Positions 1-46,255 of a stretch of DNA of 46,255 bases are shown in pieces (positions within the stretch are counted from its first letter, which is position 1; every line of letters starts with the position of its first letter). This DNA is from Elusimicrobiales bacterium (GTDB lineage Bacteria; Elusimicrobiota; Elusimicrobia; Elusimicrobiales; UBA9959). Both the position numbers and the translations under genes were made by a program. A model generated the notes under the pieces. That model did not search any database. It saw only the letters and a program-made list of their open reading frames with translations, and had not been told where the DNA came from. The DNA lies in NCBI GenBank assembly GCA_023701245.1, contig JAMPXK010000015.1:1-46255 (forward strand), given 5' to 3'.

Positions 1-47
1 CGCGGCGCCTCTTCTCTTGTTTCTCCTGGCAGCGGTTCAGGAACCGC

Positions 48-1238
48 TCAAAGGTACTGCGGCAGGGCGGCGTAGAAGGCCGCCGCTTTCACCAGGTCCT
101 CGGCGGGCATATGCTCGTTGACGGTGTGCGCGTACACCTCGTTGCCGGGGCCGAAGCCGATGGTGGGGATCTTCAGGCGGCCGGCAGAGGCCACGCCGTT
201 GGTGGAGAACACCCACTTGTCCACCACGGGCATCTTCTTCAGGGCCACCTTGCCCGCCGACACGCCGGCTTTCACCAGCTTGTGCTCGCGGGGCAGCACC
301 CACGTGGGGAAATACTTTTCCTGGCCCACCTTCAGGCCGGTCCAGGCCACGGCGTCGTACCAGAGAACTTCCACCTTGGCCTTGGCCTTCTTCACGCTGG
401 GCAGGCGCTGGATCTCGGCCACCGAGCTCTTGAGCGTCTCGCCTATGGTCAGGCGGCGGTCCAGGTAGATGGTGCATTCGTCGGGCACGGCGTTGTAGGA
501 GGGCGTCTTGCACTCTATGGCGGTCACGGCCACGGTGCCCTTGCCGATGAACTTGTCGTTCTTCAGCTTTTTATTGAGGGCGGTGATCTCCTTGGTGATG
601 TCGGCCATCTTCACCACGGCGTTGTCGCCGCGCTCGGGCGCGGAGGCGTGGCAGGAGCGGCCCTTGGTGATGACCTTCATCTCCATGCGGCCGCGGTGGC
701 CGCGGTAGACCTTCAGGTCGGTGGGCTCGGTTATCACCACGAAATCCGGGCGGAGCTTTTCCTTGTTGATGATATGCAGCAGCGGCAGGCCGTCGCAGTC
801 CTCTTCCATCACGGAGCCTACCACCATCAGGGTGTAGTCGCCTTCAAGCTTGAGGTCCTTTATGATCTTGCCGGCGTACACCATGGAGGCCATGGAGAGC
901 TTCTGGTCGGTGGCGCCGCGGCCGTAAATGGTGTCGTTCTTGTAGATGCCGGCGAAGGGATCTATCTTCCAGGCCTTGGGGTCGCCGATGCCCACGGTGT
1001 CTATGTGGGCGTCCATCATGATCTTCTTCTTGCCGTGGCCGATGAAGCCGATGATGTTGCCCATGCGGTCCACTTTCACCTTGTCGAAGCCGACCTTGTG
1101 CATCTCTTTCTTTATCAGCGCCACCAGCTTGCCTTCCTGGCACGAGAAGCTGGGGGTGCGCACTATATTGCGGGCGAAAGCCACGATGTCCTTCTTGTAT
1201 TTGTCCGCGGCTTTGCGTATCAGTTTGGTCTTATCCAT
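48..1238 (-). CDS. M20 family metallohydrolase, YgeY/ArgE/DapE type
   Basis: This is a predicted zinc-dependent amidohydrolase or peptidase of 396 residues, a normal full length for M20 enzymes. The metal-binding pattern is visible: DAHID (His78, Asp80), Asp111 in GATDQK, the catalytic Glu pair at about 145-146 (MEED), Glu171 in TEPTD, and a late His in YAHTVNEH. Between them lies the usual M20 dimerisation insert, which carries CHASAPERGDNAV. The overall pattern is closest to the YgeY group, whose members hydrolyse small N-acylated amino acids or peptides in the cytoplasm; the substrate cannot be read from sequence. The ATG at 1238 has a strong GGAGG Shine-Dalgarno six bases upstream and its own promoter at 1274-1302, so the gene is probably transcribed alone. 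A short hairpin (31-48) overlaps the stop codon without a clear T-tract. Confidence 0.9.
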   Translation of the reverse strand: MDKTKLIRKAADKYKKDIVAFARNIVRTPSFSCQEGKLVALIKKEMHKVGFDKVKVDRMGNIIGFIGHGKKKIMMDAHIDTVGIGDPKAWKIDPFAGIYKNDTIYGRGATDQKLSMASMVYAGKIIKDLKLEGDYTLMVVGSVMEEDCDGLPLLHIINKEKLRPDFVVITEPTDLKVYRGHRGRMEMKVITKGRSCHASAPERGDNAVVKMADITKEITALNKKLKNDKFIGKGTVAVTAIECKTPSYNAVPDECTIYLDRRLTIGETLKSSVAEIQRLPSVKKAKAKVEVLWYDAVAWTGLKVGQEKYFPTWVLPREHKLVKAGVSAGKVALKKMPVVDKWVFSTNGVASAGRLKIPTIGFGPGNEVYAHTVNEHMPAEDLVKAAAFYAALPQYL

Positions 1239-1273
1239 TGTTTCCTCCGTGAAGTTCAGTCAAATCCACCTAT

Positions 1274-1302
1274 ATTCTATATCTCTGCCCCCGCCTTGTA
1301 AA
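1274..1302 (-). promoter_or_regulatory. Sigma70-type promoter of the M20 gene
   Basis: On the minus strand TTTACA (1302-1297) is followed after exactly 17 bases by TAGAAT (1279-1274). Both hexamers match the consensus at five of six positions. Transcription would start near 1267, leaving a leader of about 30 bases that contains the GGAGG site of the M20 gene. Confidence 0.65.
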
Positions 1303-1310
1303 TCTGCCCG

Positions 1311-2561
1311 CTACTTGAGCAGCGAAAGATATTTCTTAAGGGCATCGACGAAACAGGCCGTGTCGGCCGGGGTATTGTAGGCGAAAAAGGAAAGGCGGAT
1401 GGTCTCGCGGTAGCCTGAGGCCAGGCACGCCAGGTCCGCGCAGTGGCGGCCGGTACGCACGGCGATGAAGCGCCCTTTCAGCTGGTGGTTGAGGAACAGG
1501 TTGAAGTCCGGCACTGAAAACCCTTTCTTCTCCGGCGCCAGCGAGATCAGCGAGCCTTCCAGCAGGTCTTCGCGTCGGCCCAGCACCTTGATCCCTTTCA
1601 CTTCCGCCAGCGCCTTCATCGCATCCTCCACCAGCCCGGAGACGTGCGCGCGGATATTGTCGTAGCCGCATTTCTCGAACCGGGCAAGAGCGGCGGCGAG
1701 GCCCGCCAGCCCGGAGTAATTCTGCACGCCGGCCTCGAAGCCCTGGTAATTCCCCAGATATTTCACCGTGTACCTGCCGCCCGAGACCGAAACGTCCTCC
1801 ACCGTGCCGCCGCCCACCCGCCACGGGCGGAGCCTTCCCAGCAGCGCGCGTTTCACGTAAAGAGCTCCGGTGCAGTAAGGCGCGCCCAGCTTGTGGCCGG
1901 AGAAAGCGCAGGCGTCCGCGCCGTAGAGCGCCGCGCCGCCGCCGTGCGTGGGAGCGTACTGCGCGTCGTCGGAGAAAAGGAAAGCCCCGGCCTTATGCGC
2001 CAGGTCCGCGGCGCGCGCCACGTCCTCGCGCCCGCCGAAGATATTGGAGGCGTGGGTGAAGCAGACCAGCGCGGTACGCCGGCCTATCAGGCGCCCCAGG
2101 GCCTCCATGTCGGGCTTCAGGCCCTTCAGCGGGGCGACTTTCAGCTTTATCCTGCCAGCCGCGGCCAGCCGCTCGAAAGGCAGGAACACGGCGTTATGCT
2201 CCAGCGGGGAAAGCACCACCTCGTTGCGCGCGGGCGTGAAAGGAAAAGAGTTGGCCAGCAGGTTGGCGGCGTCGGTCACGCCGGCCGTGAAAATTATCTC
2301 CTCGGGGGACTCCGCCCCCATGAAAGCGGCCACCCTGGCGCGGGCGGCGTAGAATTCCTCTTCCATGGCGGAGGCCAGCGCGTGGAAGGACCGCTTGCCG
2401 CCGCAGCCGCCCAGCCCCAGCAGGTGCCGGCGCTGCGCCTCGGCGGCGCAGCTCAGCTTCAGCACGGTACAGGCGCTGTCGAGATACACCAGGCGTTTGC
2501 CCCCGAAGCGCGCGCCCAGCGCGGGGAATTCTTTTTTCAAGGCCGAAATTTTTTCGTTCAT
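1311..2561 (-). CDS. Aminotransferase class V, cysteine desulfurase (SufS-like)
   Basis: This 416-residue PLP enzyme has the class V fold. The PLP lysine is in FSGHKLGAPYCTG, and a Cys-containing RTGRHCADLA segment near residue 375 corresponds to the RxGxHCA active-site cysteine loop of group II (SufS/CsdA) desulfurases. The likely reaction is removal of sulfur from cysteine to give a protein persulfide and alanine. The start codon overlaps the stop of the upstream radical SAM gene (ATGA), so the two are translationally coupled. That pairing suggests a dedicated sulfur or Fe-S donor for the radical SAM enzyme, or joint action on one substrate; both are inferences. No SufE, SufU or scaffold gene lies nearby, which leaves a role in general Fe-S assembly unsupported. 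An isopenicillin-epimerase-like activity is a less likely alternative because the active-site Cys loop is present. Confidence 0.85.
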   Translation of the reverse strand: MNEKISALKKEFPALGARFGGKRLVYLDSACTVLKLSCAAEAQRRHLLGLGGCGGKRSFHALASAMEEEFYAARARVAAFMGAESPEEIIFTAGVTDAANLLANSFPFTPARNEVVLSPLEHNAVFLPFERLAAAGRIKLKVAPLKGLKPDMEALGRLIGRRTALVCFTHASNIFGGREDVARAADLAHKAGAFLFSDDAQYAPTHGGGAALYGADACAFSGHKLGAPYCTGALYVKRALLGRLRPWRVGGGTVEDVSVSGGRYTVKYLGNYQGFEAGVQNYSGLAGLAAALARFEKCGYDNIRAHVSGLVEDAMKALAEVKGIKVLGRREDLLEGSLISLAPEKKGFSVPDFNLFLNHQLKGRFIAVRTGRHCADLACLASGYRETIRLSFFAYNTPADTACFVDALKKYLSLLK

Positions 2562-3403
2562 AGGTCGCCGTGCACGGCTATATAGTCTTTCCTGGGACCC
2601 GGGCAGAGTTCACGGAACCGGCAGCCGCGGCAGGCCGGGACCTGCTCTTTCTCCTCGAGGTGAGGGCCGGGCGCCCCGCTGCGCATCTTCGCCATATCCA
2701 CGTTGAGCCGGGAAAACCCGCCCAGGAAGCAGGGCGGGATATGGTCCACTTCGCAGTGCAGGCCGTTCTTCTCGCAGATGAACAGCGCGCGTTCCAGGTA
2801 AGGCTTCACCTGCGCGTAGCGCGGCAGGAACACGCTGCCTTCGGCCCGGCCTATGCCTTTGATGTAGCTGAACTGCACCCAGGCCGCCCCCTTGAGGTTC
2901 TTGACCGCGAAAGCCGCGAAGTCCGGGAGTTCCCGGTAGTTAAGCGAACTTACCACGTGCGTCAGGCGCACCCTGGCGCCGGACTTTATCAGGCGGTTCA
3001 CCCCGGCCAGGCGTTTTTTGAAGGCGCCTTTCACCCTGGTTATCTTCAGGTCCAGCCCGGCCGAGGCGGCCGGGAAATTCACGTTGAAGTACCCGTCCGC
3101 CGCGTTGAGGGCTTTTATTATCTTAGCCAGGTTTTCGGAGCGCATGCCGCAGGCGGCTATGGCGTTGGTCTGCAGTTCGGCCGTCCTGCCCAGCTTTTTC
3201 ACGGCGGCCAGCAGGGCGCAGAGCCCTGCCGCGGGCGCCAGCAGCGGCTCCCCTCCGGAGAGCTGCACCAGCCCTGGCGGCATGGCCGCGATCTCCTTGA
3301 GCCAGTCCTTGAGCGACGCCCGCTCGTCCGCGCCGCCCTCTTCAGGGTAGGAGCAGAACACGCAGCGCTGGTTGCATTTCCTGAAAAGGTGTATTAAGGC
3401 CAT
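2558..3403 (-). CDS. Radical SAM enzyme with C-terminal Cys cluster (unknown substrate)
   Basis: This 281-residue protein begins almost directly with the radical SAM cluster motif CNQRCVFC (Cys10, Cys14, Cys17), followed by LSGGEPL, the SAM-binding GGE motif. The C terminus carries CRGCRFRELCPGP and then a Tyr/His-Gly tail. The same tail pattern (C-x2-C-x4-6-C-x-G...Y...G) closes the four other small radical SAM proteins in this window, so they form one subfamily. Such C-terminal cysteines usually bind an auxiliary Fe-S cluster or a structural metal. The gene is coupled to the cysteine-desulfurase-like gene downstream. The start at 3403 has no clear Shine-Dalgarno, but starting eight residues before the first Cys fits this family. 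The reaction cannot be assigned; peptide or cofactor modification is the general expectation. Confidence 0.8.
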   Translation of the reverse strand: MALIHLFRKCNQRCVFCSYPEEGGADERASLKDWLKEIAAMPPGLVQLSGGEPLLAPAAGLCALLAAVKKLGRTAELQTNAIAACGMRSENLAKIIKALNAADGYFNVNFPAASAGLDLKITRVKGAFKKRLAGVNRLIKSGARVRLTHVVSSLNYRELPDFAAFAVKNLKGAAWVQFSYIKGIGRAEGSVFLPRYAQVKPYLERALFICEKNGLHCEVDHIPPCFLGGFSRLNVDMAKMRSGAPGPHLEEKEQVPACRGCRFRELCPGPRKDYIAVHGDL

Positions 3404-3437
3404 TTAGCTGTAGTCGGCGTCCCGCGCAAGTAAAAAG

Positions 3438-3466
3438 TTGATAAAAGAGGTCCCTACCGCTATAAT
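3438..3466 (+). promoter_or_regulatory. Near-consensus sigma70 promoter of the SGNH hydrolase pair
   Basis: TTGATA (3438-3443) is separated by 17 bases from a perfect TATAAT (3461-3466), with a predicted start site near 3473. This is the closest match to the consensus that I found in the window. It also settles the gene start: an in-frame TTG at 3438 is the -35 box itself and an ATG at 3471 lies at or before the transcript start, so translation must begin downstream at 3519. Confidence 0.75.
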
Positions 3467-3518
3467 AACAATGCTTGCGCGGGCGCCGCAAGCGCGGAAG
3501 GCGGGCGCCCGTGTCTCT

Positions 3519-5261
3519 ATGACCACAAGAAAGCTACTCTACTGGGCGGCCTATCTCGCCTACCTCTTCGCGGCGCTGGCGCTGCTGGATTACGCGGCCT
3601 ATCTCTCCTACCGGCGCAAGCTCCTGCCGCAGACGTTTTCCGGCCGCGAACTGCCGGAACTGGAAAAACAGCTGGGCCTGCCTTTCACCCCGGAAAAGCG
3701 CAGCTCCTTCCTCAACTTCCCGGAGAAAAAAGCCCCGGGGGTTTTCCGCATAGGCTGCTTCGGCGACTCTTTTACCTACGGCGAGGAGACAGGCCCGGAC
3801 TACGACTATCCCGGCGTGCTCGCCGCCCTGTTCCGAAAGGCCGGCTACCGGAACGTGGAGGTGCTCAACTTCGGCAAGCAGTACACCGGTTTTCACCAGG
3901 CCTTCCTGGCCTGGGAGGCCCTGGGAGAGAAGTACGGGCTGGATTACGCGGTGCTCTGGCCGGCGGGCTTCAACGCCCTCAGCCTGGTGCGCGACCTGAA
4001 GTTCAACCACACCTGCGACCGCGGCTACCTCTCCTGCATGCCGCAGTACCTGCACGCGCGCTACACGCTGGCGGGGCCGGGGGTGGAACTGAAGGTCCCT
4101 CCGGGCAGGACGGAAAAAGAACGGGTCGACGCTTATTTTTCCTTCATCCCTTCGTTCCAGAACCTGCGCTACGACCTGGAGGCTCCGGCCTTTCTCCGGG
4201 CGCCGCTGGCCGCCCTGGCCCCGGCGCGGGTGATGGCCAACCCTTTCTATTACCAAAAGGACCCGGCGGCGGAGCAGCGCGAACTCACCCGGCGCCTGCT
4301 GCTGAAGATGGCCGCCGGAGCCCCCAGCGTGGCGGTCATAAGCCGCGATCCCGAAGTGGCGGCCCTTGCGGGGAGCCTGGGGGCAAAGAACCTGTTTTCC
4401 GACACGCTCCCCCAGGTGCCGGGATTCCCTTACACCGCGTTCAACGGCCACAACAGCCCGGCCGGGAATTACCTGGTGGCGCGCCGCCTCTTCGACCTGC
4501 TGACCGGGGAGCCGCCGGCCAGGCTGGGTGCGCTCGGCTTTAGCGACGCGCCATCCCAGGGCGGAACCGCGGGGTCCGGCGAGCCGCTGTCCGGCTACCG
4601 CAGCCTGGCCGTTGAACTGGGCGGCGTACCGCTGGGGCGCTTTTACGACTCCGCCAGGCCCCCTCAGGACTATTGCCGCCCGGGCAACTGCCGGCCCATC
4701 CCGGGCACTTTCAGCGGGGTCGTTTCCCTGCTGGCCCTCAAGGACCAGCGAACGCCCCTGGTCGACGCCGTCTTCCTTCCTTTGAACTTCAAGTTAACGG
4801 ACCTGAAGGAACTCTCACTGCGGCTGAACGGGCTGCCAATAGGCGAAGTGCGGCTGGCGGCCAAGGGGCTGAATTTCGGCGTGGCCACGGTAGACGGCTC
4901 CCTCTCCTGGCAAGGACCCTCGCTGCTCCTGTCTCCCGCCGGGAAGGGCCGCGCCCCCGGCGCCGCGGCGCCGGGCCCCGTCATGCTGGGCGGGCAGGAA
5001 GTGCTGCGCGCAGACCCGGCCCAGGGGCCGCGGCTGCGGCTCACCCCCCCCAGGCCTTTCTTCACGCTCAAAGGCGACGGAGCTGTTTTGGCCGACCAGG
5101 AAAGCCTCGGCGCGGCCGGCAAGGTCTTTCTCGCTCTGGAAGACGCCAGCGGCCGTAAAAATTTGGTGCATATCGCGGACTGGAAAAAGACCCGGCTGAA
5201 CCTCCCCTCCCGTACCGGCGGCTGGAACAAGGTCCCCTTGCCGGCCAGGAAAGGACACTGA
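3519..5261 (+). CDS. Membrane-anchored SGNH/GDSL-like hydrolase with C-terminal extension
   Basis: With the ATG at 3519 the product has 580 residues. One N-terminal transmembrane segment (about 7-29) anchors a domain on the outer face of the inner membrane. SGNH blocks are visible: GCFGDSFTYG with nucleophile Ser84, an Asn-containing segment near WPAGFNAL, and the catalytic His near residue 311 in NGHNSPAGN. Families of this kind remove or transfer acyl groups on cell-surface carbohydrates, so an O-acetylation or deacetylation role is plausible but inferred. About 250 residues after the His block are unlike the core domain and look beta-rich; I do not recognise them. The next gene overlaps its stop codon (TGATG) and encodes a second SGNH protein, so the two probably act on the same polymer. 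No good Shine-Dalgarno precedes 3519; a GGAAGG lies about 20 bases upstream. Confidence 0.7.
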   Translation: MTTRKLLYWAAYLAYLFAALALLDYAAYLSYRRKLLPQTFSGRELPELEKQLGLPFTPEKRSSFLNFPEKKAPGVFRIGCFGDSFTYGEETGPDYDYPGVLAALFRKAGYRNVEVLNFGKQYTGFHQAFLAWEALGEKYGLDYAVLWPAGFNALSLVRDLKFNHTCDRGYLSCMPQYLHARYTLAGPGVELKVPPGRTEKERVDAYFSFIPSFQNLRYDLEAPAFLRAPLAALAPARVMANPFYYQKDPAAEQRELTRRLLLKMAAGAPSVAVISRDPEVAALAGSLGAKNLFSDTLPQVPGFPYTAFNGHNSPAGNYLVARRLFDLLTGEPPARLGALGFSDAPSQGGTAGSGEPLSGYRSLAVELGGVPLGRFYDSARPPQDYCRPGNCRPIPGTFSGVVSLLALKDQRTPLVDAVFLPLNFKLTDLKELSLRLNGLPIGEVRLAAKGLNFGVATVDGSLSWQGPSLLLSPAGKGRAPGAAAPGPVMLGGQEVLRADPAQGPRLRLTPPRPFFTLKGDGAVLADQESLGAAGKVFLALEDASGRKNLVHIADWKKTRLNLPSRTGGWNKVPLPARKGH

Positions 5262-6625
5262 TGCCCCTCGGAACAACTGGAAAAAGACTGCCCGGCCTCG
5301 TGAAGCAAGCCGCGCTCGCGCTGCTGGGCGGCCTGCTGGCCCTCGCGCTCCTGGAAACCGCCCTGCGCCTGGGCGGCCGCGCTTTCTTCTCCTACCAGGA
5401 CTACCGCAACCGCCAGGCGGTAAAGGCGCGCGGCAATTACCGCGTCCTTTGCCTGGGGGAATCCACCACGGCCGGGCAATACCCGCCCTTCCTGGAAGAA
5501 ATACTTAACCGGAATTCTTCCGGGATAAAGTTCAGCGTGATAGACCGCGGCGAACCCAGCGTCAACACCTCCACCATCCTGGCCCGCCTGGAAAAGGACC
5601 TGGAAACCTACAAGCCGGATATGGTCGTAGCCATGATGGGCTGCAACGACAGGGGCACGCTCTTTTACGGGGACATCCCGGAAGCCGGCGGGTGGCTTTT
5701 TAAAAATTCCCGGGCGTACCGCTTCCTGCGTCTGAACGCGGCGGCCCTGCTGAGAAAGGCAGGCAAGGAAGATCTCCTCGCGGCGCCGCGGCCGGGCCAG
5801 GCCGGAGAAGGCCGCGCCAAACAGCCTCCGCGGGTGGTCTACGGCGGACAATGGGCGGAGCCTCCCCCCGGGCCGGGCACGGAAACCGGGGCAGAGACCT
5901 CGGCCGACATCGCCCGCGCCTGGGAACTTGTGAACCAGGAAAAGCTGGCCGCGGCCGAGGAATTGTTCAAGCGGGCGGCAAGCCGCGACCCCGCCAGCGG
6001 GCACGCGCGCCTGACGCTGGGCTGGTTCTATTTTAAATTCCGCGGCAATACGGCGGCGGCGCAGCGGGAGTTCCAGGAAGCTTTCCGCCTCAACCCCAGG
6101 CCCAACCCGGATTTCGCGTGGCGCGCCGCCTGGTTCTACAGGTCCACCAACAGGCCGCAAGAGGCCGTCCGCGCGCTGACAGGCTCGCTGGAGAGATTTC
6201 CGGGAGATGAGCGCCTCCACGGGGGGCTCGCGGCCCTCTACGGGGAACTGGGCGAGCCGGAACTTGCCGCCGCGCATGCGCAAAAGGCCAGGAAACTGGC
6301 CGCCGTCAGGGCGGACCCCGTCCTGACCGCCAACTACCTGGCGCTCAAGCGCTCCCTGGACAAGCGCAAGATCCGCCTGGTCAGCGTTCAATACCCCATG
6401 CGGGACCCGGCCCCGCTTAAAAAGATCTTCGAAGGCGGGGAAGGCCCCGACGTGATCTTCGTGGACAATGAAGCCGTCTTCAGAAAGGCGGTGGAGAAAG
6501 AGGGCTACGCAGAATATTTCACGGACATGTTCGGCGGAGATTTCGGGCACTGTTCGGCCAAAGGCAACCGGCTGCTGGCAGACAACATCTCCGGCGCCAT
6601 CCTCAAAACCCTGGCAGGGGATTGA
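5261..6625 (+). CDS. Membrane-anchored SGNH hydrolase with inserted TPR repeats
   Basis: This 454-residue protein has an N-terminal membrane anchor (about 13-32). It then has the SGNH block I motif LCLGESTTAG (Ser68), block III MMGCNDRG, and the late DxxH pair in GGDFGHCSAKGN near the C terminus. Between blocks III and V, from about residue 210 to 345, the chain contains tandem TPR-like helices. In a typical SGNH domain this part of the fold is short, so the TPR array is an insertion that could dock a partner or a polymer next to the active site. The ATG overlaps the stop of the upstream SGNH gene and has AAAGGA about six bases before it. It converges on the radical SAM operon, with only seven bases between the two stop codons and no terminator visible. 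The substrate is unknown; a surface carbohydrate ester is the most likely. Confidence 0.75.
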   Translation: MPLGTTGKRLPGLVKQAALALLGGLLALALLETALRLGGRAFFSYQDYRNRQAVKARGNYRVLCLGESTTAGQYPPFLEEILNRNSSGIKFSVIDRGEPSVNTSTILARLEKDLETYKPDMVVAMMGCNDRGTLFYGDIPEAGGWLFKNSRAYRFLRLNAAALLRKAGKEDLLAAPRPGQAGEGRAKQPPRVVYGGQWAEPPPGPGTETGAETSADIARAWELVNQEKLAAAEELFKRAASRDPASGHARLTLGWFYFKFRGNTAAAQREFQEAFRLNPRPNPDFAWRAAWFYRSTNRPQEAVRALTGSLERFPGDERLHGGLAALYGELGEPELAAAHAQKARKLAAVRADPVLTANYLALKRSLDKRKIRLVSVQYPMRDPAPLKKIFEGGEGPDVIFVDNEAVFRKAVEKEGYAEYFTDMFGGDFGHCSAKGNRLLADNISGAILKTLAGD

Positions 6626-6632
6626 GCCGGAC

Positions 6633-7832
6633 CTAAAGCAGCTTTTTTATTTCGGTATAAGGCCTGGCGAGGGTCCAGCGGTAGGAGCCGCGTTCGAAGG
6701 CGCTTTTCACGAGCCCCTTGGCGGTCAGGCTGGCCGCCGCCGTAAGCACGGCGTTGCCGTCGGAGCAATCCCGGCAGAGGACTATCTGGCGCGACAGCGC
6801 CAGGACGTCGCGGGTAGCGGCGCCGGGTTTGCGGCGAAGTATCTCCACCATGCAGCGTTCGTTATCTGAAAGGTAAACCCGCTTCGCGGGCCCGGCCGGC
6901 CTGGCCGCGGCGCCTTTTTTTACCGGCACAAAACCCCGCCAGCCGAAACGTTTTATATAGTGCGTGTCGGCGCCGCGGCATTTGCCGGCCAGGGCGCAGC
7001 GCCGGCACGGCGGGCCTTTTACTTTGGCGGCGGCGGCGTTGGCGTCCAGGTCCGTGCGGCCGCCTGCCGGGTCGGTCACCACGGTATTGAAGAGGTCCAG
7101 GCCTATGGCGAGTTTTTCCCGTCCTTTCAAAAAGCAGGGCGGCGTGTTAAGGAAAAGTATCTCGCCCGGCAGCCCGGAGGCCTCCATCACGTCCACCGCC
7201 TCGTTGAAATACGGCTCGCAGTCCGACAGGCGCACGCCCAGCTTTTTGCAGTTTTCGGCCATGGCGCCTATGTAGACGGGGTAGATGACCACGAAATTGG
7301 TGATGCCGCGGGCCAGGTAGAATTTTATTATCTCCGGCAGGCGGGTATAGTTGCGCCGGTTGACCAGGATATTGGTGCCCAGCCGGATCTTGAGCCGCCG
7401 CAGGTTGGCCAGGCCGGCCAGCGCCTTCCTGAGCGCGCCAGGAACCCCCACCAGCGCGTCGTGCTCGGCGGCGGAATCCGTAGTGAAGGAAAATTTGCAG
7501 AAAGTGAGTCCGGCCTTTACCAGCGCCCGGCAGAACGCGGGGTCGGCCAGCTTGATGCCGTTGGTCTGCACCCGGATGAACCGGAAGCCCACCGACTTGC
7601 CCAGGGCTATCACCTTGAGTATATCCGGCCGTATCAGGGGCTCCCCGCCAGTCAGCCCCAGGCGGCGGTAGCCGTCCTTGTAGGCCCCGTAAATATTGCG
7701 GGCTATCGCGTCGAAAGGCGCGTTAAGCGACTTGTCGAAATCGCCCTGCGAGCAGAACCGGCAGCGGGCGTTGCAGTTGTAGTTGAGGATCAGCTCGTAA
7801 CAGCGGCCGGTGCCGTCCTTCTCTTTTTTCAT
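6633..7832 (-). CDS. Radical SAM enzyme with C-terminal winged-helix-like domain
   Basis: This 399-residue protein is the last gene of the Hxs-like operon. The cluster motif is CNARCRFC (Cys20, Cys24, Cys27), followed by LTGGEPL. The subfamily's C-terminal Cys set is CRRCALAGKCRG near residues 278-290. Unlike its relatives it continues for about 90 more residues, from YLSDNERCMVEIL onward, in a pattern of short helices ending in two strands (GLVKSAFERGSYRWTL). That pattern resembles a winged-helix domain, as used for DNA binding or, as an RRE-like fold, for leader-peptide binding. The ATG overlaps the stop of the preceding radical SAM gene. The placement suggests it modifies the same substrate as the rest of the operon or regulates it; the actual chemistry cannot be read from sequence. 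Confidence 0.75.
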   Translation of the reverse strand: MKKEKDGTGRCYELILNYNCNARCRFCSQGDFDKSLNAPFDAIARNIYGAYKDGYRRLGLTGGEPLIRPDILKVIALGKSVGFRFIRVQTNGIKLADPAFCRALVKAGLTFCKFSFTTDSAAEHDALVGVPGALRKALAGLANLRRLKIRLGTNILVNRRNYTRLPEIIKFYLARGITNFVVIYPVYIGAMAENCKKLGVRLSDCEPYFNEAVDVMEASGLPGEILFLNTPPCFLKGREKLAIGLDLFNTVVTDPAGGRTDLDANAAAAKVKGPPCRRCALAGKCRGADTHYIKRFGWRGFVPVKKGAAARPAGPAKRVYLSDNERCMVEILRRKPGAATRDVLALSRQIVLCRDCSDGNAVLTAAASLTAKGLVKSAFERGSYRWTLARPYTEIKKLL

Positions 7833-8755
7833 TTGACAGCCTTCAGTTCGGAGTCGCCGTAGTGCTTCAGATATTCAACCCAGATGCCCTCGCACTGGGC
7901 AAAAAGCCCGCAGCCGCGGCAGCGGGCCGTCTTGCGGCGCCCCACCACCGCGCGGGACCCGATGGCGTCCGCGTTCTTAAAATCCGGCGCCCAGTGTTCG
8001 GTCAGGAACAGTTCCCGTTCGTTGGTCTCGCTGATCTGGTCCAGGCAGCCGCGGAAATGGCAGAGCGGCACGTAGCGCGCCTTCCACTGCCCCAGCCCGG
8101 CCGCCCGGCCCAGCGCCAGCGCGCGCCGCATCTGCGGCGCCGCCCTGGAAATGCGCGGCACCAGCGCCTTGAAATTGTTGCGCGCCCCGCCGTAGTTGGG
8201 GTCCACGAAGATGTACTCCACGTTGGCTACGCGGTTCTTTATGTAGAACTCCGCCAGGCGCGGCAGGGCGGCCAGGTTGCTCTTCACCACCGTGGTGTTG
8301 CCGCCTATCGCGCCGAAGCCCAGCGCGCGCAGGTTGCGCAGGCCTTTCTTCAGCTGGACGAAGCTGCCGGGAGAACAGGTAAGCGCGTCGTGGACGGCCG
8401 CGTCGGGGCCGTGCACCGAGAAGATGACGGAATCTATCCCGGAGGCCACGATCCTGGCCGCCGCCGCAGGGTCCGCGAACACACGGCCGTTGGTGGCGCA
8501 GGTCACCTGCGGGATGCCCAGTTTCTTGGCGGCGGCCACCAGCCTGTCGAAGTCCGGGCGGATGGTGGCCTCGCCGCCGATGATCTCCAGGATCTCGGCG
8601 CCCTTGTTCCTGGCTTTCAGGATCTCCTGGAGCAGCTGGGCGGTGGTCTTTTCCGGCAGGGCGCGCTTGTCCGCGTCTATGCAGAACACGCAGTTGTTGT
8701 TGCAGGCATAGCCCGTGAAGAGCACCACCTTGAGCATTTTCCCGTCGGTTCTCAT
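7829..8755 (-). CDS. Radical SAM enzyme of the Hxs-like operon
   Basis: This 308-residue radical SAM protein has the cluster motif CNNNCVFC (Cys18, Cys22, Cys25), an IIGGEATIRPDF segment in place of the usual GGEP, and a CATNGR strand. The C-terminal tail is CRGCGLFAQCEG followed by Y-x3-YG and an ELKAV end. That tail closely matches the HxsC-like protein two genes upstream (CRGCRARRGCLG...YKAFGDGEL), so the two are probably paralogues that arose within this gene cluster. The gene is coupled by ATGA overlaps to the A24 peptidase gene before it and the larger radical SAM gene after it. The 'EAT' variant of the GGE motif is also seen in other radical SAM families and need not mean loss of activity. 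Function is unknown beyond probable peptide or protein modification. Confidence 0.8.
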   Translation of the reverse strand: MRTDGKMLKVVLFTGYACNNNCVFCIDADKRALPEKTTAQLLQEILKARNKGAEILEIIGGEATIRPDFDRLVAAAKKLGIPQVTCATNGRVFADPAAAARIVASGIDSVIFSVHGPDAAVHDALTCSPGSFVQLKKGLRNLRALGFGAIGGNTTVVKSNLAALPRLAEFYIKNRVANVEYIFVDPNYGGARNNFKALVPRISRAAPQMRRALALGRAAGLGQWKARYVPLCHFRGCLDQISETNERELFLTEHWAPDFKNADAIGSRAVVGRRKTARCRGCGLFAQCEGIWVEYLKHYGDSELKAVK

Positions 8756-9909
8756 TTGAAGAAGGTCACCAGGCCGCGGTCAAGCAGCAGCGTCAGCGCC
8801 GCGCCGGCGAAGATCCAGAGCGCGAAAGGCTTGCCTTTTACCGTTTCTATCTTGGGGTCCTGCACCGGCAGCTTGGCCAGCCAGTTTTGCAGCAGCCCCA
8901 CCTGCTCCTCCGTCAGCCCGTCCTTGAAACAGTCGTCGAAAGCGCCTTCGAAAACCGGGTTCTCCTTGAGCGTGCGGGCCGCCTTGGCCGAAAGGATCAT
9001 GCCGGGCTCCAGCTCGCGCGGCCCCACGTAAACCGTGTCTTTCTTCTCCATCAGGTGCTCCAGCATGAACCGGCCGAAGAAAAGCAGCAGACTGAACTTG
9101 AACACGTTCACGAAGGCCGCCAGCAGCAGGGCGGCCAGCCGGTCGTAGAAGAAAAAGTAGCCGGCGAAAAAGTAGAGCGCGTAGCAGGCCGTGCTGGCGT
9201 AAAGCCATTTTTTGCTGCCGAAGACGCCGCCGATCTTGTCCCACAGGAAGAACAGGAAGAAGTAGATGATGTCCGTGCGGCCTATGAACCGCCCCAGGAA
9301 ATAGCGGGTCTCCATGTTGAGCACCTGCTGCAGCAGGAACAGGAAGGTCATGTTGGAGAGGTAGGCCGCTATGCGCCAGCCGCCGCGCGCCCCTTCTCCG
9401 GCCAGCGACGCAAAACGGGCCTTCACGTCGACCCAGAGCTCCGCGAAAAAATCCGCCGGGCTCGCCTGGTAGAACCCGGAAGCGATATAGGAACCGAACG
9501 CCACCAGCGCGGCCGCCACGAAGGTGTTCACCAGCAGGCCGACAAAAAGATAGTTGGGGAAATTCCGGATATACGGATCTATGACCGGCAGCCAGGCGGC
9601 GCAGAGCATGAAAAATTTGGCGTCTCCGGCGGGCCAGATGCCGGTGTACCAGAGGATGATGCCGGCCAGCGCGGCCCAGAAGAAGTGCAGCGCCCACAGG
9701 GCGTAAAAATTCCAGTTCAGGAAACTGGTCACCTGCCCGGCGTAGCCGAGCAGCGAATTGACGGCCAGCAGGCCCAGCGCCAGCAGCAGCAGCCGGAACC
9801 CGAAGACTATCCTGGAATTGGGGATCTTGCGGGAGGCCATGTCCACGCTTACCACGGACACGCCCCACCAGGAGAAGGCGGCCAGGTAAAGCAGGTGCAG
9901 GTATTTCAT
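8752..9909 (-). CDS. A24 (prepilin-peptidase family) membrane aspartic protease
   Basis: This 385-residue polytopic membrane protein carries both signature aspartates of the A24 family: Asp23 in SVDMASRKIPN (the D-x6-P block) and Asp96 in WPAGDAKFFM (the GxGD block, here AGD). Members cleave the leader of type IV prepilins or related proteins at the inner face of the membrane. It has several more membrane segments after the active site, then a soluble region (about 280-360, EPGMILSAKA...) and a final transmembrane helix, so it is longer than a minimal prepilin peptidase. It has no N-terminal Cys-rich methyltransferase domain. No pilin, secretion ATPase or other type IV pilus gene is in the window. 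It lies between radical SAM genes with four-base overlaps on both sides, which implies that it processes the product of this operon rather than ordinary pilins. Confidence 0.75.
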   Translation of the reverse strand: MKYLHLLYLAAFSWWGVSVVSVDMASRKIPNSRIVFGFRLLLLALGLLAVNSLLGYAGQVTSFLNWNFYALWALHFFWAALAGIILWYTGIWPAGDAKFFMLCAAWLPVIDPYIRNFPNYLFVGLLVNTFVAAALVAFGSYIASGFYQASPADFFAELWVDVKARFASLAGEGARGGWRIAAYLSNMTFLFLLQQVLNMETRYFLGRFIGRTDIIYFFLFFLWDKIGGVFGSKKWLYASTACYALYFFAGYFFFYDRLAALLLAAFVNVFKFSLLLFFGRFMLEHLMEKKDTVYVGPRELEPGMILSAKAARTLKENPVFEGAFDDCFKDGLTEEQVGLLQNWLAKLPVQDPKIETVKGKPFALWIFAGAALTLLLDRGLVTFFK

Positions 9910-10793
9910 AGCCGGCGCAGCTCCCCGTCGCCGAAAGCCTTATAGTATTCCCCCATCAGCCCCAGGCAGCCGCGGCGGGCGCGGCAGCCGCGGCACTTGG
10001 CCGTGTAGACGCGGTCTTCCGGAGGAAGGGTGACCCAGCAGAGGCGGCGCAGTTCGGGCCGCACCAGGCAGCGCGGGAAGTGGTAGAGCCTGAAATTATG
10101 GAACCGCTTTATCAGCGGCAGCGCGGAGCCCAGGGCGGCGGCGGATTCCTTGAGGCGCAGGGCCAGGCGCCGGTGGTTGGCCAGCGACATGCCTTCTATC
10201 TCGTAATGGATGGCGGTAACGCTGTAGCGGCGGGTATCCGGGAATTTCGCCAGCAGGAAAGAAAGCAGGGGGCCCAGTTTTTTGATATTGAGGCGGTGCA
10301 GCACCAGCCGCACCTGCACCTCCAGCGGTCCGGCGCCGGCCAGCAGGTTCTCCAGCCCGGCCAGGGTCTGGCCGAAGGCGCCGCGCACTCCGGCGATCTT
10401 GTCGTGCAGGGCGGGCGTTGGCGCGTGCACCGGCACCGCCACGGCGAAGGGCGGCGCGGCCACCTTGAGGAACCGGCCGGTGAATTCCTTGTCGGCGAAG
10501 CGGCGGCCGTTGGACAGCAGGGTTATCCCCGCTCCCGGCAGGCGGCGGCGGAAATACGCCAGCAGCCGGAAAAAATCCGGGTGGATGGTGGGTTCGCCGC
10601 CGGTAAGGCTGACGAAGTCCTTCTTGTCGTCGTTCTTAAGGTAGACCTTGCCCCGGCCCTTCAGCCAGCGCTCCAGTTTTTCCACCTGCGGGCGCAGGCC
10701 GTAAAGAGCGGAATCGTTGAGGGAGAAACCGCCCTCGTTGGTGCACATCACGCACTTGTTGTTGCACTTGTTCCAGAAAGCTATATCGGGCAT
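9906..10793 (-). CDS. hxsC: HxsC-like radical SAM maturase
   Basis: From the ATG at 10793 the protein has 295 residues. An upstream in-frame extension to 10940 would overlap the HxsD-like gene and has no homologous sequence, so I rejected it. The radical SAM motif is CNNKCVMC (Cys10, Cys14, Cys17). Then follow LTGGEPTIHPDF, LLSNGRRFAD, a VPVHAPTPALHDKIAG segment, EVQVRLVLHRLN and the YHFPRCLV region. These blocks match, in order, the pattern I know for the HxsC maturase of His-Xaa-Ser systems. It ends with the Cys-rich tail CRGCRARRGCLG. Its position beside HxsD- and HxsB-like genes supports the assignment. In classical systems HxsB and HxsC together modify the repeat protein HxsA; the modification itself is not known to me. 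It is coupled by ATGA overlap to the A24 peptidase. Confidence 0.72.
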   Translation of the reverse strand: MPDIAFWNKCNNKCVMCTNEGGFSLNDSALYGLRPQVEKLERWLKGRGKVYLKNDDKKDFVSLTGGEPTIHPDFFRLLAYFRRRLPGAGITLLSNGRRFADKEFTGRFLKVAAPPFAVAVPVHAPTPALHDKIAGVRGAFGQTLAGLENLLAGAGPLEVQVRLVLHRLNIKKLGPLLSFLLAKFPDTRRYSVTAIHYEIEGMSLANHRRLALRLKESAAALGSALPLIKRFHNFRLYHFPRCLVRPELRRLCWVTLPPEDRVYTAKCRGCRARRGCLGLMGEYYKAFGDGELRRL

Positions 10794-10840
10794 AGTTCTG
10801 CGGCCCGCCGTAAAGATCGGCGCGCGCCGCGCTGGGCGGG

Positions 10841-11143
10841 TCAGGCCTTCTTCTTGGTGCCGCCGGCGGCGGAAAGCAGGGCCTTGGTGGCTATCATGCC
10901 GGCCGCCTTGGAGTTCTGTTTCGCCAGGTCCAGGCGGCACTGCTGGTTAAGTACCTCGTTCATGTAATCCCCCGGGTGGAACCCGGGAGCTTCGCCGCAA
11001 AAAGAAACGTTAAAAACGCCTTTGCCCGCTTTTATGGAGATCTCCGCCCTGTCGGAGTAGACGAAAGCCGCCAGCTGCAGGGCTTCGGCCGAATAAACGG
11101 CGGCGTCCGCAACCAGGCCGCCCTTGTTCTGTTTCTTGGTCAT
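10841..11143 (-). CDS. hxsD: HxsD-like protein, short form
   Basis: This small 100-residue protein starts at the ATG that overlaps the stop of the HxsB gene (ATGA). It has the HxsD pattern: an N-terminal strand with YSAEALQLAAFVYSDRA, a two-strand segment (EISIKAGKGVFNVSF) and a C-terminal helix EVLNQQCRLDLAKQNS followed by GMIATKALLSA. The helix corresponds to the LLNDYxLRE-like signature of the family and the last part to its conserved short C-terminal helix. HxsD proteins are small partners of the HxsB and HxsC radical SAM enzymes; a role in substrate recognition is plausible by analogy with other peptide-modification systems. A second, diverged copy is the gene two positions upstream. The first conserved-looking residues come shortly after the chosen start, which supports it over the longer upstream frame. 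Confidence 0.65.
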   Translation of the reverse strand: MTKKQNKGGLVADAAVYSAEALQLAAFVYSDRAEISIKAGKGVFNVSFCGEAPGFHPGDYMNEVLNQQCRLDLAKQNSKAAGMIATKALLSAAGGTKKKA

Positions 11144-12591
11144 TTTCCCACCCAGTTCTTCAGGATCGTCTCGTTGCCGGGTTTCTTCAGCAGCGCGAAA
11201 AGCGCGCCGAAGATGCCCTTGAACAGGCCGCAGCGGTCGTTGGTGGCCATATCGCCCCACAGCGAACCCTGGGCCTCGTAGTTGTAAACGGGACAGACGC
11301 CGCAGTACGGCTTATAGGCGCAGCGGGCGCAGTCGGGCTGGGACTCCAGGTTGGAGGACAGCACGCAGGCTCGCGCGGCGCCGCTGGTGAGCACCTTGCG
11401 GTAGGTGTCCTTGCGGACATTGCCTATCTTGAAAGCGTCGTCGCCTTCCCAGCCCACCATGCGCCCTTCGTCGCAGGTATAGAGGTCGCCGTTGTAGTTG
11501 TAAGCGATCTGGCCTATGGCGGCGCCGCAGGGGCAGCGCGCGTCCAGGTAGCCGGGGTCGCGGGCGTTCACTATCTTGTCCAGCATCATCGCGGCCATCT
11601 TCTCCCGGATCACCACGCCCCGGCGGTTGAGCTTCAGGATATAGTCCAGGCTCTTAAGGTAAAAGTCCGCGAAGTCCTTTGCCTCGTAGCCGATCTGGCC
11701 CCAGAGGTTCTTGGCGTAGCCTATGGGCGCCAGCGGCCGCACGAACACGTCCTCGAGCCCGGCCTTGACGTATTCGTCTATGATCTCCTTGTGGCGGCCC
11801 AGCGAATAGCGCGACACGGTAAGCAGCGCACTGGGCTTGAAGACCCGGTATTCCGGCACCTGGCGCGCGTGGCGCGCCTGGAAGAACTTGAGCCACTTCA
11901 CGGTGGCGGCGTGGGAGTTGCCGCCGCAGAAAACCCTGTTGCGGTTGTGCAGGTCGGCCGGGCCGTCGAGCGAAGTGCAGATGGACACTTCCTGCTCCAT
12001 CAGGAACTGCGCCTTTTCCTCCGTCATCAGGCTGAAATTGGAGACCAGCGCCAGGCTGAGGTTCTTGCCGGTCTTTTTGGCCTTGCCGCGCGCGTGCAGC
12101 ACGGCGGCCTTCAGCGCTTCCCAGTTCAGCAGCGGTTCGCCGCCCTGGAACTCTATGGTGATGCCCGGGTTGGGCGACTGGAAGGCGAAGTCCACGCACT
12201 TTTTGGCGGTAGCCGCGGACATGTCCGTGTCCCTGGCGCCCGGCCCGGCCGCGGCCGACTGGCAGTACAGGCACTTGTGGTTGCAGCGCAGCGTCAGCAC
12301 CAGGATATGCAGGCCGGGGCCGGAATTGAGGAAAGCGTTCTTGGAGCGCCACTTGGCGGCTAGCCCGTCGAAGTCCAGCCTGTCGCGGATGAAGCCTTTG
12401 TCGGCCAGCGCGGCGTAGCGGGGGTGCTTGCCCCCCAGCCGGCCAGCCAGCAGCAGGTCGAAATCCTTTTTCTTGAGCCAGGCGTACTGCCCGAAGTCGT
12501 TGGTCACCAGGCAACTGGCGCCATCGCGGCGCCAGAGCAGCTGCGGGGGCCCCGCCGGCTCAGTTTTTTTTGCGGCTTTTTTTAGCGCCAT
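11140..12591 (-). CDS. hxsB: HxsB-like radical SAM/SPASM maturase
   Basis: This 483-residue protein has the length and layout of HxsB. An N-terminal region of about 90 residues (a possible peptide-binding part) precedes the cluster motif CNHKCLYC (Cys103, Cys107, Cys110). Then come EFQGGEPLLNW, the SLDGPADLHNRNR segment, a HKEIIDEYVKAGLEDVFVRPLAPIGYA-type block, the NYNGDLYTCDEGRM motif and the SPASM cysteines (DCARCAYKPYCGVCPVYNY, later DRCGLF). The end, ILKNWV, also matches the family. SPASM domains hold auxiliary 4Fe-4S clusters used in peptide modification. The gene overlaps the preceding HxsD-like gene by 32 bases in another frame, and its stop overlaps the next HxsD-like start. Two A-runs (seven and eight bases) sit in the overlap. 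This is the most confident member of the Hxs assignment. Confidence 0.8.
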   Translation of the reverse strand: MALKKAAKKTEPAGPPQLLWRRDGASCLVTNDFGQYAWLKKKDFDLLLAGRLGGKHPRYAALADKGFIRDRLDFDGLAAKWRSKNAFLNSGPGLHILVLTLRCNHKCLYCQSAAAGPGARDTDMSAATAKKCVDFAFQSPNPGITIEFQGGEPLLNWEALKAAVLHARGKAKKTGKNLSLALVSNFSLMTEEKAQFLMEQEVSICTSLDGPADLHNRNRVFCGGNSHAATVKWLKFFQARHARQVPEYRVFKPSALLTVSRYSLGRHKEIIDEYVKAGLEDVFVRPLAPIGYAKNLWGQIGYEAKDFADFYLKSLDYILKLNRRGVVIREKMAAMMLDKIVNARDPGYLDARCPCGAAIGQIAYNYNGDLYTCDEGRMVGWEGDDAFKIGNVRKDTYRKVLTSGAARACVLSSNLESQPDCARCAYKPYCGVCPVYNYEAQGSLWGDMATNDRCGLFKGIFGALFALLKKPGNETILKNWVGK

Positions 12592-13042
12592 ATTTGTCTT
12601 CCCATGTCCTGGTTATGCCGAGGGGGTCCGAGGCGGCGCCGGAGGCGGCCTCCTGCTTGATCTCGCTCTCCACCTGCGCTATCAGGGCGTCCAACTCTTT
12701 CTCCTGTTCGGGGGTAAGGCCGGAATCGTCCTGCCGGGGAGGCGGCGCGGCCTGGGCGGAAAGCGCCTTCAGGATCATGAAGTCGCGCAGTTCGCGGTTG
12801 GCGGCGTAAACCGACGCGCGCAGCGCTTCGTCGGCCAGCTCGGCCCGGAAGGCCGCGGCTATTTTGGCCCCGGGCAGCCTGCCCGTGGGTTCGAACTCCG
12901 CCACGGCCGTGTCGCGGCCGGCGGTCCGGATAAAGACGCGCGCCGCGCAGCTCACGGCGTGCGCGGCGTAACGTACGGTCTCTATGGGATATTTTTTCAG
13001 ACTGACTGAAACTTTTGTCTTGGCTGCCGGCTTCTTGTTCAA
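12560..13042 (-). CDS. hxsD: HxsD-like protein with C-terminal extension
   Basis: This 160-residue protein uses a TTG start with a strong GGAGG site just upstream. Its first 95 residues repeat the HxsD layout: VSVSLKKYPIETVRYAAHAVS, a two-strand segment (ARVFIRT..DTAVAEFE), and the helix IAAAFRAELADEALRASVYAANRELRDFMILKALSA written here in parts (LADEALRA; NRELRDFMI), which fits the LLNDYxLRE-like signature. From about residue 100 there is a unique acidic and then basic extension: a predicted helix (TPEQEKELDALIAQVESE), a short linker, and a TWEDKYGAKKSRKKN end. The extension is absent from the other HxsD-like copy. It probably arose by duplication followed by specialisation, so each copy may serve one of the two maturases. 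It lies 16 bases after the candidate substrate gene and overlaps hxsB by 32 bases. Confidence 0.6.
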   Translation of the reverse strand: MNKKPAAKTKVSVSLKKYPIETVRYAAHAVSCAARVFIRTAGRDTAVAEFEPTGRLPGAKIAAAFRAELADEALRASVYAANRELRDFMILKALSAQAAPPPRQDDSGLTPEQEKELDALIAQVESEIKQEAASGAASDPLGITRTWEDKYGAKKSRKKN

Positions 13043-13058
13043 ATTCCCTCCCCGAAGA

Positions 13059-13784
13059 TCAGAAATTCCTTACGTAACAGCAGAGCATGGTGCCGGAGCA
13101 GCCCTGCTCATAGTGCGGCACCCAGCTCCCGCCGGATTCCAGAGTGCCGCCCAAAAAGAGGAGACCGGAGTAGCAGCGCCCGGTCCCATACTGCCCCATG
13201 ACCCTGCGCCCGCCGGGGCAGGACGAGTTGCCGCCGCCGAAGCCCACTTCCACGCAAAGGCCGCGCAGCCAGCCGTTATTGTCTATCTGCACGTCGCCGG
13301 ACACATGCAGCCGGGCTTGCGGATTGGTGTTGCCCATGCCTACGAACCCGTTACCTTTGTTGATAGAAAGCGCGTTCCAGCCGGCCCCGTTGGTCCAGAA
13401 ACCCATAGTGTTTCCCGCGCTGCCGACAAAACCGCTGGTGTCGCTGCCCAGCCAGACGCCGCCGTTGCCGCCGCCGTCTCCTGTCATAATACGGCCGTTG
13501 ACGCGCAGGTCCACCGCGACATTGCCGGTGCCCTGCACGTGAAGTTTGCTGGTAGCCGTGACATTACCCACCGCCACGTTGCCGGTATCCCGGGCCAGGA
13601 AAGTATTGCCGGTAGTGAGGATGCTGACGTAGCCGCCGTAAGGCGCCGGGTAATAAGTGGTCAGCGTCAGCGTCTCCGACCCCAGCGGGCCCGGACGCCA
13701 GCACAGGAAGAGCAGGGCCAGCGCCATAAGCGCCCTGGTCCGCGTCATCCTGACCTGCAAAGTGACTATATTCTCGTTCTGCAT
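13059..13784 (-). CDS. Secreted Cys/Gly-rich tail-fibre-like protein, candidate Hxs substrate
   Basis: This 241-residue first gene of the Hxs-like operon has a GAGGGGG site upstream of the ATG at 13784. A signal peptide is likely at about residues 13-36 (TRALMALALLFLCW). The mature part begins with ETLTLTTYYPAPYG, a segment I associate with exported proteins of Elusimicrobiota and Omnitrophota. Low-complexity beta repeats rich in GN, VAVG and SKLHV/ARLHV resemble phage tail fibres and adhesins. The last 65 residues are Gly-rich and hold six cysteines, including a terminal CCYVRNF. There is no His-Xaa-Ser repeat, so this is not a classical HxsA. Being first in the operon and exported, it is the best candidate for the substrate of the downstream maturases; this is inference. 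Alternatively it may be a surface protein that merely shares the promoter. Confidence 0.7.
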   Translation of the reverse strand: MQNENIVTLQVRMTRTRALMALALLFLCWRPGPLGSETLTLTTYYPAPYGGYVSILTTGNTFLARDTGNVAVGNVTATSKLHVQGTGNVAVDLRVNGRIMTGDGGGNGGVWLGSDTSGFVGSAGNTMGFWTNGAGWNALSINKGNGFVGMGNTNPQARLHVSGDVQIDNNGWLRGLCVEVGFGGGNSSCPGGRRVMGQYGTGRCYSGLLFLGGTLESGGSWVPHYEQGCSGTMLCCYVRNF

Positions 13785-13858
13785 AAAACCCCCTCGCCCT
13801 GGCTCCCGGGCGGGAAAAACGGCAAAAGAATACGCTGCCGGGGAGGCCCGGCATGCAT

Positions 13859-13898
13859 ATTATAGTCTAATATATAAATCCGCGTATTTCAATACGCG
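13859..13898 (-). promoter_or_regulatory. Inverted repeat and AT-rich putative promoter ahead of the Hxs-like operon
   Basis: Between barstar and the operon lies a perfect eight-base inverted repeat with a two-base loop (CGCGTATT, GA, AATACGCG; 13881-13898), followed on the minus strand by an AT-rich tract containing TATAAT (13864-13859). No good -35 box lies at the right distance. The repeat could be a weak terminator for barnase-barstar, or an operator over the promoter of the Hxs-like operon. Confidence 0.4.
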
Positions 13899-13907
13899 AA
13901 CGGGTTT

Positions 13908-14297
13908 TTAAAGGAACACCACTTTGAAGGGGAGTTTGAGTTTTTCCGACAGGAATTGGCCGGCTTCGGAGGCGACATCCAGGAAATCCTCTTTATCTTT
14001 AGGGCTGGCCGCCAGGAACCGGCCGGAATCTCGTATCAGCAGGGCGTACCCGCCTGCCGGGTTGAACTCCGGCAGCGAACGCAGGCAGTCCAGCAGGGCG
14101 TCCCAGTTGCGGCCGAAATAGGCGGGGAACCTGAAAGCCGCGGCCAGCGCGGTCATCAGGGCGGCCTTGTCGGACACGGCGCCTCCGTCCAGGGCGGCGG
14201 TAAAATAAAGCGGCGGAGGGAACAGTCCGGCTATTCCCTCCGCCGTAAGACCGCCGGCCCTCAGGTCCAGGAAAATTCCTTCCCCGGGGGCGGTCAT
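13908..14297 (-). CDS. Barstar-family ribonuclease inhibitor
   Basis: This 129-residue protein carries the barstar signature FPAYFGRNWDALLDCL (residues 57-72). Tyr60, Asp66 and Asp70 align with Tyr29, Asp35 and Asp39 of barstar, the residues that plug the barnase active site. There are about 30 more residues at the N terminus than in the classical 89-residue inhibitor. It is cytoplasmic, with no signal peptide, and starts four bases after the stop of the barnase-type ribonuclease gene, so it almost certainly protects the cell from that enzyme before export. Many genomes carry lone barstar-fold genes; finding one paired with a visible ribonuclease partner gives a firm function here. It ends 10 bases before an inverted repeat that may act as a terminator. 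Confidence 0.88.
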   Translation of the reverse strand: MTAPGEGIFLDLRAGGLTAEGIAGLFPPPLYFTAALDGGAVSDKAALMTALAAAFRFPAYFGRNWDALLDCLRSLPEFNPAGGYALLIRDSGRFLAASPKDKEDFLDVASEAGQFLSEKLKLPFKVVFL

Positions 14298-14301
14298 GGG
14301 A

Positions 14302-14883
14302 TCAGTACACCACTTTCAGCAGTATGAAGTGCGCGTAATGGTCGGGCGTATAGTACACGTTCTGGCCGCCGCCTATGATGACGCGCTCGGAACCGCGGGC
14401 GCTCAGGTCGGGGGCGACATCGTAGGTAACGTCGCCTATCTTAACCTTGTGAGGAGCGTCGCCGGTGAGCAGCGTGTATTCCTTGTAGAAGCCGGCGGGC
14501 TGGGCGGGCAGCTTGCCCTCCTTGTTCTTGAACGTGGTACCGTCCTGGGAGTAAGGCAGGGGCTTTACGTTGTAGATGTCGGAGACCAGCTTCATGATCG
14601 CCTGGATGCGTTTCTGGTCGTAAACCGTGGGGGTGAAGTCTTTGCCGGGCGCGGGGGCCGGGCCGGGCTTGGCAACGGCCTTCAGCTCGTCCGCCACCGG
14701 CGCCTTGACTTCGGGGGCGGCGGGCAGTTCCACCAGGTTGGCGGGAACGGCGCCCCGCAGTTCGGTCAGGGCCGGGATCTCGGCCGCGGCCGTAAACGCC
14801 GGCGCGGCGAAGAGGGAAGCGGATTGGAAAGAGAGGATGAGTACGGCTACGGCCTTCAACCACAGGTTCTTGTTCTTAAGCAT
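14302..14883 (-). CDS. Secreted barnase-type guanyl-preferring ribonuclease
   Basis: From the ATG at 14883, which has an AAGGA site seven bases upstream, the protein has 193 residues. A signal peptide (about 1-27, ending SASLFAA) is followed by an Ala/Pro-rich linker to about residue 85 and then a microbial ribonuclease domain. The family blocks are clear: FKNKEGKLP, GFYKEYT, RGSERVIIGGG and YYTPDHYAHF. Glu135, Arg167 and His182 align with the barnase catalytic residues Glu73, Arg87 and His102. The enzyme should cleave single-stranded RNA outside the cytoplasm, either as a toxin against neighbours or for scavenging. The barstar gene follows directly. The long linker may hold the enzyme in the envelope or carry a release site; that part is inference. 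A 14-base perfect AT palindrome (14928-14941) lies in the upstream region. Confidence 0.85.
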   Translation of the reverse strand: MLKNKNLWLKAVAVLILSFQSASLFAAPAFTAAAEIPALTELRGAVPANLVELPAAPEVKAPVADELKAVAKPGPAPAPGKDFTPTVYDQKRIQAIMKLVSDIYNVKPLPYSQDGTTFKNKEGKLPAQPAGFYKEYTLLTGDAPHKVKIGDVTYDVAPDLSARGSERVIIGGGQNVYYTPDHYAHFILLKVVY

Positions 14884-15027
14884 GCTGGTTCCTTTGGGCT
14901 CCGGGTTAAACTCGTACACCGCCTATATTTTAAATTTAAAACCCCATGTTGCCGAGGGCCCAAGGGCCCAGAAGGGCCTGGGCCTAAAGCCCTACGGCGC
15001 CCACCGGGGAAATGATAAAATAAAAAC
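14884..15027. other. Divergent intergenic region with palindromes
   Basis: This region separates the ribonuclease gene (minus) from the radical SAM/U32 operon (plus). It holds a perfect 14-base AT palindrome (14928-14941), probably within the ribonuclease promoter, and a GC hairpin (arms GGCCCAG 14965-14971 and CTGGGCC 14978-14984) inside a run of repeated GGGCC motifs. A TAAAAT at about 15017 could be the -10 box of the plus-strand operon, but no -35 box fits. Confidence 0.4.
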
Positions 15028-15945
15028 GTGAAAAGGGAAAAAAAGGCCGCCTGGATAAGCGAGCAGCTCTGCGTGCAGGCGGCCGGCACCTGCAACGTCT
15101 ACTGCGCCTACTGCCAGAACCCACCCGACGGCAAAATGCCGCCGCTGGCGCGCGCGCTGGCGGTCATCAAGAAGCGCGGCATAAAGTCCGTCAGCCTGGA
15201 AGGCGGCGGGGACCCGGCCGCCAACCCGCTTTTCCCCGCGATCGTGGCCCGGCTGCGCGGCGCGGGAGTAAAGAACTTCATGCTTTCCACCAACGCCGTG
15301 GCCCTGGCCGACCAGGCGCTGTGCAGGGCCGCAGTGCGTGACATGGACTTTTTCACGGTCAACTTCCCCTCCCACCTGCCGGAGCTCTACGCCAAAGCCA
15401 CCCGCAGCGTTAAATTCCCGCAGGCCCTGGCCGGCCTCCGGAACCTGAAAGCCTGCGGCGCGGAAAACCGCATCCGCCTGTTCCATATCATTTCGGCTTT
15501 CAATTACAAGGCCCTGCCCGGCTTCGCCGCCTGGACCGCCGCCCATTTCCCCGGTGTCGCTTTCGTGAACCTCACTTTCGTGCGCAACGCCGGACGCGTC
15601 AACGACGATCCCGCCCTGGTGCCGCGCTACCGGCAGGCCGCCCCTTTCGTAAAGATCGCGCTGGCGAAGCTGAAACTGGCAGGCATAAAGGCCGTGGTCC
15701 AGAATTTCCCGCTCTGCCAGCTGGAGAATTTCGAGGGTTTTTCTTTCGAATTCCAGCGCTGGCGCCGGGGAGACAAAGTGCTGGAGGCCGGGGTCAAGAC
15801 CGCGGCACCCTGCGCAGAGTGCCGCCGCTGCGCGCTTAAGCCGGCCTGCTGCGGCGCCCGGGCGGATTATGCGCGCATTTACGGCACGGCCGAACTGAAA
15901 ACCTCGAACAGATCCCCGGCGGGGATCCGGCCGGAGGGCTTTTGA
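15028..15945 (+). CDS. Radical SAM enzyme linked to U32-type proteins
   Basis: This 305-residue protein starts at GTG. The cluster motif is CNVYCAYC (Cys22, Cys26, Cys29). The usual GGEP is written EGGGDPAANPLF, as in several divergent families. The C terminus has CAECRRCALKPACCG followed by Y-x3-YG and AELK, the same tail as the radical SAM proteins at 2.6-10.8 kb, though this gene is on the other strand and in another operon. Its stop overlaps the start of a U32 gene (TGATG), and a second U32-like gene follows, so the three form an operon. Known U32 pairs such as UbiU/UbiV are Fe-S hydroxylases, so a joint modification pathway is plausible, but the substrate is unknown. The Shine-Dalgarno is weak. 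Confidence 0.78.
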   Translation: MKREKKAAWISEQLCVQAAGTCNVYCAYCQNPPDGKMPPLARALAVIKKRGIKSVSLEGGGDPAANPLFPAIVARLRGAGVKNFMLSTNAVALADQALCRAAVRDMDFFTVNFPSHLPELYAKATRSVKFPQALAGLRNLKACGAENRIRLFHIISAFNYKALPGFAAWTAAHFPGVAFVNLTFVRNAGRVNDDPALVPRYRQAAPFVKIALAKLKLAGIKAVVQNFPLCQLENFEGFSFEFQRWRRGDKVLEAGVKTAAPCAECRRCALKPACCGARADYARIYGTAELKTSNRSPAGIRPEGF

Positions 15946-16901
15946 TGAAGATCGTCTCCTGCTTCTCCCGCGCCGACGAGATAGCTCCCCTGGCCGAGGC
16001 CGGCGCCGACGAACTCTATTGCGCCGTGGCGGATATCCCCTCCTACGGCTTCGGCGTGCTGCGCGGCGGCCTGGCCACCGCGGTAACCAGGGCGCACCGC
16101 CTCGGCAAAAAAGTCAGCCTGGCCGTGAATTCCATGCGCCTGACCTATTCAAGGGCGCAGATGCTGCAGTTCGCCGGCCGCCTGCGGCAGGCCGCGGAGC
16201 ACGGCGTTGACGCCTTCATAGTGGCCAGCCCGGCCGTGTTCGAACTCTTCAGGGAACTCAAAGAAAAGGTCCCGGCGCCGGTGCATCTCAGCTCCGTACA
16301 GCCCTGCTTCAATTCCGGAACGGCGCGCTACTTCATCCGCCTGGGCATCTCGCGGCTCATCCTGCCCAGCCAGGTGGCGCCCGCCGAGGCCGCGGGCATC
16401 CTGCGCGAATGCCGCGCCGCAGGGGTGGAGACGGAGATCTTCGACTACCGCTTTTTCGGCTGCGTCTACGTGAACGGGCGCTGCAACCTGCACGACCCGG
16501 TGTTTCACACGTTCACTTCCGGCAAGGAAGGGGACGCCATGTGCCGCTGCGGCGCCGGCACGGCGGGACGGCTGGAAGTAAGACCCGCGGACGTCGCCCC
16601 CGCCCGGGCCGCGCTGGCCCCGGCGCTGGCCCGGCGGCTTTACACCCGCATGACCTGCGGCGGCCCGCCCCGCCTGGCCAACGCGGCGGCCTTTTTCGAT
16701 TTCTTCCGCGGGGGCGTGGATTTCCTCAAATACGGCACGCGCCGCGACCCGTCCGGCGTGAAAGTGCGCAAGGTGCGCGAACTCCGGGCCCTGCTGGACC
16801 TGGCGGAGGCCCTCAAAGCTTCGCTGCCGGCGGCGGCGGCCAGGGCGGAATTCATCCGGCGCATGTCGGCCTGGCGCGGGCTGGAAGGGGGCGGGCGATG
16901 A
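15945..16901 (+). CDS. U32-family protein (UbiU/YhbU-like)
   Basis: I start this 318-residue protein at the ATG at 15945, which lies six bases after GGAGGG; a TTG immediately before it is the alternative. The N-terminal TIM-barrel pattern of peptidase family U32 is visible: a PLAEAGADELYCAV strand-helix, VSLAVNS, DAFIVASPA and HLSSVQPCFN. Cysteines in FGCVYVNGRCNLHD and DAMCRCG fit the 4Fe-4S ligand set of U32 proteins such as UbiU and RlhA. Proven members act as oxygen-independent hydroxylases of quinone precursors or rRNA, and some are collagenase-like proteases. It overlaps both neighbours by one to four bases. The partner U32-like gene downstream suggests a heterodimer like UbiU-UbiV, but neither is close enough by eye to claim a ubiquinone role, and no other ubi gene is nearby. 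Confidence 0.78.
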   Translation: MKIVSCFSRADEIAPLAEAGADELYCAVADIPSYGFGVLRGGLATAVTRAHRLGKKVSLAVNSMRLTYSRAQMLQFAGRLRQAAEHGVDAFIVASPAVFELFRELKEKVPAPVHLSSVQPCFNSGTARYFIRLGISRLILPSQVAPAEAAGILRECRAAGVETEIFDYRFFGCVYVNGRCNLHDPVFHTFTSGKEGDAMCRCGAGTAGRLEVRPADVAPARAALAPALARRLYTRMTCGGPPRLANAAAFFDFFRGGVDFLKYGTRRDPSGVKVRKVRELRALLDLAEALKASLPAAAARAEFIRRMSAWRGLEGGGR

Positions 16902-17704
16902 CGGCCAAAGGCATCAAGACCGGCACGCTGACCCCGGCCGAACTGAAGGCCGCCGGAGCGCTGGGCGGCGCTTTGGAAAAGTTCGAGTGGTTCTACGTCG
17001 GAGCGGAGTTCTGCGAGAACCTGCTGCCGGCCCCGGAGGCGCTGGCGCGCACCGCGGCCTTCTTCCTGGAGAAAGGCAAAAAGGTCTGCGTGCTGACGCC
17101 GCCCGTGAGCGAAGCGGGGCTCGGGCGCCTGGCCAGGACTTTCCGCCTGCTTCGCCGGCTGGGCGCCGGCCTGGAACTTACCGTGAACGATTTCGGCGCG
17201 CTGGCGCTGGCCGGGGAAACGGGGCTGCGCGCCAAGGTGAACGCCGGGCGCCTGCTTTACGACAACCTGTTCAGGCTCCGCCGGCATACCCTGCAGCTGG
17301 TCAACGCGCCGGCGCTGCGGTTCTTCACCCGGCAGGGCGTGGACCGCTTCGAGATCTCCACTACCGGGGTCCGCCTGCGCACCAATTTCAGCAGCGCGGC
17401 GCGGCTGGGCTTCAAACCGGCGGACCTGAACCTGACGCTGTACTACCCGTACCTCAACATGACCACCACGCGCACCTGCCTGCTGGGCATGCCCGACGTG
17501 CCGCCGCAGGAGGCGGCCACGGGCATCCGCTGCCGCCGGGAGTGCGGCGCGGCCTCCTTCGAGGTGAAGCACCCGCTCATAAACGAGCGGCTGCTGGTGA
17601 GCGGCAACACGGTCTTTATGCGCTTCCCGGACCAGTTCTACTCTTCCGAAAAAAGCCTTGCCGCCATGCGCGTAGACCGCCTGGTCTACTGTCCCAGGCC
17701 TTAA
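16898..17704 (+). CDS. U32-like partner protein
   Basis: This protein has 268 residues from the ATG at 16898, which overlaps the stop of the upstream gene and has GGAAGGGG ahead of it. A much longer open frame extends upstream through that gene, but only the part from this ATG is sensible protein. The pattern is that of a smaller U32-type barrel: KFEWFYVGAEFCENLL, VCVLTPPVSE, LELTVNDFGAL, AKVNAGRLLYDN and DRFEISTTG. The C-terminal cysteines (TRTCLLG, IRCRRECG, LVYCP) could bind an Fe-S cluster. The length and the reduced N terminus resemble the UbiV or TrhP-like partner of a U32 pair. It is the last gene of the operon. Function is inferred only from the pairing. Confidence 0.65.
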   Translation: MTAKGIKTGTLTPAELKAAGALGGALEKFEWFYVGAEFCENLLPAPEALARTAAFFLEKGKKVCVLTPPVSEAGLGRLARTFRLLRRLGAGLELTVNDFGALALAGETGLRAKVNAGRLLYDNLFRLRRHTLQLVNAPALRFFTRQGVDRFEISTTGVRLRTNFSSAARLGFKPADLNLTLYYPYLNMTTTRTCLLGMPDVPPQEAATGIRCRRECGAASFEVKHPLINERLLVSGNTVFMRFPDQFYSSEKSLAAMRVDRLVYCPRP

Positions 17705-17713
17705 CCCACTAAA

Positions 17714-17845
17714 GAGCGGCAGGGGGTATGGGCTCGTCGGACCCTCGCGGAGGCCGAGGCTTGCGTAAGCGCCGAGGCCGAGTGGGGAGCGGCGCGCACG
17801 GTGTGCGCGACCGCGTGTCCGACGAGCCCATACCCCCTGCCGCTC
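17714..17845. repeat. Long palindromic element 1 with conserved core
   Basis: Two 29-base arms (17714-17742 and 17817-17845) are perfect reverse complements and enclose a 74-base core. The core contains a small hairpin (GCTT, GCGT, AAGC; 17759-17770) and a seven-base hairpin (CGCGCAC, GGT, GTGCGCG; 17793-17809). The core aligns over about 65 bases with that of the element at 23693-23822, but the arms do not. It lies just after the U32 operon and before a bidirectional terminator. No coding sequence or flanking duplication is visible. Confidence 0.85.
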
Positions 17846-17890
17846 CGCGCGAAGGCCCGGCGGGACAATGCCCCCGTAGTCGCCAATGGG

Positions 17891-17932
17891 AAAAGAAAAG
17901 GCCGGAAGCTTTCGCTCCCGGCCTTTTCTTTT
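17891..17932. terminator. Bidirectional intrinsic terminator
   Basis: Perfect 15-base arms (17891-17905 and 17918-17932) contain a GGCCGG/CCGGCC core flanked by A-rich and T-rich ends, so each strand gives a hairpin followed by a T-rich tract. It serves the U32 operon on the plus strand and the convergent PhoH gene on the minus strand. Confidence 0.85.
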
Positions 17933-17943
17933 GCGGCTTGGGC

Positions 17944-19245
17944 TTACAGCAGTTCCGCCACCAGGGCGGCCAGCTGGCTGCGCTCCGTCTTGGTGAACGT
18001 CAGGTGGCCGTACAGCTTCTGGCCGCGCATGCGGTCCACTATATAGGTAAGGCCGTTGGAGGCGATGTCCAGGTAGGGATTGTCTATCTGGTACGGGTCG
18101 CCCGTCACCACCACCTTGGTGCCCTCGCCGGCGCGGCTCAGGATGGTCTTGATCTCGTGCGGCGTCAGGTTCTGCGCGTCGTCGACGATCATGTACTGCT
18201 TGGGCAGCGAGCGGCCGCGGATATGCGTCACCGAGGCGATTTCGATCTTCTCGTTCTGCAGCAGGTACTCGAACTTCTCCAGCGCGCTGTCCTGGTGGCG
18301 CTTGTCCATCACGAACTCGAGGTTGTCGTAGATGGCGCCCATCCAGGTGGACAGCTTCTCTTCCTTGGTGCCGGGGATGTAGCCGATGTCCTTGCCGACG
18401 GGCACGATGGGGCGGCAGATGATAAGCTTGCGGTAGACGTTCTCTTCCACGGCCTTCTGCAGGCCGCAGACCAGCGTCATCAGCGTCTTACCGGTGCCGG
18501 CCGCGCCCAGCAGGGTGACCAGCTTCACGGAATCGTCGAGCAGCAGCTCCATGGCGCAGCGCTGTTCCTTGTTGAGCGGGCGGATGCCCCACGGCGACGG
18601 CTCGGGCCCCAGGGCGCGGATCCTCGTCGGATCGGCGGGGTCCACGCGGCCGAGGGCGGATTTCTTGGCGTCCTCCTTGGAGTGGATCACCACGAATTCG
18701 TTGGGGGACAGGTCCTTATCCGGGCTCTTTATCTCGTGGTCCTTGTAGAACTTGTCCACGGAAGCGGCGGGCAGCTCTATGCTGACGAGCCCGGGGTAGA
18801 GCTCGTCCACTTTCACCTTACCGGCCTCGTAGTCCTCGGAGACCAGGCCCACGGCCTCGGCCTTGAGGCGGAGGTTGATATCCTTGGTGACCAGGATGGC
18901 GCTGTGCTTCTTCTGCTCGTACCAGAACGCGGTGTTCAGGATGCGGTTATCCATCTCCTGCAGTTTGAATTCCTTGGGCAGGACCGGCACGTGGTCCAGG
19001 TCCACTATCAGGGTGCCGCCGGCCTCGGTCTTTACGCCGGCGTTAAGTTTGCCCTTGGTCCGGAACTCGTCGAGCTTGCGCGACACGATGCGCGCGCTCT
19101 TGCCGCGCTCGTCGCCGGCGTGCTTGAAAGTGTCCAGTTCCTCGATCACGGAGATCGGGATCACCACGGTATTGTCTTCGAATTTGGTAAAGGAAAGCGG
19201 GTCGTGTATCAGGACGTTGGTGTCGAGGATATATACTTTTTTCAT
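17944..19245 (-). CDS. PIN-domain/PhoH-family ATPase (YlaK type)
   Basis: From the ATG at 19245, with GGGGA nine bases upstream, the protein has 433 residues. The frame could begin at a GTG at 19284, but the likely transcript start is at about that point, so the shorter form is preferred. Residues 1-140 form a PIN nuclease domain: YILDTNVLIHDP, a conserved EELD, and VTKDINLRLKA. A linker follows, then a PhoH-like ATPase domain with Walker A GAAGTGKT and Walker B YMIVDDAQN. Such PhoH2/YlaK proteins couple an RNA-cleaving PIN domain to an RNA helicase-like ATPase and act in the cytoplasm. It stands alone, divergent from bamA, with its own promoter and a shared terminator downstream. Confidence 0.9.
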   Translation of the reverse strand: MKKVYILDTNVLIHDPLSFTKFEDNTVVIPISVIEELDTFKHAGDERGKSARIVSRKLDEFRTKGKLNAGVKTEAGGTLIVDLDHVPVLPKEFKLQEMDNRILNTAFWYEQKKHSAILVTKDINLRLKAEAVGLVSEDYEAGKVKVDELYPGLVSIELPAASVDKFYKDHEIKSPDKDLSPNEFVVIHSKEDAKKSALGRVDPADPTRIRALGPEPSPWGIRPLNKEQRCAMELLLDDSVKLVTLLGAAGTGKTLMTLVCGLQKAVEENVYRKLIICRPIVPVGKDIGYIPGTKEEKLSTWMGAIYDNLEFVMDKRHQDSALEKFEYLLQNEKIEIASVTHIRGRSLPKQYMIVDDAQNLTPHEIKTILSRAGEGTKVVVTGDPYQIDNPYLDIASNGLTYIVDRMRGQKLYGHLTFTKTERSQLAALVAELL

Positions 19246-19290
19246 CAGTTGTTTTCCCCTGTTCTTGGCTTCTATTTTGCTCACGGGCTA

Positions 19291-19318
19291 ATTTTAGCAT
19301 AAAAACACGGAGCCGCAA
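19291..19318 (-). promoter_or_regulatory. Extended -10 promoter of the PhoH gene
   Basis: On the minus strand TTGCGG (19318-19313) is followed after 16 bases by TAAAAT (19296-19291). The TG two bases before the -10 box makes it an extended -10 promoter. The predicted transcript start falls close to the alternative GTG codon at 19284, favouring translation from 19245. Confidence 0.5.
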
Positions 19319-19426
19319 GCCGGGCAGGGCTTAATCCTTCCCCCCAAAAATAGTAAGATATCTATATTAAGCCGCCGGCCGGGCCCAGCCCGTTCAGCGG
19401 CCAGTATCCCTTTTTCAAGGAAAACG

Positions 19427-21829
19427 ATGAAAAGACCCCTGCTCCTCGCAACGCTGCTGACCGCTTTCGGCCTGAACGCCGCCGCGCAAACGCCCGCCAT
19501 GGAGGACCTGCCCGGCCTGAACGCCGCCCCAGCGCCCGCCGCGGCGCCGGCCGCCCCGGAAACCAAAGGCCCGGGCAAGGGCCCGTGGGAAGTGGCGCAG
19601 ACCGCGGTGGAAGGCGTCAGGAACGTGAAGGCCAAAGCCGTACTTAAGGCGGGCAAGGCCAAGAAAGGCCGCTTTTATTCCAGCGAATTCATAAGCCAGG
19701 ACATCGAGGCCATCCTGGCCCTGGGCAGCATAGACCGGGTTTCCGTGGACATAGAGGAACTGGACAACCTGAAGCTTTCCCCCAAGCTCGCGGGCGTGGT
19801 GGGGTCCACCCGGCCCGCACGCATCGCCTACCTCGTCACGGAAAAGCCCATGGTAAAGACTGTGACCGTGACCGGCGCCAAGGGCCTGTCCAAGTCCGCC
19901 GTGAAAGACGAGATGACCCTGAAGGAAAAGGACTTTTTCGACGAGCTGAAGATCCGCGAAGACCTTATCAAGATAACCGACAAGTACCATGAGAAAGGCT
20001 ACATCGACGCGCGCGCCGATTACGAAGTGAAGTTCGACACCGCCGCTTCCCTCTGCTTTCTCACCATCAACGTGACAGAAGGCAAGAAAGCCAAAGTGGC
20101 CGCCGTGCTGCTGGACGGCGCCGCCGGCTTCAAGACAAAAAAGCTCATCAAGAAACTCAAGAACCGCCCCAAGAAGATCTACTCCCCGCAGGACCTGGAC
20201 GCGGATTTCAAGGTTCTCGAGGCCTTCTACAAGAACAACGGCTACGGGGATTTCCGGATAACGGATTCCAGCGTGACCTTTAACGAGGAGCGCTCCAGCG
20301 TGACCATCCGCCTGAGCCTGAGCGAAGGCAACAAGCAGCGCTTCGGCGCCACCTATTTCAACGGCAACTCGGTCTACCTGCCCAGCGAACTGCTGCCGGC
20401 CGTGGAGTACCGCCGCGGCAAGCTCTACAACCAGGAACGCTTCGACGAGACCATCCGCGGCATCCAGGACAAGTACGCCGACAAGGGCTACCTGAAGGCC
20501 GCCATGGCCCCGGACAAGGTCTACAACGAGAAGACCGGGGAAACGGACGTCACCTTCAACATCACCGAGAACAACCAGATCTTCGTGGACCACATCGACG
20601 TGGAAGGCAACAAGGCCACCAAGACCTACGTGCTGCGCCGCGAAGTCACGCAGAAGGAAGGCGCGGTCTTCAGCTCTTCCAAGATCCGCCGCAGCCAGGA
20701 GAAGATCTTCAACCTGGGCTTCATCGACGACGTCAGCCCGGTCATCAACCCCACCGCCGACCCGGACAAGGTGGACCTGGTCTTCGACGTGACCGAAGGC
20801 AAGCCCGGCATGCTCACGGCCGGCGCCGGCATCTCCTCCACCGACGGCCTCGTCGGAACGCTCTCGCTGTCGCACATGAACCTCTTCGGCCGCGCGTACA
20901 AAACCTCGCTGTCCTGGAACTTCGGCAAGCGGGTACAGGACTACTACCTGAGCTGGAGCACCCCCTGGATAGGCAACCATCCCACCACGCTGGGGGTGGA
21001 CGTGTTCAACACCCGCCACTATAAACCCTACCGCGACACCATCTCGGCCTACACCGAGCGGCGCACCGGCGGCAAGGTCACGCTGGGCCCGCGCTTCGAG
21101 GACGACAAGTACCACCTGACCACCTCCTACACCTACGAGAAGGTCCGCATCTCCGACGTGGACCAGCTCTACCTGGGCGAACTGCAGGAAGGCACCAGCG
21201 TGACCTCCTCCGTGTACGTGGAAATAGCCCGCGACACGCGCGACAACGTCTGGGACCCGACCCGCGGCTGCCGCACCTCGCTGGGAGTGGAATTCGCCGG
21301 CGGCCCGCTGCAGGGCGACGTGAACTACTACAAGCCCACGTTCTCGCACAGCTACAACCTCAAACTGTTCTCCATAGACGACTATCCGTTCGTGCTGGCG
21401 GTGGGCAACCGCCTGGGCTTCGTGGGCCGCTTCGGCGACACCAAGTCGGTCCCGGTCTACGAGCGCTACTTCCTCGGCGGCGCCGAGACGGTGCGCGGCT
21501 ACTCCAACAACGGCCAGATAGGCCCGCAGAACGGCGGCAAGGTCTACGACGTGCTCAACATCGAGTTCAAGTTCCCGCTGGCCCGCGAGCGCAAGCGCAC
21601 CATAGTGCAGTGGGCGTTCTTCTTCGACATCGGCAACTCCTGGAGCAGCTTCGACGACGTCAGCGGGCGCTTCGGCACCGGCACCACCAACCTCAAGGCG
21701 GGCGCCGGTTTCGGCATACGTTTCACCACGCCGGCGTTCCCTATCCGCCTGGACTGGGGCTACGGCTTCAACCACAAGCCCGGCGAGCAGCGCTCCGACA
21801 TCTACTTCACGCTGGGGAACCTCTTCTAA
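19427..21829 (+). CDS. bamA: Outer membrane protein assembly factor BamA
   Basis: This 800-residue Omp85 protein has a signal peptide (about 1-20, ending AAAQ), a short Pro/Ala linker, tandem POTRA domains (about 75-420) and a C-terminal 16-strand barrel (about 430-800). The barrel carries the conserved GAETVRGY motif of the inward-folded L6 loop (VRGF/Y), and the protein ends in the aromatic-rich strand FTLGNLF, as outer membrane proteins do. BamA inserts beta-barrel proteins into the outer membrane. An AAGGA site lies six bases before the ATG. It begins the envelope operon and is followed at 12 bases by the Skp-like gene, the same order as in many diderms. No BamBCDE lipoprotein gene is visible in the window. 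Confidence 0.95.
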   Translation: MKRPLLLATLLTAFGLNAAAQTPAMEDLPGLNAAPAPAAAPAAPETKGPGKGPWEVAQTAVEGVRNVKAKAVLKAGKAKKGRFYSSEFISQDIEAILALGSIDRVSVDIEELDNLKLSPKLAGVVGSTRPARIAYLVTEKPMVKTVTVTGAKGLSKSAVKDEMTLKEKDFFDELKIREDLIKITDKYHEKGYIDARADYEVKFDTAASLCFLTINVTEGKKAKVAAVLLDGAAGFKTKKLIKKLKNRPKKIYSPQDLDADFKVLEAFYKNNGYGDFRITDSSVTFNEERSSVTIRLSLSEGNKQRFGATYFNGNSVYLPSELLPAVEYRRGKLYNQERFDETIRGIQDKYADKGYLKAAMAPDKVYNEKTGETDVTFNITENNQIFVDHIDVEGNKATKTYVLRREVTQKEGAVFSSSKIRRSQEKIFNLGFIDDVSPVINPTADPDKVDLVFDVTEGKPGMLTAGAGISSTDGLVGTLSLSHMNLFGRAYKTSLSWNFGKRVQDYYLSWSTPWIGNHPTTLGVDVFNTRHYKPYRDTISAYTERRTGGKVTLGPRFEDDKYHLTTSYTYEKVRISDVDQLYLGELQEGTSVTSSVYVEIARDTRDNVWDPTRGCRTSLGVEFAGGPLQGDVNYYKPTFSHSYNLKLFSIDDYPFVLAVGNRLGFVGRFGDTKSVPVYERYFLGGAETVRGYSNNGQIGPQNGGKVYDVLNIEFKFPLARERKRTIVQWAFFFDIGNSWSSFDDVSGRFGTGTTNLKAGAGFGIRFTTPAFPIRLDWGYGFNHKPGEQRSDIYFTLGNLF

Positions 21830-21841
21830 ACGGAAGGTATC

Positions 21842-22639
21842 ATGAAAACATTCGTCTTCCTGCTGTTAACGCTGCTCCCGCTCCGGGCGGGAGCGCTGGA
21901 ACTGCTCCTGGAGGAGAACCGCGGCGAATCCGGGACCATCGGCTACGTCGACATAGACCGGGTCTTCAAGGAATACTCCGGCACCACCGGCGCCCGCGAA
22001 GAGTTCATAGCCGAGATAAAGAAGAAGGAAGACGCGGTGAACGCCCGGAAGGCCGGCATCTTCACCATCAAGGCCGAACTGGCCAAGCTGCGCCAGGAGC
22101 GCGAGTTCGCCCTGACGCTGCCTTCCCTGCTGGAAACGCAGCGCAGCGTGGCCGAGGCGGCCGTAAAGGCCTCCACCCAGCCCGCCGCCCTGCCGCCGAT
22201 GGCGGCCATAGAACTCTCCACCGGGATACCCGCGGCCTCCACGGAAACGCCCGCCGCCCTGCCGCAGAACCTCCAGGGCCTGCCCGGGCTGGACGGCATA
22301 GACATGCCCGGCGTGGCCAAAGTGCCGGTCAACCACTTCAAGTTCTCCGTCTCCACCTCGGTCCCGGAAATAGACGCCGCGCTGGCCAGGCGCGAAGAAG
22401 AACTGCGGGTCAAGGAAGAGGAACTGCGCCTCTTCCAGCGCATGGCCGAACGCGAGCTGCTGGAATATGAGAGCCGCAAGGGCGAGATCCTGCTGGGCCG
22501 TATCTACGTGGCGCTCAAGGAGCTGGCCGTGAAGGAAGAGGTCAGCGTCATAGTGGACAAGCGCAATATCCTTTTCGGGCAGAACGCGGTGGACCTGACC
22601 GGCAAACTCCTCAAACGCCTGGAGGAGCCCGGGATATGA
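21842..22639 (+). CDS. Skp/OmpH-like periplasmic chaperone with central insertion
   Basis: This 265-residue secreted protein has a signal peptide (about 1-18), then [15 protein letters not shown], the conserved OmpH opening, and coiled-coil helices rich in Lys and Glu. The classical Skp is about 160 residues. Here the first helix is separated from the second ([18 protein letters not shown]) by about 90 residues rich in Ala and Pro (95-180), so the tentacle is interrupted. The C-terminal [20 protein letters not shown] strand pattern closes the trimer body as in the family. Its role would be to hold unfolded outer membrane proteins for BamA, whose gene is directly upstream. A GGAAGG site precedes the ATG, and its end overlaps lpxD by four bases. 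Confidence 0.82.
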
Positions 22640-23667
22640 AGCTGACCGCCGCCGATATAGCCCGCCTCGCCGAGGGCGACCTTAAGGGCGACAGCGCCGC
22701 CAGGCTCTTCGGGGCGGCGCCGCTGGACAAGGCCTGCGAGGCCGACCTGGCTTTCCTGGCCGACCCCGCCATGGTCCCCGCCGCTCTCGCCTCGCGCGCC
22801 GGCTGCCTGCTGGCCCCCCGCGGCACCGAAGAGGCGTTCAAAAATTTCAAAGGCACGGTGGTCTTCACCAAGAACCCCAAGTACGCCTTCATGCTGGCCT
22901 TGCGGCTCGTAGAGCAGGAAGCCCGCCCCCTGCCCGAGCCCGGCGTGCATCCCGCGGCCGCCGTTTCCCCCAAAGCCTCGCTCGGCGAGAAAGTGTACGT
23001 CGGGCCCTGCGCGGTCATAGAAGAGGGCGCGGTAATAGGCACCGGCGCCGTGATAGAAGCGCAGTGCTACGTGGGCCGCCGGGCCAAGATAGGCGCACGC
23101 ACGCGCCTGTACCCCGGGGTCAAAGTCCTGGACGGCTGCGAGGTGGGCATAGAGGTCATAATCCACGCCGGCGCCATTATCGGCTCCGACGGTTTCGGCT
23201 ATACCTCGCCGCGCGGCACGCACGAGAAGATCCCGCAGCTCGGCAAAGTCGTGGTGGAGGACAAGGTGGAGATAGGCGCCAACACGACCATAGACCGGGC
23301 CGCGCTGGAAACGACGCTTATCGGCGGCGGCACCAAGATCGACAATTTAGTGCATATAGCCCATAACGTGCAGATAGGCAAGAACTGCCTTATCATCGCC
23401 CTGGCCGGCATAGCCGGTTCCACCGTCATTGGCAACAACGCCATCATAGCCGGCCAGGCCGGCATCTCCGACCATCTCACCATAGGCGAGAATACCGTGG
23501 TGATGGCCAAGACCGGCGTGATGGCCAGCCTGGGTCCGAACCAGATAGTGTTCGGCCACACCGCCCGCCCGCGCCTGCAGGCGATGAAAATAGAAGCTTT
23601 ACTGGGCAGGCTCCCGGAAATGCACCGCACGCTCAGCAGGATAAAGAAGAAGCTGGGGCTGGATTAG
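22636..23667 (+). CDS. lpxD: LpxD, UDP-3-O-(3-hydroxyacyl)glucosamine N-acyltransferase
   Basis: This 343-residue protein has the N-terminal uridine-binding domain (1-100) followed by a left-handed beta helix of hexapeptide repeats (I/V-G-x-x-x-x) and a C-terminal helix ending [21 protein letters not shown]. The catalytic His segment is [12 protein letters not shown]. LpxD adds the N-linked hydroxyacyl chain, the third step of lipid A synthesis, in the cytoplasm. Its ATG overlaps the stop of the Skp-like gene. It is followed not by fabZ directly but by a 130-base palindromic element and then lpxC. Confidence 0.94.
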
Positions 23668-23692
23668 TCTTTTTCGCCCAGGACTTGCCGAC

Positions 23693-23822
23693 GCGGCCTG
23701 ACGGGCGGCCGGGTTAGCAAAACCTTCATGAGCCCGACGCTTGCGCAGCGCGGAGGGCGAATGAGGAGTGAGGCCACGGTGTGGCCGAACGCGTTTTGCG
23801 TTCCGGCCGCCCGTCAGGCCGC
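23693..23822. repeat. Long palindromic element 2 inside the lpx operon
   Basis: Two 20-base arms (23693-23712 and 23803-23822) are perfect reverse complements; past a short internal loop, GCAAAAC and GTTTTGC extend the stem by seven more pairs. The core aligns with that of the element at 17714-17845 and carries a hairpin GGCCAC, GGT, GTGGCC (23772-23786) in the place of GCGCAC, GGT, GTGCGC there. The element fills the lpxD-lpxC gap, beginning 25 bases after the lpxD stop and ending 14 bases before the lpxC ATG. It must therefore be part of the operon transcript unless a promoter lies within it. Confidence 0.85.
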
Positions 23823-23836
23823 GCACCCGTCAAAAC

Positions 23837-24670
23837 ATGAGAACAACGATAAAAGCGGCGGTGACCATAGAAGGGATAGGGCTGCATAAGGGCAAGCCCG
23901 CCAAGGTCACCTTTCTGCCAGCCGAAGGCCCCACCGGCTACCGTTTCCTGGGCCCCCTCTTCAAAGAGCCGCTGCCCGCCCGCCTCGACAAAGTCTCCGG
24001 CACCGTGCGCGGCACCAATATCACCGACGGCACCGCCACCATCTACACAGTAGAGCACCTGCTCTCGGCCGCCGCTGGCCTCGGCATAGACGACCTCGAC
24101 ATCGAGATAACCGGCGAAGAACCCCCGGCCGCCGACGGGTCAGCCCTGCCGTTCGCCATGGCCCTGCGCCAGGCCGGCCTCCAGGAGAAACCCGGCCAGG
24201 AACGCCCCGAGCTCACCCTGGACGGCAAGCTGGAGATGTCGAAAGGCGATATAAAGTACTGCGCCTACCCGTCGCCCGGAGTCTCGTTCCGGCTCACCTA
24301 CGAGTATCCCCATAAACTGGTAGGCAAACAGACCATAGAATTTTCCCTGACCCCCGAAGAATACCTTGTGCGCGTGGCCCCGGCCCGCACTTTCGGTTTC
24401 TCGCATGAGCTGGAAGCCCTCAAAGCGGCCGGCCTGGCCCTGGGCGGGTCCCTGGAGAACGCGGTGGTCATAGCCGAGCACGAAGTGCTGGCCAAAGGCG
24501 GCCTGCGCTTCGCCGACGAATTCGCCCGGCACAAACTGCTGGACCTCATAGGCGACCTGGCGCTGTCCGGCCTGCCGCTCAGGGACGTCCGCATAGAGGC
24601 CGAGCGCCCCGGCCATGCCGCAAATGTCAATTTTGCTAAACTATTACTGGAAAAGGCCAAAAAAGCATGA
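23837..24670 (+). CDS. lpxC: LpxC, UDP-3-O-acyl-N-acetylglucosamine deacetylase
   Basis: This 277-residue zinc deacetylase catalyses the committed step of lipid A synthesis. I place the start at the ATG at 23837 because the protein then begins with TIKAAVTIEGIGLHKGKPA, the family opening; the in-frame codons upstream lie inside the palindromic element. Metal and catalytic residues are visible in TVEHLLSA (Glu, His), HKLLDLIGDL (His, Asp) and RPGHAANVNFAK (His). It is slightly shorter than the E. coli enzyme (305). No Shine-Dalgarno precedes the ATG; the 14 bases between it and the palindrome are AC-rich. This could lower or condition its translation. The stop overlaps fabZ (ATGA). Confidence 0.94.
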   Translation: MRTTIKAAVTIEGIGLHKGKPAKVTFLPAEGPTGYRFLGPLFKEPLPARLDKVSGTVRGTNITDGTATIYTVEHLLSAAAGLGIDDLDIEITGEEPPAADGSALPFAMALRQAGLQEKPGQERPELTLDGKLEMSKGDIKYCAYPSPGVSFRLTYEYPHKLVGKQTIEFSLTPEEYLVRVAPARTFGFSHELEALKAAGLALGGSLENAVVIAEHEVLAKGGLRFADEFARHKLLDLIGDLALSGLPLRDVRIEAERPGHAANVNFAKLLLEKAKKA

Positions 24671-25128
24671 CCGAAACCAAAACCCGCCATTACAAACCCG
24701 TACGGGTCATCCCCTGCGAGGAGATCCTCAAGATCATCCCACACCGCTACCCTTTCATGATGGTGGACAGGGTGGAAGTAGTGGAAGAAGGCAAATACTG
24801 CGTGGGCGTTAAATGCGTCAGCGCCAACGAACTCTATTTCCACGGCCACTTCCCGGAAAAACCCATCATGCCCGGCGTGCTCATGCTCGAAGGCATGGCC
24901 CAGACCGCGGCCGCCATGATGATGGCCCTGCCCGAGACCAAGGGCCGCCTCGGCTTCTTCGCCGGCGTCAGCCGCGCCAAGTTCCGCCGCCAGGTAGTGC
25001 CCGGCGACGTGCTGAAGATGCACGTGGAGATAATCCGTTTCAAGAGCAGCCTGAGCAAGGTCCGGGCAGAGGCCTGGGTAGGCGACGAGCAGGCGGCCGA
25101 GGCCGAACTGACCTTCGTCCTGGGCTGA
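24667..25128 (+). CDS. fabZ: FabZ, 3-hydroxyacyl-ACP dehydratase
   Basis: This 153-residue hot-dog-fold enzyme has IIPHRYPFMMVDRV with the catalytic His and HGHFPEKPIMPGVLMLEGMAQ with the catalytic Glu. It dehydrates 3-hydroxyacyl-ACP in fatty acid synthesis and so competes with LpxA and LpxD for the same acyl donors, which explains its place in lpx operons. It overlaps lpxC by four bases, an arrangement that in some bacteria is a true LpxC-FabZ fusion; here they are separate. lpxA follows after 24 bases. Confidence 0.95.
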   Translation: MTETKTRHYKPVRVIPCEEILKIIPHRYPFMMVDRVEVVEEGKYCVGVKCVSANELYFHGHFPEKPIMPGVLMLEGMAQTAAAMMMALPETKGRLGFFAGVSRAKFRRQVVPGDVLKMHVEIIRFKSSLSKVRAEAWVGDEQAAEAELTFVLG

Positions 25129-25152
25129 GCAAAAATTCAAGAGGAGATCCCG

Positions 25153-25959
25153 ATGCCCACCAAGATACACCCCACAGCGATCATAGACAAGAAGGCGCAG
25201 ATAGGCGAGAACGTGGAGATAGGCCCCTACACCGTAATAGGCGAGGACGTGCAGATAGGAGACGGCACCAAGATCGGCCCGCACTGCATCTTCGAGTTCT
25301 GCACCGTCGGCAAGGACAACTGGTTCACCGGCGCGGCCTACGTGGGTATGCCGCCCCAGGACTGGTCCTACAAGGGCGAGCACAAGCGCTTTATCATGGG
25401 CGACAAGAACGTCATCCGCGAGAACGTCACCCTGCACCGCGGCGCGCACACGGACATCACCACCATGGGCTCGGGCTGCATGCTGATGGCCAACTCCCAT
25501 ATCGGCCACGACTGCCGCGTGGGCAACAACGTCATCATGGTCAATTGCGCGGCCGCGGCCGGCCACGTGGAGATAGGCGACCGCGCCATCATCAGCGGCC
25601 TCGCCGGCATCCACCAGTTCACCCGCATCGGCAAGTTCTCCATGATCTCCGGCGGCGGCATGGCCAACCAGGACATCATCCCCTACGTTACCGCGCAGGG
25701 CGACCGCGCCCGCCCCGTGGCCCTCAACCTCGTGGGCATGAAGCGCAACGGCTACACCCGCGAGCAGATCAAGGCCGTGAAGCACGTTTTCAAGACCCTG
25801 TTCTTCCGCGGCCTGCTCCTGAAGGACGCCGTGGCGAAGCTGCGCGCGGAGAACCTGCCGCAGGAAGCCTCTCTCATCCTGGATTTCGTGGAAACTTCCA
25901 AGCGCGGCATAGCCCGCCCCCGCCGCAAGGGCGAACTGGAGACGGCCTCCAACGACTAA
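25153..25959 (+). CDS. lpxA: LpxA, UDP-N-acetylglucosamine acyltransferase
   Basis: This 268-residue trimeric beta-helix protein has the hexapeptide repeat run at the N terminus, the catalytic His in SHIGHDC, the family segment GLAGIHQFTRIGKFSMISGG, and a C-terminal helical part (GYTREQIKAVKHVFKTLF). It transfers a 3-hydroxyacyl chain to the 3-position of UDP-GlcNAc, or to the 3-amine of its diamino analogue if the oxidoreductase gene at 27561 is a GnnA. A GAGGAG site lies seven bases before the ATG. lpxI begins directly after the stop codon. Confidence 0.95.
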   Translation: MPTKIHPTAIIDKKAQIGENVEIGPYTVIGEDVQIGDGTKIGPHCIFEFCTVGKDNWFTGAAYVGMPPQDWSYKGEHKRFIMGDKNVIRENVTLHRGAHTDITTMGSGCMLMANSHIGHDCRVGNNVIMVNCAAAAGHVEIGDRAIISGLAGIHQFTRIGKFSMISGGGMANQDIIPYVTAQGDRARPVALNLVGMKRNGYTREQIKAVKHVFKTLFFRGLLLKDAVAKLRAENLPQEASLILDFVETSKRGIARPRRKGELETASND

Positions 25960-26799
25960 ATGGGCGAACCAATAGGATTAATTGCCGGCGGCGGGAGTTT
26001 CCCGCTGCTGTTCGCGGCCGAGGCTAAAAAAGCCGGCCGCGAAGTGGTGGCCGTCGGCCTCAACGACATTTCCCCCAAAGAAATAGAACAGTACGCGGGA
26101 AAGACCGGCTGGTTCCGCCTGGGCAACATAGACGGCCCCATTTCTTTCCTGCGGGAAAGCGGCGTGCGGCAGGCGCTCATGGTGGGCTCCATCCCCCACG
26201 TAAATATTTTCGGCGGCATCCTCCCCGACTTCCGCGCGGCCAAGCTGCTGCTGAAGCTGCGGGACAAAAAGGCGGGCGCCATTTTCGCGGCCGTGGCGGA
26301 AGAATTCTCCGCCGACGGCATAGAACTGGTCAGCACCGCCACCCTGCTCGAGCACCTGCTGGTGAAGCCCGGCCTGCTGGCCGGTAAAAAGCCGGACGCC
26401 GACACTTTAAAGACCGCCGCCTACGGCTGGCGGGCCGCCAAGGCCATAGCGGCCCTCGACATAGGCCTCACGGTGGTCCTGCGCGACCAGACCGTGATAG
26501 CCGCGGAAGGCATGGAAGGCACCGACGAGTGCATCCGCCGCGCGGGCCAGCTGACCAAAGGCCGCGGCGGCTCCGCCCTCACCGTGGTAAAAGTTGCCCG
26601 CCCCGGACAGGACATGCGCTTCGACCTGCCGGTGGCCGGCGCCCCCACCTTGCGCGTCATGAAGAGCTCCGGCGCCTCCACGCTGGTGCTCGAAGCCGGC
26701 AAGACGCTTATCCTCGGCATGGAAGAGTTCCTCGCCGCCGCCAAAGAGACCGGTATAACGGTGCTCGGCGCCGACGACGGCGTTTTCTCCGGCAAATGA
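25960..26799 (+). CDS. lpxI: LpxI, UDP-2,3-diacylglucosamine pyrophosphatase
   Basis: This 279-residue protein is of the LpxI family (formerly DUF1009): IGLIAGGGSFPLLFAAEAKKAG at the N terminus (given in parts: IGLIAGGGSFP), VGSIPHVNIF, and the C-terminal GRGGSALTVVKVARPGQDMRFDLP block, which includes the catalytic Asp region. LpxI hydrolyses UDP-2,3-diacylglucosamine to lipid X by a different chemistry from LpxH, and organisms normally carry one or the other. Its presence between lpxA and lpxB supplies the fourth step of the pathway here. The start is immediately after the lpxA stop and the end overlaps the acyltransferase gene. Confidence 0.93.
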   Translation: MGEPIGLIAGGGSFPLLFAAEAKKAGREVVAVGLNDISPKEIEQYAGKTGWFRLGNIDGPISFLRESGVRQALMVGSIPHVNIFGGILPDFRAAKLLLKLRDKKAGAIFAAVAEEFSADGIELVSTATLLEHLLVKPGLLAGKKPDADTLKTAAYGWRAAKAIAALDIGLTVVLRDQTVIAAEGMEGTDECIRRAGQLTKGRGGSALTVVKVARPGQDMRFDLPVAGAPTLRVMKSSGASTLVLEAGKTLILGMEEFLAAAKETGITVLGADDGVFSGK

Positions 26800-27440
26800 A
26801 CGAACTGCTCTACAAGAATTCCCCGGCCCACTGGCTGCTGGCGCTATTGGCCCGCCTTTACATCCGCCTGCTCGGTTTCACCTCCCGCATCACGGTAAAG
26901 GGGAACAGCCGGTACCAGGGCCCGGCCGTCTACGCCCTCTGGCACCGCCAGGAAGTGCTGATGATCTGGCTGCACCGCAACCAGGGCCTCTGCGGCCTGG
27001 TCAGCCAGAGCAAGGACGGCGAGTACATGGCCCGCATCCTGCTGGGCATGGGCTTCAACGTGATACGCGGCTCTTCCACCACCGGCGGCAGCCAGGCCTT
27101 GCGCGCGCTCACCAAGGCGGCGCGCGCCGGTTATTCCATAGCCGTCACCCCGGACGGACCCAAAGGCCCCATCTTCAAGGTCCATCCCGGCATACTTTTC
27201 ATCGCCCAGAAAGCCGGCGTTCCCATCATCCCGGCCGCCTGCGCCCTCTCCAACAAGAAGATCCTGCGCAGCTGGGACAAGTACCAGTTCCCGCTGCCTT
27301 TCGGCCGCATAGAGGCCGTGTACGGCGAGCCCATCCGCGTCCTGGACACGGACGACCTGGCCGCCAAATCGCTGGAAGTGGAGAACCGCCTGAACGCCCT
27401 GACCCTGGAAGCCGAAGCCCTGCTGGCAGCCGGCAAGTGA
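26796..27440 (+). CDS. DUF374 family lysophospholipid acyltransferase-like protein
   Basis: This 214-residue membrane-associated protein starts at the ATG overlapping the lpxI stop; a longer upstream frame lies within lpxI and is spurious. A hydrophobic segment (about 12-30) is followed by YALWHRQEVLMIW, SQSKDGEYMARIL, GFNVIRGSSTTGGSQAL, VTPDGPKGPIFKV and AGVPIIPAACAL. These blocks define the DUF374 group within the LPLAT superfamily. The catalytic HxxxxD of classical LPLATs is modified here (WHRQEV). In other diderms the gene sits with lpxB or waaA, and a role in late acylation or transport of lipid A is assumed but not proved. Confidence 0.87.
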   Translation: MNELLYKNSPAHWLLALLARLYIRLLGFTSRITVKGNSRYQGPAVYALWHRQEVLMIWLHRNQGLCGLVSQSKDGEYMARILLGMGFNVIRGSSTTGGSQALRALTKAARAGYSIAVTPDGPKGPIFKVHPGILFIAQKAGVPIIPAACALSNKKILRSWDKYQFPLPFGRIEAVYGEPIRVLDTDDLAAKSLEVENRLNALTLEAEALLAAGK

Positions 27441-27560
27441 CCCTTCCGGCCCTGTTTATCCCGCAGCCCCCCATATTTAGTAGAATAATAAGATAGAAGT
27501 CTGCCTTAAACAGGGCTTTTAGCCCCCGTTTTAGCTATTTTCTCGGTCCAAGAGGACATC
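27441..27560 (+). promoter_or_regulatory. Intergenic leader with possible internal promoter and attenuator-like hairpin
   Basis: This 120-base gap is the largest in the lpx operon apart from that filled by the palindromic element. It contains an AT-rich tract with TAGAAT (about 27481) that could be a -10 box, and then an imperfect hairpin (27508-27531: AAAC, GGGCT, loop, AGCCC, GTTT) followed by a T-rich stretch. It may be a weak terminator plus a new promoter for the oxidoreductase-lpxB-msbA part. Confidence 0.35.
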
Positions 27561-28631
27561 ATGGCTGATAAAGAAAAAAAACTTCGTTTCGGAGTAGTGG
27601 GCGCCGGCAAACTGGGCGGCTTCCACTCTAAAACCCTTTCCTCCATGCCCGGCGTGGAACTGGTGGGCGTCTCCGACCCCAACCTGCTGCGCGCGCAGAT
27701 GCTGGCCTGGCGCCACAACTGCGTGGCCTACAAGACCGTGGAAGAGCTGCTGGGCCAGGTGGACGCGCTGGTGATAGCCGCCCCTACCGAGTACCACGCG
27801 GACCTGGGCATAAAGGCGCTCAGCGCCGGCGTGCACGTACTGATGGAAAAGCCCATAACCAATTCCGAAGAAGGCGCGCGCAAGCTGCTGGAACTCTCCG
27901 AGAAGAATAAAGTGGTGCTGCAGGTAGGCCACTCCGAACGCTTCAACGCCGCCGTGGTGGAGACCCTCAAGCACGTTAAGAACCCCCGCTACATCACCAT
28001 AGAACGCCTGGGCCCCTTCGACCCGCGCGTGGCCGCTACCGGCGTCACCCTGGACCTGATGATCCACGACCTGGACATCGTCCTCACTATGATGGATTCC
28101 GAGGTGGCCTCCTTCGAGGCCATCGGCGCCAGCCTGCTCTCCAACCACGAGGACATCTCCAACGTGCGCCTGAAGTTCAAGAACGGCTGCGTGGTGGACG
28201 TCACCGCCAGCCGCGCCACCATGGAAGCCAGCCGCCGCATGCGCATCTACCAGCAGGACGCCTACATCTCGGTGGACTATGTCAGCTCCCGCCTCAAGAT
28301 CTACACCAAAAAAACCCCGACGGTGAACTCCCTCAAGGACATAGAGATCACTTATCCCAAGTTCGCCCCCAAGCAGCCCATCCGCGAAGAGCTCGCCCAC
28401 TTCATAGACTGCATCAAGACCTCCAAGACCCCCACGCCCAGCGGCGAGAAGGGCCTGAAGGCGCTGCGCCTGGCGCTGGACATCACCAACCAGATGCGCC
28501 GCTTCGAAGTGTCCGGGGCCAAATCCGAGGAATCCCCGGAGTCCCTGGCCGGGGCGCTCGCCGACATCGGCAACGCCACCAAGGTGCTGGTAGAGGAAGG
28601 CCTCAAGAACGCCGGCATAGACAAGAACTAG
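27561..28631 (+). CDS. Gfo/Idh/MocA family oxidoreductase (possible GnnA)
   Basis: This 356-residue NAD(P)-dependent sugar oxidoreductase has an N-terminal Rossmann motif GVVGAGKLGGFH, then APTEYHADLGIKAL, the EKPITNS lysine motif of the family, and a C-terminal alpha/beta substrate domain. It ends with about 40 extra residues rich in Ala, Ser and Glu. An oxidoreductase of this family is commonly placed between lpxI and lpxB. In some bacteria it is GnnA, which oxidises UDP-GlcNAc so that GnnB can aminate it and LpxA can form an amide-linked lipid A. No GnnB-type aminotransferase is in the window, so the GnnA role is a hypothesis. An AGAGGA site lies five bases before the ATG. Confidence 0.85.
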   Translation: MADKEKKLRFGVVGAGKLGGFHSKTLSSMPGVELVGVSDPNLLRAQMLAWRHNCVAYKTVEELLGQVDALVIAAPTEYHADLGIKALSAGVHVLMEKPITNSEEGARKLLELSEKNKVVLQVGHSERFNAAVVETLKHVKNPRYITIERLGPFDPRVAATGVTLDLMIHDLDIVLTMMDSEVASFEAIGASLLSNHEDISNVRLKFKNGCVVDVTASRATMEASRRMRIYQQDAYISVDYVSSRLKIYTKKTPTVNSLKDIEITYPKFAPKQPIREELAHFIDCIKTSKTPTPSGEKGLKALRLALDITNQMRRFEVSGAKSEESPESLAGALADIGNATKVLVEEGLKNAGIDKN

Positions 28632-28647
28632 ACCGCGCCCCCAGTAT

Positions 28648-29796
28648 ATGGCTAAAATCGCCCCCACCAACAAGAACATCCTGGTAGTAGCCGGAGACCC
28701 CTCGGGGGACCTCCACGCCGCCAACCTCATAAAGGCCCTGCGCGCCAAGGACCCGGAGATCACCGTCACTTCCATAGGCGGTGTGCGCATGCAGGAGGTC
28801 TCCAACCGCCTGCTCTACAACCTGGTCTCCGTGGGGGCGGTAGGCTTTTCCGAACCCTTCAAGCATTTCTTTCTCTGGCTCAAGCTCATAAAAGTGGTGC
28901 GGCGATTCATGGAAGAGAAACGCCCCGCCTGCGTGATCGCCGTGGACTTCTACGGCTTCAACCACCAGGTGCTGGGCCTGGCCGCGCACCGCAAGATCCC
29001 CGCTTTCTATTACATCAGCCCGCAGGTCTGGGCCTCCCGCCCCGGCCGCGCCGCCAAGATAGCCAAGCTCACGCGCGAAGTCTTCGTGATCTTCCCCTTC
29101 GAGGAAGCGCTCTACAAGAAAGCCAAAGGCAACGCCACTTTCGTGGGCCACCCGCTCCTGGACATCATGCCCGAGCCGCAGCCCCGCCAGTCCCCCGAGG
29201 AACCCGGGGCCTGGAAGATAGGCATCCTGCCGGGGTCGCGCAAGGCCGAGATCTCCCGCCACCTGCCGCTGTTCCTTAAAGCTTTCTACCGCGTCAAGGA
29301 AGTGCACCCCAAGGCGCGCGCCTACCTGTTCGCGGTGCCGGAATTCCCCGACGAGAACATCGTCCCCGCGCTGGAAGCGGTGGAGAAGTACTGGTCCAAG
29401 GACATAGAGATAGTCCGCGAGAAGGACTACAAGGACCGCGCCCGCCTGGATTTCGCCTTCACCTGCTCCGGCACGGCCACGCTGGAGAACGCCCTGCTGG
29501 GCGTGCCCATGGCGGTGGCCTACAAGATGCCCCGGTTCACCTACGAGGTGGCCAAGCGCGTGGTAAAGACGCCCTACATCTCCCTGGTCAACATCCTCCT
29601 CAAGAAGCCCGCCGTAAAGGAACTCATCCAGGAGCGCGCCACGGTGGACAACCTGGCGCAGGAAGCCTTCTCCTTCATCAACGACCCTGCGCGCCTGCGC
29701 GCCGCCAGGGCGGAACTTACCGGCCTGCGCGCCATGCTGGGAGACCGCGGCGCCGCCGAACGCGCCGCCGGCAGGATCCTTTCCTACCTGAGCTGA
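28648..29796 (+). CDS. lpxB: LpxB, lipid A disaccharide synthase
   Basis: This 382-residue glycosyltransferase of family GT19 has the N-terminal VVAGDPSGDLHAANL block, the GAVGFSEPF segment, IAVDFYGFNHQV, YYISPQVWASRPGRA, GNATFVGHPLLD and the ILPGSRKAEI motif. It joins UDP-2,3-diacylglucosamine and lipid X to form the tetra-acyl disaccharide at the cytoplasmic face of the inner membrane. The family length is about 380, so it is complete. It follows the oxidoreductase by 16 bases and is two bases before the msbA start. LpxK and the Kdo transferase, the next steps, are not in this window. Confidence 0.95.
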   Translation: MAKIAPTNKNILVVAGDPSGDLHAANLIKALRAKDPEITVTSIGGVRMQEVSNRLLYNLVSVGAVGFSEPFKHFFLWLKLIKVVRRFMEEKRPACVIAVDFYGFNHQVLGLAAHRKIPAFYYISPQVWASRPGRAAKIAKLTREVFVIFPFEEALYKKAKGNATFVGHPLLDIMPEPQPRQSPEEPGAWKIGILPGSRKAEISRHLPLFLKAFYRVKEVHPKARAYLFAVPEFPDENIVPALEAVEKYWSKDIEIVREKDYKDRARLDFAFTCSGTATLENALLGVPMAVAYKMPRFTYEVAKRVVKTPYISLVNILLKKPAVKELIQERATVDNLAQEAFSFINDPARLRAARAELTGLRAMLGDRGAAERAAGRILSYLS

Positions 29797-29798
29797 CC

Positions 29799-31562
29799 AT
29801 GACAGACCCCGCCGAGCGCGCCGCGAGCGACAAGGCCAGGTTCAAGGTCCTGGCCCGGGCGCTGCTGCAGTACCTCAAGCCGCACAAGGTCCGCCTCATC
29901 CAGGCGGCCGCCTCCATGATCATCCTCGCCGCCATCAAGAACGCGGTGATCTACATTTCCGGCCCCGTCATCAAGGGCGTGTTCATGGATAAGGACATGG
30001 ACCTGCTGCGCCTCATCGTCATCGGCCTGCCGGTGCTGTTCGTGCTGCGCATGGCCGTGGAGTACATCAACGGCTACCTGATGAGCTGGATAGGCCAGCG
30101 CGTGGTGCAGAAGATCCGCGAGGACCTCTTCGAACATATCCACCGCCTCTCCCTGGAATTCTACTGGCGCAAGCGCTCTTCCGACGTGATGAGCCGCGTC
30201 ATCAACGACCTCAACAACGTGCAGAGCACGGTGCAGTTCATCCCCCTCTACGGCATCCGCGACGCGCTGACCGTGGTGGCCTGCGTGGGGCTGCTGTTCT
30301 ACATCAACTGGAAGCTGGCGCTGGTGGCCACCATAGTGCTGCCGCTGATAGCCGCGCTGCTGGGCGTGCTGGGCAAGAAAATGCGCAGGGCCTCCGCCGA
30401 GAGCAACGTGATAGTGGGCGAGATCTCCCACAAGTTCCAGGAAAGCCTGCAGGGCATCACCGTGGTGAAGGCCTTCAACTACGAGGACCAGGCCATAAGC
30501 AGGTTCAAGGTCTCCAACGACGCCTATTTCTCCAAGATGATGCGCTACCTGCGCGCCACCGCCATGAGCGGGCCGGTGATGGAATTCATCAGCGGCATGG
30601 TGCTCATCGCCATCATCTACATGAGCGGCAAGGCCATCTTCGACGGCACCATGACCGTGGCGCACTTCTTCTCCTTCATCGCGGCCTATGTCACGGCCTA
30701 CGTGCCGCTCAAGAACATCGGCAACCTCAACTCCAAACTGCAGCAGGGCATGGCCGCCTGGGAACGCATTTACCAGATCCTGGAGGAAAAGCCCGCCGTG
30801 GTGATCAAGCAGACCACCAAGAACATAGCCAAGCTCGAGGGCAAAATAGAGTTCAAGGGCGTCAACTACAAGTACCCCTCCCGCGACACGCAGATCCTCA
30901 AGGACCTGTCCTTCACCATCAACCCCGGCGAAGTGGCCGCCTTCGTGGGCCCTTCCGGCTCGGGCAAGACCACCGTAGTGCACATGCTGCTGCGCTTCTT
31001 CGACCCGGTTTCCGGCAGGATAGAAGTGGACGGCCACGACATGCTCGACCTCGACACCACGGACCTGCGCGCGCACATGGGCCTGGTCACGCAGGACACC
31101 ATCCTTTTCGACGACACCGTGCTGGGCAATATCAAGATAGGCATGCCCGGCGCCTCCATGGACGAAGTGGTGGAAGCGGCCAAGGCCGCCGACGCGCACG
31201 CCTTCATCTCCGCCATGCCGCAGGGCTACGAGACCGTGCTGGGCGAGCGCGGCGTGAAGCTTTCCGGCGGCCAGCGCCAGCGCCTGGCCATAGCGCGGGC
31301 CATTATAAAGAAGCCCAAGATCCTGCTGCTGGACGAAGCCACCTCCAACCTGGACACCGCCAGCGAACAGGCCGTGCAGGGCGCCATAGAGCGCATCCTG
31401 GGCGGCCGCACCGTGGTCATGGTGGCGCACCGCCTCTCCACCGTGAAGAACGCGGACAAGATCTTCGTGCTTAAACGCGGCGAACTGGCCGAGACCGGCA
31501 CGCACGCGGAACTTATAGCGCTGGGCGGGGTCTACAAAGGCCTTTACGACGCCCAGAGCTGA
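29799..31562 (+). CDS. msbA: MsbA-type lipid A ABC exporter
   Basis: This 587-residue half-transporter has six transmembrane helices (about 35-320) and a nucleotide-binding domain (about 345-587). The latter carries Walker A GPSGSGKT, the Q-loop VTQDTILF, the signature LSGGQRQR, Walker B ILLLDEATS and the H-loop AHRLST. As a homodimer it flips lipid A across the inner membrane. Its place two bases after lpxB supports the MsbA assignment over other multidrug exporters with the same layout. Confidence 0.9.
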   Translation: MTDPAERAASDKARFKVLARALLQYLKPHKVRLIQAAASMIILAAIKNAVIYISGPVIKGVFMDKDMDLLRLIVIGLPVLFVLRMAVEYINGYLMSWIGQRVVQKIREDLFEHIHRLSLEFYWRKRSSDVMSRVINDLNNVQSTVQFIPLYGIRDALTVVACVGLLFYINWKLALVATIVLPLIAALLGVLGKKMRRASAESNVIVGEISHKFQESLQGITVVKAFNYEDQAISRFKVSNDAYFSKMMRYLRATAMSGPVMEFISGMVLIAIIYMSGKAIFDGTMTVAHFFSFIAAYVTAYVPLKNIGNLNSKLQQGMAAWERIYQILEEKPAVVIKQTTKNIAKLEGKIEFKGVNYKYPSRDTQILKDLSFTINPGEVAAFVGPSGSGKTTVVHMLLRFFDPVSGRIEVDGHDMLDLDTTDLRAHMGLVTQDTILFDDTVLGNIKIGMPGASMDEVVEAAKAADAHAFISAMPQGYETVLGERGVKLSGGQRQRLAIARAIIKKPKILLLDEATSNLDTASEQAVQGAIERILGGRTVVMVAHRLSTVKNADKIFVLKRGELAETGTHAELIALGGVYKGLYDAQS

Positions 31563-31580
31563 CGAGGCCAAACCGATCTG

Positions 31581-32300
31581 ATGGTAACACTGTTCAGTTT
31601 TCTCGCGGTGCTCTTCACCCTCGCCGGCGCGGGGGCGGTGCTGCGCTTCGGCGGGTTCAGCAAGGCCTTCCTGGGCCGGGCCCTGGCCTACGCCGCCGGC
31701 GTGCTGTCGGCCGCGGCCATGCTGGACATCTTCCCGGCGGGCAACGCGCTGGACCCGCAGCGCCTGGCCTACGGCGCGCTCACGGCCCTGCTGGCCCTTT
31801 TCACCCTGGAAACCTTCGCCGCGCACAGTTCCTGCAGCGAATTCATGGAGGACTGCGAGGTACACCACCTGGGCGCTTTCGCCCTGGCCGCCATGGGGCT
31901 GCACTCGCTCCTGGACGGTTTCAATATCGCCGTGGGCTTCGCGCCCGGCACGGTGGCCGGCGTCAACGTGGCCCTGGGCGTCATCCTCCACAAGTTCGCG
32001 GACGGCATCACGCTGGTCTCGCTGCTGCTGCACGCGGGCTATACCCGGCGCCAGGCGCTGGGCTACAGCCTGTGGCTGGCCGCGGCCACCCCCGCCGGCG
32101 CCTTCCTGGCCGCGCCGCTCATAAAGTCCATCCCGCCCGGCACGGAAGCGTTCCTGCTGGGCCTCTCAGGCGGCTCCTTCCTTTACATCGCCATGGCCGA
32201 CATCCTGCCGCGGCTGCATAAATCCGCCGACCGGTTCACCGCCGCGGTTTTCCCGCTCGGCTTCGCCACCGTTTTTCTCATCCACTATTTCGGCGGTTAA
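31581..32300 (+). CDS. ZIP family metal transporter
   Basis: This 239-residue protein has about seven to eight predicted membrane helices. The binuclear metal-site motifs of ZIP proteins are present in helices IV and V: GLHSLLDGFNIAVGF and VILHKFADGITL. A short cytoplasmic region with SSCSEFMEDCEVHH could also bind metal. ZIP proteins bring zinc, iron or manganese into the cytoplasm. The gene follows msbA by 18 bases, probably on the same transcript; zinc supply to LpxC is an attractive but unproved link. Confidence 0.87.
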   Translation: MVTLFSFLAVLFTLAGAGAVLRFGGFSKAFLGRALAYAAGVLSAAAMLDIFPAGNALDPQRLAYGALTALLALFTLETFAAHSSCSEFMEDCEVHHLGAFALAAMGLHSLLDGFNIAVGFAPGTVAGVNVALGVILHKFADGITLVSLLLHAGYTRRQALGYSLWLAAATPAGAFLAAPLIKSIPPGTEAFLLGLSGGSFLYIAMADILPRLHKSADRFTAAVFPLGFATVFLIHYFGG

Positions 32301-32304
32301 ACAC

Positions 32305-33747
32305 ATGGAACTGGAAGAACTGCTTAAAAAATTCCGAGAATACTCCACCCAGGACACCACCGTGCTGGAATACGCCTGGAACTACTCCTGCGAGGCCCAC
32401 CAGGAACAGCGCCGGGCCTCCGGGGAGAAATACTTCGTGCACTGCGCGGCCGTGGCGGAGATCCTGGTGGACTTCAAGATGGACCTGGAGACCGTGGCGG
32501 CCGGCCTGCTGCACGACGTGCTGGAGGACACCAAGATCCCCCATGAGACCTTCCAGAAGGAGTTCGGCGCCGAGATCTACGCGCTGGTCTCCGGCGTCAC
32601 CAAGATAGAGACGCTCAAGTTCTCCTCGCGCGACGAGGCGCAGGCGGAGAACTGGCGCAAGATGATCCTGGCCACCGCCAAGGACATCCGCGTCATCGTG
32701 ATCAAGCTCGCCGACCGTCTGCACAACATGCGCACGCTCAATTTCCTGCCGCGCGAGAAGCAGCTGGAGATCAGCCACGAGACCATTTCGCTCTACGCGC
32801 CGCTGGCGCAGCGCCTGGGCATCTTCCACCTGAAGTCGGAGCTGGAGGACCTTTCCTTCAAGTACCTGCATCCCGACGAATTCCAGAGCCTGCTGGCAAA
32901 GGTGCAGCTGCGCTACACCATGCGCGAGAAGCTGCTGGAGAATTTCAAGACGGAGCTGGAAAAGCACCTGGGCACCGCGCAGGTGCCCCACCGTGTGCTT
33001 TCCCGCGCCAAGAACCTCTACTCCATCTACCGCAAGATGCTGCGCCAGGAAAAACCCTTCGAAGAGATCCAGGACGCCCTGGGCGTGCGCATCATCACCG
33101 ACACGATCATCAACTGCTACGCCCTGCTGGGCACCGTCCACTCCGTGTTCAAGCCGGTGGCCGGCTCGTTCACGGATTACATCGCCGTGCCCAAGATGAA
33201 CCTCTACCAGAGCCTGCATACCAGCGTGATGGCCGCGTCAGGAGAGATCATAGAGATCCAGATCCGCACCGAGGACATGCACCGCACCTCGGAGTACGGC
33301 ATCGCGGCCCACTGGCGCTACAAGCTGGGCGACAAGGGCGCCGACAAGCATCTAGACGAGAAGCTCAACTGGCTGCGGCAGTGGATGGAATGGCTGCAGG
33401 ACCTCTCCAGCCCGCGCGAGTTCATAGAAAGCTTCAAGACCGACCTGGAACTGGACCAGATCTTCATCTTCACCCCCAAGGGCGACGTGAAGCCGCTGCC
33501 GGTGGACGCCACCCCCATAGATTTCGCCTATTCCATCCACACCGACATAGGCAACACCTGCATAGGCGCCAAGGTCAACAACCGCATGGTGCGCCTCGAC
33601 GAACCGCTCAAGAGCGGCGACATCTGCGAGATCGTCACCCGCAGGAACTCCGCCCCCAAGAAGGACTGGCTGGGCGCGGTAAAGACGGCCGGCGCGCGCA
33701 GCCATATCCGCAAATACCTGCGCGAGCACGGCCAATTGCAGGACTGA
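32305..33747 (+). CDS. Short RelA/SpoT-family (p)ppGpp enzyme
   Basis: This 480-residue protein has an HD hydrolase domain (about 25-180) with His46, His70-Asp71 in LLHDVLED and a later ADRLHNMRT. The (p)ppGpp synthetase domain (about 235-350) has the GVRIITDT and NLYQSLHTS motifs. A TGS domain follows (about 400-460: DQIFIFTPKGDVKPLP). It stops soon after TGS, whereas long Rel/SpoT proteins (about 730) continue with helical, zinc-finger and ACT domains that sense the ribosome. The loop that normally reads RxKD in bifunctional enzymes, or ExDD in synthetase-only ones, reads SFTD here. Hydrolase residues look intact, so the balance may be shifted toward (p)ppGpp breakdown, but this is inference. 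Confidence 0.9.
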   Translation: MELEELLKKFREYSTQDTTVLEYAWNYSCEAHQEQRRASGEKYFVHCAAVAEILVDFKMDLETVAAGLLHDVLEDTKIPHETFQKEFGAEIYALVSGVTKIETLKFSSRDEAQAENWRKMILATAKDIRVIVIKLADRLHNMRTLNFLPREKQLEISHETISLYAPLAQRLGIFHLKSELEDLSFKYLHPDEFQSLLAKVQLRYTMREKLLENFKTELEKHLGTAQVPHRVLSRAKNLYSIYRKMLRQEKPFEEIQDALGVRIITDTIINCYALLGTVHSVFKPVAGSFTDYIAVPKMNLYQSLHTSVMAASGEIIEIQIRTEDMHRTSEYGIAAHWRYKLGDKGADKHLDEKLNWLRQWMEWLQDLSSPREFIESFKTDLELDQIFIFTPKGDVKPLPVDATPIDFAYSIHTDIGNTCIGAKVNNRMVRLDEPLKSGDICEIVTRRNSAPKKDWLGAVKTAGARSHIRKYLREHGQLQD

Positions 33748-33759
33748 CGCCCCGCTAAC

Positions 33760-34131
33760 GTGAATTTCCCAGAGCTTTCCGACATCACCCCTGCCAAGAC
33801 GGCGGCGCTCAAAGAGCGCATCGCCCGCCTGGGCATAGACCTGCGCCTGGTCGACGAGCAGTTCACCAGGGGCGGCGGCAAAGGCGGCCAGAAGATCAAC
33901 AAGACCTCCAACGCCGTGCTCCTGCGCTACGCGCCCCTGGACCTGGTAGTGCGCTGCCAGCGCGAGCGCAAGCGCTCCCTCAACCGTTTCCTGGCCCTGC
34001 GCGAACTGGTGGACGAGATAGAGGTCAGGATCTCCCCTGAAACCTCCGGGCGGCTGGCCGAGATAGAACGCATCCGGCGGCGCAAGGCCCGCAAACGCGG
34101 CGGCCCCGGCGCGGGCACCCGCCCCGCCTGA
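33760..34131 (+). CDS. GGQ-domain release-factor-like ribosome rescue protein
   Basis: This 123-residue protein starts at GTG. The core is the class I release factor catalytic domain with FTRGGGKGGQKINKTSNAV, whose GGQ triggers hydrolysis of peptidyl-tRNA, followed by LVVRCQRERKRSLNRFLAL and a basic C-terminal tail (RRRKARKRGG). There is no codon-recognition domain. Such short proteins (ArfB, or the MTRFR/C12orf65 type, which this resembles more by its VRCQ-x-ER...NR pattern) free stalled ribosomes using a positively charged tail in the mRNA channel. It is the last gene of the long plus-strand run and converges on the sulfatase-like gene 15 bases away. Confidence 0.82.
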   Translation: MNFPELSDITPAKTAALKERIARLGIDLRLVDEQFTRGGGKGGQKINKTSNAVLLRYAPLDLVVRCQRERKRSLNRFLALRELVDEIEVRISPETSGRLAEIERIRRRKARKRGGPGAGTRPA

Positions 34132-34146
34132 CCCGCAGCCCCGGGG

Positions 34147-35976
34147 TCAGCGGCTGAAACGGCCCGCTTCTTTCTGGAATTTGAGGATGTGGGGAGCCAA
34201 CTCCGCCGCGGCCTGGCGGCCCGGCACTTCGCGGTACTCCGCGTCAAAAACTTTTACCCCGCCTTTATACATCTCCAGCGGCATCTCCAGTATCCTGCTT
34301 TCGGTAATGAGCCCGGCGCTGTCCCAGGAAAAGGCCGCCAGGAAAGGCCGCGGCGCGGCCTCAAAAAGACTTTGCCCGCTGGAATAATCCGCAGCCGGGT
34401 TCTTTACGCCGGCCAGCGGCAGCAGGGTGGGCACGATGTCCAGGTGGCTGGTGGGGCGGGCTACCCGCTCGGGCCGGCGGCCCGGCACGTACAGCACCAG
34501 CGGCACGCGCACTTCTTCCGGGCTGTAGCCCTGGTTATGGCCGTAGCGCCCGCGTTCCAGGAAAGCTTCGCCGTGGTCGCCCAGGACGGCCACCACCGTA
34601 TCCTCCAGCCCTCCGGTCTCGCTCACCGCCCGCAGGATCTCCCCTACCAGCGCGTCGTCCGTGTGTATGGAATTCTTGTATTTATTGAACAGCCCGCCCA
34701 CGTTGCCGCGGTTAAGGGCCAGCTGGCTGACCGAGGCCCAGGGAGTGAATTTTTCGAAACCGGGCAGGGAGTCGTAATTGCCGTGCGAAGCGTCGTAGAA
34801 GATAAAGGAAAAATACGGCTTTTCGCGGTCCCTGGACCGCAGGTATGCCACGAAACGTTCCGAGATGTCCTTGTCCTTTAACGCCCCGTCCCCGCCGGCG
34901 GGCTCGTCGTAAATGCCCGAACGCGGTACGCCCACGAAGCAGGTCTTGTTGAACTCCGGGAAGCTGAGCTTGGCGCTGGCGTAGACGCGCAGGTCGTATT
35001 CCTGCGCTTTCAGGACGTCCAGGAACGCCGGGCCGCGCCGCTCTCCCAGCATGGAGAACCAGTAGTTGCCGTAAACGCCGTAAAGTATGGAGAAGATCCC
35101 GAAGCGGGTGCAGTTGCCGCCGCTGTAGTGGTTCTCGAAGAGGGCCGCTTTCCGCGCGAAGGCCCAGGTCTTCGGCATTATCCCGGGCGCCAGCATGTCC
35201 GAACGCAGCGAGTCCACTACTATAAAAAGGAAGTTGAGCGGCCGCGCCGGCGGCTCCGTCCTGAGCGGGGCCGCGGGGTAATTAAGCCCGGAATATTTAA
35301 GGTCCAGGCCGCCGCGCACCTCCTTGTCCAGTTTGACGCCCAGGTATTTTACGGCGAAGCTGCGTATGCGCAGCGGCTGGTACAGCGGCAGCAGCTGAGC
35401 GTTGCGGGTAATATGGACGGAGTCGTAAAGAGTGCCCCAGGCGAACATACCCTTATCGGCGGCGACCAGCAGCAGCGCCGCCGCCAGCACCGGGCGCGCG
35501 CGGCGCAGCGTCAGCGCCGGCCCCAGCGCCGCCGCCAGGCGCCAGAAGTACCATTGCGCGGCCCCGGCCCCGGCGGCCGCCAGCGCAAAGAGCGCCTTGG
35601 TGCCCCAGCCCTGGTCCAGCGACTCCAGGCCGCCGGGGGTGAGCACCAGATTCAGCACCATGGAATTCAGGTGGAACTTGAAGATCTTGTAGACGGCCAG
35701 GTCCGTGACCAGCCACAATTGGAACACAGCCAGCAGCGCGCCTATGAGCGGCCGCCCCGCGGGCAGCGGCAGCAGCGGCGCGCAGAGCAGCGCCAGCGCG
35801 GCGTAGAGCATGACGGTGTTGGACACCAGCGCCGCCGCGGCGAACCCCAGCCCCAGCGGGTGAGTTCCCGCGAAGAACAAAAAGCCGGAACCGATAACCA
35901 GCGACAGGCAGAAATTCAGGGCCAGGAAAACCCAGAGCCTTTCATACCTTCCGCCGCCCGAGACGCCGTTGACCAT
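34147..35976 (-). CDS. YejM/PbgA-like inner membrane sulfatase-fold protein
   Basis: This 609-residue protein has about five transmembrane helices in the first 200 residues and then a periplasmic alkaline-phosphatase/sulfatase fold: FLFIVVDSLRSDML, the nucleophile region HYSGGNCTRFGIFSILYG, DASHGNYDS, and VVAVLGDHGEAF with the metal-binding Asp-His. The layout and the NCTRFGIFSILYG block resemble E. coli YejM (PbgA/LapC), which senses periplasmic lipopolysaccharide and controls LpxC breakdown. In YejM catalysis is dispensable; here the metal ligands of the fold look largely kept, so it could still be an active phosphotransferase or sulfatase like LtaS or EptA. Its position just downstream of the lpx cluster fits a lipid A role. 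No Shine-Dalgarno is visible before the ATG. Confidence 0.78.
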   Translation of the reverse strand: MVNGVSGGGRYERLWVFLALNFCLSLVIGSGFLFFAGTHPLGLGFAAAALVSNTVMLYAALALLCAPLLPLPAGRPLIGALLAVFQLWLVTDLAVYKIFKFHLNSMVLNLVLTPGGLESLDQGWGTKALFALAAAGAGAAQWYFWRLAAALGPALTLRRARPVLAAALLLVAADKGMFAWGTLYDSVHITRNAQLLPLYQPLRIRSFAVKYLGVKLDKEVRGGLDLKYSGLNYPAAPLRTEPPARPLNFLFIVVDSLRSDMLAPGIMPKTWAFARKAALFENHYSGGNCTRFGIFSILYGVYGNYWFSMLGERRGPAFLDVLKAQEYDLRVYASAKLSFPEFNKTCFVGVPRSGIYDEPAGGDGALKDKDISERFVAYLRSRDREKPYFSFIFYDASHGNYDSLPGFEKFTPWASVSQLALNRGNVGGLFNKYKNSIHTDDALVGEILRAVSETGGLEDTVVAVLGDHGEAFLERGRYGHNQGYSPEEVRVPLVLYVPGRRPERVARPTSHLDIVPTLLPLAGVKNPAADYSSGQSLFEAAPRPFLAAFSWDSAGLITESRILEMPLEMYKGGVKVFDAEYREVPGRQAAAELAPHILKFQKEAGRFSR

Positions 35977-36032
35977 AGGGATTGATAACCGTCAAAACTC
36001 CGTCCTAAATTTGATAATATATTCTATACAAT

Positions 36033-37139
36033 ATGCGCGCGATCAGAACCGTTTTTTTTGCCGTTCTCGCAGTTTTCTCCCTCTTTACCCCCGCCCCGGC
36101 TCTTGAACTCAACACCCTGGACCTGGGCGGCGTGCAGGCCCTCACCGAAGATCTGCAGGTTCCCCTGCCGCGGCAGGCCGTGGCGGAGGCCACAGACAGG
36201 CTCAACGGCCTGGACCCGGTGGTCATCACCATTTCCGGGCTCCGGTTCGGGGAGATAGGTTTCGGCTCGGCGGAACTGCGCAACGTCCTGCGGGTGGTCA
36301 GGTTCTTTTTCCGCAACAAGGACGTGACCGAGGACGACATCGCCAACGGCATAGTCTCTTTCAGCCCCCGCTACTTCTTCGCCGAAGACGAAGAGGACGC
36401 CGACGCCGACAGCCGCGACCAGGCGCGCCTTGAGGATAATTACCTGGAGAAGAAGCTCCAGGAGATCCCCGGCTACGAAGACCGCGACGTCATAGTGGTC
36501 CCTTTCCGCTGGTCCCGCGATCCCGGCGACACCAAACCCACCCTCCCGGCGCTGCAGGCCCGGATAACCGAAGTTTACGACACCTACAAGGACAGCGGCC
36601 GCCCCATCTACATCCTGGCCCACAGCTGGGGGTCGGTGATGGTCCACACCGCCCTGCACCGGGTGGCTCGCCAGCGCCCCGACGTCCGCATAGACAAGCT
36701 TATCACCGCCGGTTCGCCGCTGGTCCCCGCTAATTTCGTGGTCAAGATCTTCCTGAAGATAGAGAAGCTCAACGAGGGCCTGGAGCGCCGGGTGACCAAG
36801 CCGGCCAACGTGGGCGTCTGGCGCAACATCTGGGCCATGCGCGACGCCTATTCCAACGCCATCCCGGCCGCCGACACCAATTTCCAGGCCGACGCCGAGG
36901 TGGAGAACCTGGAACCCACCCTGATACAGCTCATCCTCCACAACAAGCTCCTCAAGAAGCAGGCCCGCAAGGACCTCTTCAAGATGCGCGACATCAAGGC
37001 CTGGCACGGGGCCTATTTCTTCGACTACAAGGCCGAACTCAAGTCGCTGCAGAAAGAGATCTTCGTGCCGGTCTTCCGGCCGATACTGGCCCCGCAGGTG
37101 ATCGACTGCGCCCAGGCGCCGGTCATGTGCGCGCCCTGA
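36033..37139 (+). CDS. Secreted alpha/beta-hydrolase-like protein
   Basis: This 368-residue protein has a clear signal peptide (about 1-23, ending PAPALE). An alpha/beta hydrolase nucleophile elbow is visible in PIYILAHSWGSVMVH (AHSWGS, a variant of GxSxG), preceded by a strand VIVVPFRWS that resembles the GDSW-like region of lipases. A later HGAYFFD near the C terminus could carry the catalytic His. An acidic stretch (AEDEEDADADSRD) lies at about residues 117-130. I do not recognise a named family; a lipase or esterase acting in the periplasm or outside the cell is the best guess. It is divergent from the YejM-like gene across a 56-base AT-rich gap and ends just before a strong terminator. 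Confidence 0.65.
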   Translation: MRAIRTVFFAVLAVFSLFTPAPALELNTLDLGGVQALTEDLQVPLPRQAVAEATDRLNGLDPVVITISGLRFGEIGFGSAELRNVLRVVRFFFRNKDVTEDDIANGIVSFSPRYFFAEDEEDADADSRDQARLEDNYLEKKLQEIPGYEDRDVIVVPFRWSRDPGDTKPTLPALQARITEVYDTYKDSGRPIYILAHSWGSVMVHTALHRVARQRPDVRIDKLITAGSPLVPANFVVKIFLKIEKLNEGLERRVTKPANVGVWRNIWAMRDAYSNAIPAADTNFQADAEVENLEPTLIQLILHNKLLKKQARKDLFKMRDIKAWHGAYFFDYKAELKSLQKEIFVPVFRPILAPQVIDCAQAPVMCAP

Positions 37140-37158
37140 CCCGGCGGCCCTCCAGCTC

Positions 37159-37188
37159 AAAGCCCGCCCCCCGGCGGGCTTTGTTTTT
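37159..37188 (+). terminator. Intrinsic terminator of the alpha/beta-hydrolase gene
   Basis: A ten-base perfect stem (AAAGCCCGCC, loop CCCC, GGCGGGCTTT; 37159-37182) is followed by GTTTTT, 20 bases after the stop codon. Confidence 0.88.
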
Positions 37189-37190
37189 CA

Positions 37191-37264
37191 GGGGACGCTG
37201 TTGACCATTTGACTGTTTCCCGCGGCGGCCCGTTTCCAACAGTCAAATAGTCAACAACGTCCCC
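37191..37264. repeat. Palindromic repeat (MITE/REP-like) before rlmN
   Basis: Two 27-base arms (37191-37217 and 37238-37264) are reverse complements with two mismatches and enclose 20 GC-rich bases. In RNA of the minus strand both mismatches become G-U pairs, so the whole stem folds. The arms are unrelated to the two longer elements in the window. It abuts the terminator on its left and the rlmN promoter region on its right. Confidence 0.8.
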
Positions 37265-37272
37265 GATTATGG

Positions 37273-37278
37273 GATAAT
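37273..37278 (+). promoter_or_regulatory. Possible -10 box of a leaderless rlmN transcript
   Basis: GATAAT (37273-37278) ends six bases before the rlmN ATG. If it is the -10 box, transcription would start at or next to the start codon. No Shine-Dalgarno precedes the ATG, which fits a leaderless message, but no clear -35 box is seen; that position falls in the palindromic repeat. Confidence 0.35.
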
Positions 37279-37284
37279 ATAGCT

Positions 37285-38307
37285 ATGGATTTTAAAAAGC
37301 TTTCGGTTTTCCTCAAAGAGGCCGGCCTGCCCGCGTTCCGCCTCAAGCAGGTGCACGACGCCGTCTACAAGAATTTCGCCGTCTCCTGGGACCAGATCCC
37401 GTCCCTGCCGGCCCCGCTGCGGGAGCGCCTCAAGACGGATTTCCGCATAAACTCCCTGGACATAGCCGACACCCTCGTCTCAAAAAAAGGCGACGCCGTA
37501 AAATTCTGCTTTGAAATGAAGGACGGGCTCAGGATAGAGTCCGTGCTGCTCAACCTCCTGCCCGAAAAGTGGAGCCTCTGCGTTTCCACGCAGGCCGGCT
37601 GCCCGGTGCGCTGCCCGTTCTGCGCCACCGGCAAAAAGGGCCTCAAACGCAACCTCTCCCCGGACGAAATAACCGATCAGTTCCTGGCGGCGGCCAACTA
37701 CCTCAAGACCACGCGTTCGCACAAGATCGCCAGCGTCATCTTCATGGGGATGGGCGAGCCTTTTTACAATTACGAGTCGGTGGGCGAGGCCATAAAGACC
37801 ATGACCGACCCGGACCGCATCGGCCTGGGCCAGCGGCACATCTCTGTCTCCACCGCGGGGCACGTGCCCGCCATCCGGCGCTTCGCCAAGGATTTCCCGC
37901 AGTGCAACCTGGCGGTGTCCCTGCACGCCTGCGACGACACGCTGCGCAACGACCTGGTGCCCCTCAACCGCACTTACCCGCTCTCCCAGCTTGCCAAAGC
38001 GCTTACGGATTACATCGTAATGACCAAGCGCCGCGTCTTCGTGGAATACGTGCTGATGGACGGCATCAACAACAGCCGCTCCCAGGCCGCCCGCCTGAAT
38101 TCCTGGCTGCGCTCGGTGGCGGCGCCCAAGTACTTCACCATCAACATCATCACCTACAACCGCACCGGCGGGCCGTACCGGGCGCCGGCCAAAGACCGCG
38201 TGAAGGTCTTCGCCGGCATCCTGGAAGAGTACGGCTTCGAAGTCACCATCCGCAAGAGCCTGGGCGACGATATCGCCGGCGCCTGCGGCCAGCTGGCCGG
38301 CAAGTAG
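37285..38307 (+). CDS. rlmN: RlmN, 23S rRNA/tRNA adenine-C2 methyltransferase
   Basis: This 340-residue radical SAM methyltransferase has the cluster motif CPVRCPFC with the flanking STQAGC...CATGKKGLKRNLS, then SVIFMGMGEPFYNY and the late catalytic Cys in GDDIAGACGQLAGK; the other catalytic Cys is that of the QAGC segment. It methylates A2503 of 23S rRNA and A37 of some tRNAs by a ping-pong mechanism. Length and motif order are normal. RlmN rather than Cfr is indicated by the housekeeping pattern and absence of a resistance context. It stands alone between a palindromic repeat and GC-rich hairpins. Confidence 0.94.
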   Translation: MDFKKLSVFLKEAGLPAFRLKQVHDAVYKNFAVSWDQIPSLPAPLRERLKTDFRINSLDIADTLVSKKGDAVKFCFEMKDGLRIESVLLNLLPEKWSLCVSTQAGCPVRCPFCATGKKGLKRNLSPDEITDQFLAAANYLKTTRSHKIASVIFMGMGEPFYNYESVGEAIKTMTDPDRIGLGQRHISVSTAGHVPAIRRFAKDFPQCNLAVSLHACDDTLRNDLVPLNRTYPLSQLAKALTDYIVMTKRRVFVEYVLMDGINNSRSQAARLNSWLRSVAAPKYFTINIITYNRTGGPYRAPAKDRVKVFAGILEEYGFEVTIRKSLGDDIAGACGQLAGK

Positions 38308-38320
38308 CCTTTCTCCAGTC

Positions 38321-38416
38321 AAATAAAAGAACCCCGGGATTCGCCCGGGCCTGTCCTGCGGGCCCTCCGGGGAAGTTTTCCCGGGGCCAAAAAACCCGGG
38401 GCGCCTGGGCCCTTTG
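38321..38416 (+). terminator. GC-rich hairpin cluster after rlmN
   Basis: Several overlapping inverted repeats follow the rlmN stop, among them CCCGGG, ATTCG, CCCGGG (about 38335-38351) and a larger one around GGGGAAGTTTTCCC that ends in CCAAAAAACC. It probably acts as terminator for rlmN. T-tracts on the plus strand are poor, so termination may be inefficient. Confidence 0.4.
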
Positions 38417-38495
38417 CCTTATGCCGCCCGGGACGGGAAAACGCTATCCTTAACAGCAGAGGTTAAACGTTCCCTGGGGTTCTAAGGAGATAACA

Positions 38496-38984
38496 ATGAA
38501 AAGTTTAAAAAGCTGCGCGCTGTTCCTTACTCTTCTGGCGTCTTTCGCGACCGGCGCCCGGGCGGCGGATATAGACGGCACCGCCTGGCTGGTTACCGGC
38601 AAGTCCTGCAATGGCAGCCCGCTGACCCTGGCCGGCAGTGAAAAAATGCAGTTCGCGTCCGCCATCTTCGCGCACATCTTCCTGTCCGCGGACGACCAGA
38701 CGCAGTACTGCAATACCGCGCGCGTGTACTCCCGCTTTGTGCAGTCCTTCTCCCAGGGTTCGGCCGGCCTTCAGGAGACCGGCGTGCTGCAGCCGGCGCA
38801 GGAAAGGACCGTCTGCCGGAGCAAGCCCGAGGGGCTTACGCTGTCCGACAGCACTTTGCCCCTGATCTCCCTGACGCAGGCCTATTCCATCTCGCTGAAA
38901 GACGCCGCCGGCTACGTGGAACTGACCGGTTCCCCCGACTGCACTACCGGTATTCTTCGCTTCGAGCTCAAGAAAAGCAACTGA
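38496..38984 (+). CDS. Small secreted protein of unknown function
   Basis: This 162-residue protein has a signal peptide (about 1-24, ending GARAAD) and an excellent TAAGGAG Shine-Dalgarno. The mature part starts DIDGTAWLVTGKSC and continues as short beta strands, with four to five cysteines that could form disulfides (KSC, QYC, TVCR, PDC). The IDGTAW opening and the closing ILRFELKK strand give a lipocalin- or META-like feel, but I do not recognise a family. It is flanked by terminators, so it is transcribed alone. A role in the periplasm or outer membrane is likely. Confidence 0.7.
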   Translation: MKSLKSCALFLTLLASFATGARAADIDGTAWLVTGKSCNGSPLTLAGSEKMQFASAIFAHIFLSADDQTQYCNTARVYSRFVQSFSQGSAGLQETGVLQPAQERTVCRSKPEGLTLSDSTLPLISLTQAYSISLKDAAGYVELTGSPDCTTGILRFELKKSN

Positions 38985-38996
38985 ACGACGGCACGC

Positions 38997-39034
38997 AAAA
39001 CGGCCCCGGGGATCCCGGGGCCGTTTTATTTATT
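38997..39034 (+). terminator. Intrinsic terminator of the small secreted protein gene
   Basis: A perfect 14-base stem (38997-39010 and 39014-39027, loop GAT) ends in TTTTATTTATT. It begins 12 bases after the stop codon. Confidence 0.88.
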
Positions 39035-39122
39035 CCGTAAGACAGCGGCTTCAGCGCACTGCGCAGATGACGATGCGGCGCGCCGCACCCCTGCAGCGAA
39101 CTCCCGCATCCCCGCCCTGCTT

Positions 39123-39683
39123 CTAGTGCCGCCCGCCTTTTCCGCCCGTCTCCGGCCTCTCCGGGCGCTCAGGGCGCTCTGGCCTGTCGGCCTTTTCCCG
39201 TTTTTCCCCCTTCTCTGCCCTGGTCCTCTCCATTTTCATTTTCTCGGCCTTCAGTTTTTTCCTGGCTTCGGCAGATACTTTCCGGGTTTTGGCCGTCGCC
39301 GGGCCCAGCTTCTGCCCCAGCTCTTTGGCCACGTTTCCCCAGCCCATTACCGGCGGGCCCTGGCGCAGCGCCATCACCTTCTGCACGTTGGCGTCGGTAA
39401 TGCCGCCGGGCAGCCCCTGAGCCAGCGACAGCGCTATCGAGATCTCGCCGTAGCCGAGTTTCTGGTCGCGCAGGCCCTGCACGCGTGCGTCGTCCACCTT
39501 GAACTCGGTCTTCAGCTTTTCCGCCACCGTCCTGCCGCCCTCGGGCTGGCCGGCGTCCCTGTCCAGTTCCACCGCCGCGCTGTCCAGCTTCTTTTCATCC
39601 TGCGGTTTTTCCTGCGCCAGCGCGGGCATGGCCGCGCACATGAACAAGCCCGCCAGCATCAACCTCAGTTCCCTGTTTTTCAT
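39123..39683 (-). CDS. Secreted basic protein with charged Arg/Glu/Pro tail
   Basis: This 186-residue protein has a signal peptide (about 1-23, ending PALAQ). The central part (about 50-130) is a compact helical region (VAEKLKTEFKVDD..VQGLRDQKLGYGEISIALSLAQ), and the last 55 residues are highly charged with RPERPERPE repeats. I do not recognise a family. Similar low-complexity basic tails in secreted proteins can bind polyanions such as lipopolysaccharide. The gene lies 36 bases after the outer membrane barrel gene on the same strand, so the two may share a transcript and act together at the outer membrane. Confidence 0.65.
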   Translation of the reverse strand: MKNRELRLMLAGLFMCAAMPALAQEKPQDEKKLDSAAVELDRDAGQPEGGRTVAEKLKTEFKVDDARVQGLRDQKLGYGEISIALSLAQGLPGGITDANVQKVMALRQGPPVMGWGNVAKELGQKLGPATAKTRKVSAEARKKLKAEKMKMERTRAEKGEKREKADRPERPERPERPETGGKGGRH

Positions 39684-39719
39684 TTTGGTCTCCTATTTAT
39701 GTTCCCTATTCCCCTGCTC

Positions 39720-40520
39720 CTAAAACCTGCGGCTGAACCCTGCGCTTAGCCCCGTATCGGGGCTGCCGTCGGAAAGGCCCAGCGTCAGCCCGGCGGTTAA
39801 CTGGGTGCCGGGCGCCGGATCGTAAGAAAGCGTGACGCCCAGGCTGCGGGGATCGTCGTTGCCGTCCACTATGGCGGTCTGGGTCTCGAACAGCACGGTA
39901 AGCCCCAGGCCCCCGCGCAGCTGCCGGTAAAAGCCCGTGTCCAGCGCAAGCTGGTTATTGAACTCCGCCCCGGTCGGCTCGCCTATAAGGGTATAATAGC
40001 CGTCTGCCAGCAGGGTCCAGCCCGGAGAGACCAGCTTGGAGAATTCCAGCCCCGCCCCGATGTCCGCCTCTCCCGTGCCCAGGCCCTCATCCTCGTCGGC
40101 GGTGGGCAGCTTCAGCTTGGCCGCCAGGGCCAGGCCGTAGGAGTTTGCTTCCTCCTCCCTGAGCGTGTACCCGCCGCGCAGCATAACGTCGCCAAGGCCG
40201 GACCTGGCTGAACCTGCCCCCCCGGTCCCGCGCGTCCCGCGCACCGGCTTGCCGTCCACCCAGGTCACATCCCCGGTCGAGCTGAGGCTCAGATAAGGCA
40301 CCGTCACCGACAGGTCGTAGCCGGTGTAGTAACGTTTCAGCGTGAACGGGATGTAGACGGAATCAGTGCGCTCCGAAGTGCCGTACTTACCGGAGTCGGC
40401 CTGGACCGAAGTGCTGAATTTCCAGTCGGCGGCCACGGCCGCGACAGGCAGCGCGGCGCAGGCCATCAAAGCCGCCAGCCCCCGCCAGGAAATAAGGCGT
40501 TTCATGGAAACAGGATTCAT
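39720..40520 (-). CDS. Outer membrane beta-barrel protein
   Basis: This 266-residue protein has a signal peptide (about 6-31) and mature sequence dominated by amphipathic strands with alternating hydrophobic residues (DWKFSTSVQAD, YDLSVTVPYLSLSS, GLGDVMLRGGYTLR, LGVTLSYDPAPG). It ends with a C-terminal aromatic residue, GFSRRF, the signal recognised by the Bam complex. It resembles the transporter-like barrels annotated as MetA-pathway or DUF3187 proteins, but the solute is unknown. The ATG at 40520 follows an AAGGGG site; a second ATG five codons later lacks one. Confidence 0.75.
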   Translation of the reverse strand: MNPVSMKRLISWRGLAALMACAALPVAAVAADWKFSTSVQADSGKYGTSERTDSVYIPFTLKRYYTGYDLSVTVPYLSLSSTGDVTWVDGKPVRGTRGTGGAGSARSGLGDVMLRGGYTLREEEANSYGLALAAKLKLPTADEDEGLGTGEADIGAGLEFSKLVSPGWTLLADGYYTLIGEPTGAEFNNQLALDTGFYRQLRGGLGLTVLFETQTAIVDGNDDPRSLGVTLSYDPAPGTQLTAGLTLGLSDGSPDTGLSAGFSRRF

Positions 40521-40667
40521 CTTCCCCCCTTACTGCACTACTCACCGCTCAATCAATACCCTAGCTCTTGCCGGCTAACGGCCGCAATCCGTAATTGTAC
40601 GGCACCGGGAGAGGCCAGGGGCCTTCAAGCAGGTTAACCCGGCCGGGATTATTGGAGGGAGTCTTGG

Positions 40668-40702
40668 AAAAAAAGAACCCCGGGGCGGCCCGGGGCTCTT
40701 TT
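40668..40702 (-). terminator. Intrinsic terminator of the CoA-transferase/thiolase operon
   Basis: On the minus strand a GC-rich stem (CCCCGGG paired with CCCGGGG) flanked by A/T pairs is followed by a run of T residues (plus-strand A-run at 40668-40674). It lies 15 bases after the thiolase stop. Confidence 0.8.
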
Positions 40703-40717
40703 TCACTTCAGTAAGGC

Positions 40718-41899
40718 TTACTGCCGCTCGACGCAGATGGCGATGCCCATGCCGCCGCCTATGCAGAGGGTCGCGAGACCTTTCTTCACGTTGCGCTTCT
40801 TCATCTCGTGGAGCAGCGTCACCAGGATGCGCGCGCCGGACGCGCCCACCGGGTGACCGAGGGCGATGGCGCCGCCGTTCACGTTGACGATGTCCTTGTT
40901 GAAGCCGAGCTCCTTGGCCACGGAGAGGCTCTGGGCCGCGAAGGCTTCGTTGGCTTCGATGAGTTCAACGTCCTTCAGCTGCCAGTTGGCCTTCTTGAGG
41001 GCTTTGCGCACGGCTTCGGCCGGGCCTATGCCCATTATGGAGGGGTCCACGCCGGCCCAGGCGTAGGAGACTATCTTCGCCATGGGCTTAAGGCCGTGCT
41101 TCTTCACCGCGTCGGCGGAGGCCACCAGCACGGCGGCCGCGCCGTCGTTGATGCCGGAAGCGTTGGCGGCGGTAACGGAGCCGTCCTTCTTGAACGCGGG
41201 GCGGAGTTTCGCCAGGCCCTCGGCGGTCACGCCGGCCTTGGGATACTCGTCCTTCGCGAAGGCTATGGGGTCCCCTTTGCGCTGCGGGATCATTACCGGG
41301 GCGATCTCGTCGGCAAAGCGGTTCTCTTTCAGCGCTTTCTCGGCCTTGTTCTGGGACTCGGCCGCGAACTTATCCTGCTCCTCGCGGGTGAGGTTATACT
41401 TGGTCACCAGGTTCTCGGCGGTCACGCCCATGTGGTAATTATTGAAGACGTCGGTCAGGCCGTCGCCTATCATGGAATCGATTATTTCGCCGTGGCCCAT
41501 CTTGTAGCCGGCGCGGGCTTTCTTGAGCAGGTAAGGAGCGTTGGTCATACTCTCGGCGCCGCCGGCTATGATCATTTCGGCGTCGCCGCACATGATGCTC
41601 TGCGCAGCGTTGGCCACGGTGCGCATACCGGAGCCGCACAGCATGTTGAGAGTCACCGCGGTCTTCTCCACCGGGATGCCCGCGCCCACGGCCACCTGCC
41701 GCGCCACGCCCTGGCCCTGGCCGGCCTGGTAAATGCAGCCCATCAGCACTTCGTCTATCTCGCCCGCGGGCACCTTGGTGCGCTCCAGCAGGGCTTTCGT
41801 CACCACTTTGCCCAGCTCCACGGCGCTGAAATCGGCCAGGCTGCCCCCGAAGCTGCCTATCGCCGTCCGTACGCCGTCCACTATAAAGACTTCTTTCAT
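40718..41899 (-). CDS. Acetyl-CoA C-acetyltransferase (thiolase)
   Basis: This 393-residue biosynthetic-type thiolase has the nucleophilic Cys in NMLCGSGMRTV, GAESMTNAPYL, ANEAFAAQ, the His in GGAIALGHPVGASGAR, and the second Cys in LCIGGGMG. It condenses two acetyl-CoA to acetoacetyl-CoA, or cleaves it in the other direction. A GGAGGAG site precedes the ATG by six bases. With the upstream CoA-transferase and TetR regulator it forms an operon for short-chain acyl-CoA metabolism, such as acetoacetate, butyrate or 4-hydroxybutyrate use or formation. The other enzymes of those routes are not in the window. Confidence 0.94.
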   Translation of the reverse strand: MKEVFIVDGVRTAIGSFGGSLADFSAVELGKVVTKALLERTKVPAGEIDEVLMGCIYQAGQGQGVARQVAVGAGIPVEKTAVTLNMLCGSGMRTVANAAQSIMCGDAEMIIAGGAESMTNAPYLLKKARAGYKMGHGEIIDSMIGDGLTDVFNNYHMGVTAENLVTKYNLTREEQDKFAAESQNKAEKALKENRFADEIAPVMIPQRKGDPIAFAKDEYPKAGVTAEGLAKLRPAFKKDGSVTAANASGINDGAAAVLVASADAVKKHGLKPMAKIVSYAWAGVDPSIMGIGPAEAVRKALKKANWQLKDVELIEANEAFAAQSLSVAKELGFNKDIVNVNGGAIALGHPVGASGARILVTLLHEMKKRNVKKGLATLCIGGGMGIAICVERQ

Positions 41900-41939
41900 T
41901 TTATTCTCCTCCGTTAAGTTAATAAAGAAATACCGAAAA

Positions 41940-43271
41940 TTACAGGTACCCCAGTTTTTCCGCCTGCTGCCTCAACTCCGCGCGGAAATCGGGGTGGGCC
42001 ACGTTTATCAGGGCGGTAGCCCTTTCGCGCACGGTGCGGCCGCGCAGCCGCGCAATGCCGAACTCGGTCACGATGTTGTCCGTGTTGGCCCTGTGCAGGG
42101 TAACGGCCGTGCCGGGGGCCAGCGTGGGCACTATGCAGGACACCGTTCCCTTCTTGGCGGTGGCGCGGCAGGCTATGATGGATTTACCCAGGCCGTCGTA
42201 AGCTTCTTTCGCGCCTACGGCGGTGTCGGTCTGGCCGCCGGTGCCGGAATACTGGACGGGGCCTATGGATTCGCTGGCCACCTGGCCGGTCAGGTCCACG
42301 GTAAGGCAGGTGTTGATGGACACCATGCGCGAGTTCTGCCGGATCACGGCCGGGTCGTTCACCCAGGCGCCGCGGCGGAACTCCACGGCGGGGTTCTCGT
42401 GCAGCCAGTCGTAAAGTTTCCGCGAACCCATGGCGAAAGTGCAGACGAACTTGTCCTTGAGCAGGGCTTTGCGCTTGTTGGTGACCACGCCGGCCTCGTA
42501 GAGCTCCATCATGGAGTCCACCATCATCTCGGTGTGCACGCCCAGGTCCTTCTTGCCCTTGAGGGCGAGCGCGCAGGCGTTGGGGATGCCGCCTATGCCC
42601 AGCTGGATGGTGGCGCCGTCGTCCACCAGCTCGGCGATATAGTTGCCTATGGTCGTCTCGGTAGCGTCCGGGTTGGGGGAGGGCAGCGAGGGGACTTCCT
42701 GGTCGTGCTCCACGAACCAGTCCACGTCGCTCACGTGCAGGTGCGTGTCGCCGAAGGTGCGCGGCAGGTTGCGGTTGACCTCCAGTATGACGGTGTCCGC
42801 CGCCTCTATCACGTCCTTCTCATAGGTAATGCCGAGGGAAAGGGAAACGAAACCCTTTGAGTCGGGCGGCGTGCAGGTGCCGAAGAAAATGTCGGGTTTG
42901 CGGGCCTGGATGCGGTCCGTGGCCGCGCGGTGCAGCATGTTGGGAACGTAGGTCACGGTGCCGGCGCCGGCGGCCAGCGCCTGGCGCGAACCCGGCGCGT
43001 GGAACCAGCTGGCCAGTTCGAAGTGGCCTTTCATCTCCGGCTTCATGTAGAAATCGTAGGGTTTAAGGGTCAGCACGGAAAAAACGCGGACGTCCTTCAC
43101 CCGGGGAGCGGCGGTGTGGAAGCGGCTCATGCAGCCTTGCGGCTCAGAGGCGCACTGGGCCACTATCACGTCGTCGCCGCTCTTTATCTTCGCGGCGGCC
43201 TCTTCGGCGGTTATCAGCTTTTCGGCGTAGGCGCTCTTGCGCGCGGGCCGCGTTTTTTCCAGCGTCATCAT
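41940..43271 (-). CDS. Acetyl-CoA hydrolase/CoA-transferase (4-hydroxybutyrate CoA-transferase-like)
   Basis: This 443-residue class I CoA-transferase has the N- and C-terminal halves of the acetyl-CoA hydrolase/transferase family. The catalytic Glu is expected in the ASESIG segment (GQVASESIGPVQYSG), and the oxyanion and CoA-binding glycines are in IQLGIGGIPNA and YSGTGGQTD. The length matches the 4-hydroxybutyrate or butyrate:acetate group, which exchanges CoA between acetyl-CoA and a short-chain acid. Two adjacent ATG codons overlap the stop of the TetR gene, so translation is coupled to the regulator. Substrate cannot be fixed by eye. Confidence 0.88.
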   Translation of the reverse strand: MMTLEKTRPARKSAYAEKLITAEEAAAKIKSGDDVIVAQCASEPQGCMSRFHTAAPRVKDVRVFSVLTLKPYDFYMKPEMKGHFELASWFHAPGSRQALAAGAGTVTYVPNMLHRAATDRIQARKPDIFFGTCTPPDSKGFVSLSLGITYEKDVIEAADTVILEVNRNLPRTFGDTHLHVSDVDWFVEHDQEVPSLPSPNPDATETTIGNYIAELVDDGATIQLGIGGIPNACALALKGKKDLGVHTEMMVDSMMELYEAGVVTNKRKALLKDKFVCTFAMGSRKLYDWLHENPAVEFRRGAWVNDPAVIRQNSRMVSINTCLTVDLTGQVASESIGPVQYSGTGGQTDTAVGAKEAYDGLGKSIIACRATAKKGTVSCIVPTLAPGTAVTLHRANTDNIVTEFGIARLRGRTVRERATALINVAHPDFRAELRQQAEKLGYL

Positions 43272-43900
43272 GCCTTCCCCTTGAGTATGCCCCGCTTGAA
43301 CACGCGGGCGAACAGTTTAACGGCTTCCGTATCCGGCAGCCCGTAATGCCCCTTCACCTTGAAGAGCTTCTCCATCACGAAATAGTTGTAGTAGTTCCAG
43401 GAGACCATCATCAGCGCCGCGACCGGGTCCACGTCAGGGGCTATTTTTTCCAGCGCGGAGCCGCCGCGGACCTTGATGGCCTGGGCGTAACCGGCGCGCA
43501 TGTTGGCGAAGATCCGGGCCACGTGCTTGGCGCCGAACTCCACTACGTCCACATATATAAGGAGAATATAGGTGGAGAACTTCTCTATGGTATCGCGGGA
43601 AGCGAAACCCAGGGCCTCTATATTGTCGGGGAAGGAGGTCTCCAGCAGCGCCTTGATGAGCGGCTGGTCGGGGCGGAAGTACTCTTTCTCGTAGGTTTCC
43701 AGCAGCGACACGAAAATAGCTTCTTTAGTGGTGAAATAGTTGTAGATATTGCCCAGCGATACTCCCGCCTCGGCCGCGATATCGCGGGTGGACGTGCCGT
43801 GGAATCCCTGGCGGGTGAACAGCTTGGCCGCTGCCGCCAGGATGCGCGCCTGGTTGGCGCCGGCGGCGTGTTTCTTGCTCTTTGTCGCGGTTTTTGACAT
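43268..43900 (-). CDS. TetR-family regulator of the CoA-transferase operon
   Basis: This 210-residue protein has a basic N terminus and a classical TetR DNA-binding domain (ILAAAAKLFTRQGFHGTST, with the recognition helix SLGNIYNYFTTKEAIF), then an all-helical ligand-binding domain. It is the first gene of an operon with CoA-transferase and thiolase and should repress it, with a short acyl-CoA or fatty acid as a likely inducer. Its operator (43906-43921) and promoter (43928-43956) are visible just upstream, so it is autoregulated. There is no Shine-Dalgarno between the operator and the ATG, and the leader is only about 20 bases. Confidence 0.9.
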   Translation of the reverse strand: MSKTATKSKKHAAGANQARILAAAAKLFTRQGFHGTSTRDIAAEAGVSLGNIYNYFTTKEAIFVSLLETYEKEYFRPDQPLIKALLETSFPDNIEALGFASRDTIEKFSTYILLIYVDVVEFGAKHVARIFANMRAGYAQAIKVRGGSALEKIAPDVDPVAALMMVSWNYYNYFVMEKLFKVKGHYGLPDTEAVKLFARVFKRGILKGKA

Positions 43901-43905
43901 ATTAT

Positions 43906-43921
43906 GAACGAGCGTTCGTTC
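43906..43921. promoter_or_regulatory. TetR operator
   Basis: A perfect 16-base interrupted palindrome, GAACGA, GCGT, TCGTTC, lies between the promoter and the TetR ATG. It covers the predicted transcript start and the leader. The GAACGA half-site is typical of TetR regulators of fatty acid and efflux genes. Confidence 0.75.
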
Positions 43922-43927
43922 GTAGAT

Positions 43928-43956
43928 ATTCTACCACAACGCGCGCAACAGGTCAA
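43928..43956 (-). promoter_or_regulatory. Sigma70 promoter of the TetR/CoA-transferase/thiolase operon
   Basis: On the minus strand TTGACC (43956-43951) and TAGAAT (43933-43928) are separated by 17 bases. Start is predicted near 43921, at the edge of the TetR operator, so a bound repressor would block initiation. The -35 box directly follows the T-tract of the upstream gene's terminator. Confidence 0.75.
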
Positions 43957-43990
43957 CAAAAAAAGAAACCCCCGGCCTCCCGGGGGTTTC
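43957..43990 (-). terminator. Intrinsic terminator of the 44007-44705 gene
   Basis: An 11-base perfect stem (43965-43975 and 43980-43990, four-base loop) is followed on the minus strand by seven T residues. It lies 16 bases after the stop codon. Confidence 0.88.
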
Positions 43991-44006
43991 CCGCGCGCCG
44001 CCCGCC

Positions 44007-44705
44007 TTACCGCAGCTGGTAGCCGAGTATGGCGGAGGCCGCGGCCAGGCCCTCCTTGTTGGTGGAGTAGGAGTGCAGCTTCTGGCCGGCCTTCAGCTTG
44101 GCCGCCACGGCCGCCTTGAAATCAGCCTCTTCCACGTAGGCCCTGTAATAATAGGAATCGCTGTAAGAGTAGATCTCATCGAGATGTTTGCCGTTGAAGG
44201 TGTAGATAGTAAAGCTCTTGTCGGCGGGTGAGTAGAGCGTGATCCACGGGATCTTGACCCAGGTGTCCTCGCCCACGCCGTAGCGCAGGGCCTTGTCGTA
44301 GTAGGACCCGAGGTCCGGGTTGGGCCCCTGCACGGCCGCCTTGCAGGCCTGGGGCTGCGCGGCCTGCACTTCGCAGTCCAGCGTCAGCCAGCTCACATGC
44401 TCCACGTCCCCGATGCAGCGGGGGCAGGCCATCTCGTAGCCCGCGGTGAAGTCCACCGCGTAGCGGCCCGGGCCCGCTTCCGCGAACTTGCGCAGCTCCA
44501 GACGGCGCCTGGTGGTCTCCGCTTCCCCGTTCTGGGCGATGATCCCGTTTTCGTTGCTGCCACAGAAGTGAATTTGGTCGTTGATGACTGAAATTGTGTA
44601 GAATTCACCTTTAGACTTGTCCCTGCAGCCCAGGTTAAAGGCCGCGTTCGCGTTGACCGCGGCGCCGAGCGCCACCGAGAGAGTTACGAGCAGTAGTTTG
44701 TTCAT
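44007..44705 (-). CDS. Secreted Cys-containing protein of unknown function
   Basis: This 232-residue protein has a signal peptide (about 1-21, ending NANAAF). The mature part has several cysteines, among them GCRDKSKG, HFCGSN, ACPRCIGD (a CPRC pair) and LDCEVQ...QACKA, which could form disulfides or bind metal. The second half is rich in Tyr (YSYSDSYYYRAY). I do not recognise a family. It is transcribed divergently from a TetR gene across a 102-base gap containing a nested palindrome over its promoter, so it is probably the repressor's target. AAAGGA lies about 11 bases before the ATG. Confidence 0.68.
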   Translation of the reverse strand: MNKLLLVTLSVALGAAVNANAAFNLGCRDKSKGEFYTISVINDQIHFCGSNENGIIAQNGEAETTRRRLELRKFAEAGPGRYAVDFTAGYEMACPRCIGDVEHVSWLTLDCEVQAAQPQACKAAVQGPNPDLGSYYDKALRYGVGEDTWVKIPWITLYSPADKSFTIYTFNGKHLDEIYSYSDSYYYRAYVEEADFKAAVAAKLKAGQKLHSYSTNKEGLAAASAILGYQLR

Positions 44706-44742
44706 GACTGTTACCGTCCTTTAGTAAGGTTATAATCTATTA

Positions 44743-44772
44743 CCTAAATATTATACACTATAACCATTTAGG
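44743..44772. promoter_or_regulatory. Nested palindrome, probable TetR operator
   Basis: CCTAAAT (44743-44749) and ATTTAGG (44766-44772) enclose a second inverted repeat, TTATA (44751-44755) and TATAA (44759-44763). It lies between the -35 and -10 boxes of the secreted-protein promoter and extends past the -10 box, and is 35 bases from the start of the divergent TetR gene. The position suits a repressor site controlling both genes. Confidence 0.6.
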
Positions 44773-44778
44773 GCGCAA
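44750..44778 (-). promoter_or_regulatory. Promoter of the secreted Cys-containing protein
   Basis: On the minus strand TTGCGC (44778-44773) is followed after 17 bases by TATAAT (44755-44750). Start is predicted near 44743. The palindrome at 44743-44772 fills the spacer and covers the -10 box. Confidence 0.6.
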
Positions 44779-44807
44779 GTATTATTTTTCCGGGACAAGG
44801 AACTTCA

Positions 44808-45389
44808 ATGAAACTCACCACTAAAGACCGCCTGCACGAGGCCGCCCTGGAGTCCTACTCCAGGATAGGCGCTCACAACACCTCCTTCCAGCACCTGGCC
44901 GATTCCCTGGGCATCACCCAGGCGGCCATCTACAAATACTACCGCTCCAAGGACGACCTCATGACCGGGGCCATCCTCTACGCCGCCGACAGGGGCCGGG
45001 ACTTTATCCTGAACGGGGAGAACCCCAGGGACCCCGCGCTCAAGCGCCTCAAGTTCCAGATAACCAAAAACCTGGACTTCTGCCTGCACGACAGGCGCAA
45101 CTCCGTGGCGCTGCTGGTGATGCACTATTACGCGTCCTGCATACCGGCCGTGCTGAAACTGCACGAAGAGATGAACCGCCGCCGCACCGAGCGTATCGCC
45201 GTCTGCGTGCAGCAGGCCGTGCGCGAGGGCACGGTCCCGGCCGGCACGGACATCGACCGCGTCTCCGACCAGATCCACAGCCTGCTGCTGGGCGAAATGG
45301 TAAAGACCTACCTCTGGCCCGCCCGGGAAAAAGCCGAAGCCAGGGCAAAGAAGCTCTGGAGCGCGGTCTCCGCCATTCTCGGGCTCTGA
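44808..45389 (+). CDS. TetR-family regulator
   Basis: This 193-residue regulator has an N-terminal TetR helix-turn-helix (LADSLGITQAAIYKYYRSKDDLMTGA) followed by a helical ligand-binding domain. An AAGGA site lies seven bases before the ATG. It is unrelated by eye to the other TetR protein in its C-terminal half. It is divergent from a secreted protein gene and shares the intervening palindrome; it probably represses that gene and itself. The ligand is unknown. A bidirectional terminator follows. Confidence 0.88.
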   Translation: MKLTTKDRLHEAALESYSRIGAHNTSFQHLADSLGITQAAIYKYYRSKDDLMTGAILYAADRGRDFILNGENPRDPALKRLKFQITKNLDFCLHDRRNSVALLVMHYYASCIPAVLKLHEEMNRRRTERIAVCVQQAVREGTVPAGTDIDRVSDQIHSLLLGEMVKTYLWPAREKAEARAKKLWSAVSAILGL

Positions 45390-45402
45390 CCCCCGCCCCG
45401 CC

Positions 45403-45442
45403 ACAAATAAAAGAACCCCCTCTTGCGAGGGGGTTCTCTTTT
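45403..45442. terminator. Bidirectional intrinsic terminator
   Basis: An 11-base perfect stem (45412-45422 and 45427-45437, loop TTGC) is flanked by an A-rich stretch on the left and TCTTTT on the right. It ends the TetR gene on the plus strand and the DedA gene on the minus strand. Confidence 0.87.
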
Positions 45443-45450
45443 GGGCAGCG

Positions 45451-46116
45451 TCAGGCCCGCGCGGCGCGCCTGTGCCGGAGGTACTCCACCGCCCCCGGCA
45501 GCACGGACACCACGATGATCCCCATGATCACGACCGTAAAATTATTCTTCACCACCGGGATATTGCCGAAATAGTAGCCCGCCAGCGTAACGGAGAAGAC
45601 CCACAGCAGGCCGCCGGCCACGTTGTAGGCCAAAAATTTTCCATAGGTCATGGCGCCGACACCCGCCACAAAGGGGGCGAAGGTGCGCACGATAGGCACG
45701 AAGCGGGCTATGATGATTGTCTTGCCTCCGTACTTCTCGTAGAAAGCGTGCGTCTTCTGCAGGTATTCTTTCTTAAAGATCCTGGAATTTTCATAACCGA
45801 AGACCCTGGGCCCGATATAGTGTCCCACCGAATAGTTCACCGTGTCCCCGAGTATCGCGGCCGCCGACAGCAGGCCCAGCGTCAGCCCCAGCTCCAGGTA
45901 GCCGAGCCCGCAGAACGTGCCGATGGCGAACAAGAGCGAGTCCCCGGGCAGGATGGGCGTCACCACCAGGCCGGTCTCGCAGAAGATTATAAGGAAGAGG
46001 ATGAGGTAGGTCCAGGCGCCGTAAGCCTGTATTACGCCTCCCAGGTATTTGTCCAGGTGCAGCAGGACGTCGAAAGCGTGGACCAGGTAGCCGAACAAGG
46101 TTGATAGTATTTCCAT
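45451..46116 (-). CDS. DedA/SNARE-associated family membrane protein
   Basis: This 221-residue protein has five to six membrane segments and the DedA motifs [32 protein letters not shown] and [16 protein letters not shown], the last with the conserved Arg and Pro pair. DedA proteins are proton-coupled flippases or transporters of phospholipids or undecaprenyl phosphate in the inner membrane; several were recently shown to recycle the lipid carrier. Which lipid this one moves cannot be told. It is single, between two terminators. Confidence 0.92.
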
Positions 46117-46122
46117 AACCCC

Positions 46123-46150
46123 TAAAAAAAACTGCCGCTGTTACGCGGCA
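46123..46150 (-). terminator. Intrinsic terminator for a gene beyond the right edge
   Basis: On the minus strand a six-base stem (TGCCGC and GCGGCA, 46133-46150) is followed by eight T residues (plus-strand A-run at 46124-46131). It points leftward and ends 7 bases before the DedA ATG, so it should stop transcription entering from the right. Confidence 0.72.
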
Positions 46151-46161
46151 ATCTTTAAATC

Positions 46162-46180
46162 TGGTGGGTGGTACAGGATT
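46162..46180 (-). other. Fragment resembling a tRNA 3' end (possible attachment site remnant)
   Basis: The reverse complement of these 19 bases reads as the last part of a tRNA: three T-loop bases, CCTGT (T-stem), ACCACCC (acceptor strand), A and CCA. The sequence that should follow toward the anticodon (TTCGA loop, second T-stem strand) is missing, so this is not a whole tRNA. Such short duplicates mark integration sites of elements that recombine at tRNA genes. Right of it lies an imperfect GC-rich inverted repeat (46182-46193 and 46216-46226). No integrase gene is in the window. Confidence 0.4.
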
Positions 46181-46255
46181 TGGTCACGGGTCCTACGCTC
46201 GCCGTCGCTCGCTTCGGCCCGCGACCCCGGCTCGCCGCTGCGGGCTGCCGCCCTC

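What the first reader, a model, noticed from the sequence alone, without database searches (positions are those of the whole stretch)
6633..13784. Divergent Hxs-type peptide-maturation operon with an added protease and two extra radical SAM enzymes
Eight minus-strand genes, most linked by ATGA overlaps, encode a secreted protein, two HxsD-like proteins, HxsB-like and HxsC-like radical SAM enzymes, an A24 membrane protease and two more radical SAM enzymes. Classical His-Xaa-Ser systems, as I know them, consist of HxsA, HxsB, HxsC and HxsD. The expanded set, the second HxsD, the protease and the lack of any His-Xaa-Ser repeat suggest a different substrate and a processing and export step. Assignment of HxsB is strong, HxsC and HxsD moderate; the system-level role is inference.
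Basis: partly seen in the sequence, partly recalled or inferred. Interest (0 to 1): 0.85.

Follow-up and report, generated by a model that had tools for sequence, protein, structure and literature searches.

The report
Expanded His-Xaa-Ser maturation operon, Elusimicrobiota
This is a real, conserved gene cluster in Elusimicrobiota bacteria that appears to chemically modify a histidine-glycine-serine repeat protein encoded elsewhere in the same genome, and it carries a pilin-type membrane protease not seen in the few classical versions of this system examined.

Summary
HxsB is a curated-grade match (479 bits, cut-off 370); HxsC and both HxsD-like proteins are real but divergent homologues, below their cut-offs. 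The operon is larger than reported: a further rSAM enzyme and a SufS-like enzyme (1311-3403), and a divergent rSAM plus U32 pair (15028-17704), probably belong with it. A relative without detected Hxs lacks all of these at this site but keeps the neighbouring RNase-barstar pair. The inference 'no His-Xaa-Ser repeat, so a different substrate' fails: the genome encodes an HxsA4-type (His-Gly-Ser)n protein on another contig beside a second HxsB, and in 14 of 25 D1-B-D2 stretches such a protein lies close by; the other 11 genomes have it further away. In 340 genomes of the phylum HxsB, HxsA4 and the A24 protease travel together (82 with both HxsB and A24, 4 with A24 only, 10 with HxsB only). Best reading: a split, expanded HxsA4 system. 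The precursor may be cut by the A24 protease after the Gly/Ala that follows S-E-E in its leader (57 of 57 leaders with the motif). That cut is inference; the acidic residue sits at +6, not the pilin +5.

The parts
11140..12591 (-). HxsB, radical SAM/SPASM maturase, class I (next to D1 and D2)
   Evidence: TIGR03978 479 bits > cut-off 370; CNHKCLYC motif; class placement in a quick tree
12560..13042 (-). D1, HxsD-like protein with a conserved C-terminal tail (TTG start)
   Evidence: TIGR03976 21.3 bits, below cut-off 50; 25 of 25 homologues match at E<=0.01
10841..11143 (-). D2, second HxsD-like protein
   Evidence: TIGR03976 33.3 bits, below cut-off 50; 20 of 25 homologues match at E<=0.01; AF2 model pLDDT 86.4
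9906..10793 (-). HxsC-like radical SAM enzyme
   Evidence: TIGR03977 151.5 bits, best hit but below cut-off 267.9; CNNKCVMC
8752..9909 (-). A24-type membrane aspartic protease, divergent subfamily
   Evidence: PF01478 20.6 bits in the window, homologues L125 28.1 and L141 33.5 above gathering score 26.5; D23 and D96 invariant in 20 of 20
7829..8755 (-). R1, radical SAM enzyme, HxsC4/HxsC-like
   Evidence: NF038332 132.1 bits, cut-off 500; CNNNCVFC
6633..7832 (-). R2, radical SAM enzyme, HxsC4/HxsC-like
   Evidence: NF038332 87.3 and TIGR03977 83.5 bits, below cut-offs; CNARCRFC
2558..3403 (-).
   Evidence: TIGR03977 78 bits, cut-off 267.9; R3/R4-type gene directly before SufS in 12 of 43 stretches
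1311..2561 (-). SufS/CsdA-like class V PLP enzyme
   Evidence: PF00266 238 bits; TIGR01979 252 bits, below cut-off 475; ATGA overlap with R4
13059..13784 (-). Sec, probably secreted protein with conserved N-terminal ETLTLTTYYPAPYGGY and C-terminal Cys residues
   Evidence: Alignment A5 of 22; Sec-D1 adjacent in 22 of 43 stretches; no Pfam or NCBIfam hit
15028..15945 (+). R3, divergently transcribed radical SAM enzyme, probable satellite of the module
   Evidence: PF04055 38.4 bits; absent from this site in G024
15945..16901 (+). U32a, peptidase-U32 family, probable satellite
   Evidence: PF01136 54.5 bits; UbiU model 49.8 bits, far below cut-off 440; absent from this site in G024
16898..17704 (+). 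U32b, partner gene of U32a, probable satellite
   Evidence: No Pfam or NCBIfam hit; U32a-U32b pairs recur in relatives
13908..14297 (-). Barstar-family protein: neighbour, judged NOT part of the module
   Evidence: PF01337 81.8 bits; kept in G024, where Hxs was not detected
14302..14883 (-). Barnase-family RNase with a signal-like N-terminus: neighbour, judged NOT part of the module
   Evidence: PF00545 46.5 bits; kept in G024

Best explanation
The operon is the maturation half of a split, expanded HxsA4-type His-Xaa-Ser system of Elusimicrobiota. HxsB, HxsC and the extra HxsC-like rSAM enzymes, helped by the HxsD-like proteins and the SufS-like enzyme, modify the (His-Gly-Ser)n tail of HxsA4 in the cytosol; HxsA4 is encoded in trans at G000:C59 with a second HxsB. 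The HxsA4 leader, basic + F-L-x-S-E-E-(G/A)-K + hydrophobic helix, serves for recognition and probably as the A24 cut site after Gly/Ala, as in pre-pilins, before or during export. Shown: gene content, conservation, co-occurrence, presence of HxsA4. Inferred: HxsA4 as the substrate, the chemistry, the cut, the location.
For: HxsA4 in the own genome over the cut-off. The 25 stretches (of 43 examined) with D1, B and D2 come from 25 genomes, each with an HxS-repeat protein: 14 in the fetched stretch, 11 further off, several of these on the same contig. In 340 phylum genomes: HxsB and HxsA4 83 both, 9 and 1 alone; HxsB and A24 82 both, 10 and 4 alone; HxsA4 and A24 77 both, 7 and 9 alone. Of 56 named A24 loci (some the same contigs as above), 54 hold an Rx-type rSAM gene, 46 HxsB and 38 HxsC in the fetched stretch. 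Leader: 54 Gly + 3 Ala after S/C-E-E in 57; prepilin peptidase cuts at Gly/Ala before the hydrophobic stretch (PMC3244431, passages). Four plasmid-borne classical HxS-repeat proteins lack this motif, and their annotated neighbourhoods list no A24. Another A24 gene, over the cut-off, sits at C94.
Against: Co-occurrence counts are not phylogenetically independent. The acid of pre-pilins at +5 is at +6 here (D in 45 of 57; E at +5 in 6), and the most hydrophobic stretch starts a median 6 residues after the site rather than at once. No Pfam pilin model hits 7 leaders. Seven HxsA4 genomes have no detected A24; in G143 the contig ends at HxsC, but in G023 (95% complete) other genes follow HxsC, and G153 (97%) shows none at its two Hxs loci. 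Nine A24 genomes lack a detected HxsA4. Only 7 of 20 close A24 homologues hit PF01478, the A24 model (pLDDT 76.9) had no PDB match at E<=0.001, and profile comparison with the C94 A24 protein failed (probability 1.2). FLxSEEG may be only a recognition motif. No chemistry is known.
Confidence: 0.6

Rival explanations
1. The FLxSEEG segment is only the leader recognition element for HxsB/HxsD, as in other rSAM-modified peptides. HxsA4 is exported by Sec/signal peptidase I, and the A24 protein cuts something else or has another role.
For: 57 of 60 repeat frames found by repeats alone carry [FY]-x-x-[SC]-E-E (the 3 others: one fragment, two apparent antisense frames), and the two Glu are invariant in 16 of 16 aligned HxsA, more than a prepilin site needs; canonical +5 acid absent; A-x-A-like segments follow the helix in many HxsA; G023 and G153 have HxsA4 without a detected A24.
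Against: Only Gly or Ala at the putative -1 position, which the search did not impose (57 of 57); 77 of 86 A24 genomes have HxsA4; G325, with a classical-type D-B-C locus, has neither HxsA4 nor A24 detected.
Confidence: 0.35
2. The local substrate is the YYPAPYG protein (Sec), as the reader's 'different substrate' would have it.
For: Sec directly precedes D1 in 22 of 43 stretches; the motif is near-invariant in 22 aligned proteins; YYP pattern and HxsB co-occur in 86 of 340 genomes.
Against: 20 of 106 genomes with the DNA pattern lack a detected HxsB, one of them with 13 matches (G233), and 6 of 92 HxsB genomes lack the pattern, though at least G009 has a one-letter variant of it. An HxS-repeat protein is in all 25 genomes with the D1-B-D2 stretch.
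Confidence: 0.15
3. HxsA4 is a scaffold for a cofactor or small metabolite (PQQ/mycofactocin style), so the final product is not a surface peptide.
For: Five rSAM enzymes besides HxsB at 2558-15945, plus SufS-like and U32 proteins; nitrogenase-like proteins beside related clusters in other families.
Against: The signal-like helix and long HGS repeats suggest export of a whole protein.
Confidence: 0.2
4. The region is a secreted toxin-immunity island: the RNase/barstar pair with Hxs as its modification or delivery machinery.
For: RNase-Bst adjacent in 18 and Bst-Sec in 15 of 43 stretches.
Against: G024 keeps the pair at the same site but has no detected HxsB or HxsA4; further RNase matches lie on other contigs, e.g. 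G000:C80.
Confidence: 0.05

Closest known systems
Classical His-Xaa-Ser system (hxsD-hxsB-hxsC with or without hxsA), e.g. Aeromonas salmonicida and Nostoc plasmid copies
   Same: HxsB equivalog, HxsC and HxsD homologues, His-x-Ser repeat protein
   Different: Two HxsDs, several HxsB paralogue classes across relatives (two copies in this genome), further HxsC-like rSAM enzymes, A24 protease, SufS-like enzyme, U32 pair; HxsA4 leader FLxSEE(G/A), absent from four classical repeat proteins
NCBIfam HxsA4 / HxsC4 type (NF038313, NF038332)
   Same: The genome's repeat protein is over the HxsA4 cut-off (67.8 vs 55); R1 and R2 hit HxsC4 best
   Different: R1/R2 are far below the HxsC4 cut-off (132 and 87 vs 500). 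I saw only the model names; none of the papers listed names HxsA4 in its title or shown abstract, and no search asked for HxsA4 itself
Type IV prepilin peptidase / TadV-Flp processing
   Same: A24 domain with both Asp motifs; Gly/Ala before the hydrophobic stretch of the candidate substrate
   Different: Acid at +6 not +5, helix starts later, long C-terminal half of unknown function, no pilus assembly gene among the module's annotated genes, no Pfam pilin match

Membership tests
His-Xaa-Ser (Hxs) system | HxsB equivalog (TIGR03978) | tested here: met
   479 bits vs 370; second copy 428.6 at C59
His-Xaa-Ser (Hxs) system | HxsC equivalog (TIGR03977) | tested here: not met
   151.5 vs 267.9; best hit along most of the protein, so a divergent homologue, not the equivalog
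His-Xaa-Ser (Hxs) system | HxsD equivalog (TIGR03976) | tested here: not met
   21.3 and 33.3 vs 50; homologous family-wide: 25 of 25 and 20 of 25 at E<=0.01
His-Xaa-Ser (Hxs) system | His-Xaa-Ser repeat protein in the genome | tested here: met
   HxsA4 67.8 vs 55 at G000:C59; none inside the window
His-Xaa-Ser (Hxs) system | HxsA is the rSAM substrate | not testable with these tools
   Needs mass spectrometry
HxsC4 | NF038332 cut-off | tested here: not met
   R1 132.1, R2 87.3, cut-off 500
Peptidase A24 | Two catalytic Asp motifs | tested here: met
   D23 and D96 (WPAGDAK) invariant in 20 of 20; in 22 distant copies the second motif is found in 20 and my pattern for the first in 18, two copies being fragments
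Peptidase A24 | Pfam gathering score | tested here: inconclusive
   Window 20.6 vs 26.5; 7 of 20 close homologues hit A24 at E<=1; of 10 distant copies 9 hit and 2 pass
Peptidase A24 | Fold or profile match | tested here: inconclusive
   Foldseek vs PDB: none at E<=0.001 for a model of pLDDT 76.9; hhalign to the own C94 A24 protein: probability 1.2
Prepilin-type substrate (HxsA4) | Gly or Ala at -1 | tested here: met
   54 G + 3 A of 57 distinct leaders; of 60 repeat frames 3 without the motif (one fragment, two apparent antisense) were set aside, and the four classical regions were not counted
Prepilin-type substrate (HxsA4) | Glu/Asp at +5 | tested here: not met
   E at +5 in 6 of 57; D at +6 in 45 of 57

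The most novel reading that the evidence does not exclude
HxsA4 is a pilin-like, radical-SAM-decorated His-Gly-Ser repeat protein whose leader is removed by a dedicated A24 prepilin-type peptidase: a post-translationally modified peptide matured by pilus-type processing and displayed on the envelope.
Probability: 0.35. Interest if true: 0.85.

Novelty: new variant of a known kind. Interest (0 to 1): 0.6.

Why it matters
In the papers listed I saw no product or function assigned to the Hxs system; PMC9062424 (passages) says only that HxsA-type peptides putatively rely on HxsB and HxsC for maturation. A conserved A24 protease that tracks HxsA4 across a phylum gives a directly testable maturation step, and the HxsB paralogue classes, extra rSAM enzymes, SufS-like and U32 proteins point to unusually elaborate chemistry on one simple repeat protein. 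In other Elusimicrobiota families related clusters sit beside nitrogenase-like proteins. A search for prepilin peptidase + RiPP + radical SAM gave no paper.

Tried and rejected
Rejected: (a) a different substrate because no HxS repeat is in the window (HxsA4 lies at C59); (b) RNase-barstar as a system component (kept in G024 without detected Hxs); (c) YYPAPYG protein as the obligate substrate (20 genomes with the pattern and without detected HxsB); (d) D2 as a known fold: Foldseek gave no PDB match at E<=0.001; (e) Flp-pilin membership of HxsA4: no Pfam hit to a pilin in 7 leaders; (f) viral spread: an HxsA alignment found only 2 weak loci in viral contigs, not followed up; (g) PDB sequence relatives of A24 and D2: none at E<=10; (h) that every HxsA4 genome without A24 is an assembly gap: G143 fits, G023 and G153 do not.

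Limits: the gene caller used for gene orders is home-made and misses small genes, so HxsA was counted by six-frame scan. HMM labels were built from the same families. In the leader count the F/Y-x-x-S/C-E-E part was imposed by the search, the next residue was not. HxsB tree: quick method, several long branches. The 2x2 tables were typed from the listings. Literature: searches are search listings; of PMC9062424, PMC12057145, PMC11423573 and PMC3244431 I saw passages. The Elusimicrobia nitrogenase-paralogue paper (ISME J 2020) is not held; I saw only its title in a reference list. The label 'PhoH-like' and the comparisons to PQQ/mycofactocin are recalled and were not tested.
Full report
OBSERVATION. 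The window is contig C62 of a 2.55-Mb, 96-contig genome. Its phylum is inferred: of 56 named loci found with the A24 alignment, 46 are titled as Elusimicrobia/Elusimicrobiota (or a group within), 8 only 'bacterium', one Omnitrophota (L141) and one 'uncultured bacterium' (L142). The eight minus-strand genes exist as stated. HxsB is a curated-grade match; HxsC, D1 and D2 are homologues below the equivalog cut-offs, with the HxsD assignment supported family-wide. The A24 assignment is sub-threshold in the window and weak in most close homologues; it rests on two more distant homologues over the gathering score and on the invariant Asp motifs. Structure and profile comparisons did not confirm it.

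EXTENT. Relatives show, in various combinations, the order Sec-D1-B-D2-(F11-HxsA4)-...-C-A24-R1-R2-R4-SufS. In the window, R4 and SufS (1311-3403) are separated from R2 by two plus-strand genes with GDSL-type hits below the gathering score (3438-6625). G024 (90% complete) has no HxsB at E<=1e-60, no HxsA4 and no YYP pattern. At the matching site its M20-peptidase-like gene (by eye the same N-terminus as the window's gene at 48-1238) is followed directly by barstar, RNase and the gene I label PhoH-like (L203). So the SufS-to-Sec block and the R3-U32a-U32b block are both absent there, while RNase-barstar stays. Loss is the simpler reading, since 35 of 37 genomes of that family in the sample have HxsB; the direction was not tested.

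THE MISSING HxsA. A six-frame scan finds no repeat protein in the window, but finds one at G000:C59 (L037:10525-10842, + strand) beside a second HxsB and a 362-aa protein with one N-terminal hydrophobic stretch (F11). It passes NF038313 HxsA4 (67.8 vs 55). The C59-type HxsBs (L037, L063, L065) form a clade next to the window class in a quick tree with several long branches. Of the 43 stretches examined, 25, from 25 genomes, hold D1, B and D2: 14 hold an HxS-repeat protein in the fetched stretch (for G036 the HxsA4 model match is below the cut-off), and the other 11 belong to genomes with an HxsA4 match further off, in several cases on the same contig.

CO-OCCURRENCE. In 340 phylum genomes: HxsB 92, A24 subfamily 86, HxsA4 84, YYP pattern 106. 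Both / first only / second only / neither: HxsB-A24 82/10/4/244; HxsB-HxsA4 83/9/1/247; HxsA4-A24 77/7/9/247; HxsB-YYP 86/6/20/228. These genomes are related, so the Fisher values overstate the evidence. Of the 7 genomes with HxsA4 and no A24 I looked at stretches of five: in G143 HxsC is the last gene on the contig (L211), so A24 may be off it; in G023 other genes, with no A24 motif, follow HxsC, and in G153 neither Hxs locus shows A24; the G208 and G222 stretches show none either.

A24 AND THE LEADER. Of 60 distinct six-frame stretches with HxS repeats, 57 carry [FY]-x-x-[SC]-E-E in front of a helix; the next residue, not imposed by the search, is Gly in 54 and Ala in 3. Prepilin peptidases cut at Gly or Ala before the hydrophobic stretch, usually with E/D at +5 (PMC3244431, passages). 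HxsA4 meets the first rule and not the second, and its helix starts later. Four plasmid-borne classical repeat proteins lack the motif. A second A24 gene, over the Pfam cut-off, exists at C94, so the operon's protease need not be the housekeeping one. An Omnitrophota genome with a related A24 locus (L141) also has an HxS-repeat protein with SEEG, below the HxsA4 cut-off (34.4 bits).

MECHANISM. Most likely HxsD/HxsB bind the leader, the rSAM enzymes act on the HGS repeats, and the A24 protease trims the leader on export. Only content, order and conservation are shown; the rest is inference. The Sec protein is a conserved neighbour with a strong N-terminal motif but a wider distribution than HxsB, so I treat it as a partner rather than the substrate.

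COMPARISON. Four classical plasmid regions carry hxsB with hxsC, three with an annotated hxsD and two with an annotated hxsA or hxsA2, and no annotated A24 (PLSDB gene tables are incomplete). This is a new variant of a known kind: two equivalog-level tests met (HxsB, HxsA4), two not met (HxsC, HxsD).

Noticed in passing
L131:4812-13483; also L130, L156, L165, L166, L167, L169, L170: Related rSAM (and mostly A24) clusters in other Elusimicrobiota families sit beside NifH-like proteins; in L131 a NifH (PF00142) protein, a NifH-nitrogenase component 1 fusion and a component 1 (PF00148) protein; in the others judged by a P-loop motif only.
   Followed up: partly
window 13908-14883: Barnase-family RNase with adjacent barstar; the pair stays at the site when Hxs is not detected (G024), and another RNase match lies at G000:C80.
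   Followed up: partly
window 15945-17704 and L037 (G000:C59): U32a/U32b pairs recur beside Hxs rSAM clusters; by recall of UbiU/TrhP, possible oxygen-independent hydroxylation of the product.
   Followed up: no
window 12560-13042: D1 homologues keep a C-terminal tail with near-invariant D-P, I and W-E, of unknown role.
   Followed up: no
G000:C65:23751-23770 (L038): A second YYPAPYG protein with no Hxs gene labelled in the fetched 18 kb; G233 has 13 pattern matches and no detected HxsB.
   Followed up: partly
window 3438-6625: Two plus-strand GDSL-type genes (one with TPRs) lie between R2 and R4; no gene matching them was labelled in L037-L078.
   Followed up: no
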